Of a stretch of DNA of 64,000 nt, positions 1 through 64,000 are shown piece after piece (position 1 is the stretch's first letter; every line of letters starts with the position of its first letter). The stretch covers positions 23,953,267 to 24,017,266 of the forward strand of contig CM077822.1 in the NCBI GenBank assembly GCA_039720395.1, given 5' to 3'. This DNA is from Liquidambar formosana (Eukaryota; Streptophyta; Magnoliopsida; Saxifragales; Altingiaceae). The notes under the pieces are model-generated. The model was not told where the DNA came from. It worked only from the letters and a program-made list of their open reading frames with translations, and searched no databases. The translations under genes and the position numbers were made by a program.

Positions 1-1873
1 GACGGCCCCCTCTTGTCATGTGGTCTATTTCTTCATCACTAGCCCAAATGTCATCAATTTCATTTGTGTCACCCATCAGGTCATCCCATTCAATCATGTC
101 AATGTCCTCCATCTGCACCTCTTCGGGTATATCATCCCAGCCCGTAGGAATTATGGGCTCACTTGGCAATGGATCAGGATAAAGCACATAGTAATCAAAC
201 TTCCCCGAAGGTTCTCCCAATAACCCCACTTGAGGGTCTCCTGCTTCGTACCTTTCTTTCAACTGCTGTTGGATGGACTTCTTTGGCAATTGCAGGGTCT
301 TTTGATCAATGAGGTCTTGAACGACCTTTCTCAACATAGCACAGTCCTCAGTGTCATGGCCGGGCATACCATGGTATTGGCAATATTGATGAGGTGTTTG
401 GGGTCTTGGCTTTGGAGGGTGAGGTATGATAAGGCCTTGGTTACAGCATTGGTGAAAGGCTTAGGTCAAGGACATGGGTAATGGAGTGTATTGTCTTATG
501 GGTAGGCAAGGTCGAGATGGGTCGGCTTCAATGGCATTTATGGAGTTGGATGAATTATGAGAGGGAAGTGGATTTTGAGTGACATTTGGGCGATTTGGTG
601 GAGTTGGTGGTGAGATGATTTGTTTGTCAAGTAAGTCTTGAATCTCATGCCTAAGGCGATAGCAACGGTTGGTTGAGTGGCCTTTGGCTTGGTGAAATTT
701 GCAGTATTCATTCTCATTGTAGCTCTTGGGCAATGGGTTTGGTGGTGGTCTTGGGTCGAGAGGTTTCAACAGGCCTCGGCTTTTTAGCTTTTCAAGTACT
801 TTCTCAAGTGGCATATGCAGCTCGGTGAATTGGCGAGGTGGGTTGGTGTCATTTAGGGAGATAGGTTGAATGGGTTGGGCTATGGCATTGACCTCGGCAT
901 TGTTTTTCCTAGCAAAGTTCGGCCTGCGGCTCTTTTGGACTTCTTCTGTCTTGATTGACCCATCGGCAATGGCATCCTCAACTTGTGTACCTGCTCCTAT
1001 AAGAGCCTTGAAATTAGGGAAGTAGTGAGCAAAGAGGTGCTTGTGATACACCGGCAACAGGTTTTTAACCACCAACTGAATCTGATCTTCCTCATTCGGT
1101 CTATCCGCCATTTTCGAGGCCTTTTGCCTCCACCTTGTGATGAAAGCGGAAAAAGTCTCATTAGCCCCTTGTTTTGTGGTCTCTAGGTCCTTTCTTGTGA
1201 CATCCACCTCAGTGTTGTACTTGTAGTGCTCTGAAAACTCATTACATATGTCCTCCCAAGTCCGGGTTCTATTCTCATCCAAGGCTAGGAGCCACTTTAA
1301 GGCAGAAGTGGCTAGGGTTTCATGGAACATTTGGGCCAAGAGTTCATCTGTCGCTCCTCGAGGGTGCATAGCTCGCACATACATCTTCAAATGGGTCTTA
1401 GGGCAACCCGTTCCATCAAACTTTTCTAATTCGGGCATCTTGAATTGTAGTGGAATACGAGCTTGAGGAAACAAAGATAGGGTACGTACATCCACCATGT
1501 CATCTGTCCTACGGATTCCCTTTATAGTTCTCTCCAAGGCTTCTACCTTACTAGCCAACACAGAGTCTGTATCAGAGGTCTTCCCCTTACTTCCCCCTTC
1601 TAGGTTAAAAACTTCAGGTGATTCATTCCCTTTGGGCTGAGTGCTTCCCCCATCATTGGTCTTAGTGCCTTCTCCAGACTGGGTCCCATTTTCGGTGTTA
1701 TCCCCCGGGGTACGGCCATTATTCTGTTCGGGTTCGGACATCTTATGTTGGATATCTTGGGCCATTTTTAATGATCTCTCGGATACATCAGTGGTGTAAT
1801 CAAGTTTGGTCATGATAGCCTTCAAACAAGTCTCAACATCAAAACCCCCTTCACTAGTTGCTTCATCGGCCAT
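1..1873 (-). pseudogene. gag: Element A gag polyprotein with one in-frame stop; runs off the left edge
   Basis: Gag forms the virus-like particle that packages retrotransposon RNA. The reading starts at the ATG at 1873 (MADEATSEGG); the same frame is open upstream to 1903 and the homologous residues are also readable in element B, so the true start may be further up. A Retrotrans_gag-like segment (TSALKWLLALDENRTRTWED) is followed by a nucleic-acid-binding C-X2-H-X4-H-X4-C knuckle (CKFHQAKGHSTNRC). A TAA at 461-463 interrupts the frame, but the same frame continues with a second knuckle of the same form and an acidic segment also present in element B. Everything upstream of the stop is open, so the damage visible here is a single codon. 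Family assignment is firm; whether the copy still functions in trans is unknown. Confidence 0.85.
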
Positions 1874-2597
1874 GTCTGACTGGTTGGTAGAATCAATCTT
1901 CACTAACCGCCCTTGCTGGTCGCAGATCCAAGCCAGTACGTCTTCTCACTCCTCTATGAAAGGGAACAATCAGTCTCTCATCCTAAGGGTATGTCCTAGG
2001 CTTCCATATTTGTCTCAATGACTTCACGCCATATATACTCAATTAGTCCCTTTTAATCCAATCACCTTTACAAGGGTCATGGGCGAAAGGTACGTATTAA
2101 GGATATAGGATGCAAAGGTTCTCTATTAATTTTTCCATTAAGCACATCACAAACACGGTCATGATATCATTACAAACAATGTGGGTGCATAAGGGTGAAA
2201 CCATAGTGTCCTACAAGTCTGTCTATATGGACTAATGATAAGGGTAGGCTGGGGTCCTTCACTTGCTTGAGCAATCTTTATACCTAACCACACGTGGCAT
2301 CAGGAACGCCACGTGGGTCCAGCAGTACGTGATTAACTCATTTAATATACCCAAGGGCAAGCCCAAGGGTACTTGGCAAGAGAGGTTGAGAGCTTTCGCC
2401 CCAACTCATGGAATCAGGAAAACCAAGGTTGAGGCTAGGCCCGTCAGTGGCAAGGGACATCGATCCTAACATGCAAGAGTTTGCGCACACAATGCAATAA
2501 ATGAAAGCACACAATCAAGCGAATGCAATGTGATTGATTTTAATTAAACAAAAGAAATTAACTTAGCCCAATCAAATTGTATAGAGTCTAGCCCATA
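1874..2597 (-). other. Element A leader between PBS and gag
   Basis: This noncoding stretch is the 5' untranslated leader of A. Its PBS-proximal part (2244-2597) is nearly the same as element B at 38841-39202, with a short deletion near 2455. I see no ORF resembling the extra ORF found upstream of gag in classic Ogre elements. Confidence 0.6.
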
Positions 2598-2617
2598 GAT
2601 CCCCAGCAGAGTCGCCA
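2598..2617 (-). other. Element A primer-binding site (tRNA-Arg type)
   Basis: The plus strand reads GATCCCCAGCAGAGTCGCCA, which matches the 3' end of plant tRNA-Arg including CCA with about one mismatch (from memory of the tRNA). The minus strand therefore carries the complementary PBS, three bases inside the LTR edge at 2621. A tRNA-Arg primer is typical of Ogre/Tat elements. Confidence 0.8.
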
Positions 2618-4913
2618 GTCTGTGAACCCTAAAAAGGTTAAGGCCCACGAGGGGTTTTAAGTTTGAAAAAGGAAAAGGAGTCGCCACCTTATTTTTTAAA
2701 GGAAACAAGGAAAACCCTAAAAAACAGTTTTGTTTTAGGAAAACAAAAGATTGACTCCATGTTTAAAAATGGTGAGGCAAAAAAGTCTTTTGGAAACCAG
2801 AGAATTCGGGGATTCGGAGGCTAAGTTATGATATGGGAAGGTTCTAGGCAAAGCCTATAGGCACCCATATCGCCCTAAACGGTCTCTTAATTTAATTGGG
2901 CTAAATCAAAGTCTTAATCACACACAAATCAACAGTTATCATCACAAGACAGCATGCATATCATTCATCCATTCATCCATATAATCAAGTAAATCAAAGA
3001 AAAACAGAAAAAGAAAGAGGGGGGAGAAAACCTAGGATACTTAGTATCCTAGGGCGGACTTGAACCTCACAAGGAGCGCCTACGTACCATGTATGGAAAT
3101 ACATGGATCAAAGTCCACGTAGTTCGAATAGGAATAGGGTTATAACCTAATCAAAGCCTATGGTAAACCCTAAGTTTCCTTTCAAGTAAAACATGGTAAG
3201 TTTCCAAAATAAATGATTCTCAAAAGATTTTTGGTAAAATATGGAATTTTGATAAAGATGGAAACTTTGATTTAAAAGGCAATTTTTGATGAAAGGATAC
3301 TATAGGAGTCACCATATTCCCCTATTAGGAAACAACCCTAGGGGGGGAGAAAGGGAAAGTTTCAAAGAAAGGAAAGAAGGGTGAATTAGGGCACCCTCAT
3401 ACCCTACTTACCTTAAGCGAAAGCAACCTGTCAAAGTAACCACCCTATTGCATAGGGTAGTTACCTTATTTGTAAGATGAAAATCTTACAATAGCCAAAA
3501 TAACCACCCCACATTGGTGGGGTAGTTGCACCTGTTGTACCTATCAAAGCACCTGCAATTTCCATGCAAAACATACCAAAAATGCCAACCAAACAAGCTA
3601 GATTCCAAATCAAGCCATTATCATGCCCAAACATGGGCTAACACATGCTCAAAATATCATATCAAGGACAAATAACAGATCTGGACAGAATTGAAATAAG
3701 GCTTAAAATCAACCACAAGTCATGCAACAACATGAATCATAAGCTAACTAAAACCCTAATTCAACCCTACATGCAATGACATGCAAAAAACCCTAAAATC
3801 CACTACTATGAATGCAGAAAAATATCATAGTTATCAAATATGCAGCACATATATATCAACTATGAAGAAAACACAAGGAAAAACCCTAAGCTATCATGCT
3901 ATATGCAACTTTCCTAATACAAGGATGAGTGAAACCCTAGAATCACAATTGTGCTTAAAATCACATAAAATAACTCCAAATCATGCAAAACTCATCATGG
4001 ACATCATTCTAATCATGCATATTAATCAATAGAAGCATCAACACATGATAAAAACACAAGCTTGCACATGAAATATAGCTATTCTAAGTAGAAACCTAAT
4101 TTCAGCACAAGATAAACCCTAGAATTGCAAACATGCATTAAATCACATGGAATAGCAAAACAGCCCATAAACATTATCCTAATCATGCATACTAACTAAT
4201 AGAAGTAGCAAAACACAATAAAAACACAAGCTTCAATATGCAAAAGTGTTATTTCATGTAGAAAACCAATTTCAGCACTAAGGAAACCCTAAAGTCCCAA
4301 ACATGCAGTAAATCACATGGAATAGCATCCTAGCATACTAAACAGCCCATAAATATTATCCTAATCATGCATACTAACTAATAGAAGCAATAAGACATGA
4401 TAAAGACACAAACTTGAACATGAAATAATGACTATCCCATGTAAAACCCTAGAAAAGACTCTAAAAACCCTAAAAACACAAAGACTCATAAAACCACATA
4501 GAATGACATTATATCATGCAAAACCAGCCATAGACAATATCTTAATCATGCATTCTAAGCATTAGAAGCATCAACACATGATAAAACAATAAGCTTTTAA
4601 CATGAAGTAATGCAAAGCTATGCAAAAACCTTAGTTTGAATGAAAGAGAGAAAGGGGAAGGGGTATACCTATGGTGGCTGCTGTAGAGAGTCCTCCTCCT
4701 CTTATGTGCTGTTGGAAACAACCTCCTTCAAGCCTTCAAGCCCAAACTCCAGCCCTCCTTCAAGCTTTCTCTCACACTTTCTCACTCAAAGTTTAGGTTA
4801 AACTACCCTAAGGATGGCTGCCATAGCCTCCAAGTCTCACACATGCCTCCAAAGTGCCCCCCTACTTCAGAAATTCCCTCCCCCTTGCTGAAGTATAAGG
4901 GGCTATTTATAGG

Positions 4914-4921
4914 GATTGAGG
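4914..4921 (-). promoter_or_regulatory. TATA box of the element A LTR promoter
   Basis: The minus strand reads CCTATAAATAGCCCC. Its place in the LTR matches the TATA boxes in B (41211-41218), C (43959-43966) and D (44816-44823), supporting an RNA polymerase II promoter that starts the genomic RNA just below this point. Confidence 0.65.
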
Positions 4922-5101
4922 GAAAACCCTCAATGGTTGGGATTAAAACCCTAGGGATTGATCCAAGGGCTCTTAGAGGTTCCCTTGGGGCTCAAGTAGG
5001 TCAAATAGGGCTGAAATTAGGGTTAAATGGCGGCTGGAGGCGTGCAAATCCGAGAAAATAGGATAGGAGCCGCGTCAAAGCTCAAAATAGGAAAGTGGCT
5101 C

Positions 5102-5175
5102 GGGTGACCACCTGGGGCTGGGCGGCTAGCAGCCTGGGCCCAGGCGGCTAGCCGCCCAGGCCTGGGTGGTCACCC
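5102..5175. repeat. GC-rich hairpin upstream of the element A TATA box
   Basis: GGGTGACCACC (5102-5112) is the exact reverse complement of GGTGGTCACCC (5165-5175), and the interior is also self-complementary around GGCGGCTAGCCGCC. It stands out in an AT-rich LTR. A shorter relative lies at 10227-10278 in element B. Confidence 0.75.
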
Positions 5176-5446
5176 AAGGCCATGTCAGCTTCAGCCCATT
5201 TTTGACCCTTTCGACTTCCAAATGTGTTTCCGAGCTCAAATCAACTCCGATTTTGACGAAACGAAAGCCAAAACGACCGTGTTTCGAAGGGGAATGTAAT
5301 TTGAGTCACTTGAGGGCAAGAAACCCTAGCCATGGCTGCATGGTTGGGTCCTACAAAGGTGGTTAACCGCTATGCCTCACCATTGCTTAGCTTAGGTATG
5401 CACATAGGGTCGCACCGAATGCTTTCCAATTCGAAATTCAACCTCC

Positions 5447-8057
5447 TGTGAACCCCGGAAATTGGGCCCACAAGGGATTGAAAGAAAGTGGGTTTGAAAA
5501 AGAAAAAGGAAAGGAGTCGCCACCTTATTTTTTAAAGGAAACAAGGAAAACCCTAAAAATAGTTTGTTTTAGGAAAACAATTTGAATGACTCCATAAAAA
5601 AAAGGAAAGGCAAAAACCAATCTTTTGAAAACCAAAGAAATCGGGGATTCGGAGGCTAACTTATGACATGGGAAGGTTCTAGGCAAAGCCTATAGGCACC
5701 CATGTCACCCTTTCGGTCTCTCAGTTCATTTGGGCTAAATTAAGATCTTTCCCATACAAAAATCAGCAAGTATATCATCACAAGAATTGCATGCATATCA
5801 TATATTTCATTCATCCATCCATGCATAATAAGCACATAAAAACAGAAAAAGAAAAAGAAGAAAAGAAAACAAAAATAAACCTAGGATGCTTGGATCCTAG
5901 AACGGACTTGAGCCTCACGAAGAGCGCCTACGTACCATGCAACGAAATAAATGGATCAAAGTCCACGTAGTTCGATTAGAATTAGGGTTAAGACCTAATA
6001 TAAACCTATGGTTAAAACCCTAGGTTTCCTTATTTGATCAAAAGAGTTGAATATGATAGAAAGTTTGATTTTAGGAAAGAAATCCACAAGATGGAAACTT
6101 TAATAAAAACCAGAATTTTGTTGGTTAAGGAAACCTCTAATTAAACCATAGGATCATATTAAAAATTAACCCTAAATAGGGAGAAGAGAATGAGTTAAGA
6201 AGAAAGGTGAATTGGGGCACCTTCACACCCACTTACCTGAGCGCAATTAGCTCCAAGCATTTAGCCATTTCAGACATAAGCAGCCCTATTTGCCATGGGA
6301 CAAATACCACACCTATTTGCACCCTTACAAGTGCTCAAAACCATGCAAAAACACTAACATGCAAATCTGGACAGAATAGTATTATGACCTAAAATCATCC
6401 ACTAAGCATGCCAATAGCAAAAACAGCGAACAATAATAAGTCCTAACATATTCCTAGAACCATATCATGCATAAAAACCCTAAAACATACTAACATGCAT
6501 GCAAAACTATCATGTTTACTCCATATGAAAAACATATACAGCAAACACGAAGAAAAACCAAATAAAAAAGTCTACTTTATCATGCTATATGAAAACAAAC
6601 ACGAAACAATGACTCTAAAACCCTAAACTCACAAATATGCTTAAAAACATACAAAACATACTTTAATCATGCTAAAACCAAACTAAACAGAAATTAAATC
6701 ATGCATATTAACTAACTAAAGCAATATAACATGATGAAAATCCTAACTCTAACATGCAATGACACTAATCCTAGCACAAGGACAAACAGGAGCACAAGAA
6801 TCATAACTATGCATTAAAAACCTAAAGGACAGCCCTAAAGCATGCTAAACAGTAGATAAAAAATAGATATTCCATGTATATTAACTAGCTAGAGTGTTAA
6901 TACATGATAAAAAAGTTACCTTTAACATGCAATAAGCCTAACCCATATGAAAACCTAGTTTAAGCTTGAATAGAGAAGGAGAATACCTTAGGAAGGGCCT
7001 TCCTTTGTGTTTGTAATTGTTCGTGGCTCCTCAGGTCTTTAGAGTGAATCAAACCAACACGAATCCTCCTCTTTGTCAAAGTGGTATCACAGCAAAGAGA
7101 TCAAAACTCACTCAACTTTGAAAAGAAAATAGAAAACAAAAAGAGAACAAGAGAAAAGAAAAGTGATTTTCGTCACTTTGCAGCAGCAGCAACTTCAATC
7201 GCATTTTTGGGTATGAAAACGTTGGATTTGGACAAAGCTTGTGAAATACAAAGTTGTAGAGAATTGAATTATCTTTCTAACAAGACCAATTTCATCAAAT
7301 TCTGACTTCAGATGAAAAAGTTATGATTAAAATACGACTGCTGGTTTTCAGAAAATCTGCTGCTGAATTATGACGAATTTCACTCCCTCCAAACCCTCTT
7401 CTCTTCCCCCCTTGTTTAAAGACATTAAGAGAGTATTTATAGCTGAAATCTGGAGTTTCCCTCTCCTTCCTGGACTAGGTTTCCTTGGAGAATAATCAAA
7501 AGGTATTTTATAATGATAAAAGACTTCTAATTTGAATAGGAAAAGGAAATTGTCTTTTATAAAAATTGGGAGACTGACCGCTAACACGCATGCACATGTA
7601 TCGTATGTGCGTACACACACTCATCACATACGTACACGTGTTAGTGTCATGATAAAAATGGCTAATTTAATAAAATAATTTTCTTTTCATTTTAACCAAA
7701 AATCTCATGCTGTGATTCGCATTAATTCTTCAAGGATAATCCGTAAATAACCACACTAAACTCATCATCAGGGCCACGGGACTTAATACCTCATATGCAT
7801 CCATATGAACTCCAATTGACAATTTGGAGATCATTCCAAGGTCAAATGAAAAGTTTGGGACTTAAAAGACAATTATGCCCCTCAAGTCACAAAAGCTCTT
7901 ATTATCCCTCAAGATCAACTCCATTTTGAACCAAAATTCATATCCATTGTCCTTGTGACTCTAGAAAACTAATGCAAGTGACTAGACTCAAAAACCAAAC
8001 AAAAACATGCATGAAATGATGAGCCCTAGTAAGGTGGTGCAAAAATGGGGTGTGACA
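5447..8057 (-). repeat. Element B 3' LTR
   Basis: The LTR is bounded by TGTGAACC (5447) and GTGTGACA (8057) on the plus strand and is the same length as 39224-41834. A TATA box (minus GCTATAAATAC) lies near 7433-7441. A 90-codon ORF at 7348-7620 recurs in the other B and D LTRs only because the DNA is nearly identical; I do not call it a gene. Confidence 0.92.
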
Positions 8058-8068
8058 GAAGCCCCTCA
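8058..8068 (-). other. Element B polypurine tract
   Basis: Read on the element strand, GAGGGGCTTC directly precedes the 3' LTR start TGTCACACC, the expected position of the plus-strand DNA primer. It is short and interrupted by pyrimidines, so the extent is approximate. Confidence 0.45.
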
Positions 8069-8159
8069 TTGGCGAACAAGTTACACTTGTGAACCAATGA
8101 TAAAGAACAACCCATTTTTGGCCAAAAAGCCCGGAGAAATCACACACTGATACCAACAA

Positions 8160-9960
8160 TGATGGGAGGTTGAAAATCTGAGACTGAAATAAGGAAGTGT
8201 ACTCAAGTCATGAGTATACTTAAACCACTGAGGGTTGAGAAGTGATAAGAGAAGCATATTCAAGCCACTACGAATGAACATACTTTTGAAATGGAAAGAT
8301 ATATTCTAGTCACGAATATATTTAACCAAGTGATGAGAATGAAATCTGAGAAGCACATTCAAGTGATGAACATACCTTTGAAATGGAGAAATATATCCAA
8401 GCGATGGATATACTTAACCAAGTAAGTGACAAAATATCTGAGAAGTATACTCAAGTGATGAGTATACCACTGAAATGGAGAAATATATTCAGGTCACGAA
8501 TATATTTAACCAAGTAATCTGAGAATGAAATCTGAGAAGTATACTCAAGTGGTGAGCATACCATTGAAATGGAGAAATATATCCAAGCGATGGATATCTT
8601 TAACCAAGTAGGATAAGAATAATCTGAGAGGTGTATTCAAGTGATGAGTGTACTTTTGAAATGGAGAAATATATTCAGGTCACGAACATATTTAACCAAG
8701 TGATGAAAAAGATGTTGAGAAATATACTCAAGTGATGAGTATACTTAATGATTGAAAAAGACTGAGAAGTACGTTCAAGTGATGAACATACTTTTGAAAT
8801 GGAGAAATGTATCCAAGTGATGGATATATTTAACCAAGTAAGCTGAGAAGTACACTCAAGTGATGAGCATACCATTGAGATGGAGAAATATATCCAAACG
8901 ACGGATATATTTAACCAAGTAAGATAAGAATAATCTGAGAAGTGTACTCAAGTGATGAGTACACCATTGAAATGGAGAAATATATTCTAGTCACGAATAT
9001 ACTTAACCAAGTAAGTGACAAGTATGTTTAAGTGATAAACATACCATTGAAATAGAGAAATATATCCAAGTGATGGATATACTTAACCAAGTAAGTGACA
9101 AGTATGTTTAAGTGATAAACATACCATTGAAATAGAGAAATATATCCAAGCGATGGATATACTTAAGCAAGTAAGATAGAGAATAATCTGAGAAGTGTAC
9201 TCAAGTGATGAGTACACAATTGAAATGGAGAAATATATTCTAGTCATGAATATATTTAACCAAGTAAGTGACAAATATTCTGAGAAGTATACTCAAGTGA
9301 TGAGTATACCATTGAAATGGAAAAAATATACCCAAGTGGTGGATATACTTAACCAAGTAAGTGACAAATGATCTGAGAAGTATGTTCAAGTGATGAACAT
9401 ACCATTGAAATGGAAAAAATATACCCAAGTGGTGGATATACTTAACCAAGTAAGTGACAAATGACCTGAGAAGTATGTTCAAGTGATGAACATACCATTG
9501 AAATGGAGAAATATACCCAAGCGATGGATATACTTAACCAAGTAAGTGACGAAATATCTGAGAAGTATACTCGAGTGATGAGTATACCATTGAAATGGAG
9601 AAATATATTCAAGTGATGAATATATTTAACCAAGTAAGTGATAATGAGGATCTGAAACTAGGAAGCATATTCAATGGGTGAACATGCTTTTGAAATGGAA
9701 GAATATATTCAAGTGATGAATATATTCAACCAAGTATGATAGAGAATGAGAATTTGAAGCTGAGAAGCATATTCAAAGAGTGAATACACTTTTGAAATGG
9801 AAGAATATATTCAAGTGATGAGTATATTCAACCAAGTGGGATGGAAAATCAAGAATTTGAAACTGAGGAGTATATTCAAAGGGTGAATACACTTTTGAAA
9901 TGGAAGAATATATTCAAGTGATGAATACATTCAACCAAGTGAGATGAAAAATCAAGATTT
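8160..9960. repeat. Tandem array of about 92-bp units, each with two short hairpins
   Basis: About 19 units repeat at 92-93 bp where regular (for example unit starts near 9281, 9374, 9467 and 9559). Each unit has two inverted repeats with 5-7 nt loops. One is of the type GTATACTCA-AGTGA-TGAGTATAC; the other is of the type TATATCCA-AGCGA-TGGATATA. They are followed by constant TTAACCAAGTAAGTGACAA and ATTGAAATGGAGAAA. Stem bases vary between units, often on both arms together. The array lies between the 3' LTR and the antisense ORF. Tandem repeats in the 3' region are known from Tat/Ogre elements; the paired-arm variation is what I add here. Small minus-strand ORFs across it are repeat artefacts. 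Confidence 0.9.
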
Positions 9961-10226
9961 GACATGAGGATATATGATCAATTTATCAAGATTAAACAAG
10001 CATGGTGCAAGAGGAAAGTGTCTTAACACATTGTCACTTGAGTTGGCATGGCACAGGGGAAATATATTCAACCATTTTGAACATAAAATCAATTCAAGGA
10101 ATTGATTTCAAGATGGAATTTGATTGATTTTAAGCTCAAAAAGTGTTGAATATCTCATTTGGAAGGAGGTTTGATCACGCGTCAAGGCGAGACAAAGCGA
10201 GAAGCAAAACCAAAACAAAGTGGCTT

Positions 10227-10278
10227 GGGTGACCACCAGGCCTCGGGAGGCTAGCCGCCCAGGCCTGGGTGGTTACCC
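10227..10278. repeat. GC-rich hairpin upstream of the antisense ORF promoter
   Basis: GGGTGACCACC (10227-10237) pairs with GGTGGTTACCC (10268-10278) with one G-T wobble, around the interior GGCTAGCCGCCCAGGCC. It lies about 92 bp upstream of the TATA box at 10370. The core and the preceding AAAGTGGCT match the hairpin in the element A LTR. A second dyad, AATAGGAA-AC-TTCCTATT, follows near 10305-10322. Confidence 0.7.
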
Positions 10279-10369
10279 GAGCCCGAAGCGGAAATCCCAC
10301 TTTGAATAGGAAACTTCCTATTCTGATGGGATTTTTTCCTATTTGAACTTGGATTTGTGACCTTTTCCC

Positions 10370-10377
10370 TATAAAAA
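10370..10377 (+). promoter_or_regulatory. TATA box for the element B antisense ORF
   Basis: TATAAAAA in a CCTTTTCCC context lies 56 bp upstream of the ATG at 10426, leaving room for a transcription start near 10400 and a short leader. Position and orientation suit an RNA polymerase II promoter facing against the retrotransposon. Confidence 0.6.
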
Positions 10378-10425
10378 CACATCCAAGAAGTTCCTAAACC
10401 TACTTGTATTCATTCATTAGAAATT

Positions 10426-11650
10426 ATGGAGGCTCTAGACAAATTTTTAGGAGGGTTTTTGAGAGTTATGAGTGCTGAAGCAAAATCTGAGTTCAAGTGC
10501 TTTGGCTTGGATCCATTGCTCTCCTTGAGGCATGTGAGGCTTGAAACGAACCTCTTGACTGCTGCTACATATTTTTGGGATCCTCAAGTTCATGTGTTCC
10601 GCTTCAACTATGAAGAACTGTGCCCAACCATGGAGGAATTCTGTGCATTGTATGGAGTTTCAACGGTAGGTCCTTTCATTCTCCCTACTCCTCGCCCAAG
10701 CTTTCTTACTTCTTTCTCCAATCTACTTGGGATTCACTCACAATATGCCTCTACGTTTGTAAAGGACCATATGGTAGACTTGATGAAATTGGCAACCTCT
10801 TTTTTAGCTTGTGATAGTAAAGGTATTCTGAATTTTACCTTTCCTATTAAGCATGCTCTTGCCTTTTGCCTCATTGGTCGTTTTCTTATTTCCACTGGTA
10901 CTCCACATGTTCCCGTTCAAATCTGTGACTTGATTCCTCTCCTTGCCAAGGGCCATAACTTGATTCCCATGGTGCTAGCTGAAACCCTGAATGGTTTGGA
11001 TAAAACTCATGAGGACCCAAAGGTTCCTTTAGGAGGTAGCCCCATTCTACTGCAGATGTGGTTGCTTGAAAGACTGAATTTCTTGTCACCAGTTGCCATT
11101 ACACCATACAAGCCCCAGCATTACTGCCTTCGCCGCATTGAATTACCTGGGCAATTTTCATTGAGAGATTGGCTAGGTTACTACCAAACCCTTTCTTGGA
11201 GGAGTGTCAAGTGGTTTGTATTCATATGGGGCTGCAGTGACCAGGTGCTTCTGTGGACTTCTGGATGCGCCATGGTGAGACTCATAGGACTGAGGTCTAC
11301 TTCCTTCTATTGGCCTTCAAGGGTTCTGCGTCAGATGGGCGCCATGCAAACCATACCCACTTCCTTGAAAGGTGACTATCCTGTGGTGCCCGCGGGTCTT
11401 TCTGTAGTGACTTAGGCGAAGGACCGATGGCCTAGCAAGTTGATACTAACCCAAGTTACGAATACTGATGGTCCATATATGATGAGCCCCGAGTATAAGG
11501 AATGGTTGAAAAGCAATTTAGGTGAGAGAGAGACTACTCGAAGAGAAAGGATTTTTGGACTTATCAAGAACAACGAACTTGGATCTTGCAGAGAAGATAT
11601 TATGGAAGCAGTGACAGCAGCTTATGAACATGACTTGAGGAAGAAAAGAA
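10426..11650 (+). pseudogene. Antisense plant-mobile-domain-like ORF of element B, split by copia-1
   Basis: The first 329 codons (10426-11415) resemble the plant mobile domain/DUF7745-like proteins found in some plant transposons. Visible motifs are PTMEEFCALYG near residue 65, GGSPILLQMWLLERL near 205 and YWPSRVLRQMG near 295. Function is unknown; no catalytic motif is seen. A TAG at 11413-11415 interrupts the frame, which then stays open to 11650, where copia-1 is inserted. The same frame resumes after the duplicated target at 21668 and ends at TAG 21730-21732 in a basic, Lys/Glu-rich tail. The ORF runs opposite to gag-pol, as reported for extra ORFs of Tat-type elements. The ATG at 10426 follows a TATA box and short leader, supporting the start. 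Confidence 0.75.
11646..11650. repeat. Target-site duplication AAGAA of copia-1, left copy
   Basis: AAGAA at 11646-11650 recurs at 21663-21667, directly outside the two copia-1 LTR ends, as expected for a 5-bp integrase cut. Confidence 0.9.
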
Positions 11651-13305
11651 TGTTGGGAATCATACAAGAGGGAAAAATAGAAGTGCGGAATATAAAAATT
11701 TTCCCTTTGATTCCACAGCCCATGAATCTAACTATGCATATACAAAATCAAACCCTAACTATGAAGAGGGTTAGAACACTTACAGAATTTTTGTCTTCTC
11801 CTTTTTGCTCCAAGCTTTGATTCCGGACAGCGGTGAATGAGCAGCCCAAGTGTGCTGCCTCCAACGGTATCCACACCTAGCTAGAGCTTCAAGTCTTTTC
11901 CTTCTTTTCCCTTGTTGTTGCTAGTGAAGGAGAAGAGAGGAGAGAGAGAGAGGGGGCTGGAAAATTTCGACCAGCCCTTGGGGTTTCTTCTTGTGATGAT
12001 GTCATCACTTCAAAGTGTGACTTATATAGTCCACACTCAAGGGGGCCGGCCCTAGGGGGAAACCCTATTAGGGTGTTATGCAATTTCTCTAAATTGCACA
12101 ATAACCCCTATAAATTATATCAAATATAAATAGGCCTCAAAGAACTATTCTTTATGCACTCATACCCTTTCTCTCATAGACTTTAAAGCTCATCTTGCAT
12201 GATCAGTGTGTGACCCATTGGGTTCACATCATCAAGTAGTAGGAATAGCACGAGGTGTGCACAATGGAACTCTTTCCATTTAGGGTCTAATTGGAACTCC
12301 TTCCAATTCCCTAATTGATTATAACTCACTTATATCAATTAGGGCTTCTACTAACCATGAATAACACCTAGCATATGGTTCATGGTGTCGTCCTTAATGA
12401 AGTGAATATGTATCTATCAAAGAACCCTTCTGTTATAGTTTATAGGTTACAATTGCATCCTTCCATTTACACAATGTCTCCAATTGAACTAATAGGACAT
12501 GGAAGTCTATCAAGTCCCTAGTTCAATTTCTTTATACTCATTCATAAATATCAACTCAATGATGAACTTATGGAAACTCCTTTCCATATTCACACTGCCA
12601 TGGCCATGGACTGAATGAGTTATATTATGAATGCTATATGAGACATTCTCTCTCTTTTTCCTGAGAGTAATGGATTCCTTGTTGATCACTCACATGCCTT
12701 CATACACATAGCAATAGGGCCAATGAACACCTTTACAGACCCATGAATAGAATCTGCACTTAGTGTTATCAAACTTCTAAAGCTACATGCATAAGGTAAC
12801 TATGGTGTCTCAAGTCTAAGGATTACTTGTACCACTATAACATTGAGAAACTGATTGATAGGCAGGTTAAAACTCCATTCAGTTTATCTCAAATCTTTGG
12901 TCACATTCAGTGTACCTATTCTATTAACAGGCACCCACCTGTTGGTTGTAGTGTCTCCACACAAATAGCTTGAGACCAGCTATCCTCCTATAGAGTCAAC
13001 CTAACAAGTGCTAGTCCTATGGTTCATTACTGTCCATCATAGTGAACCTTCAACTAGGAATGATTTAGGAGTTTAGTACAGAGATATATTTACAGTCTCA
13101 TAATTACAACTCTTTGTAATTCAATATTCTCAACTCTAACTCCTTGGACATATTATGTAAATATAAATGATGCATACAAACATAATAGAATAAGCCCTTT
13201 TATTAAATCAATAATAAATGTGACATACATAAATGAAATCAAATGATTGTTCCTTTATCCCTAAACAATCATCTCTATGATTGGCTCTAGGGCATAACTC
13301 TAACA
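11651..13305 (-). repeat. Copia-1 3' LTR
   Basis: The LTR has the same length as 20008-21662. The TATA box (minus CTATATAAG) is near 12021-12029. The plus strand at 11991-12010 holds a dyad GTGATGA-TG-TCATCAC just downstream of the TATA in the transcription sense. The 70-codon minus ORF at 11889-12101 is repeated identically in the other LTR and is not called as a gene. Confidence 0.95.
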
Positions 13306-13317
13306 ATCTCCCACTTG
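13306..13317 (-). other. Copia-1 polypurine tract
   Basis: The element strand reads CAAGTGGGAGAT immediately before the LTR start TGTTAGAG. This is the usual plus-strand primer of plant copia elements; copia-2 has the same sequence at 23442-23453. Confidence 0.85.
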
Positions 13318-13319
13318 CA

Positions 13320-16300
13320 CTATAGCCAATCCACAATGTATCTAATACCCATGTCCTGTCTGTGGTGATCCAACTGCTCTTGGGTCATAGCTTTAGTGAA
13401 GGGATCTGCTACATTCTCTGTTGTGTGAATCTTCTGTATGCTAATATCACCTCTTCCAATGATCTCTCTAATCACATGGAATCGACGCTCAATGTGTTTG
13501 GACTTTTGATGAGACCGTGGTTCCTTAGCTTGAGCAATAGCCCCGTTGTTGTCACAAAACAATGGCAAGGGCTTCTCAATGGCAGGAACTACTCCCAGTT
13601 CAGTAATGAACTTCTTTATCCAAACAGCTTCCTTTGCAGCCTCTGATGCAGCAATGTACTCAGCCTCTGTAGTGGAGTCCGCTGTAACATCCTGTTTACA
13701 GCTTCTCCAACTTACAGCTCCACCATTCAAGGTGAAAACATACCCCGATGTTGATTTCCTATCATCATCGTCAGATTGAAAATCTGAATCCGTATAACCA
13801 ACCATTTCTAAATTTCTTCCTCCATAGACAAGGAATAGTTCCTTAGTTCTTCTTAAGTACTTAAGGACAGCCTTGACTGCTTCCCAGTGTTTCACACCTG
13901 GGTCTGCCTGATATCTGCTTGTAACACTTACACCAAAAGCGATATCTGGTCTTGTACACAACATGGCATACATTAGACTCCCTACTGCAGAAGCATAGGG
14001 AATCGTCCTCATGTACGCAATCTCCTCTGGAGTTTTAGGTGCCATGTTTTTAGACAACTTGATTCCATGCCTAACAGGAATTAGACCTCTTTTGGAATCT
14101 TCTAAATTGAACCTTTTCAATATTTTGTCTATGTACAATGATTGGGAGAGACCTAGCATCCTTTTAGATCTATCTCTATAGACCTTTATTCCTAGAATAT
14201 AGGATGCTTCTCCCAAATCTTTCATGGAGAAATTCTGTGAAAGCCACTCTTTCACTTTTGATAACGTTTCTACTTTATTCCCGATAAGTAGAATATCATC
14301 AACATATAGGACTAGGAAGGTAATCGCACTCCCACTAACTTTCTTGTACACACATGGTTCATCCATATTCTGTAGGAAACCAAACGATTTGATTGCCTCA
14401 TCGAATCGGATGTTCCAGCTTCTAGAAGCTTGTTTAAGTCCATAAATGGACCGCTGTAGCTTGCACACTTTGTGGTCCTCACCACTGGATGTAAAACCCT
14501 CAGGTTGCTGCATATAAAGGTCTTCCTCAATGTTTCCATTAAGGAAAGCGGTCTTTACATCCATTTGCCATATCTCATAATCGTAGTGCGCAGCTATAGC
14601 TAACAAGATCCTAATGGACTTAAGCATAGCCACTGGCGAGAAGGTTTCCTCATAGTCAATACCATGTCTTTGTCGGTAACCTTTTGCCACTAGCCTAGCC
14701 TTGTAGGTCTCTACCTTTCCATCTGAGCCTATCTTCCTTTTGAAGATCCATTTGCAGCCAATAGGTACTATACCTTCTGGTGGATCAACTAAAGTCCAGA
14801 CTTTGTTGGAATACATCGAGTCCATTTTAGATTTCATAGCTTCCAGCCATTTGTTCGAATCAATATCCGAAATCGCCTGTCCATAAGTAGTAGGGTCATC
14901 TGGGTGTTCTCTATCACCAAGGAACAATTCCTCTGCATTATGGTTGAGAAATCCATATCTCTCAGGTGCAACAGATACCCTACTCGATCTACGGAGAGGT
15001 TGTGGTACATTAGTGGGTTCTGTCTCATCAGGGACAGGGGTGGGATCACTGTCGGTTTGTGTCTCATCAGACAATTCTTTGAGTTCTATTTTCCTGTTAT
15101 TGCCTCCTTCTTGAATAAACTCTTTTTCAAGAAAGACTGCAAACTTACTAACAAACACCTTTTGTTCATCAGTATAATAGAAATAATATCCTAAACTCTC
15201 TTTAGGATATCCCACAAACCTACATTTAATTGATCTTGATTCTAACTTGGTTGCATCATGTGTCTTTACATATGCAGTGCAACCCCATACCTTAATATGT
15301 TTAAGGCTTGGTGCTCTCCCTTTCCATATCTCATACGGTGTCTTAGGGACAGATTTGGTTGGGACTCTGTTCAACAAATACGCTGCAGTTTCCAGGGCAT
15401 GTCCCCAGAAGGACAATGGTAAATCAGTGTAACTCATCATGGACCTAACCATATCCAATAAGGTTCTATTCCTCCTTTCTGACACACCATTAAGCTGTGG
15501 TGTTCCAGGAGGTGTCCATTGAGATAGAATGCCCGCTTGAACAAGATGATCTAAAAACTCACCAGTTAAATATTCTCCTCCTCGATCCGATCGAAGAGCT
15601 TTAATACTTTTACCAGTTTGTTTCTCTACTTCATATCTGAATTCTTTGAACTTTTCAAATGCTTCAGATTTGTACTTCATTAAGTACACATACCCATACC
15701 TAGAATGATCATCGGTAAAGGTTATAAAGTAAGAGAAACCTCCACGAGCATGTATGCTCATAGGACCACATACATCACTATGTATTAATCCTAATATGTC
15801 TGCCGCTCTCTCACCGTGACCGGTGAAAGGTGACTTGGTCATTTTACCTAGTAAACAAGATTCACAAGTTGGAAAGGGCATAGAAACCAATGGACCCAAT
15901 TGTCCATCCTTACACATCTTGTTAATCCTATTCTCACTGATATGACCTAGTCTCAAGTGCCAGTCATATGCGGAGTTTTCTTCATCTCTTGTTCTCTTGG
16001 GTTTGTTTGCATTCAATTTAGAACTATCATGCTCTATGCAATTAACATTTGCAATAAAGTTTAGAAAATAAAGGCCATTCACATAAACTCCAGAAGTAAT
16101 GAACTCTTCATTTTTAAATAAAGAACATTTATTCTCCTCAAAAACAAACCTAAATCCTTGTTTAGATAATACTGAAATAGAAATAATGTTTCTTATAACT
16201 TCTGGAATATAAAGACAGCCTGATAATTCTAAACTACTCCCACTAGGCAAAGTCAAGCAGCAAGTCCCCACGGCTAATGCAGCAACGTTTGCTCCATTTC

Positions 16301-16979
16301 CCACTCGTAGGGTTACTTCTCCTTTACTCAGCCTTCTGCTTCCCACTAGGTCCTGCATGGAATTACAAATATGAGAACTCGCACCAGAATCTAGTACCCA
16401 AGTGGAAGCAGAGCTAACACTCATGTTAGTCTCAAGTATAAGAGCATAATCCATACCTTCCGAAGGTTGGTTCTTCAAAGTATCTAGATACTCTTGGCAG
16501 TTACGTTTCCAATGCCCATCTTTGCCGCAGTAAAAACAGATCCCTTTACCTTTCCTCTTCCTTTGGGTACTCTTACCCTTTCTTATTCCCTTGCCTTTAG
16601 GCTTGAGTATAGAATTGGAAGCAGGAACTTCAACCCATTCATCACATTCAAGCAAGAACTCTTTGCCATACAACTCTTGTATGTGGATAAATATCTCAGG
16701 TGCACTTCCCATGGACTCGTATTGCTTCTTAAGCTCAGGACTTAGAGACACCATCATATAGCATCTCGTCATAAGATCATCAGCCATGCGCTTCTGATAA
16801 GCGTCTTTCTCTTGCCGAGTTGCAGCCTCAGTAGGAGCATTGGGAAGTGGACTTTGAAGTGCATAGGTAATATTTTCAGAATTCAAAACGATTTTTAAAT
16901 TCCTTAACCAATCAAGATAATTAGGTCCAGTTAAACAGTTGGTTTCCAAAATGTTGGATAACGGGTTGCGGTGAGCCAT
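13320..16979 (-). CDS. gag-pol: Copia-1 gag-pol polyprotein (protease, integrase, RT, RNase H), gag shortened
   Basis: The 1219-residue ORF has no internal stop. Order: gag N-terminus (about 1-105), knuckle [14 protein letters not shown] (148-161), aspartic protease [10 protein letters not shown] (DSG 197-199), integrase zinc site (H341, H346, C372, C375) and DDE core (D402, D465, E501), RT with YVDD at 892-895, and RNase H around VGYTDSDF and SKHIERRF. Copia order (integrase before RT) is clear. The knuckle begins only 147 residues from the start, and the text jumps from [14 protein letters not shown] straight to the basic knuckle region. Compared with Angela-type gags it lacks roughly 100 residues of C-terminal capsid, so pol looks intact while particle assembly may need help. 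Start: ATG at 16979 begins [11 protein letters not shown], a normal gag N-terminus. Confidence 0.93.
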
Positions 16980-17150
16980 TACGGTGATCTACATACAGAA
17001 AATTAAACAGAAAATCAGATTTCATTTTTAATCCATAATGATCGGGTCTTTAATCATATGGTACCTCCCACTATTTTATCAAATTCCATACACCCTCTAA
17101 TGGAATTCGGGAATCTCATTCCTAATGGGGATTGGGGTCCCACTGTGACC

Positions 17151-17365
17151 TAGAAGCCTCACATGTTAGTTTCTTGACTTCTAACCCACAGTAAGAAGAC
17201 AACTCTTTGTCTATTGCTTCGTAAGCAAATTCCAATCGTTTTGCCTCTAGGGTGCATACTCCTCACATGTTAGTTTCTTGGAATACTTCCCTAGTTAAGT
17301 TAAGCCCATCATTCACACAGGTATGTTTCACCAAATATATACCTCACATGTTAGTTTCTTGGTAT
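17151..17365 (-). repeat. Three copia-1 leader hairpins with a constant loop
   Basis: CCTCACATGTTAGTTTCTTG occurs at 17157-17176, 17261-17280 and 17342-17361. The flanks differ between copies but are self-complementary (TAGAAG/CTTCTA around the first, TATATACC/GGTATATA around the third). The last copy is about 360 nt, the first about 180 nt, upstream of the gag start. Confidence 0.8.
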
Positions 17366-18596
17366 ATACCAGCTTAGGCACCCCATGATATCTACATATG
17401 TGATAGTTTCAAGTAATGTCTTTAATATGGGTAGCTCCTACATGTCTGCAGCCAGGTACCCACATTAAGGGACGTTAGATGATCCTATAATGATGGAAGG
17501 CAATGAAGAATCCATTCCCTAATGTATTCTCCATTTCCAACTTAATATTAAAATAGAGGGGTTTTTAAGGGTCTCATCAAATTAACATACATCTCATGCA
17601 TATAAATAAAAAATTGAACAGCATAAAATAATAATAATCCACTTATCGATATTAGTCCCTAAGAAGAGACATATAACGATCTATGGATTTGGAGCTATCA
17701 CTATTAATCTCATTAAAAGCTCCCACTATGATGATTATGGACTTTGAGAGAATTCAATCCAAGCCAATAGATTGAATCCAAGGTCTAAGGTGGGTGTAGG
17801 TGATCGTAAAATAACACATTCGAAACATGCATGCTGTCTTGAAACACTTCTCTAAGCTTTCAAGTCCTTCAATCTGCTCCCTTGGCTTGATGGTCTCCAC
17901 CATTGGCTTGTTGGGCTCTATCATGCTCCTTTGGGTCCACCATGCTCCTTAGTGCGCTCTCGATTACATAACATTTACATAATTTAAAGAAAGGGATACA
18001 TAAGGGGAATGTGGGGTACATAAGAGAATGATAGAGAGAGAGGGAGAGGGAAGGTGGCATGCAAGCCCCAAATAAATTACATCACCTTAATAAAATTACA
18101 ACTCTTGTAAATAATAACATCCCATTCATAAGACGGCCAATCACAATTGGTTTAAAGGGTATAGTCCATAATCATCATTCAAACACATACATACAATCTC
18201 ATTGCATAATGTAAAGAAAAACTGTAAGCATTAAAACATATGGGCATTATGGTAATTCTCTTGAATGATTTACATTAATTTCATTAATGCATCCTAATCT
18301 TATTAGGTATTAACAAAAATATCCAGAATTAAATAAAGTCTTAACATTTAAGACATTTTAGTTCCAATTAATCAAATTAATTTAAACATATAAAGTTTCC
18401 TAAAATAACTCTAATATCCAATATTAGGGTTTCCTTAATTAAACAAATCAATTTCATTTAATTAAGAATTTCCAGATTTTAATTTAATCCCCAATTGTAT
18501 TTTAAACCATTTAAAACATTATAAAATTAATCAATATTAATTAAATAATTAACATGGGAATTAAACAAAATCATTTAAATGATGAATTAGTGTATT

Positions 18597-18990
18597 AGGG
18601 TTTCCTAAAACCCTAAACCCTAAACGCATAACCCTAAACCCTAAATGCAAGCCCTAATCATTAAATTCCTTATGATTGGTCATTTAATGTCCAATCATTA
18701 AAACCCTAGGTTCATATGGTATTTAATAAAAGGGATTAGGGTTTAATTAATGCCAAATAGGGTATTAATTACCCTTAATTAATTACACTAATTAGGGTTT
18801 CCAAAACCCTAACCCTAGACATCATTTATGGTATTAATTATGCCCTAACAATTAATAACCATGATTGGTCATTTAATGACCAATCATTAACTCTTAATAA
18901 AGGTAATTAATATTCCAATTAGGGTTTTAATTAATGCCATAATGAAATTAGGGTTTCATCATTAACTCAAAATTAGGGTTTCATCCTTAA
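18597..18990. repeat. Telobox-rich segment with CCAAT dyads in the copia-1 leader
   Basis: Many AAACCCTAA/TTAGGGTTT motifs occur, including short runs near 18607-18650, interleaved with near-perfect dyads at 18672-18698 (one mismatch) and 18861-18887 (13-bp arms ATGATTGGTCATT). Copia-2 has the same layout at 28013-28400. This is not a telomere: runs are only two or three units long. Confidence 0.7.
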
Positions 18991-19990
18991 CTCTATGCAG
19001 CCGTCACTACCAAGACGGCTGCCTGAGCTTGGCTAGGCTGCCATGGCCACCAACGACTGTGGGAGGCCATGGGCAGCCATGGGAGAACATCCTAGGGGTG
19101 TGGGACAAGCCTCTGGACACGTGAGAAGTGGTGGAAGTGGCTGCCATCATCGAGAACAATCAGGGTTTCCAAAACCCACTGCTGGAGCCATTGTTGTAGA
19201 CCTTGAAGGTCACAATAGCTTCTAAATCCTTATCAATTCGACTCCTCCATTGAAACCAGCTTTTGTATCATGTCCCTACATGAAATACTAAGCTTCTAGA
19301 AGAGGTTTGGATGATCGAATCATCACCAATTGTTCTAAACAATTAAAACAACAGTATGCTGCCCAGAATTTGACAGCATACTGTCCATGGTCAGAAATTG
19401 ATTTAAAACCCAGCAAGATGAATGAATTAGGCTACCAAACGAATTTTCCCATTATCCTACATGTCTTAGGAAACTAATGCAATTGGTTTCATGCAATTTG
19501 GAGTTCCCTAACTCAAGTTCTAATCAAAACTCCATTGATGACTTTTCTGCAGAGAAAATCTGCTATGCTGTTCATGAAAAATTTTCAAACTTTTTGAATC
19601 TTTTTCCATCAAAACCTTTTTGAAACTTAAAGAAAATCATATACACATGATATATAATGATCCTACAATGGATTTGCATAAAAAATACAGTAGCTTTGAT
19701 TGAATTTAATTGCAAGAACCTCTGGGTTCTAAAACCCAGATTCGACCCTCTTCAGAAAACCCAGTTTTTCTTTTTCTTCTTCTTCCAATTCAAACCCTAT
19801 ACAACCTTTGCATCAATGGTTACCCTTAACCATGATTTAGAAGAGGAGTAGAAGAAGAATAGACCTAGGGTTCCAAACCCTAGGTTCGGCCAGAGAGAAG
19901 AACAATTATGCAGTAAAAATTCTCCAGATTTTTGAATCATTCAACTACACCATAAATTCCAGCCCATATGTATTTTGTATTATGCATAAT

Positions 19991-20006
19991 CATGGCTTTG
20001 ATACCA
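19991..20006 (-). other. Copia-1 primer-binding site (tRNA-Met type)
   Basis: The element strand reads TGGTATCAAAGCCATG one base inside the 5' LTR. This is the usual copia PBS (TGGTATCAGAGC) with one change. Confidence 0.85.
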
Positions 20007-20007
20007 C

Positions 20008-21662
20008 TGTTGGGAATCATACAAGAGGGAAAAATAGAAGTGCGGAATATAAAAATTTTCCCTTTGATTCCACAGCCCATGAATCTAACTATGCATATAC
20101 AAAATCAAACCCTAACTATGAAGAGGGTTAGAACACTTACAGAATTTTTGTCTTCTCCTTTTTGCTCCAAGCTTTGATTCCGGACAGCGGTGAATGAGCA
20201 GCCCAAGTGTGCTGCCTCCAACGGTATCCATACCTAGCTAGAGCTTCAAGTCTTTTCCTTCTTTTCCCTTGTTGTTGCTAGTGAAGGAGAAGAGAGGAGA
20301 GAGAGAGAGGGGGCTGGAAAATTTCGGCCAGCCCTTGGGGTTTCTTCTTGTGATGATGTCATCACTTCAAAGTGTGACTTATATAGTCCACACTCAAGGG
20401 GGCCGGCCCTAGGGGGAAACCCTATTAGGGTGTTATGCAATTTCTCTAAATTGCACAATAACCCCTATAAATTATATCAAATATAAATAGGCCTCAAAGA
20501 ACTATTCTTTATGCACTCATACCCTTTCTCTCATAGACTTTAAAGCTCATCTTGCATGATCAGTGTGTGACCCATTGGGTTCACATCATCAAGTAGTAGG
20601 AATAGCACGAGGTGTGCACAATGGAACTCTTTCCATTTAGGGTCTAATTGGAACTCCTTCCAATTCCCTAATTGATTATAACTCACTTATATCAATTAGG
20701 GCTTCTACTAACCATGAATAACACCTAGCATATGGTTCATGGTGTCGTCCTTAATGAAGTGAATATGTATCTATCAAAGAACCCTTCTGTTATAGTTTAT
20801 AGGTTACAATTGCATCCTTCCATTTACACAATGTCTCCAATTGAACTAATAGGACATGGAAGTCTATCAAGTCCCTAGTTCAATTTCTTTATACTCATTC
20901 ATAAATATCAACTCAATGATGAACTTATGGAAACTCCTTTCCATATTCACACTGCCATGGCCATGGACTGAATGAGTTATATTATGAATGCTATATGAGA
21001 CATTCTCTCTCTTTTTCCTGAGAGTAATGGATTCCTTGTTGATCACTCACATGCCTTCATACACATAGCAATAGGGCCAATGAACACCTTTACAGACCCA
21101 TGAATAGAATCTGCACTTAGTGTTATCAAACTTCTAAAGCTACATGCATAAGGTAACTATGGTGTCTCAGGTCTAAGGATTACTTGTACCACTATAACAT
21201 TGAGAAACTGATTGATAGGCAGGTTAAAACTCCATTCAGTTTATCTCAAATCTTTGGTCACATTCAGTGTACCTATTCTATTAACAGGCACCCACCTGTT
21301 GGTTGTAGTGTCTCCACACAAATAGCTTGAGACCAGCTATCCTCCTATAGAGTCAACCTAACAAGTGCTAGTCCTATGGTTCATTACTGTCCATCATAGT
21401 GAACCTTCAACTAGGAATGATTTAGGAGTTTAGTACAGAGATATATTTACAGTCTCATAATTACAACTCTTTGTAATTCAATATTCTCAACTCTAACTCC
21501 TTGGACATATTATGTAAATATAAATGATGCATACAAACATAATAAAATAAGCCCTTTTATTAAATCAATAATAAATGTGACATACATAAATAAAATCAAA
21601 TGATTGTTCCTTTATCCCTAAACAATCATCTCTATGATTGGCTCTAGGGCATAACTCTAACA
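20008..21662 (-). repeat. Copia-1 5' LTR
   Basis: The LTR has the same length and almost the same sequence as 11651-13305. The TATA box (minus CTATATAAG) at 20378-20386 should drive the genomic RNA leftward. Confidence 0.95.
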
Positions 21663-21782
21663 AAGAAGACATGAAAGAGAGAAGAAGAAAGCTGAGGAGC
21701 GAGCTGCAAAGAGGCTCAAGAAAATAGAATAGGATATTTATGGCATATTTATAGTTCTTTTACTTAATACCAATGAATTGCT
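21663..21782 (+). pseudogene. Tail of the element B antisense ORF, then 50 bp of element B between the two copia insertions
   Basis: After the duplicated AAGAA, the frame of the antisense ORF continues through a Lys/Arg/Glu-rich stretch to TAG at 21730-21732. The remaining 50 bp are AT-rich and end in TTGCT (21778-21782), the left target duplication of copia-2. The whole 120-bp island is element B sequence. Confidence 0.75.
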
Positions 21783-23441
21783 TGTTGGGAATCGAACAAG
21801 AGGGAAAAATAGAAGTGCAGAATATAAAAAATTTTTCCTACGATTCCCAATCCCATGAATCTAACTATGCATAACACAAAATCAAACCCTAACTACGAAG
21901 AGGGTTAGAACACTTACAGGATTTTTGTCTTCTCCGTTTTGCTCCAAGCTTCTACTCCGGACAGCGGTGAATGAGCAGCCCAAGTGTGCTGCCTCCAACG
22001 GTATCCACACCTAGCTAGAGCTTCAAGCCTTTTCTTTCTTCTTCCTTGTTGTTGCTAGAGGTGGAGAAGAGAGAGAGAGAGAAGAGAGCCTCCAAAGGGC
22101 TGGACGGCTAGGGTTTATTGTGCAGGCCTCTTATGCCATGTCACACATAAGTGTGACTTATATAGGCAGCCCACTAAAGGGGGCTGGCCATGGGGAAGAA
22201 ACCCTAATAGGGTTATGTGTAATTACACTTAATTGCACATTAACCCCTATTATTTGTATCAAATACAAATAGGCCTATAAATAACTATTCTTTATTCACT
22301 AAAACCCTTTCTCTCATAGACTTTAAAGCCCTTCTTGCATGATCAGTGTGTGACCCATTGGGTTCACATCATTAAGTAGTAGGAATAGCACGAGATGTAC
22401 ACAATGGAACTCTTTCCATTTAGGGTCTAATTGGAACTCCTTCCAATTCCCTAATTGATTATAACTCACTTATATCAATTAGGGCTTCTACTAACCATGA
22501 GTAACACCTAGCATATGGCTCATGGTGTGGTCCTTAATGAGGTGAATAGTCATTTACAAAAAACCCTTCTGTTATAGTTTATAGGTTACAATTGCATCCT
22601 TCCTTCAACACAATGTCTCCAATTGAACTAATAGGACATGGAAATCTGTCAAGTCCCTAGTTCAATTACTTTATACTCATTCATAGATATCAACTCATTG
22701 ATGAACTCATGAAACTCTTTTCATATTCATCCTACCATGGCCATGGATTTAATGAGTTATATTGTGAATGCTATATGAGACATTCTCTCTCTTTTTCCTG
22801 AGAGTGATGGATCCCTTGTTGATCACTCACATGCCTTCATACACATAGTAGTAGGGCCAATGAACACCTTTGCAGACTCCTGAATAGGATCTGTACTTAG
22901 TGTTATCAAACTTCTAAAGCTACATGCATAAGGCAACTATGGTGTCTCAGGTCTAAGGATTACTTGTACCACTATAACAATGAGAAACTGATTGACAGGC
23001 AGGATAAAACTCCATTCAGTTTATCTCATATCTTTGGTCACATTCAGTGTACCTATTCTTGTAATAGGCACCCACTTGTTGGTTGTAGTGTCTCCACACA
23101 AATAGCTTGAGACTAGCTATCCTCCTATAGAGTCAGCCTAACAAGTGCTAGTCCTATGGTTCATTACTGTCCATCATAGTGAACCTTCAACTAGGAATGC
23201 TTTAGGAGTTTAGTACAGAGATATATCTATAGTCTCAAAATTACAACTCTTTGTAATTCCATATTCTCCACTCTAACTCCATGGACATATTATGTAAATA
23301 TAAATGATGCATATAAACATAATAGAATAAGCCCTTTTATTAAATCAATAATAAATGTGACATACATAAATGAAATCAAATGATTGTTCCTAATCCCTAA
23401 ACAATCATCTCTATGATTGGCTCTAGGGCATAATCCTAACA
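21783..23441 (-). repeat. Copia-2 3' LTR, followed by polypurine tract 23442-23453
   Basis: The LTR starts TGTTGGGAATCG and ends TCCTAACA on the plus strand. It is related to the copia-1 LTR but clearly a different subfamily (for example around 22080-22200). A TATA box (minus CTATATAAG) lies near 22159-22167. Confidence 0.93.
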
Positions 23442-23453
23442 ATCTCCCACTTG

Positions 23454-26340
23454 CACTAAAGCCAATCGACCATGTATCGCATACCTATCTTCTCAAGATG
23501 TTGGTCTTAGACATAACCAATTATGTTTTAGAGCTTTAGTCAGTAAGTCTACAAAAACTTATGTAGATAATATCTTCTGTAATGTATCTATTACCTCTTC
23601 CAATGATTCCTCTAATCACTTGGAATTGTCACTCTATGAGTTTGGACTTTTGATGAGACCGTGATTCCTATACTTGAGCTATAGACCCATTGTTGTCACA
23701 AAACAAGGTGTGGGCAACTCAATGGAAGGAACAACTCTAAGTTCTAAATGAACTTATAGATCCAAACAGTCTCCTAGACAATGCGACAATTAATTCACCC
23801 TTAATAATGGAATCCACTGTATCTTTCATACAGTTCTTCCATTAAGTATTTCACCAACTAAAGTGAATATAAAATATACCCCATATGGATTATATCCAAA
23901 TCCATATACCCATCTACTATGAGTTTACAATTTCCATATACAATCCAATATTCCAAATTTGAATTGATTGATAACTATTTGTAACAATTACAACATAATA
24001 GATATCAGGTTCAATACATAGTGTAAAATAAGGCTTCTTAACACTTTAAGAATCTTACTTGTGTTATCCTAGGGCACATGCCCTTGAATAATGAATTCTT
24101 ATCTAAAGTAAATCAGACCTCCCTTAGAATTCTCCATGTTGAACTCCTTCAACATTTCAACTATGTTTGATGATTTGGAGATACTTAGCAATCTATATGA
24201 TCTATCTCTATAGATCTTATTGGATGCTTTTGCCAAATCTTTCATGAATTAGTTTTTCTCCAAAAACTAAAACTTTACATTAGATAACATTCATATATCA
24301 TTCATAATGATTATGATGTCATCCATACTTAGGATAAAGAAAAACAATCGCACTCCCACTAACCTTTTATACACTCATGGTCCATCTATACAATGAGAGA
24401 AATCAAACAATTTGATTACCTCAACTTTATAGATGTTCTAATTATGAGAACCTTGTAGTCTATTAATAGACTTCTATAACTTACACACTTTTATGGTTTT
24501 TCACCATTTGATATAACATCTTTATATCCTTTTTGACATATCTTATATTCAAAATGTGTGTTTATAGATAACAAGATCCAAATGGATTTCAGCATAACTA
24601 TTATCAAACAAGTTTCTTTATAGACAACTTTTTGCCTATGTTGAAAACATTCTTAAATAGCCAAGCATTTTAGGTCTTTACCTATCCATATTGGATTTAA
24701 TGACTCTTAGTCATTTCTCGAGTTGATGTGAAACATCGTCTAGTCATAATCAATAGGATTATCTTGGTGATCTTTATCACCAAAGAACAATTCTTTCACA
24801 TTCTAATAGAGATACAATATCTCTCTTATGTTAAGAAATATCCAATTTGATCTATGAAAAGATTGTAGTGTAGTTAAGGGTTTTGTCTTAACAGAGACAA
24901 GGGTTGGATCTTTGTTCGTTTGTGGCTTTACAGACAATTCTATAAATTCTATCTACTTTTGCATCTTCTTGAATGAACTCTTTCTCAAGAAAATCCAGCA
25001 AACATCCTAATGGACAACTTTTGTTCATTAGGGTAATAGAAATACTATCCCAACCACTTTTGGGATATACCACAATTCAACACTTACTTGACCGTATTTC
25101 CAGATTGTCTACATTATGTTTCCAGACATACGTAGCACAAGCCCAAGCCTTAACTTCTATAAGTTGGGTTTCTTCCCATATCATATCTGATATAATTGGG
25201 ACAAAACTGGAGTGAACCCTAAATTATCAATATGTAGCAATTTTAAGGTATATCCTAGATGGATACATTAGTAAAACTCATCATGGATCAAACCATATCT
25301 TAATAGGGTTCAATTTGTTCTCTTAGATTCACCATTAAGCTATGGTATTCTAAGATGAGTCTACTATAATTGAATGCATGCTCTACATGACTGTATACAT
25401 CACAATGTATAGTCAAATTATAAATGTAACTCATTCACTTCACCAAGTAAAAGATGGGTTTGGTCATCTCATAACCAAGTCATAATCGTTACATTTAAAT
25501 GAGAGTCTCTACATCTCTTGTATTCTCGGAATACGTTGCATTCGCTCTAATTAGTCATTTAAATTCGGAAATCAAATTTCTAGAATGTCTTAAATGCTTA
25601 GTTAAGAAATAAGTTCCCAAAATTAATCTAGCAACTCTTGCTCTATTAAAATTTTTAAAGGTAACTTATTATCTACTTAACTTTCTGCTCCGATTTAGAT
25701 TATACTAGAATCCAAAAACCAAGAAGCAGAACTAACCAACAATTTAGTTTAGAGCATGAACCAAAACTTCAAAAGTTTGGTTCTTCTCGGAAGACTGATA
25801 CTTTATCAAGTTCCCTTTACAATACCTTATATTTACTACAAAATAATTATATTTCTTTGTCTTTGACTTTTCAAGACTTGCTTTCCTCTATGCTTCCATT
25901 TTAAATCACATCTAGCTTCTCAAGTTATTCTATGTGATTAATCATTTTTCAAAAGAATGATTATTAATAAACAACTTTTATTACATCCTAGTCCAGAAGA
26001 AGTCCTTTATAACTACTATACTTTATAGTATTATTTTACTCACTATACAACCTTTGTATGTGATGTAGGACATCAAAGGCACTTGCATTGACTAATTTTG
26101 CTTCTGAAGCTCATTAGTCATAAATACTATCATATAGTATGGCAACAAGATGCCAATTGCGCATAGTGTCTTTTTCTTCTTAGGATGTTTTATGGAGGGC
26201 CTTTAATAAAAGGCCTAATAGCATATAAACAATCTTTTGAAATTGAGAACAATTCTCAATTTCCTAAGTCAATCAAAGAAATCGGGTTTAGTCAAACTAT
26301 CAATATCCTATATTAGGAAATAGGGGTTTTGAGGTGAGTA
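23454..26340 (-). pseudogene. Copia-2 pol remnant
   Basis: Patchy similarity to the copia-1 polyprotein runs in the same order. 23454-23720 matches the C-terminal RNase H end. 24326-24345 and nearby lines match the RT region around 14325-14345. 24955-25010 matches the spacer at 15100-15140, and 25320-25560 matches the integrase region. Stops and indels occur in every frame and the region is about 0.8 kb shorter than in copia-1. No domain can be read through. Gag is barely detectable near 26100-26330. Confidence 0.75.
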
Positions 26341-29300
26341 ATTAGGTAATCTACATAAACAAAGAATTAGATTTCATTTTTATCCATAATGATTGGGTCT
26401 TTAATCATATGGTACCTCCCACTATTTTATCAAATTCTATACACCCTCTAATGGAATTTGGGAATCTCATTCCTAATGGGGATTGGGGTCCCACTGTGAC
26501 TTAGAAGCCTCACATGTTAGTTTCTTGACTTCTAACCCACAATAAGAAGACAACTCTTTGTCTATTGCTTCATAAGCAAGTTCCAATCATTTTGCCTCTA
26601 GGGAACATACACCTCACATGTTAGTTTCTTGGAATACTTCCCTAGTTAAGTTAAACCCATCATTCACACAGGTATGTTTCGCCAAATATATACCTCACAT
26701 GTTAGTTTCTTGGTATATACCAGTTTAGGCACCCCATGATATCTCATATGTGATAGTTTCAAGTAATGTCTTTAACATGGGTAGCTCCTACATGTCTGCA
26801 GCCAGGTACCCACATCAAGGGACGTTAGATGATCCTATAATGATGGAAGGCAATGAAGAATTCATTCCCTAATGACTTCTCCATTTTCAACTTAATATTA
26901 AATAAGAGGGGTTTTAAAGGGTCTCATCAAATTAACATGCATCCTATGTATCAAAATTTAAACATATAAATTATGCTATTTATAATCATACATCTCATGC
27001 TATTATAAATCATACATCGCATGCTATTATATATCAACATATATAAAGTACCATATTTTGATATTAGTCCCTAAGTGAATAGGTAACATATACCAAACTA
27101 TGGTATTGGAGCTAATACAATTATCTCTTAAATTTAAGCTCCCACTATGATGATTATGGACTTTGAGAGGATTCAATCCAAGCCAATAGATTGAATCCAA
27201 GGTCTAAGGTGGGTGTAGGTGATCGTAAAATAAACCATTCGTAACATGCATGCTTTCTTGAAACACTTCTCTAAGCTTTCAAGTCCTTAAATCTGCTCCC
27301 TTGGCTTGATGGTCTCCACCATTGGCTTGTTGGGCTCTATCATGCTCCTTTGGGTCCACCATGCTCCTTAGTGCGCTCTCGATTACATAACATTTACATA
27401 ATTTAAAGAAAGGGATACATAAGGGGAATGTGGGGTACATAAGAGAATGATAGAGAGAGAGGGAGAGGGAAGGTGGCATGCGAGCCCCAAATAAATTACA
27501 TCACCTTAATAAAATTACAACTCTTGTAAATAATAACATCCCATTCATAAGACGGCCAATCACAATTGGTTTAAAGGGTATAGTCCATAATCATCATCCA
27601 AGCACATACATACAATCTCATTGCATAATGTAAAGAAAAACTGTAAGCATTAAAACATATGGGCATTATGGTAATTCTCTTGAATGATTTACATTAATCT
27701 CATTAATGCATCCTAATCTTATTAGGTTTAAACAAAAATATCCAGAATTAAATAAAGTCTTAACATTTAAGACATTTAGTTTCAATTAATCAAATTAATA
27801 GAAACATATAAAATTTCCTAAAATAACTCTAATATCCAATATTAGGGTTTCCTTAATTAAACAAAACAATTTCATTTAATTAAGAATTTCTAGATTTTAA
27901 TTTAATCCCCAATTGTATTTTAAACCATTTAAAACATTATAAAATTAATCAATATTAATTAAATAATTAACATGGGAATTAAATAAAATCAATTAAATAA
28001 TGAATTAGTGCATTAGGGTTTCCTAAAACCCTAAACCCTAAATGCATAACCCTAAACCCTAAATGCAAGCCCTAATCATTAAATGCCTTATGATTGGTCA
28101 TTTAATGACCAATCATTAAAACCCTAGGTTCATACGGTATTTAATAAAAGGGATTAGGGTTTAATTAATGCCAAATAGGGTATTTATTACCCATAATTAA
28201 TTACACTAATTAGGGTTATCAAAACCCTAACCCTAGACATCATTAATGGTATTAATTATGCCCTAACAATTAATAACCATGATTGGTCATTTAATGACCA
28301 ATCATTAACTCTTAATTAAGGTAATTAATATTCCAATTAGGGTTTTAATTAATGCCATAATGAAATTAGGGTTTCATCATTAACTCAAAATTAGGGTTTC
28401 ATCCTTAACTCTATGCAGCCGTCACTACCAGGGGGCTGCCTGAGCTTGGCTAGGCTGCCATGGCCACCAACGACTGTGGGAGGCCATGGCCAGTCATGGG
28501 AGAATATCCTAGGGGTGTGGGACAAGCTTCTGGACACGTGAGAAGTGGTGGAAGTGGCTGCCATCATCAAGAACAATCAGGGTTTCCAAAACCCATTGCT
28601 GGAGCCATTGTTGCAAACCTTGAAGGTCACAATAGCTTCTAAAACCTTATCAATTCGACTCCTCCATTGAAACCAGCTTTTGTATCATGTCCCTACATGA
28701 AATACTAAGCTAATAGAAGAGGTTTGGATGATCAAATCATCACCAATTGTTCTAAACAATTAAAACAACAGTAGGCTGCCCAGAATTTGACAGCACACTG
28801 TCCATGGTCAAAAATTGATTTAAAACCAAGCAAGATGATTGAATTAGGCTACCAAACGAATTTTCCCAGTATCCTACATGTCTTAGGAAACTAATGAAAT
28901 TGGTTTCATGCAATTTGGAGTTCCCTAACTCAAGTTCTAATCAAAACTCCATTGATGACGTTTCTGCAGAGAAAATCTGCTATGCTGTTCATGAAAAATT
29001 TTCAAACTTTTTGAATCTTTTTCCATCAAAACCTTTTTGAAACTTAAAGAAAATCATATACACATGATATATAATGATCCTACAATGATCTTCCATCATA
29101 AATACAGCAGCTTTAATTAGAATTAATTGCAAGAACCTTAGGGTTCTAAAACCCAGATTCAGCCTCCATGGTGTTCTTCTCCTTCTTCCTTCTGTTCTAG
29201 CATCTTAATCCAATTATGATGCATCTAAATGCATGGGAACCTTTCCCTACCATGTCTAGAACATAACCCAAGTGGTGGCAACCATTGCCATGCCTTTGAT

Positions 29301-29795
29301 CTCCATCAATAACTCAAAGTTGTGGCTATTGCATCATTCCCGAGCAAAACTGTCTTTCCAGACAGCCTGTAGTAAAAAATTCATAACTTTCACTACAAAA
29401 CTCGGATTGACGCACCGTTTGTTGGGTTGGAAAGCTTATTCAAAGAGATTTCTAACCATATATGGCTCGAAAATTTTGGAGAAGAACTCTTAATTCGGCA
29501 GGCAAAACAAGATGACGGTTTTTCATGGCAACCATGAAAACTGTTCATAACAGTTTTATAAAACCCTAGTTTCCTTATTCTTCTTCTCCAAACTCAAACC
29601 CTATGCAACCTATTGCATCCATGGATACACTTAACCATCAATTAGAAGAGGAGTAGAAGAGAATTGACCTAGGGTTCCAAACCCTAGGTTCAGCTATGGA
29701 GAAAAACCAATTATGCAGAAAAAATTTTCCAGATTTTTGAATCATTCAACTACACCATAATTACCAGCCCATATGTATTTTGTATTATGCATAAT
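26341..29795 (-). other. Copia-2 leader with conserved hairpins, dyads and teloboxes
   Basis: The leader is homologous to the copia-1 leader almost throughout. The constant-loop hairpins are at 26508-26527, 26612-26631 and 26693-26712 with exactly the same spacing (104 and 81 bp) as copia-1. Perfect 27-bp dyads are at 28090-28116 and 28279-28305. The PBS-proximal part (about 29085-29590) contains roughly 400 bp not in copia-1. No gene is supported. Confidence 0.75.
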
Positions 29796-29811
29796 CATGG
29801 CTCTGATACCA
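29796..29811 (-). other. Copia-2 primer-binding site (tRNA-Met type)
   Basis: The element strand reads TGGTATCAGAGCCATG, the standard plant copia PBS, one base inside the LTR edge at 29813. Confidence 0.88.
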
Positions 29812-29812
29812 T

Positions 29813-31471
29813 TGTTGGGAATCGAACAAGAGGGAAAAATAGAAGTGCGGAATATAAAAAATTTTTCCTACGATTCCCAATCCCATGAATCTAACTATGC
29901 ATAACACAAAATCAAACCCTAACTACGAAGAGGGTTAGAACACTTACAGGATTTTTGTCTTCTCCGTTTTGCTCCAAGCTTCTACTCCGGACAGCGGTGA
30001 ATGAGCAGCCCAAGTGTGCTGCCTCCAACGGTATCCACACCTAGCTAGAGCTTCAAGCCTTTTCTTTCTTCTTCCTTGTTGTTGCTAGAGGTGGAGAAGA
30101 GAGAGAGAGAGAAGAGAGCCTCCAAAGGGCTGGACGGCTAGGGTTTATTGTGCAAGCCTCTTATGCCATGTCACACATAAGTGTGACTTATATAGGCAGC
30201 CCACTAAAGGGGGCTGGCCATGGGGAAGAAACCCTAATAGGGTTATGTGTAATTACACTTAATTGCACATTAACCCCTATTATTTGTATCAAATACAAAT
30301 AGGCCTATAAAGAACTATTCTTTATTCACTAAAACCCTTTCTCTCATAGACTTTAAAGCCCTTCTTGCATGATCAGTGTGTGACCCATTGGGTTCACATC
30401 ATTAAGTAGTAGGAATAGCACGAGATGTACACAATGGAACTCTTTCCATTTAGGGTCTAATTGGAACTCCTTCCAATTCCCTAATTGATTATAACTCACT
30501 TATATCAATTAGGGCTTCTACTAACCATGAGTAACACCTAGCATATGGCTCATGGTGTGGTCCTTAATGAGGTGAATAGTCATTTACAAAGAACCCTTCT
30601 GTTATAGTTTATAGGTTACAATTGCATCCTTCCTTCAACACAATGTCTCCAATTGAACTAATAGGACATGGAAGTCTGTCAAGTCCCTAGTTCAATTACT
30701 TTATACTCATTCATAGATATCAACTCATTGATGAACTCATGAAACTCTTTTCATATTCATCCTACCATGGCCATGGATTTAATGAGTTATATTATGAATG
30801 CTATATGAGACATTCTCTCTCTTTTTCCTGAGAGTGATGGATCCCTTGTTGATCACTCACATGCCTTCATACACATAGCAGTAGGGCCAATGAACACCTT
30901 TGCAGACTCCTGAATAGGATCTGCACTTAGTGTTATCAAACTTCTAAAGCTACATGCATAAGGCAACTATGGTGTCTCAGGTCTAAGGATTACTTGTACC
31001 ACTATAACAATGAGAAACTGATTGACAAGCAGGATAAAACTCCATTCAGTTTATCTCATATCTTTGGTCACATTCAGTGTACCTATTCTTGTAATAGGCA
31101 CCCACTTATTGGTTGTAGTGTCTCCACACAAATAGCTTGAGACTAGCTATCCTCCTATAGAGTCAGCCTAACAAGTGCTAGTCCTATGGTTCATTACTGT
31201 CCATCATAGTGAACCTTCAACTAGGAATGCTTTAGGAGTTTAGTACAGAGATATATCTATAGTCTCAAAATTACAACTCTTTGTAATTCCATATTCTCAA
31301 CTCTAACTCCATGGACATATTATGTAAATATAAATGATGCATATAAACATAATAGAATAAGCCCTTTTATTAAATCAATAATAAATGTGACATACATAAA
31401 TGAAATCAAATGATTGTTCCTAATCCCTAAACAATCATCTCTATGATTAGCTCTAGGGCATAATCCTAACA
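29813..31471 (-). repeat. Copia-2 5' LTR
   Basis: The LTR is the same length as 21783-23441. The right edge ends CCTAACA followed by the duplication TTGCT. Confidence 0.93.
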
Positions 31472-31754
31472 TTGCTATGTCAATCAATTTTAGTTTTGAA
31501 TAAATTGCCAATAATAAATCAAATTTGGGATTTTCTTATTTGATTTAGACCGCACCCAAGGTAACTTTATGGGTTGCCTACGTATCTCCATGGTTTTTTC
31601 TTCTTTTTTTTTTGTTTTTTTTTTTGTTTTTGTTTTTTTTTTTTTTTTGTTTTTGTTTTTTTTTTTGAATGGAGAATCAGGTCTTACGTAGTTCTTATGC
31701 CTTAACTTTTGCCTAGGCCGCCCTTACGGGTTTTCAACCTAACAGGCTTCAAAC
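31472..31754 (-). other. Element B 3' internal segment with a long T-rich tract
   Basis: This is element B DNA between copia-2 and the end of pol. 31593-31665 is nearly pure T with single G bases (A-rich on the element strand), directly past the end of integrase. It may be a slippage-prone tract. The flank TTGCCTACGTATCTCCATGG resembles lines seen in the LTR conserved block. Confidence 0.6.
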
Positions 31755-34700
31755 ATGATATTTCTTCAATTGATCCAAATTAGTTGGACGAGCGAACTCA
31801 ATTCCATCTAAATCCATGAGGCGAACAGCCCCTGCTGGCAATATCTCTTTGATAATGTATGGCCCACCCAACTTGGCTTGAATTTTCCCCGCGGATCGAA
31901 CACTGGAGCTCTGATTTCTTTCAGCACTACATCCCCTTTCTTTAGACCTCGATCTTTGACATGCTTGTTGAATGCTCTGGCAACTCTCCGTTGATACCCC
32001 TGAACATGATACAGCGCCCTTAAACGCCTTTCATCGAGTAAAGCTAACTCGTCATAACGGCTCTTAACCCAATCCACTTCTGCTATCTGGCTCTCCACAG
32101 CAACCCTTAATGAAGGAACCTCTAATTCAACTGGCAACACGGCCTCCATTCCATAAACTAGAGAATAAGGGGTAGCCCCTGTTGACGACCTTATTGATGT
32201 TCTGTAACCCCATAGAGCCAATGGCAACTTCTCATGCCAGTCTGTGTGTGAGTCCGCAGTCTTCTGTAGTATCTTCTTGATGTTCTTGTTAGCTGCTTCC
32301 ACCGCTCCATTAGTCTGAGGACGGTATGGTGATGACAGATGGTGAACTATGCTGTACTTTTGCAAGAGCTCATGGGTTTCTTTCTGAAAGTGCTGGCCAT
32401 TGTCTGAGATAACTTCATGCGGTACCCCATATCGATATATGATGCTGTGCTGTATGAACTGTGCTACCTTCTTGGAATTCAAGGTCTTGAAGGACGCTGC
32501 TTCCACCCACTTAGTGAAGTAGTCGATGGCAACCAGGATGTATTCATGCCCATTTGACGCCTTTGGCTTGATCTGTCCGATGATATCTATCCCCCATACC
32601 GCGAATGGCCATGGTGACGACATACTTGTTAAAGGCATAGAAGGCAAATGTTGTCCATTGGCGAACAGTTGGCATTTGTGGCACTTCTTGACATGTGCGT
32701 GGCAGTCTCTTTCCATGGTAGACCAATAATAGCCTAACCTCATGATTTTCTTAGCTAACATATAGCCATTCATATGCGGAGCCCCTGTCCCTTCATGGAT
32801 TTCTTTAATCAGATGCTCGGCTTCTTCCTCGGTGACACACAGCAGGTGGATCCCGTCGTATGATCTCCGATATAGCTTTCCTCCACAAAGTACATAGTGA
32901 CTTGCCAACCGCCTTAGGGTTTTTCTATCAATGCGAGATGCTCCTTCTGGGTACTCCCTTTCTTCAATGAACTTCTTTATGTCATGGAACCACGGACGGC
33001 CATCATTCACTTCCCCTCCTCGGATTGCACAACAGTACACAGGCTTGTCTCGGCATTCTATTACCAACGGCTTCACATTTCCCCCTTCAGGTATCTCCAC
33101 CATGGATGCTAGGGTCGCCAAGGCATCGGCAAACTGGTTCTTGTTTCTTGAAAGGTAGTTGAACTCTATCTCTGAGAACTCCTTGGTTAGAGCTTCCAGA
33201 TAGGCATGGTAGGGTAGCAGCTTCTCATCTCGAGTTTTCCATTCCCCTTTTATCTGACAAATGATTAGCGCCGAGTCCCCGAACACTTCTAATTCTTTGA
33301 TCCCCAATTCAAGTGCCGCTTCCAATGCTAGGATACAGGCCTCATATTCAGCAATGTTGTTGGTGGCTTCGAACCCCAACTTGACCGCCAACGGTGTAAA
33401 TGCCTCTTCGGGTGAGACCAGCAGGACTCCTATCCCATAACCTTTCTTATTGGCTGCCCCATCGAAGTATACTCTCCAAGTTTTTCTACCAATCTCTAGC
33501 ACGTCCTCATCTGGGAATTGATCGTTGAACGGAGCGGATGATGACACCGGACATCTGGCTAGGTAGTCTGCGATGACGCTTCCCTTGATAGACTTCTGAT
33601 TCACGTACTTGATGTCGAATTCATTGAGGAGAATTGACCATCGAGCAGTTCTGAATGACAATACTGGCCTTTCTACCAGGTACTTCAACGGGTCCATGCG
33701 ACTTATCAAGAACACTTCGAAGGACATCATGTAGTGCCGGAGTTTCTGCGTCGCCCATACTAGTGCTACACAAGCTTTTTCAATTGCATTGTACTTCACT
33801 TCATAGTTTGTCATTTTCTTGCTTAGGTAGTAGATGGCATTCTCCTTTGTAGACCCTTCGAGATATTGAGCTAACAAAGCTCCCGTCGCGGTTTCGGTGA
33901 CCGTTAAGTATAACAAAAGTGGCGCACCTTGCCGTGGGGGAACTAAGATTGGAGGATTGCTCAAGTATCTCTTAATGGTCTCAAAGGCCTCTTGGAATTC
34001 TTCGTTCCATACTTTTGGCACACCTTTCTTAAGAAATTTGAAGATTGGTTCACAAACCATGGTTAAGTTGGCAATGAATCGGCTTATGTATTGAACTCTT
34101 CCCAGAAAACCCCGGATCTGCTTCTCAGTGCTAGGCGGCTCCATCTCCACAATAGCTTTTATCTTCCCTGGGTCCACTTCGATACCTCTCTGAGTGATCA
34201 TAAACCCCAATAACTTGCCTGCAGTGACACCAAAAGCGCACTTCTGTGGGTTGAGACGGAGATTGTACTTTTTTGCTCGCTCTAGGAATTTCTCTAGTGC
34301 CTTGAAATGCCCTTCTCTATCCACAGACTTTACGATCATATCATCGACATAAACCTCGACTTCCTTATGGATCATATCATGCAATAAGGTCGTAACTGCT
34401 ATTTGGTAAGTAGCCCCAGCGTTTCTTAAGCCAAAAGGCATTACCTTGTAACAGTACGTTCCCCATTGCGTGATAAAGGCTGTTTTCTCCATGTCTTGAG
34501 GCGCCATCTTTATCTGGTTATACCCAGAGAATCCGTCCATGAAGGAGAGGAGTGCATGTCCCACCGTGCTATCTACCAACACGTCGATATGGGGTAAAGG
34601 AAAGTCATCCTTAGGGCTCGCGGCGTTGAGATCTCGGAAGTCGACACATATCCTCACTTTCCCATCTTTTTTAGGTACAGGCACTATATTCGACAACCAC

Positions 34701-35126
34701 TCGGGGTACTCCACAACTTGGAGGAAACCCGCGTCTAGTTGTTTAGTTACCTCTTCTTTTACTTTTAGGGCCCATTCTGGTTTTAATCTTCTGAGTTTCT
34801 GCTTTACCGGCTTCTTTAGGGAATTAGTGGGGATATAGTGTTGCACAATATCGGGGTCGATGCCAAGCATGTCTTCATAAGACTATGCAAAAGCCATAAT
34901 GTTGGCTTTCAAGAGAGAGATCATCTTTTCTTTTTCAACGGGGGAGAGGGTTTTCCCAATTTTAACTATTCTTGGCAATTCATTCGTCCCTAAGTTGATT
35001 GATTCCAATTCATCCATATTAGGTTCGGTGACGCCCCTTTTCCTTTGCTCAACGAGCTCCGGGGGGACATCGTTCCTAGGATCTATTTCCATGCCATAAA
35101 TATCCATAGAGGAGAGAAAAGAGACA
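31755..35126 (-). pseudogene. pol: Element B pol: RT, two RNase H domains, integrase; one stop and one frameshift
   Basis: The main open segment (31808-34870, 1020 residues) reads, in order: RT (catalytic MDGFSGYNQ near 111-119 and YVDD at 174-177), a first RNase H-like domain (about 290-440) in which the expected leading Asp is missing (LYLTVTETATGALLAQ), and a second RNase H with D470, E508/E510, D532 and D582. It continues with an integrase zinc site (H692, H699, C730, C733) and DDE core D762, D823, E858. The dual RNase H, first copy degenerate, is typical of the Tat clade. A TAG at 34883-34885 separates the RT N-terminus (34886-35126); the context suggests a former Trp codon. Near 31873 a one-base loss shifts the integrase tail; the alternative frame remains open to about 31755. 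Most catalytic residues are intact, so decay is recent. Confidence 0.9.
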
Positions 35127-35297
35127 CTGCATATATAGAGAAAGAAAGCACACTTTATTGACTAGGAATAATGGGAATGACACACAAAAGAAAGAAGGAA
35201 AACAAACAAATCTGTATCAATACTATGACTCCACAAAGTGAGTAAAGTAGATACATCTTTTTGAATTAGGGAAATATTACTAAACTAAGACACCTAC
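35127..35297 (-). other. Predicted Ogre-type intron between protease and RT
   Basis: On the element strand a donor GTAGGT begins at 35297 and a pyrimidine-rich stretch ends at the acceptor TATATGCAG (35127). Splicing these 171 nt removes the stop TAG at 35294-35296 and joins the gag-protease frame to the RT frame without a shift. An intron at this place, controlling Gag versus Gag-Pol output, is a recognised trait of Ogre elements; here it is my prediction from sequence. Confidence 0.65.
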
Positions 35298-38200
35298 AAG
35301 CTGCTATCAGGTAGGCCAAGGTCTTCTTCTTCATGGATCTCCGCAATGACACCACATTCAAGGTACCAATTCAGGAATGGCACGGTAGCATGGCTAATGG
35401 ATGAACCCTGGAGTTCTTCAATGGTCGAGTCTTCCACGGTGAGGATCATGTCTTGGAACATTTCAGTCATAGCCCCCGCATCAAGGTTCTCTGCCCAGTC
35501 TTCTTCTTTCAAGCTTCCATATAGATCTTGGATAGAGTGGTACCAACTTGTCAAACTTTGAGGATTCGGCCCTTCTGTGAAGTATCTATCACCAAAACTT
35601 TTATCTGCCACGGCTGGGTCGGAACTTGGATAAAAAGTATATGGGATGTACTGCTTTATAGAAGAGTAATGGCGTGATGATTCATTCAGCTCTTTCTCAA
35701 TGCATTGGACATAATCAAACCCAGATAGCGGTATCGCTGCTGATTCAGGTTGTATCTCACATATAGGCACACCTGCGAGTTTCAATTCATAGTCCCCTTG
35801 AAGTGTTACTATGGCTCCTTCATAAGGAAACTTCACCTTTTGATGGAGTGAAGATGGCACAGCCCCAGCAGGATGGATCCAAGGTCGGCCCAACAGCAAG
35901 TTGAAACATGACGGCACATCCAACACTTGGAATTCTACCCTAAATTCAGTGGGTCCCATGATAAGAGGCAAAGTAACTACCCCTATTACTTCTCGGCAGG
36001 TGTTGTCATAAGCTCTTACGGTCTGCCCAGATGGCGTGAAATCAGTGGGTCCCAAACCCAAAACAGTGGCAGTTCAGAGAGGACATACATTCAGTGCGGA
36101 CCCATTGTCGATAAGAACGGTGGGAACCCTCTTCCCCATAGTGTCAACGGTCACATAGAGAGCTTGAGAATGGCTCGGCCTGCTTTTAGGTAGGTCTACA
36201 TCGGTGAACACGATGGTTGAGTTCTTGGGAGTTGGATTCACCAAATGTACCAATCCCTCGGGGGATGTGTCAACAGGCACTTGTATCTGATTCAACAGTT
36301 TCAACACGGTCTGTCTATGCTTATGCGAGGCCATGAGCAAGCCCCAAATAGTAATGTTGGCATTGGTCTTCTTTAGCTGCCTAAGCACTTCATCCTCTTC
36401 TTCTTGCAAGCTAGGACGCCTCTGCCCTTCCAAATCTTCCAACGGATTTTCAGATTCTAGGTGGGGGGGCTTGAAATGACGACCCCCTCTGGTTATATGG
36501 TCCAACTCATCATCGCTAGCCCATATGTCATGGACTTCCTCGGAGTCATTCATCAAGTCATCCCATTCTATCATGTCGATGCTCTCCATCTCTGTCGGCA
36601 AGTCATCCCAGCCTGAAGGGACTATCGGCTCATCTGATATCAGACTTGGGCTTGAGTACAGCACATAGTAATCATATTTCCCCGACGCTTCACCTAATAG
36701 GCCAACCTGAGGATCCCCTGCTTCATATCTTTCTTTCAGCTCTTTTTGGATAGATTTCTTTGGTAGCAACAAAACTTTTTGGTCAATGAGGTCTTGGATG
36801 ATCTTCTTTAGTATAGAACAAGCCTCGGTGTCATGGCCGGGTGCACGATGGTATTGGCAATATTGGTGAGGGGTTGATGGTCTTGGCTTTGGTGGAAGTG
36901 GCATGATAAGGCTGTTATTGCGGCAAATGGTGAAGAGACGGGTTAAGGTCATGGGGAGCGGAGTGTATTGTCTTATGGGATGGCGAGGGCGAGAGGATTC
37001 AACCCCAATGGCATTTATGGTGTTAGGTGGGGGTGTGTTGTTGTGTGATGGGAGAGGATTACGGGTGACATTTGGACGGGTTGGTGGTGAAATGATTTGC
37101 TTGTCAATGAGGTCTTGGACTTGGTGGCGAAGGCGAATACAGCGATTGGTGGCATGGCCTTTGGATTGGTGGTACTTGCAGTACTCATTCTCATTGTAGC
37201 TCTTGGGTAAGGGATTTGGTGGAGGTCTTGGGTCGAGTGGCTTCAATAGGTCACGACTTATGAGCTTTTCAAGGACTCTTTCGAGTGGCATGAATAGGTC
37301 AGTGAATTGGCGAGGTGGGTTGACATCATTGAGAGAAAAGGGTTGGATTGGTTGAGTTATGGTGTTGACCTTGGCATTGTTCTTCCCAGTAAAGTTTGTC
37401 TTGCGACTCCTCACTTCCTCAGTCTTGATTGTCCCATCATTGATAGCATCTTCAACCTGCGTGCCAGCCCCAATGAGAGCTTTGAAATTTGGGAAATAGT
37501 GGGCAAATAGGTGCTTGTGATACACGGGCAGCAGGTTCTTAACCACTAACTGAATTTGGTCCTCCTCATTCGGCCTATCCGTCATTCTCGACGCCTTTTG
37601 TCTCCACCTTGTAATGTAAGCGGAGAAAGTTTCATAAGCCCCTTGCTTGGTAGTTTCTAGGTCCCTTCGAGTAACGTCCACCTCTGTGTTATACTTGTAG
37701 TGCTCTGAAAACTCATTGCATATGTCTTCCCAAGTCCGGGTTCTATTCTCATCCAAGGATAAGAACCATTTCAAAGCAGAAGTGGCCAAGGTTTCATGGA
37801 ACATTTGAGCTAAAAGCTAATCAGTAGCCCCTCGAGGGTGCATAGCTCGCACGTACATCTTCAAATGAGTCTTAGGGCAACCTGTCCCATCGAACTTTTC
37901 TAACTCCGGCATCTTGAATTGTAGTGGAATACGAGCCGTTGGAAACAGGGATAGAGTCCGCACATCGACCATGTCATCAGCCCTGCGAATCCCTTTTATG
38001 GTTCTCTCCAAAGCTTCTACCTTGCTAGCTAACACGGAATCACTGCTAGTACCTTTCCCCTTGGCTTCCCCTTCTAGGTTGGTGACCTCAGGTTTCGAGC
38101 TACTTTCCCCCCTTGTCTTGGTGTTCTCATTGGATTGAGGTCCCTCTTCGGTGCCAGCCCCATGAGGTATACCCGAGGAATGGGCCTTAGAGCCATTTTG

Positions 38201-38347
38201 TTCAAGATCCGCTATCTTCTGTTGGTTCTCTTGAGCCATTTTCAATGCGGTATCGGATGTCTCGGCGGTATGGTCAAGCTTGGCCATGATGGCTTTCAAG
38301 CAAGCCTCAAGGTCAAAGTGCCCCTCACTAGTTCTTTCGTCGGCCAT
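35298..38347 (-). pseudogene. gag-pro: Element B gag-protease with two in-frame stops
   Basis: The frame starts at ATG 38347 (MADERTSEGHF); the frame above it is also open to 38413 and conserved with element A. The parts are an acidic, variable N-terminal region, a Retrotrans_gag domain (around 37580-37860), knuckle-like CKYHQSKGHATNRC and CQYHRAPGHDTEAC (both C-X2-H-X4-H-X4-C), then a retropepsin-like segment whose active-site motif reads VLIDNGSALNVC (36080-36115) and continues with the flap/core lines LLLGRPWIHPAGAVPS. Stops are TAG at 37817-37819 within gag and TGA at 36074-36076 just after the protease motif, the latter fitting a CGA to TGA change. Both neighbouring pieces remain in one frame, and the natural end is at the predicted intron. 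Confidence 0.88.
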
Positions 38348-39202
38348 GTCTGTCTGATGGGTAGACTCAACACTCACTAGACGCCCTTGTGGATTGCGGA
38401 TCCAAGCCAGCACGTCTATGGATAGAAAAGTTTTAACCTTTAGCCTAAGGATCTGTCCTAAACCTCCATATTTTCCTTAATGAATTCGGTCTCTACACCA
38501 TGTTCAATTAATTCATTCCTTTTATCCAATTACCTTTACAGGGGTCATGGGTTAAGGGTATGTTTTAAAGAATAGGGCATAGAGTCCTTCAACTAGGTTT
38601 AATTAATCCCCTAGGACTAGCACATCACAAACATAGCTTTACATCCTATTTCCTTAATTTATTCTTCCTAACCCATGGCCTTAACGAAGGCTAGGGTTTA
38701 AAGGTCTATATTAAGGGCATAAGATATGAAGCCTCACACCATAAACACAGCATAGCATCATTACAAACAATTGTGGGTGCATAAAGGTGAGACCGTAGTG
38801 TCCTACAAGTCTGTCTATATGGACTAATGATAAGGGTAGGCTAGGGTCCTTCACTTGCTTGAGCAATCCTTATACCTAACCACATGTGGCATCAGGAACG
38901 CCGCGTGGGTCCAGCAGTACGTGATTAACTCATTTAATATACCCAAGGGCAAGCCCAAGGGTACTAGGCAAGAGAGGTTGATAGCTTTCGCCCCAACACA
39001 TGGAATCAGGAAAACCAAGGTTGAGACTAGGCCGATCGTTGGCAAGGATACATCGAGGGACATCGATCCTAACATGCAAGAGTTTGCGCACACAATGCAA
39101 TAAATGAAAGCACACAATCAAGCGGATGCAATGTGATTGATTTTAATTAAACATAAGAAATTAACCTAGCCCAATTAAACTTTATAGAGTCTAGCCCACA
39201 AG
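38348..39202 (-). other. Element B leader between PBS and gag
   Basis: Noncoding; the half next to the PBS is almost the same as in element A (2244-2597). No upstream extra ORF of the classic Ogre type is visible. Confidence 0.6.
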
Positions 39203-39220
39203 TCCCCAGCAGAGTCGCCA
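39203..39220 (-). other. Element B primer-binding site (tRNA-Arg type)
   Basis: The plus strand TCCCCAGCAGAGTCGCCA matches the tRNA-Arg 3' end apart from about one base, three bases from the LTR edge at 39224. Confidence 0.8.
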
Positions 39221-39223
39221 AAC

Positions 39224-41834
39224 TGTGAACCCCGGAAATTGGGCCTACAAGGGATTGAAAGAAAGTGGGTTTGAAAAAGAAAAAGGAAAGGAGTCGCCAC
39301 CTTATTTTTTAAAGGAAACAAGGAAAACCCTAAAAATAGTTTGTTTTAGGAAAACAATTTGAATGACTCCATAAAAAAAAAGGAAAGGCAAAAACCAATC
39401 TTTTGAAAACCAAAGAAATCGGGGATTCGGAGGCTAAGTTATGACATGGGAAGGTTCTAGGCAAAGCCTATAGGCACCCATGTCACCTTTTCGGTCTCTC
39501 AGTTCATTTGGGCTAAATTAAGATCTTTCCCATACAAAAATCAGCAAGTATATCATCACAAGAATTGCATGCATATCATATATTTCATTCATCCATCCAT
39601 GCATAATAAGCACATAAAAACAGAAAAAGAAAAAGAAGAAAAGAAAACAAAAATAAACCTAGGATGCTTGGATCCTAGAACGGACTTGAGCCTCACGAAG
39701 AGCGCCTACGTACCATGCAACGAAATACATGGATCAAAGTCCACGTAGTTCGATTAGAATTAGGGTTAAGACCTAATATAAACCTATGGTTAAAACCCTA
39801 GGTTTCCTTATTTGATCAAAAGAGTTGAATATGATAGAAAGTTTGATTTTAGGAAAGAAATCCACAAGATGGAAACTTTAATAAAAACCAGAATTTTGTT
39901 GGTTAAGGAAACCTCTAATTAAACCATAGGATCATATTAAAAATTAACCCTAAATAGGGAGAAGAGAATGAGTTAAGAAGAAAGGTGAATTGGGGCACCT
40001 TCACACCCACTTACCTGAGCGCAATTAGCTCCAAGCATTTAGCCATTTCAGACATAAGCAGCCCTATTTGCCATGGGACAAATACCACACCTATTTGCAC
40101 CCTTACAAGTGCTCAAAACCATGCAAAAACACTAACATGCAAATCTGGACAGAATAGTATTATGACCTAAAATCATCCACTAAGCATGCCAATAGCAAAA
40201 ACAGCGAACAATAATAAGTCCTAACATATTCCTAGAACCATATCATGCATAAAAACCCTAAACATACTAACATGCATGCAAAACTATCATGTTTACTCCA
40301 TATGAAAAACATATACAGCAAACACGAAGAAAAACCAAATAAAAAAGTCTACTTTATCATGCTGTATGAAAACAAACACGAAACAATGACTCTAAAACCC
40401 TAAACTCACAAATATGCTTAAAAACATACAAAACATACTTTAATCATGCTAAAACCAAACTAAACAGAAATTAAATCATGCATATTAACTAACTAAAGCA
40501 ATATAACATGATGAAAATCCTAACTCTAACATGCAATGACACTAATCCTAGCACAAGGACAAACAGGAGCACAAGAATCATAACTATGCATTAAAAACCT
40601 AAAGGACAGCCCTAAAGCATGCTAAACAGTAGATAAAAAATAGATATTCCATGTATATTAACTAGCTAGAGTGTTAATACATGATAAAAAAGTTACCTTT
40701 AACATGCAATAAGCCTAACCCATATGAAAACCTAGTTTAAGCTTGAATAGAGAAGGAGAATACCTTAGGAAGGGCCTTCCTTTGTGTTTGTAATTGTTCG
40801 TGGCTCCTCAGGTCTTTAGAGTGAATCAAACCAACACGAATCCTCCTCTTTGTCAAAGTGGTATCACAGCAAAGAGATCAAAACTCACTCAACTTTGAAA
40901 ATAAAATAGAAAACAAAAAGAGAACAAGAGAAAAGAAAAGTGATTTTCGTCACTTTGCAGCAGCAGCAACTTCAATCGCGTTTTTGGGTATGAAAACGTT
41001 GGATTTGGACAAAGCTTGTGAAATACAAAGTTGTAGAGAATTGCATTATCGTTCTAACAAGACCAATTTCATCAAATTCTGACTTCGGATGAAAAAGTTA
41101 TGATTAAAATACGACTGCTGGTTTTCAGAAAATCTGCTGCTGAATTATGACGAATTTCACTCCCTCCAAACCCTCTTCTCTTCCCCCCTTGTTTAAAGAC
41201 ATTAAGAGAGTATTTATAGCTGAAATCTGGAGTTTCCCTCTCCTTCCTGGACTAGGTTTCCTTGGAGAATAATCAAAAGGTATTTTATAATGATAAAAGA
41301 CTTCTAATCTGAATAGGAAAAGGAAATTGTCTTTTATAAAAATTGGGAGACTGACCGCTAACACGCATGCACATGTATCGTATGTGCGTACACACACTCA
41401 TCACATACGTACACATGTTAGTGTCATGATAAAAATGGCTAATTTAATAAAATAATTTTCTTTTCATTTTAACCAAAAATCTCATGCTGTGATTCGCACT
41501 AATTCTTCAAGGATAATCCGTAAATTACCACACTAAACTCATCATCAGGGCCACGGGACTTAATACCTCATATGCATCCATATGAACTCCAATTGACAAT
41601 TTGGAGATCATTCCAAGGTCAAATGAAAAGTTTGGGACTTAAAAGACAATTATGCCCCTCAAGTCACAAAAGCTCTTATTATCTCTCAAGATCAACTCCA
41701 ATTTGAACCAAAATTCATATCCATTGTCCTTGTGACTCTAGAAAACTAATGCAAGTGACTAGACTCAAAAACCAAACAAAAACATGCATGAAATGATGAG
41801 CCCTAGTAAGGTGGTGCAAAAATGGGGTGTGACA
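39224..41834 (-). repeat. Element B 5' LTR
   Basis: The LTR pairs with 5447-8057. The TATA box at 41211-41218 (minus TATAAATA) splits it into about 0.6 kb of U3 and nearly 2 kb of R/U5. A second tRNA-Arg 3'-end match is at 39290-39299 inside U5. Confidence 0.93.
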
Positions 41835-41839
41835 CCTCC

Positions 41840-42278
41840 CTAAACACATTTGGGGATGAAATTAAGACCAATCAAGGTCAAATGAGTAGTCATAGAGTGA
41901 AAATCATGAACCAATTCGAGCTAACCCGAAGTAGGTCTTTTAGCCAACCTGAGCCTTGCTGAGCCATTCTAATCCCGAACCTTCAATTCATCGAATTGAT
42001 CCCACAAATACCTCAAATACAACCATATGAACTCCAATTGGCAACTTGGAGATCATTTCAAGGTCAAATGGAAAGTTTGTGATCTAAAAGACGATTATGC
42101 CCCTCAAGTCACAAAAGTTCTTATTAACCCTCAAGATCAACTCCAAATCAAACCAAAATTCATACACACCATCCTTAGGACGCTAGAAACTCAATGCAAA
42201 AGACTAGACTCAAAAAGGAAACAAAAAGACACATGCAATGACAAACCCTAGCTAAGGTGGCAAAAATGGGGTGTGACA
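41840..42278 (-). repeat. Element A 5' LTR, remaining U3 end
   Basis: After the right CCTCC copy (41835-41839) the element A LTR continues and ends at GGGGTGTGACA (42278). 42010-42278 is similar to the same part of the B LTR (about 41585-41834), confirming the homology. Confidence 0.85.
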
Positions 42279-44022
42279 CCCACAAGGGTTTGGCAAAAAT
42301 ATATATATGGGGGGTTTAAAGACAACAAACAAAAAGGGAGTCGCCACCTCATTTTTTAGGGAAAAGAGGAAAACCACAAAAATGTTTTATTTTCAAAACC
42401 ACATGACTCCATTAAAGGAAAAGCAAAGTCTTTGAAACCAGAAAATTGGATCCGGAGGCTAAGTTACGACGTGGGAAGGTTCTGGGCAAAGCCCATAGGC
42501 ACCCACATCGCCCGAGTTGGTCTCTTAATTCAATTGGGCTAACTTAATATCTTTTCCACTCAAATATCATCATATATCATCACAAGGCAGCATGCATATC
42601 ATATATTCCATCGAATCGTCTCATGCATAATCAAACAAACAAAACAAAACAGAAAAAAGAAAAGAAAGAAAGAAAAGAAAAGCCTAGGATACTTGGATCC
42701 TAGAACGGACTTGAGCCTCACGAAGAGCGCCTACGTACCATGCAGCGAAATACATGGATCAAAGTCCACGTAGTTCGAAAAGAATAGGGTTACAACCTAA
42801 TACAAACCTATGGTAAAAACCCTAGGTTTCCTCATTTGAAAATATATTGATTTAATCCAAAACAGAAAACTTCCATAAGAGGAAAACCTTAATAAAAACC
42901 AGAATTTTATATTGAAGGAAACCTTTGATAATTACCATAAACTTGTATTAAGAAGTAACCCTAGGAGGGGGAAGAGAAAAGAAAGAAAAGAAAGGTGAAT
43001 TGGGGCACCTTCAAACCCTACTTACCTGAGCGCACAAGCTCCAATCATTAGCCATTTCAGACCATAGCAGCCCTATTTGCAATAGGACAAGCATTGTACC
43101 TATTTGCACCCTTACAAGTGCACACAATCATGCAAAGAAAGCAAAATACTAATCTGGACAGAACCTTGACTAGGCCTAAAATCATCCATTAATCATGCAA
43201 GCAACAAGAATAATGAATAACTAAGGACCCTAGCTCAATCCTACATGCAATGACCTAGCTAACATGCATGAAAACCTATCAAATATACTATATGGATGCA
43301 AACCTAGCATGATTCAACTATATGCAGCATATATAGAATGATTATGATGGGCAACAACCCAAAAAACTAAGCTAAACATGCTGTATGAGACTTACGCGAT
43401 TTCAGGGTTATCGAAACCCTAATCTCACAACTATGCATTAAAACCTATGAAACGACTCTAAGACATGCTCAAATTATCATGAATATCATTCATATAGCAT
43501 ATACTAACTAACAGGAGCATCAATTCATGATAATAATCACAGCAACCTAAACATGTGAACTATGCATGATTTAAGAGGATAAAAAGAGTAATACTTTTAA
43601 ATCCCTAGCAAACCAGGGATTATCAAGCATATAAAGCCATAAACTATCCTAAAATCATTCATATAACATCACATAGACATTGAATTCCATCCATAAGAAG
43701 AGCAATTGCATGCACCATAACTATCCTAGAAGAAGAAGAAGAAGGAGTAGAAGGAAGAACAGAAATTCATGTTCAGCATTGAAGGGATAGGCTTACCTCC
43801 TGTAGACTCTTCCTTAGCTTCAATCCTCTTGTTTCCTTGCTTGCTTGGGGTTGAAGAGCCTCCTCTTGAAGTCCTTCTAGCTCTCCAAACTCGTAGCTCC
43901 CCCTCTCTCTAAGTGTAAAGTGCAATTAACCTCCCCCTATGTGCTGAATATCATGTCCTTTATATAGAGAACTGACCCCCTAAACCAATGGCTAGGATTA
44001 ATTCATTAAATAATGATCCTAG
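42279..44022 (-). repeat. LTR C: partial Tat-type LTR
   Basis: This is a third diverged LTR in the same orientation, with the shared blocks GGGAGTCGCCACC (42336-42348), TTCGGAG/CTAAGTTACGACGTGGGAAGG (near 42452) and CCTACGTACC...CCACGTAG (42728-42774). A TATA box (minus CTATATAAAG) is at 43959-43966. Its first bases merge with the end of LTR A (TGTGACACCCACAAGGG), so A may have inserted into the edge of C. It is cut at 44022 by LTR D. Confidence 0.75.
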
Positions 44023-46711
44023 TATCACACCCCATTTTTGCACCACCTTACTAGGGCTCATCATTTCATGCATGTTTTTGTTTTGTTTTTGAGTCTAGTC
44101 ACTTGCATTAGTTTTCTAGAGTCACAAGGACAATGGATATGAATTTTGGTTCAAATTGGAGTTGATCTTGAGGGATAATAAGAGCTTTTGTTACTTGAGG
44201 GGCATAATCGTCTTTTAAGTCCCAAACTTTTCATTTGACCTTGGAATGATCTCCAAATTGTCAATTGGAGTTCATATGGATGCATAAGAGGTATTTTTAG
44301 TGTCAATTTGGTAAGTCAATGGCTCGGGATTAAAATGGCTCGATGTAGTTCAAGTTGGTTAATTGACCCTTCCTTGGGTTAGCTCTAATTGACTCACAAT
44401 TACCAACCAAATCTTTTCAAATTGACTTTCATTAGTCATCATTTTACCCTCAAAAGTGTTTCATGAAGTTCAATTTTGATATGGCCTGATGATGAGTTTA
44501 GTGTGGTTATTTACGGATTATCCTTGAAGAATTAGTGCGAATCACAGCATGAGATTTTTGGTTAAAATGAAAAGAAAATTATTTTATTAAATTAGCCATT
44601 TTTATCATGACACTAACACGTGTACGTATGTGATGAGTGTGTGTACGCACATACGATACATGTGCATGCGTGTTAGCGGTCAGTCTCCCAATTTTTATAA
44701 AAGACAATTTCCTTTTCCTATTCAGATTAGAAGTCTTTTATCATTATAAAATACCTTTTGATTATTCTCCAAGGAAACCTAGTCCAGGAAGGAAAGGGAA
44801 ACTCCAGATTTCAGCTATAAATACTCTCTTAATGTCTTTAAACAAGGGGGGGGGGAGAAGAGGGTTTGGAGGGAGTGAAATTCGTCATAATTCAGCAGCA
44901 GATTTTCTGAAAACCAGCAGTCGTATTTTAATCATAACTTTTTCATCCAAAGTCCAAATTTGATGAAATTGGTCTTGTTAGAAAGATAATTCAATTCTCT
45001 ACAACTTTGTATTTCACAAGCTTTGTCCAAATCCAACGTTTTCATACCCAAAAACGCGATTGAAGTTGCTGCTACTGCAAAGTGACGAGAATCACTTTTT
45101 CTTTTCTCTTGTTCTCTTTTTGTTTTCTATTTCTTTTCAAAGTTGAGTGAGTTTTGATCTCTTTGCTGTGATACCACTTTGACAAAGAGGAGGATTCGTG
45201 TTGGTTTGATTCACTCTAAAGACCTGAGGAGCCACGAACAATTGGATACAGCAGCAAGGAAGGCCCTTCCTAAGGTATTCTCCTTCTCTATTCAAGCTTA
45301 AACTAGGTTTTCATATGGGTTAGGCTTATTGCATGTTAAAGGTGACTTTTTTATCATGTATTAACACTCTAGCTAGTTAATATACATGGAATATCTATTT
45401 TTTATCTACTGTTTAGCATGCTTTAGGGCTGTCCTTTAGGTTTTTAATGCATAGTTATGATTCGTGTGCTCCTATTGTCCTTATGTTAGGATTAGTGTCA
45501 TTGCATGTTAGAGTTAGGATTTTCATCATGTTATATTGCTTTAGTTAGTTAATATGCATGATTTAATTTCTGTTTAGTTTGGTTTTAGCATGATTAAAGT
45601 ATGTCTTGTGAGTTTTTAAGCATATTTGTGAGTTTAGGGTTTTAGAGTCATTGTTTTGTGTTTGTTTTCATATAGCATGATAAAGTAGACTTTTTTATTT
45701 GGTTTTTCTTCGTGTTTGCTGTATATGTTTTTCATATGGAGTAAACATGATAGTTTTGCATGCATGTTAGTATGTTTTAGGGTTTTTATGCATGATATGG
45801 TTCTAGGAATATGCTAGGACTTATTATTGTTCGCTGTTTTTGCTATTGGCATGCTTAGTGGATGATTTTAGGTCATAATACTATTCTGTCCAGATTTGCA
45901 TGTTAGTGTTTTTGCATGGTTTTGAGCACTTGTAAGGGTGCAAATAGGTGTGGTATTTGTCCCATGGCAAATAGGGCTACTTATGTCTGAAATGGCTAAA
46001 TGCTTGGAGCTAATTGCGCTGAGGTAAGTGGGTGTGAAGGTGCCCCAATTCACCTTTCTTCTTAACTCATTCTCTTCTCCCTATTTAGGGTTAATTTTTA
46101 ATATGATCCCATGGTTTAATTAGAGGTTTCCTTAACCAACAAAAATTCTGGTTTTATTAAAGTTTCCATCTTGTGGATTTCTTTCCTAAAATCAAACTTT
46201 CTTCATATTCAACTTCTTTTGATCAAATAAGGAAACCTAGGGTTTTAACCATAGGTTTATTAGGATTTAACCCTAATTCTAATCGAACTACGTGGACTTT
46301 GATCCATGTATTTCGTTGCATGGTACGTAGGCGCTCTTCGTGAGGCTCAAGTCCGTTCTAGGATCCAGCATCTTAGGTTATTTATGTTTTCTTTTCTTCT
46401 TTTATTTTTCTGTTTTATTGTGCTTTATGCATGGATGGATGAATGAAATATATGATATGCATGCAATTCTGTGATGATATACTTGCTGATTTTTGTATGG
46501 AAAGACTTTAGTTTAGCCCAAATGAACTGAGAGACCGAAAGGGTGACATGGGTGCCTATAGGCTTTGCCTAGAACCTTCCCATGTCATAACTTAGCCTCC
46601 GATCCCCGATTTCTTTGGTTTTCAAAAGATTGGTTTTGCCTTTCCTTTTTTTATGGAGTCATTCAAATTGTTTTCCTAAAACAAACTATTTTAGGGTTTT
46701 CCTTGTTTCCT
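44023..46711 (+). repeat. LTR D: inverted Tat-type LTR running into the assembly gap
   Basis: From TATCACACCCCATTTTTGC onward this is the reverse complement of the element B LTR, with about 190 bp extra near 44295-44490. The TATA box TATAAATA is at 44816-44823. The last roughly 90 bp expected before a PBS would fall in the N run. The first base pair is TA where TG is expected. Beyond the gap no leader or gag follows, so the body of this element is missing from the assembly. Confidence 0.85.
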
Positions 46712-46811
46712 NNNNNNNNNNNNNNNNNNNNNNNNNNNNNNNNNNNNNNNNNNNNNNNNNNNNNNNNNNNNNNNNNNNNNNNNNNNNNNNNNNNNNNNNN
46801 NNNNNNNNNNN
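46712..46811. other. Assembly gap, exactly 100 N
   Basis: One hundred N bases, the usual placeholder for a gap of unknown size. The left side is LTR D, the right side unrelated DNA. Confidence 0.98.
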
Positions 46812-48605
46812 ATGGGTAACAAAACCCAAATCCGAAAAAATGGGGATGCAAACTAGGGGTGCTCACGGGTGGGTGGGCCGGGTAGGCCGAGTTCATCCCA
46901 ACCCACCCATAGTCATGGGTGACTAAATTCTCACCTACATCCGCCCATATGATTTGGCGGGTTTAACCCACAAACCATGGATTGGTGGGTGGTTGGCGGG
47001 CAGATTTGCGGATTTAATTTTTGTTTAATGAAATCATCGAGTTTGTCCAAACCATATCAACGGGTTAGGTCAATTGGATCTAACAATGTTTATTTTCTTC
47101 TAAAATTATTGTAAGGAGAAAAGAGGAGGATCATAATCTGGCAAACTGATAAATTAAAAGTTCGAATTCCCAAATACATATATTTGAAACCCGAGTTGAT
47201 AGCTTAATGGCTGATACAGTTGAGATTATTGTACGTGGAATGAATAATCATTTTGTATAGCATCCTGAGTAATAGGCTTAACTGATACCATCCATAATGG
47301 GTCAAGTCATTCAAATTGATCTTAAGCGATTATGAAATTGTTGGGAAGTCCTGCTTCCTACTTGATTAAATGTTAAGTTTATATAACTTAATATTTGTTT
47401 GAATCCTCCACCTACATCAGCAATGCTGGGGTGGTAGCCCCAATAATTCTTTCCATCCTTAATCCTTTGTTCTCCTTCATTTTGAACCCACATAGCTGAT
47501 GTCAGCACATGCTCCTCTCACACGCTTCTCCTCTTTCTCTTTCTTTTCTTTCTAGCAAGAACCACTCTCTCTTTCCTGCTCTTCCACTCATTTTAAATTG
47601 AAAATCACTCATTTCACACAAAAGTCTGAGAGTGGTGGGGATTTCATTTGCTCTGAGTGTGAGTGGTGATGGTAAAAAAAATAAAAAAAATAAATATATA
47701 TCATATTGAGTGATTTTACTAATCTATTGGATTAATTCGATTTCTAATCATATTGTTTAACAGCAGTGGTGAAATGTTCTTAAGAGGAAAAGGCATTTTC
47801 AATCATTTAGCGTAAAATTATTTAAACGAATGATCTTTGAGGACATAATTTACACTTAGCGCCACTCATTATTTCACGGGTCCTTAATAAGTTTTCATAA
47901 AGGTGGCTTGGAAGGGCGCATAAAGAGGAAGCAAATGATCTACCACATTCAGCTTCAGCTATATATGACTTTGTAACACTGATCGCTAGTTCGATCTAAC
48001 ATTCGTGTGAGGGGACCTAACCAATTACCCATAGTTCGGCCTAAGCGAAAGTATTAACTAGTAGTCATTGTTAGTTAAGTTAATAGTTTTTATCGAATTG
48101 AAGTCAATAAAATTTTGTATTGAACTGTAATCATTTTTCCAATAGTCCGAGGAATCTAGAATTCCCCCCCCTCCCCCAACCCCAAAACAATAAAAGAAAA
48201 AAAATGTTTGGATATGTACAACCTTGGCCAATCATATAGAATCTACTAATAGATGAATGTCTACGAGTCCAAAATACTGACTAATTGTACTCTACTGTCT
48301 TTCTCCTCTGTCTATGATCAGATTTGAAACACTCTATACAAAATTTGCTCTAAAATTAAAGTGTTGTACTGTCTTTTTTCTCTCCTAATCATAGTAATAC
48401 AAACAAGTTATTCAGTGATGTCAATCCCTTTGCTCTGAGTGCCTGCGTGAGACTCATAAATTATTTCATCTCATAAAATATGAAAGGGATATTTTTTTTA
48501 ATATATATCAACAAAAGAGGGGTGTAAGCAAAATCGTTAGGATCAGAACAGGAGGTGTCCTCTTTTCTCCAAAAAAAAGCACGCGTGTGCAGCTACATTC
48601 ATCTA
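46812..48605. other. Unassigned AT-rich DNA with a G-rich transposon-like start
   Basis: 46848-46990 (TAGGGGTGCTCACGGGTGGG, then more GGGTGG/GGCGGG and complementary CCCACCC lines) resembles the ends of plant hAT elements, but I found no matching opposite end. At 47339, TGTTGGGAAGTCCTGCTTCC looks like the start of a copia-type LTR with a possible TATA near 47382, yet no end, PBS or coding region is clear. No gene is seen. Confidence 0.3.
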
Positions 48606-49100
48606 CCACGTTAACGTGGGTGATCAACGTGGGTGAAAACACCGCTGGATTTGCATTTGCCTACCCAAAAAGGCACCGGGCATAGCCTTTTTCACTTAGC
48701 GCCAACGCTCCCGCGTTTAACTACGCACCAAAAATACAAAACAGTCAAAAAAAAAACAAAAAAAAAACACCCACATAAACGAAACACACACACACACCTG
48801 CTCTTTGTCCAGGCTCTCTCTGTCTCTCTGACACACACACACACACCTGCTCTTTCTCCACGTCTCGTCTTTCTCTCTTCTTTCCACTCTCACACACAAG
48901 CCCTAAATCATCTCTTCTCTCTCTCTCACTCCGATTATTATCTCTATATCTCTCTCTCTCTCAATCTCACACCGAAGCCCTACATTTACAGCCCATTCAT
49001 TTGATTGCTGCCGCTGCTACAGTTTCGAGAGAAGGGCACGCTCTATCCAGCGGACTATCCTGATGCTAGGGAGCTGCGATTCAGACACCCCATTTAAGTA
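48606..49100 (+). promoter_or_regulatory. Possible promoter and 5' leader of an unidentified transcription unit
   Basis: A perfect 14-bp dyad CCACGTTAACGTGG (48606-48619) and a nearby AACGTGGGTG contain ACGT cores of the G-box/ABRE kind. 48779-48975 is CT/CA-rich like plant core-promoter and 5'UTR DNA, with near-identical repeats ACACACACACCTGCTCTTT at about 48784 and 48835. GC content rises at 49005-49085, and a splice-donor-like TTTAAGTAATTTTG follows near 49094. No convincing coding exon follows, so this could be a noncoding RNA, a promoter remnant or chance. Confidence 0.3.
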
Positions 49101-51696
49101 ATTTTGTTTTTTTGGAAGTGGGTTTTTGTTTTGAGGGTTTCTGGTTCAAAATCGCATATAAAATTTGGGGTTTTTGGAGTTGAAAATCGGAAGAACATAG
49201 GCACTTGCTTAATCGCCAGGTAATCTCACCAGCTTAATCGCCATGTTTCTTGTGTATCTACAATAAACAGGCCCACTCTCTTTTATTATAGTGTTAGATA
49301 TAAGTATTATTAACTATGGATAGGTATATGATTATGGAAAAAAAAAAATCCTCTGATGGCAAAAAAACTTTGGATGCAGATGAGCAAGGGAAGAAATCGA
49401 GAAAGAAGGGGGGGGGGGTTTGCATCACCGTGTTATTTTGTGGCCAAAAAAAAAAAAAAAAAAAAAAAACACCAAAGCTACTTAGCTTCCTCTATTAGAA
49501 TTAGAAGAACATAGGCACTTACTCATCTAGGGGGTATTGATAAATTGGAAGCAAAAAAACGTTGGGAAATTGGGAAGAGGCAGGAAAGATAGGGGTGGGA
49601 AACATAGGCGCGTGCTCATCTATACGTTGTGAACCTTTTCTTCTCACATTCTTTCCAAAAAAGTTAGTTGAATATTCGCAGAAAAAATATGTAGGAAAAT
49701 TTAAATTGTACGTTGAAAAAGTATGTGGCAAATGATTATTGAGTTTTGCTGGACAGGACATATATATGCAATGCATCTCCACCATCATAGCATTGTTCTA
49801 AATTGCAGCCCTTCATGAATATTGATCTTGACATAACTCAAAGACAGTCATCTCAGGTGATCTTGATCGATGCCTTTAGCTCATTGCCTCATTCATTCAA
49901 AGTTCATCTCTAAAATATAACATCCAAAGACTTGAATCATCTACTTTTTATTAATGTTTCCTAACACTTTCTAAATAAATTTTTTTGTGAACTGCTAGCT
50001 GACCTTATTGTTATTCTTCCTCGCTTGATTAATCACTTTGTAGAGCCTATTATATTTTGAACATATGATATAAGATTTTCTAAACCTGAAGTTATACATA
50101 AACAGTTTTTATTTTCAATCTTCAGTAGAGGTCATATCCATGTGGCTCTTAACGTGATAAGTTACGGCTTCTTCCAGCAAAAGGATGATCAAGAGGGTGA
50201 AATTTGATTGGTAATGTCCATATACCTTCTTCACCTTATTCTTGATATGTTTTATCAAAATGTTAAACTCATGTTTCGATGTTAACCTGCATATATCTAT
50301 AGGATTGCTTTCTCATACTTCAATGGAGCAGGCTTTGTCTTGATAGTTCATTCATTTTCAATCTCATGGACTGTGAAACCATTTCATCATGGTTCATAGT
50401 GATCAGTACCTCATTATAAGTTCTTTGGATTCCTTTTGAATAGTTATGTAATAACTTCATTTGCGTTTTAAACAGTTATGGTGTTTCCCTTACATAAATT
50501 ATGGAAGGGATCCCCTGTTGTCATATTAGATTCTCTACTTTATGCAGCTAACAATTGATGCATCAAAATATAGTTTGACCAAGTTATACATTGTTGATCC
50601 TTGTGAAAATATAGTTTGACCAAATTGAATTTTCGGTGTTTCATGTTAGGGGTTTATCTATTATCACATATCTCAAGTTCCACGAATTCATATATGTGAG
50701 GGGTTTATCTATTATCACATATCTATAGCATTTTTTTATTGTTTTGGTAATGGCTATTGCTTGTTCGCCGCATTTCAAAAGGCATGCATGCGATTTTTAA
50801 AGGCACAAAACTTTATGACTTCATAAATTTTATTTGGTTATGGAGATGTGTAGTACTGTAATTTTTTCTTTTTATTATGTTATTTTAACATATATAAATA
50901 AATAAATAACTTTGGGTTATAGTTTGTAGGCTGGATTCCTAGAAAGGCAATAGAAAACATTTTTAGGGAAAATGAGCAAGGTTGTAAATTAAGTTAACCG
51001 AATTGAATAGTAAGTTACTCAAATTTGCAATGATAAATTAATAAGTTTATTTTCTTTGAATAACCGAATTGAATAGTAGAAAACATCTTGTTTTGGTTTG
51101 TGTTATGAAAACCTATAACTTAGATTGATTAGATTGATAAGCTTGAACCAATTAAGTTACTCTAGCAGCCCCACAAATAAGTGAAAACCTATAACTGCTT
51201 AATTAACAAAGCAAAAAAGGTGGGGGAAGGGTGGGTGGAAAAGAAAAGAAGACTGTTACTTCCATACCTTTTAAAGAAAAATAAGTTTTAGGTGCCTAAT
51301 TATTGCATGAAAATATATATGGTTGGATCAGATTCATGAACCTCAAATGATTTTTGATTGGGGTCATGGGTGAAAACAATATTGTAAAATACTATTGGGT
51401 GAGCTGGAATAAATAATATTTTTAATTGTGACAGCAAGATTATCTACATATAGATGCTATTTAATATAATTTGTTTATAATATTATAAATAGCTGGCTAT
51501 AGAACAATGATGCTAGTTATAGTAACCAACAAGGCGCCCACACTTAGGCCAACTGCATTATAATTGCAGGTTTCACCTAGTTGTTTTTTTCAGCTACTTG
51601 GTGAGATTCTTGTGAGTGTCAATCACAATGTGGATTGTGACATTTCGTTACATATTAGAATATTAATGGCCTGGTTTTTGGTTCAAGGAGTTTAGG
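49101..51696. other. Noncoding AT-rich DNA with short repeats
   Basis: A run of A bases (49446-49470) and of G bases (49409-49418) are homopolymers prone to assembly error. AGGGGTTTATCTATTATCACATATCT occurs twice 51 bp apart (about 50648 and 50699), and AAAATATAGTTTGACCAA twice (about 50566 and 50607). Some lines (for example 50125-50205) look exon-like but I could not join them to a protein. Confidence 0.5.
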
Positions 51697-51704
51697 TAGT
51701 AACA

Positions 51705-51892
51705 AAGATGCCATCAAGCTAGGCTGGTTGGTAAGGGTGTGGGTGTCATACCCCATGCCTCAGTTTGAATCTTATCCCATAGGGTTATCCAATCCTATTA
51801 AGTATTAATCTATTAAATTTAGAATGATTGTAGATTATGTTTCTTACCGGTTTCAGAAAGGAAGAAAAAAAATAAAAAGGATGAGGCATAGA
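51705..51892 (+). mobile_element. Probable tRNA-derived SINE
   Basis: A box A-like CTGGTTGGTAAGG (51724-51736) and box B-like AGTTTGAATCT (51772-51782) are spaced as in tRNA genes and SINEs. An A-rich tail (51861-51880) follows, and an 8-bp direct repeat TAGTAACA flanks the unit (51697-51704 and 51893-51900). It does not fold as a complete tRNA gene by eye. It would be transcribed by RNA polymerase III and moved by a LINE. Confidence 0.5.
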
Positions 51893-53281
51893 TAGTAACA
51901 TGCTGAGCGATACTTGCTTTGTTTCACTATAGATTTAAGCAGCACATTTTCTTTCTAATGGAATGCATTCATTGTCAATATTTGAATCTTAAAGGGGCTC
52001 AAGTTGTCTTCAAAAACCTGTTTTTAATCCTTCAAAGGTGATAAGTTCAAATCATGACCTCTTCCAAAATGCCGTCCAAACCGAATAAAAGCTTGTGAAA
52101 GCTATGTTTTGATTTAAAACTGAACAAAAGAGATTATGGCCACTAACTAATCATCAATCAATTCCATTTTAGAACTCTATATAGCATTGCTCCCTAGAGA
52201 GTTTGCTTTTGTTGCCAAAATTCAAAAGTCGTTGTCTTTTTGCCACTCCGATCAACGGCACATTGATTAATTAGCCTACTAACCAACCACTTGTACATGT
52301 AATTCTATGAAGATGCATGATTTGATTGATCTTCATTTTCCACAATGGCGTTTTGTTTGTCTTAAGCCAGAAAATTTTGATGCTTTGGCAGGCAAAGGAA
52401 CCATTTCCTAAAGTGAATTCACGGGTTGTCTGCTTCTTAAGCAACCAAGCTTTTACTGGATTACAAACATTCGCCCAAGATTACCGCAATTATAAAGTGT
52501 GAAGTTCTCTGTAAAGTAATAGGGTTAAGGGTAAGAAAACATTCGATTAGGCACAAAATCAACTGCTTTTGCTTGAGCATATAATCAACTGCTTTTGCTT
52601 GAGCATATGACAGTCGATTCTCCCAATCAATAGACCATATTCTCCTAGTAATTGACTCTATTATTCTTCTTGTTATTGAGGTTTACACAATATTTCATTC
52701 ACATCTTTTGATTTTTGAGACAGTTATTGGTGGTATGCCCTTAAAACTTCTTGATTTGGAAACCACTTATATGTGTGCAGCTCCCAACCTTACATGACTC
52801 CCCTTTTTTATATCGGCGTCAAGTTTTGAACTCCTAGACTAGGCTACAAGACCCATGACCATTTGCCAACGTTTGATAACCATAGATAATAGATTTTATC
52901 TCTACATTCTATGTTTTTTTATCAACAAGGTCATAGTTGATCGCATGTCCTTGTATTACCAAAAATAGTGTAAGCAAAAGGAAAATGGCAAAGAAAAATA
53001 TTTAATAATATTCAACAAATTAGTGGTCTTAAATTGCAATTACTCTCAAATCTATAAGTTTTTTTTTTTTAAATTTTTAAATTTTTTTATTTTTTGTGAA
53101 TCAAATTAGGGAGACTTATTTCTACACTTTTTTTTTTTTTTTTTTTACTAATCCACACATTTTCATGGGTTTTTCCTATTCCACACTCCTCTATGGGTAA
53201 AACTTAAATATGGGCAATTGATTTCAGAGGCCAGGTGTGGATTAGGTAAAATTTAAATATCATGCATCTTGCATCATTGAC
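51893..53281. other. Noncoding AT-rich DNA
   Basis: A tandem duplication of ATCAACTGCTTTTGCTTGAG lies near 52559 and 52587 (28-bp period). A box B-like line GATAAGTTCAAATCATGACC near 52041 may be an old SINE fragment. Long T runs lie at 53060-53145. No gene is seen. Confidence 0.5.
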
Positions 53282-53462
53282 CAACCATGAACCATCATAG
53301 TGCATGAGACTTTTTGGGGGAGTGTGAATAGCACTATATATATCTATCTATATATATATATGATCAAATTCCTTGTGTGATGCATGCAACCATGAACCAT
53401 CATAGTGCATGAGACTTTTTGGGGGAGTGTGAATAGCACTATATATATATATATATATAAAT
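53282..53462. repeat. 105-bp direct duplication with AT microsatellites
   Basis: CAACCATGAACCATCATAGTG and the following 40 bp occur identically at 53282-53343 and 53387-53448, each copy running into a TA-rich microsatellite. Confidence 0.85.
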
Positions 53463-53669
53463 ATATGCCTTCCCTCTAAATCCCTCTCCTCTCCTTAACT
53501 ATGGGCCCACCAACGTCTATGACCCTACTTTTTAGCTGATGTATTTCATATTAAAATTTAAAAAACCACCTTTACCTAATATGAAATCAAAAAAATAAAA
53601 CTAAAAAAATAGGAGAATAGACCATTGATTGATTGATTGAAGAGGTGGAGATGAAAAGAGGAATAGGAC

Positions 53670-53696
53670 GGGGATGGGGATGGGGATGGGGATGGG
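53670..53696 (+). repeat. GGGGAT minisatellite, G-quadruplex motif
   Basis: Four GGGG tracts and a final GGG are each separated by AT. The regular spacing fits a stable G-quadruplex on the plus strand. Confidence 0.85.
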
Positions 53697-54222
53697 AGTA
53701 TTAGATTTCAAACCTCCCTCTTCCCTTTTCTCTCCCACATTTCATTCTCCTCTCATCTTCAAAATTTTTTTTCCCTCTTCCGTTTTTGATTTCGTTTAGC
53801 AAGTTCTTATTCCGTGTTTAATTTTAGCCAATTTCTTTAATTATTTTAGTTTACTTATTTTCACTCTCTTTTGTATAACAAGGTTTTCCTATTTTCAGCC
53901 CCTTCGAGTTGTTGTGTTGTAGAGCTTTCTGATATATTAATTTGGATATTATTATTATTAGTATTATTATTTTTATTATTATTATGTTGGGTAGCTTAAT
54001 TTGTTGCAAATGCCACGAAACATGGTGTAGGTTGAAGTGGGTATATATATATGTTTCCTTTTTTTTTTTTAGGTGCTATAAAGAAGTTGGGTATAGGTAA
54101 TAACCCTTAATTATCTAAGGCAAGCAATAAGAAGATGGACACAGACTGTTTTATAAGAAGGGATGCAGAGAGTTGAACCATACATAAAGACACGTTATCC
54201 TAAATTCTAAATCACTAAACTA

Positions 54223-54260
54223 GTATATATATAATATGCATCGCGCGGGTTTCTACTAGT
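54223..54260 (+). mobile_element. Possible Helitron 3' end
   Basis: ATGCATCGCGCGGGTTTCTACTAGT resembles plant Helitron 3' ends: the right arm of a GC hairpin, a short spacer, then CTAGT followed by AT-rich target. The left hairpin arm is not present and no 5' end (TC...) is identified, so this is tentative. Confidence 0.3.
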
Positions 54261-54262
54261 AT

Positions 54263-54651
54263 ATATATATAAATAAGAAGAAAACAGTTTATGTGAAAAT
54301 TTAGTTCGCTGTGAATTTTTTAAAGTAAAATCTTACTTAATCTCTTCTCGTTTCAATTTCAAAGATGTTATATTCAATCAAAAGATATCAAACCATTAAA
54401 TAATAATAATATTTATGAATCATAAAATTATTGAGTACCCTGATTTTAAACAAGACAATTTAGAAGTTATCACCCAAAAACGTAACACAAAATTAATATG
54501 CATTTATATTTAATAGATTCAAAAAATAAAAACCTATGCACAACTGGTATTCTATAATTAGTTCCAACACACTGCCTTAATGAAATAGTGTATTCAACAA
54601 ATCACTATAAGAACAATACCCTGATTTTATGCTGTTGTGTTCAATGTTAGG
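54263..54651. other. AT-rich DNA upstream of the CACTA transposase
   Basis: No gene is seen. TTCAATGTTAG just before the ATG at 54652 looks like an intron acceptor, so the transposase may have an untranslated upstream exon. CACTATAAGAACA at 54603 resembles a CACTA terminus but is very close to the ATG. Confidence 0.4.
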
Positions 54652-57600
54652 ATGCCGATAGATAAGAGTTGGATGTCCATTGCGGACAGGGGTAAACCAG
54701 AATGGCAACATGGGATGAAAGCATTTCTCGATATGGCGTTTGCAAATGTGGCATCGAGGAGCAATACGATTCGGTGTCCGTGTCGTCGGTGTGTTAATGT
54801 GATTCATAAGACACATGATCAAGTAAAAATGGATCTATTCAGGCATGGATTCGATCCGGATTACAAGATATGGACTTTTCATAGGGAGGATAGGGTCACT
54901 GAGTCATCTAATGATAATGTTGAGGGCGTAGACAATGAAACAAACGAAGAAAGATGTGATGATGCTCGTGCATATGAGATGATAAATAACATGATTAGAG
55001 GAGAGAACTTGGGTAGTACCACAATTGATGGAGATGACGATTTACATAGGCCTGACCGAGAGGAACCAAATGAGAATGCTAGCAAATTTTTTCGATTGTT
55101 ACGAGATGCTTAACAAAAGTTGTATCCTGGTTGTAAGAAGTTAACTAAGTTGTCATTTGTTGTTAGGTTGTTTCAACTTAAATGTTTATATGGGTGGAGT
55201 AACAAATCAGTTGATGGATTGCTTGAATTGTTTAGATTAGCACTTCCTGATGATCATGTGGTCCCTATTTCATTGTATGAGGCCAAAAAAATGATACGGG
55301 ATTTAGGACTTGATTATGAAAAGATTGATGCATGTGTAAATGATTGCATGTTGTATCGAAATGAGCATGCCACTTTGGAAAAATGTCCAATATGTAAGGA
55401 ACCTAGATGGTTGACAAGTTATGAAAATGCAGATAATGAGAGTGATGAAACTACTATTGGGAAAAAGAAGAAGAAAAAAATTTCTAGGAAGATCCTACGT
55501 TATTTTCCATTGGCGCCTCGACTATAAAGGTTGTACATGACAAAAAATATAGCTTCTGACATGAGATGGCATAAGGAGGGCCGTGTAAATGATGGGGTGA
55601 TGAGGCATCCAGCTGATTCTCCAGCATGGAAACGATTAGATGAGGTCCACTCTTGGTTTGCATTAGATTCTCGTAATGTTAGACTTGGCCTTGCAACTGA
55701 TGGGTTCAATCCATTTGGGCTTATGAGTGTTTCATACAGTACATGGCCTGTTATATTAATTCCATATAACTTACCGCCTTGGCTGTGTTTGAAACAGCCT
55801 TTTTGGATAATGTCCATGATTATACCTGGTCCTAAGTCCCCTGGAAATGACATTGACGTGTATCTACAGCCATTGATAGAAGAATTGAAACAGTTATGGA
55901 ACATGGCGTTGAGACATATGATGCCTCATTGGAACAAAATTTTCGTTTGCATGCTGCAATTTTATGGACAATTAATGATTTCCCAGCATATGCAGTATTA
56001 TCTGGATGGAGCACAAAAGGAAAACTCGCATGTCCAAGTTGCCATAAGGATACGTCGTCTTATAGACTCAAGTATGGACAAAAGGAGTGTTATTTGTGTC
56101 ATCGTCGATTTTTAAAATCGGATCATAAATGGCGGAAGAATAAAAGTTCATTTGATAATACTGTGGAAACAAGAAAGGCACCAAAACCATTATCAGGAGA
56201 TGAGGTGATCGAGCAATATGAAACTTTTGAGCAAGTGACCTTTGGTAAAATGACAAGGAAGAGAAAACGTGATCATGAGCTTAAATGGCATAATTGGCGA
56301 AAGAAGAGTATTTTTTTCGAATTACCATATTGGAGGACATTGTTAATTCGACATAATTTGGATGTGATGCACATAGTTAAAAATATTTGTGATAGTGTAT
56401 TGGGAATAATTCTTGCTATAGAAGGGAAGACAAAAGATGGCTTAAAATCTCGTCTTGATCTTCAAGCAATGGGGATAAGAAAAGATTTACATCCAATTCA
56501 TAGGGGTAGCAAATACACTATACCTCCTGCTTGTTATACATTAAACAGTGATGAAAAGCAGAACTTGTGCCAGTTTTTAAAAGATGTGAAGATGCCTGAT
56601 GCTTATGCATCAAATATAGGGTGATGTGTGCAGGTGAAGGAGTGCAAGTTGATTGGGTTGAAATCTCATGATTGTCATGTAATATTTCTACGTTTACTTC
56701 CACTTGTGATACGTGGATTGTTACCAAAGAATGTTTGTGAACCACTAATTGCTTTAAGCAGATTTTTTGCGGAGTTGTGTTCAAAGGAATTGCAGGTTGA
56801 AGAATTGGAAAGATTAGATCAGCAAATTCCAGAAATCCTCTGTAAATTGGAACAATTATTTCCACCTTCATTCTTTGATGTTATGATGCACTTACCGATT
56901 CACCTCGCAGATGAAGCTAAGGTGGCTGGTCCAGTGAACTATAGGTGGATGTATCCAGTTGAGAGATCTTTGCGCACGTATAAGGGGTATGTGCGTAACA
57001 AAGCTCGTCCAGAAGGGTCAATTGCTGAAGTATATATTTCAGAAGAATGCATGACATTTTGCTCTTGGGACTTAGATGACATGGAAACAAAATTGAATCG
57101 AGCAGAAAGGAATGTTGATTCTTATCGAAATGAAATGTTACCTGGTTTGAGCGTATTTGCACCGGTTAACCGTACCAAGCGCAACTATGCTTTTCAAAGT
57201 CTCAATAAGTCAGAGCTCTATATGGCACATCATTACATTCTAACCAACTGTGAGGAAGTCGCTCCATGGGTTGAGTAAGTCTATGCATTTATTTATTACA
57301 TATTAGAATTTGATTATTTGTATGTTATTATTACATCCTTAGAACCAATTTTAATGTAATTTTGTATATAGCGAACATATTAAAGAGCTTACAGAAACAA
57401 ACTCTCGAAATGTAGAGCAAAGACACAAGTAAAAATTTTCGGAATGGTTTAAGTCTCGAGTAAGTAAGTCCATACAGTAAAAGTGTTTCTCGTTGTGTTT
57501 CGTTTAAATGCCAAACTAATTGAATGTTTCATATTTTGACTTATCAATTGTAATGTAGGTCACACTTCTTTACAATAGTGGAGACGAACGGGTAAATGAT

Positions 57601-58371
57601 CAGATATTGGGGTTAGCTCAAGGGCTAGATGCTCGTGCACGAGTTTACACCCGCTACATCATCAATGGTTTCTTGTTTCGAACAAAAGAAGGGGAGCAGA
57701 GAAGGAAAACCCAAAATAGTGGCGTGGTTGTGAAGGGTGATGAACATACAGGCTATATCGATTGGTTTGGCATCATCAAGAGCATTATTGCTTTAGATTA
57801 TTTGGGAAGTAATGAAGTTGTTCTGTTTAAATGTGATTGGTTTGAGGTGCCACCACTAGAAAGGAACCAAAATAGAGGGTATAAAAAAGATGAATATGGG
57901 TTTATCAATTTTGATATGACACGCCTTCACTACAAGGATGACCTTTTCATTTTAGGGATTCAAGCCGAACAAGTTTATTATGCAAAGGATGTGAAAAAAC
58001 CAAATTGGGCAACTATGATAAGGGTGAAGCCTAGAAACCTCTTTTCTATGCCAAATATTGAGGAAGAGGTAGAAGATGAGACCAATCTTTTCGATGATGA
58101 GCCTTACCAATTGAATGAGATTCCAATCATTCAATATGATATGGGTGGTACCGAGGAAGGTTCCGAAGACCTGGTTGGATGGTGTAGAGGTGACATTGAG
58201 GGATTGAGTATTGATGCACATGATGTTGAGGCTATTGAGTTAGATGAAGACCACATTTCTGAAGATAGTGATACTGATCTTGAAGAGGATGATGATACAT
58301 ATGTTAATGATGGGTCAATGGAGCATTGTCTTGATGAAGATAGTGATGGCGACGAACAACCTATGCTATAA
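54652..58371 (+). pseudogene. TNPD-type CACTA transposase (Transposase_21 family) with stops and a frameshift
   Basis: This enzyme class cuts and joins CACTA ends. Order: transposase-associated domain from MPIDKSWMSIADRG with a Cys-rich site (CPCRRCVN), the Transposase_21 catalytic region (MRWHKEGRVNDGVMRHPADS, FNPFGLMSVSYSTWPV, GPKSPGNDIDVYLQPL, INDFPAYAVLSGWSTKG), a DUF4218-like region (MMHLPIHLADEAKVAGPVNYRWMYPVER) and a DUF4216-like region (YGFINFDMTRLHYKDDLFILGIQAEQVYY), then an acidic tail. Breaks: TAA 55111-55113, TAA 55525-55527, a one-base loss near 55896, TGA 56622-56624 and TAA 57430-57432. The frame is continuous across each stop. Predicted introns are 57275-57371 and 57460-57558, both GT-AG. 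Start chosen at 54652, where the family normally begins; an ATG at 54637 is in frame. Confidence 0.9.
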
Positions 58372-58637
58372 TAACTTCTTTTTTCTAATTATTATATTTT
58401 TGGAATTTGAATGCGATGTAATGACTTTATGCAATTAAATTTTTTAGGGGTTTCTTGTTTACTTATAGTATATGTTCCATTTTCAGAATTGTAATGTTTA
58501 GCATGAGGTATTTTGAGATTATTTGGAAGTAATGTAATATAATGCCTTTAATTGTGAAAATATTTTCTTGTTTGGGTAGTTGTTTTCATTCTCATTAATA
58601 TACTATAAACTTTTAAGTTCAGGTATCAACGTTCTAG

Positions 58638-61023
58638 ATGGCTTATCCATCATCTCAGTGACGTCGTACACCGAGGTTTTCTTCTCAGCCTTCTTCCATA
58701 CCATCTCAGCAACAAGAAGAACCATCTTCCTCACATCGGCAAGCTTCTCCTTCTATTGAGACATCACTGCCATTGCCTATTGTAGTTCCATCTTTGTCAC
58801 AATCGCAGCCACCATCACCATCAGTTCAGCCATCATCACAGTTAGCTCAGCCATCATCATCATCACCATCAGCTCAGCAATCATCACCATTATCCCAGCT
58901 ATCTGGAAATTCATCCATTGAACAACCTGTTTGCCAATTTCCATCTCATGCTCGTCGTCCACGTTCTGATCCATCAGGTTTAATCATTATTTATAGTATA
59001 TTATTACTCTTAACATTTTTATTAACATCATATCTGCTGTAGCATTTTATTTCCCGCCATTATAGTCATTATGAGCATCCTTTATTTAAATTAAATTTTC
59101 CCAATAGTGTATTAATTTTTTAATTTGTTGTTGGATAATGTTTAGATCCTTCAAATAACCCTAAAAAGGGTAGAGGCGCTGCAAAAGGATTGAAGGTTGC
59201 TAAGAGAGCTAAGGAGAGTAGTAATGGCAAATTGCCCATTGAGTTTTCAACACGGTTAGGTGGGCCAATCGGTATACATTACCGGGAATTTGTTGATGAA
59301 GTGGTAGTTCAAATGAGACGTCATGTGCCTCTTATTGGAGTGAATAAGTGGTCGGAAGTGTCACTTGATATAAGAAATACTATTAAGGATAAAGTTTTGG
59401 TATGTAAGTCTATACAATTGAATTTTTCCATCATCTTTTTAAAGTTCTAGATAACTTGAACTCATGCATCTTTGAATTCTATTGATCACCTGGCTGCTTC
59501 TGACATGGATGGTTTTGTGTCTTATGTAGTTTTATAGTAACTTTCTTTATCTTTAATGCATAATTCTCACTTGAGGGAGATGCTGATCAGAGTGCTTAGA
59601 CACCTCGTTTAAAGAACTTGTTTTAGGTGCCATGTGTCCAATGTAATTGGCACTTTGGTTAGAACATGATCTTTGTTGATTTTATGAATTAGTGAATTTT
59701 GGAACATGAAACTAGTGTTAAAGATACTTGTTTTTTTTTAACTTTATAAACCACATACCTCTAAATTGTTCAAAGGATTTGTTATGTGCAGGAGAGGTGG
59801 AGACTAGCAGATGACGACTTTGCTAGATCTAAGATTTTCAAAATCGCTCAAGAGAGGTATAGGGGTTGGAGGTCAACATTTTCAGCTACCTATAGAGCAT
59901 ATAAAGATAATAGAGAGACTCTCCTTCAAAATATCCCTGAGGAGCTTGACCTAGAAGAATGGGAGGAATTGATATCATATTTTGAAGGTCATGATTTTCA
60001 GGTAAAAGATCAACAAGGTTGTCTGAGTACAATATGGGTTTGTTTTTGTGAGGACCGGATTCATTTGCATATCAGTTTTTAAGTACTATTTGATTGCAAG
60101 ATTAGTCTATGTTTGTTTCTATTATTACATATAAGTTTTGAAATTGTTTGTGAGAATTTTATTTGTATTCGATATTATATATTGAATTATTTTTATGAAA
60201 GAGCCACTAAAGTGTGTGCCATGAAACATATCTTGTAGAGAATTAGTTCAAGAAATGCTGCTAATCGGAAAAAACAAGGGAGCAAGCACCATACGGGAAG
60301 CAAATCATTCTCCTAAGTTAGCTTCGAAAATGTAAGATTATCAATTTTCTATATATGTTATGCCAATACTTGTATTATAGTTATAACTAACAATATATAA
60401 TCCATTGTGGTTGTGTTTTGTTTTATATCATAGCGAGACAAAGATACACAGGAGGAGCCCGATGATTGCACATTGTGGGAGTTGGCCCATTATGTAGCTG
60501 GCAAATGGAGCGAGCACACATCACAGTGTATCTATGTAAGTATCACATTTATTTATTATTTATTTCTTCCTTATGTGAATTTAGAAGCTTCTTTGTTGTC
60601 TTTTTTAAAGATAGGTGGTCATATTTTTTCATATAGGACGAAGCTAAACAAAAGATTGCAGAGAAGGAAGCCGAAGAAGGTCGATCTTTGTCTAGTGATG
60701 AACGTAACAGGATATTCCAATCTGTTGTGGGTAAAAAATCAGGTTATGTTCGTGGACGGGGATACATGGCAAAGGCTCCTACTTCTGTAGAGCGTGTACG
60801 TGATGAGTTTAATGGTAAGCTTCAGCATTTAGAGAAACAATTGGAGGTAGAGCGTGCTGAGAGGGATAAAGAACAGGCTGAGAGGGATAAAGAACGAGTT
60901 GAGAAGGAGGCAGAACTTGTGAAAACACTTGAAGAAGAAAGTGCTAAGCGGGCTGTAGAAATAGAGCTTCTCCGACAGACTATGAGATAGGAGTTCATGC
61001 AAATGCTAGCCAATCAGAACTAG
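58638..61023 (+). pseudogene. Transposase_24/TNPA-like accessory gene of the CACTA element
   Basis: I predict six coding exons: 58638-58977, 59146-59399, 59792-60001, 60239-60331, 60434-60535 and 60637-61023. All have GT-AG borders and the joins from exon 3 onward are in phase. The N-terminus is Ser/Pro/Gln-rich and probably disordered. The middle (FSTRLGGPIGIHYREFVDEV, ERWRLADDDFARSKIFKIAQ, TLWELAHYVAGKWSEHTSQC) fits Transposase_24. The C-terminus (about 60800-60990) is a Glu/Lys/Arg-rich coiled coil. TNPA-like proteins bind subterminal repeats of their element. Stops are TGA 58659-58661, TAA 60314-60316 and TAG 60988-60990, each one C-to-T step from Arg or Gln codons. The last is near the natural end at 61021-61023. 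Confidence 0.82.
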
Positions 61024-62093
61024 GTATACCAAAATTTAATTTAATTTACTTTTGTTTCTTGATACTCTTTATAAATATGATAACTTTGATGGCTATAGAA
61101 TGCATAGCCAATAAGATGAATATGATATATGGGGGTACAAAATCGTTGATTTGATTTATATCTATCCTCTTTGAAACCTCTCTAATTACCAATCCGACCA
61201 TGACACATCCTAGTGCTTTGAAATTTACCATTATTCTGCTCGAAATGATGAGAAGAATCGATTTTATGCACAATCTGGCCTGTGTTTTCTTTAAATAACA
61301 GTGTAGGCTGGCCTGTATTCTATGAACAATGGGATAGAGTGTTGCGATTGGTAGTTGGAGGAACTATAAATAACCTGACCTTAAGGAATGTGTCAAGTAA
61401 GTTTGTGATTGGTTTCCAATATTTGTTTTCATAATTTTTTTTTTGGAAACTTTCTGGTAGCTATGTTGTTGGATAGTACCCAAGATTTTTAAGAGCCCAT
61501 TGGAAGTTCTTGAAACTATTGTGAATAAGTCATTTTCTTTTATGCATGAAACACATTTAGGAGTCCAGGTTATTTTTATGCTCTGATATTTTATTTTTAA
61601 ATCTTTGTAGGATTGTGATGTGCCAAAATATCTGTACAATAGAGTGATTTCTTTCCCCCTAGGCTTTCTGTATTGGGTTGTGGAGTTGAAGCATAGAATG
61701 CATTTGTTGTTTGTGATGGGTGCATTTTGGTCTTTGTTTCAATGACAAAATATTTGATTTAGAATCGTGTTTTGTTTATGCTTGTTGTCATAATATATCT
61801 GAAAGTGGGCTTTAGTTCTAATTCTTCCTTGCATTGAATTAAGTGTTGTATTTTTTGACACCGGAAGTCACAAGCTTGGAGGTGGAGGAGGTTGCAGGAG
61901 ATAGATAGTTAGTATAAAGCCTTTAGTCACAATTTCATGAACATAAATCCTGTAGCCAATAAAGGATTACTATTGCTGAACTTATGTATGTTTTATATAT
62001 TATCAAGTATTTTTTCCAAATTTTCTTTTTATAGATTTATTTTCCTAACATATCCATATCGCTAGAACCAAAATTTAAAAACTGTTTTTCAGA
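61024..62093. other. Noncoding DNA after the CACTA genes
   Basis: AT-rich, no supported gene. The 91-codon minus ORF at 61364-61639 has no recognisable family and looks like chance. Confidence 0.5.
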
Positions 62094-62097
62094 TCCC

Positions 62098-62407
62098 GGA
62101 TCGATCCGAGTTTATGCCGGATCGATCTGGGTTGATAGAACCAAAATTTGCATTTCTAGAGCAGTATGGATCGATCCACATATGTCATGGATCGATCCAC
62201 CTAGGCAGAAGCAAAATTTGCATTTCTAGAGCAGTATGGATCGATCCACATATGTCATGGATCGATCCATCTAGGCAGAAGCAAAATTTGCATTTTTAAA
62301 ATACCATGGATCGATCCCCAGAGGCTATGGATCCATCCACAGAGGCAGAAGCAAAATTGCTATTCTAAAATACCACGGATCGATCCTCCGACTCCACGGA
62401 TCGATCC
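62098..62407. repeat. Array of ten GGATCGATCC palindromes in five pairs
   Basis: Palindrome starts are 62098/62119, 62168/62189, 62238/62259, 62308/62329 and 62377/62398. Within each pair the offset is 21 bp without exception, and pairs repeat every 70 bp (last interval 69). Eight copies are perfect; 62119 ends in T and 62329 has one internal change. The spacer AGGCAGAAGCAAAATTTGCATTT between pairs is less conserved. Position 3' of two CACTA transposase genes suggests protein-binding repeats. Confidence 0.92.
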
Positions 62408-63393
62408 TCTATAATTTGACTATGGTTATACTGGTTTTTCTTGCTTTAAATATGCTTGCATCAACTGTTTCTGTGGATGGTTCTATATTTTGTCTTTCGT
62501 TTTCTTATATTTGGTAGATTGGTACATTAAAAAATGATATAGTGAAACTTTTTGATAGTATTGAAAAATATGGTATGTCTTCTTTTTTTTTTTGGGAAAA
62601 GACATTCTATGTATTTTGATATTCTTCTTTTATTCTATAACTTGTGGGTTTTTGTGCTCTTTTCTTTGTTATTATAATTTACCTCTTGAGCTGCTACTTG
62701 AATTTTTTAAGTCACTGAATTAGTTTTTTTTTTTTTTTTTTCCTACTTGCATATGTATTTTAGAATTGCCATGCATTTAATAGATCATGAAGACATGAAT
62801 GAGGCCCACTTTTGATAACTATGCCTAGCTAAGACCTTGTAATATATTGATTGATCGTTTCCTTTTTACATAGGCTTGGAAAGTTATGATCATATTTCTA
62901 GTACCCTGAACTACATTATTGATAGTAGTAGAAGCTTCTTTCATTGTAGAAGGGATGATGATCATTCAAGATGCTTTCTAGTTCGTAGTCTTATCACTTA
63001 AATGCTTTCCATGAACTTCTAACAGTTTTTCTTTGGTTCTTCTTAAATACTAGTATACTTCTAAATCTTGTAAAACCTAACTTATTCACAAAGGAAGAAT
63101 TTATCCAGCTTATGGGTTTCGAATAGGTTGATTCATTGACCTAACTAGACAATTCGTATGATGTATGATTGGTGAAATATAAAAAATAAAATAAAATAAA
63201 ACTGGAGATATTGTCATTTTCCCAAGTCCAATATAAAATGGGTTTGGATCTGAATCTTAAATTGATAGCAGTTGCCATATGCAATTCATTGAGGAAATAT
63301 CATTGTCTGAATATTTGATTCTCTTTTAGTTAGTCTCTCTCTCTTACTTTCTAATTTTCTTTGTTTCTTTGCAATGTTTTACAGGAGTAGATT
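62408..63393. other. Noncoding AT-rich DNA
   Basis: No gene is seen. T runs lie at 62582-62592 and 62726-62742. Confidence 0.5.
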
Positions 63394-63576
63394 GTTGCTA
63401 ATCAGCTGGAATTTCCTGCATTTTGGATGCTTAGTATCTTTGGAGTAAATGGTTGCTAATTAGCTGGAATTTTTGCATTTTGGATGCTTTTTGGATGCTT
63501 AGTATCTTTAGAGTAAATGGTTGCTAATTAGCTGGAATTTTTGCATTTTGGATGCTTTTAGTATCTTTGCTGATTT
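63394..63576. repeat. Three tandem copies of a 58-68 bp unit
   Basis: Units starting GTTGCTAAT(C/T)AGCTGGAATTT at 63394, 63452 and 63520 include TGCATTTTGGATGC and TTAGTATCTTT. The second copy is longer by a 10-bp internal duplication. Confidence 0.88.
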
Positions 63577-63609
63577 ACTTCAAAATTTGTAATGACATTT
63601 TAGAAGGTT

Positions 63610-63658
63610 GAAGCTTGAAGCTTGAAGCTTGAAGCTTGAAGCTTGAAGCTTGAAGCTT
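63610..63658. repeat. Seven copies of GAAGCTT with partial copies downstream
   Basis: A perfect 7-bp tandem array in which every unit contains the palindrome AAGCTT. Degenerate repeats follow to 63740, interleaved with four copies of ATTTGTAATGACATTTTGGA (about 63585, 63661, 63711 and 63799). Confidence 0.92.
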
Positions 63659-63932
63659 TAATTTGTAATGACATTTTGGAAAAGGTTAAAGCTTAAAGCT
63701 TGAAGCTTTAATTTGTAATGACATTTTGGAAAAGGTTAAAACTTGAAGCTTTTAATATAGTGATATGGATACTTTAATATCTTTGTTGATTTATTTTCAA
63801 TTTGTAATGACATTTTGGATGGCTTCATTAGTTAAATGAATGTTTAAAGTTTGGGTTTGAATCAATTTGGATAAGTTTGGGATTGAGATATCATATTTTG
63901 GATGGTTTCATTACCTTTAATAGGGTATAAGT

Positions 63933-63987
63933 CACACTTGACACCTAAGTTTATAATTAGGTCGGACACACTTGACACCTAAGTTTA
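63933..63987. repeat. Direct repeat at the right edge
   Basis: CACACTTGACACCTAAGTTT starts at 63933 and again at 63967 (34-bp period), near the window end. Confidence 0.85.
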
Positions 63988-64000
63988 TTCACATTGTCCT

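What the first reader, a model, noticed from the sequence alone, without database searches (positions are those of the whole stretch)
62098..62407. Ten GGATCGATCC palindromes, paired at exactly 21 bp, repeated every 70 bp
Five pairs have the same 21-bp internal offset (two helical turns) while the spacer sequences vary, and two copies tolerate a base change. Fixed geometry with looser spacers suggests a dimeric DNA-binding protein contacting one face of the helix. The array sits 1.1 kb past a coiled-coil TNPA-like gene, and TNPA of En/Spm binds subterminal repeats of its own element.
Basis: partly seen in the sequence, partly recalled or inferred. Interest (0 to 1): 0.75.

Follow-up and report, generated by a model that had tools for sequence, protein, structure and literature searches.

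The report
Retrotransposon enhancer fragment inside CACTA transposon
The ten paired palindromes are real, but they appear to come from the control region of a Copia-type retrotransposon, where similar pairs sit just upstream of its promoter, and a piece of that region was picked up backwards by a CACTA DNA transposon.

Summary
In detail: ten GGATCGATCC-like sites (8 exact), five pairs at exactly 21 bp, pair starts 70, 70, 70 and 69 bp apart. The CACTA/TNPA reading does not. The window's 718-Mb plant genome holds 1,073 exact pairs (reversed control 0); all 50 listed have 11- or 12-nt spacers, although 5-20 nt was allowed. Of the 43 in loci I fetched, 30 lie in LTRs of a Copia-type retrotransposon family and 13 in CACTA copies. 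In 13 of 13 LTR copies examined the array ends 95-99 bp before a TATA-like box: probably a U3 promoter/enhancer. Across seven LTR subfamilies the ATCGAT cores are nearly invariant (34 of 36 columns; inner spacers 6 of 33). Flanking bases are dyad-complementary in 24 of 28 distinct sites (shuffles 9.3), and one subfamily has a whole pair rewritten to CAATCGATTG in register. That points to sites for a dimeric DNA-binding protein. The window array (62070-62407) is an antisense LTR piece without the TATA box, in a decayed CACTA element whose family's real subterminal repeats are TTGCAAC/GTTGCAA. Binder unidentified; function inside the CACTA unproven.

The parts
62070..62407 (-). LTR-derived fragment, antisense to the TNPA-like gene; matches stretches within about 256-547 of the cut LTR pieces, upstream of their TATA-like box
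   Evidence: blastn of 13 LTR copies against the window: 11 match, only here, minus strand, up to 90% identity; L018a and L029a give no match at E 1e-5; tree nests it within one LTR clade, 100/100
62098..62128 (.). palindrome pair 1 (second site ends in T)
62168..62198 (.). palindrome pair 2
62238..62268 (.). palindrome pair 3
62308..62338 (.). palindrome pair 4 (second site GGATCCATCC)
62377..62407 (.). palindrome pair 5
54625..58371 (+). broken tnp2/TNPD-like reading frames of the CACTA element
   Evidence: Pfam Transpos_assoc, Transposase_21, DUF4218, DUF4216
58638..61023 (+). TNPA-like gene, six predicted exons, three in-frame stops
   Evidence: splice-consistent model made by eye, Pfam Transposase_24 E 9.9e-17
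46812..63933 (+). stretch shared at 97.4% with CACTA copy A; the window copy departs from copies A and B at about 63,933, before the true 3' terminus; whether all of it is CACTA was not shown

Best explanation
The array is the U3 upstream promoter/enhancer of a Copia-type LTR retrotransposon family: three or four units of about 70 bp, each with two dyad-symmetric ATCGAT-centred sites 21-22 bp (two helical turns) apart, ending 95-99 bp before the TATA-like box. I infer that a homodimeric host DNA-binding protein sits on each site, two dimers per unit on the same DNA face, and activates LTR transcription. A roughly 375-bp piece of such an LTR, with array and without TATA box, was captured in antisense downstream of the TNPA-like gene of a CACTA element and has since been copied with it. 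The window holds such a copy (338 bp remaining, five pairs) in a decayed element. Shown: homology, orientation, position relative to the TATA-like box, constraint and dyad covariation in LTRs. Inferred: enhancer activity, dimer binding, identity of the binder, direction and number of captures, and any function within the CACTA.
For: 1,073 exact pairs genome-wide, control 0; 50 of 50 listed have spacer 11 or 12. LTR pairs 98.8-99.8% identical in L015-L018, with PBS-like TGGTATCAGAG after the 5' LTR and a purine tract before the 3' LTR, Copia gag, Pol_BBD in L027. TATA-like box 95-99 bp after the last palindrome start in 13 of 13 LTR copies examined (one LTR each of L015-L018; the script's first match in L027, at 36 bp, replaced by eye). 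Seven subfamily representatives: ATCGAT core columns invariant 34 of 36, all palindrome columns 45 of 60, inner spacer 6 of 33, outer spacer 17 of 77. Flanking bases dyad-complementary in 43 of 47 sites against 18.9 expected, and in 24 of 28 distinct sites, of three types (AT 11, TA 7, CG 6), shuffle mean 9.3, 0 of 20,000 reach it. L018 and L029 have a CAATCGATTG pair in register, 21 then 49 bp. CACTA arrays are antisense to LTR arrays with flanks included, 91% over about 375 bp in L021, and nest in one LTR clade at 100/100. Window copy, copy A and L021-L023 share the same left junction.
Against: No expression, binding or reporter data. Transcription start and the U3/R border were not determined; the TATA-like match was loose (TATATA, TATAAA, TATGTA or TTAAATA). 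Sites within an array are related by duplication, so covariation counts are not independent events. Positions 1/10 of the site, taken alone, do not covary beyond chance (21 of 28 against 18.6). L018a against L027 shows no significant excess of palindrome conservation (p 0.12), nor does CACTA L021 against LTR L024 (p 0.13). CACTA rows form one group in only 7% and 4% of 200 bootstrap trees, so a single capture is not shown by the tree. In CACTA copies the flank symmetry is weaker (13 of 23 against 8.7 expected).
Confidence: 0.77

Rival explanations
1. One reading: binding sites of the CACTA element's own TNPA-like protein, at its subterminal region.
For: Array lies 1.1 kb past a TNPA-like gene and is present in the CACTA copies fetched (chosen through the array). 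Between the window copy and L021 palindromes are slightly better kept than spacers: 58 of 60 against 95 of 110, p 0.025.
Against: Same array in unrelated Copia-type LTRs. True subterminal repeats are another motif, TTGCAAC/GTTGCAA, next to the terminus CTGTAGTG. Flank symmetry is weaker in CACTA copies than in LTRs.
Confidence: 0.04
2. Selection acts on RNA: each pair folds as a 10-12 bp stem with a 9-11 nt loop.
For: Array RNA folds far better than shuffles, z -8.5. Each of the five pairs folds as a hairpin, pair 4 with a mismatch, and pair 1 keeps pairing through G.U.
Against: Good folding follows automatically from repeated palindromes. A hairpin needs only a and b to match, not each site to be its own reverse complement, yet symmetry is kept within single sites. 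The array lies upstream of the predicted start of the LTR transcript, although the 3' LTR copy of U3 would be transcribed. I did not test the two kinds of pairing against each other.
Confidence: 0.07
3. Neutral minisatellite: geometry kept only because units were duplicated.
For: Pairs 2 and 3 of the window are near-identical duplicates; unit number varies between LTR subfamilies.
Against: Between LTR clades spacers are 40-46% identical while palindromes are 83-97% identical (Fisher p 3.6e-8 to 1.5e-13 in the five between-clade pairs tested). In the window CpG is kept in palindromes (array O/E 0.93, 0.14 with palindromes removed). Symmetric base changes at the dyad.
Confidence: 0.08
4. Reverse direction: the LTR family took the array from a CACTA element.
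For: CACTA rows do not form one clade in the short-fragment trees, so the exact branching is open.
Against: Both deep LTR clades carry the array at nearly the same distance from the TATA-like box, while CACTA copies sit inside one of them and have only a truncated piece without the TATA-like box.
Confidence: 0.04

Closest known systems
Tnt1 U3 BII boxes (tobacco Copia retrotransposon)
   Same: Repeated protein-binding boxes in a Copia LTR promoter; BII boxes bind defence-induced factors (PMC3316501, passages read). That they are tandem enhancer repeats in U3 is recalled.
   Different: Here each unit has two full dyad-symmetric sites 21-22 bp apart, with symmetric changes between subfamilies; sequence unrelated as far as recalled.
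ONSEN heat-responsive LTR elements and Tto1 13-bp repeats (recalled)
   Same: Clustered transcription-factor sites in plant LTRs driving the element.
   Different: Binder and inducing signal unknown here; site is ATCGAT-centred.
VANDAL21 YAGTATTAY arrays bound by VANC21 (PMC5735166, passages read)
   Same: Short motif multiplied by tandem repeat formation in noncoding and intron parts of a TE.
   Different: VANC is encoded by the same element; here no element-encoded binder is indicated and the motif belongs to an LTR.
CACTA subterminal repeats bound by TNPA (PMC2613891, passages read)
   Same: Host element is a CACTA element with TNPA-like gene; the repeats can form stem-loops.
   Different: In the soybean element they lie within 159 and 732 bp of the ends; here that place is taken by TTGCAAC repeats, and the GGATCGATCC array lies about 2.7 kb inside in copy A.

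Membership tests
CACTA (En/Spm) DNA transposon, host of the window array | tnp2 transposase and TNPA-like gene | tested here: met
   Transposase_21, Transpos_assoc, DUF4218, DUF4216; Transposase_24
CACTA (En/Spm) DNA transposon, host of the window array | CACTA terminal inverted repeats and 3-bp target duplication | tested here: inconclusive
   3' terminus CTGTAGTG in copies A and B and 133 genome matches to that end with up to 3 mismatches; no 5' terminus located, so inverted repeat and target duplication were not shown; window copy is cut
TNPA-bound subterminal repeat | close to the element ends | tested here: not met
   about 2.7 kb from the 3' end in copy A and 2.5 kb in copy B, inside of about 1.1 kb of other repeats
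TNPA-bound subterminal repeat | binding by the element's TNPA | not testable with these tools
   needs EMSA or DAP-seq
Copia-type LTR retrotransposon (donor of the fragment) | paired LTRs TG...CA, PBS, polypurine tract | tested here: met
   L015-L018 LTR pairs, PBS-like and purine tract, TSD AAAGA in L015 read by eye
Copia-type LTR retrotransposon (donor of the fragment) | Copia gag | tested here: met
   Retrotran_gag_2 in L015 and L027
Copia-type LTR retrotransposon (donor of the fragment) | pol with integrase and reverse transcriptase | tested here: inconclusive
   Pol_BBD in L027 at the end of the stretch held; integrase and reverse transcriptase not seen in what was scanned; L015 shows no long frame after gag
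LTR U3 enhancer repeats | repeated, upstream of the LTR TATA box | tested here: met
   95-99 bp before a TATA-like box in 13 of 13 LTR copies examined
LTR U3 enhancer repeats | enhancer activity | not testable with these tools
   needs reporter assay
Satellite DNA | long head-to-tail arrays | tested here: not met
   2-5 GGATCGATCC pairs per array in the loci fetched

The most novel reading that the evidence does not exclude
A dimeric plant protein recognises dyad-symmetric NNATCGATNN sites in pairs two helical turns apart, and retrotransposon subfamilies have rewritten both half-sites in step (GGATCGATCC to CAATCGATTG, with T-A, A-T and C-G flanks). The CACTA element captured the module without its TATA box and uses it as its own regulatory or anti-silencing element.
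Probability: 0.15. Interest if true: 0.75.

Novelty: new variant of a known kind. Interest (0 to 1): 0.48.

Why it matters
It gives a compact, testable cis-regulatory module: paired palindromes at fixed helical spacing, a nearly fixed distance to the TATA-like box, and natural subfamily variants that change both half-sites together. That makes the binding protein findable by DNA pull-down. It also documents movement of an LTR upstream piece without its TATA box between two unrelated transposon classes, and warns that a palindrome array beside a CACTA regulator gene need not belong to the CACTA system.

Tried and rejected
TNPA subterminal sites: rejected after the true 3' end and its repeats were found. 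Chance: rejected. Whole solo LTR in the CACTA: rejected for the copies seen, because only about 375 bp of a roughly 1.1-kb LTR is present in L021. TIR/TSD search inside the window alone gave no credible pair. Scans of viral contigs found no relatives. A genome-contig scan found five bacterial or archaeal loci with GGATCGATCC minisatellites that look unrelated. Paper searches for the motif (one search held 63 papers and listed 20) and for palindromic U3 repeats listed nothing whose title or abstract start describes this array. Two things were not settled: the share of all 133 CACTA ends that carry the array, and how common CAATCGATTG pairs are genome-wide.

Full report
Observation. Eight are exact. 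Whole-window shuffles give on average 0.86 matches at up to one mismatch; the window has 12. Comparing units 1, 2, 4 and 5 (unit 3 left out because it nearly equals unit 2), 18 of 20 palindrome columns are invariant against 4 of 39 spacer columns, aligned without gaps. CpG observed/expected is 0.93 over the array, 0.14 with palindromes removed, and 0.25-0.31 in the flanks.

Surroundings. Upstream lies a decayed CACTA element: tnp2 domains in broken frames, then a TNPA-like gene with a six-exon model made by eye that matches Transposase_24 and 11 proteins, named ones from Fagus and grasses or sedges. It has three in-frame stops.

Genome. After several busy answers, searched the window's own assembly (717,955,123 bases, 370 contigs; window at C3:23953267-24017266). 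GGATCGATCC pairs with 5-20 nt between occur 1,073 times on each strand, control 0. The listing shows 50 places, all on C1 up to 42.2 Mb, and all 50 have 11 or 12 nt between (counted by eye). I fetched the loci of 43 of these 50; the other 7 were not fetched.

CACTA copies. Copy A (L011/L012) matches the window at 97-98%; copy B (L013/L014) at 97.7% over 7.5 kb and 91% over the last 1.8 kb; both hold the array, though B lacks unit 1. Both continue past window position 63,933, where the window copy departs, into about 1.1 kb of TTGCAAC/GTTGCAA repeats and end in CTGTAGTG, after which their flanks differ. No 5' terminus was found. Search with the 3' end, up to 3 mismatches, gives 133 matches, control 0. 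L021-L023 are more distant copies (82-91% in the parts compared) with four units. All five came in through the array. As a less biased look: of the six ends listed on C1 before 42.25 Mb (0-1 mismatch), five have listed exact pairs within about 6 kb and one (33,356,675) has none (compared by eye).

LTR copies. Thirty of the 43 pairs lie in L015-L020 and L024-L029. L015-L018 have two LTRs of about 1.1 kb, 98.8-99.8% identical, followed by TGGTATCAGAG and preceded by a purine tract at the 3' LTR, with Copia gag in L015. L027 has gag and Pol_BBD. The other loci were assigned by 0.7-1.2 kb similarity to these LTRs. In 13 of 13 LTR copies examined (one LTR each of L015-L018, two different ones of L029) a TATA-like box begins 95-99 bp after the last palindrome start; in L027 the script picked an earlier AT-rich match at 36 bp and I take the TATAAATAG at 98 bp.

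Homology and direction. The CACTA arrays match the LTR arrays in reverse orientation including flanks: L021 at 91% over about 375 bp, with clear breakpoints, and the window at 62070-62407 (11 of 13 LTR copies match; L018a and L029a do not at E 1e-5). The TATA-like box is outside the fragment. In trees of the shared part the CACTA rows fall inside one of two LTR clades (100/100), but they form one group in only 4-7% of bootstrap trees (copy B was dropped from the second tree because its array is truncated). The window copy, copy A and L021-L023 share the left junction, which favours one capture. The simplest history is LTR to CACTA.

Constraint and symmetry in LTRs. In seven subfamily representatives (70-91% identical) the core columns are invariant 34 of 36, inner spacers 6 of 33, outer 17 of 77, and a 24-column tail after the array 16 of 24. 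Leaving out L018a the figures are 35 of 36, 7 of 33, 19 of 77 and 16 of 24. The base before and the base after the 10-mer are complementary in 24 of 28 distinct sites, as A-T, T-A or C-G; shuffles average 9.3 and none of 20,000 reach it; positions 1/10 alone show no excess (21 against 18.6) and positions 2/9 a small one (28 against 24.3). L018 and L029 hold a pair CAATCGATTG/CAATCGATTG exactly in register. Counting only sites with a partner at 21 or 22 bp, in 18 CACTA and LTR loci, 73 of 83 within-pair offsets are 21 and 10 are 22, and 58 of 60 between-pair offsets are 48 or 49. This is what sites for a symmetric dimer at helical spacing look like; that a protein binds is inferred.

Inside the CACTA. 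Between the window copy and L021, palindromes differ at 2 of 60 and spacers at 15 of 110 (p 0.025), and flank symmetry is 13 of 23 against 8.7 expected. This is weak evidence for continued use; a passenger fragment is as likely.

Host. The genome is a plant; most places listed are on 16 contigs. Named gag relatives include Juglans and Carya at 33-37% identity, too far to name the species.

Literature. Passages on Tnt1 BII boxes (PMC3316501), CACTA subterminal repeats (PMC2613891; PMC8195511), VANC motif arrays (PMC5735166), the outline and abstract of PMC10398659 and passages of a review (PMC10794571) were seen; no other paper was opened and none was read whole. ONSEN and Tto1 details are recalled. 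From memory only, ATCGAT-centred palindromes also recur in other plant genomes; no call tests this.

Noticed in passing
L018 and L029 (LTRs; positions 250/271 and 257/278 of the cut LTR pieces): One LTR subfamily has both palindromes of a unit changed to CAATCGATTG, in exact register with the neighbouring GGATCGATCC pairs.
   Followed up: partly
L001, L002, L004, L005: Apparently unrelated bacterial minisatellites with GGATCGATCC at 21-bp steps (an uncultured delta proteobacterium) or 24-bp steps (Treponema).
   Followed up: partly
window 13320-16988 (-): A long uninterrupted Copia-type reading frame of 1,222 codons, judged by eye from its translation.
   Followed up: no
window 31808-38476 (-): Long reading frames that look, by eye, like a Ty3/Gypsy retrotransposon.
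   Followed up: no
L010 5340-6737, just past the window end: A tandem array of about 160-bp units follows where the CACTA copy is cut.
   Followed up: no
P0029 and P0078: Copia gag relatives filed under Bartonella and Bacillus coagulans, possibly plant DNA in bacterial assemblies.
   Followed up: no
window 46712-46811: A run of 100 N (assembly gap) directly before the stretch shared with CACTA copy A begins.
   Followed up: no
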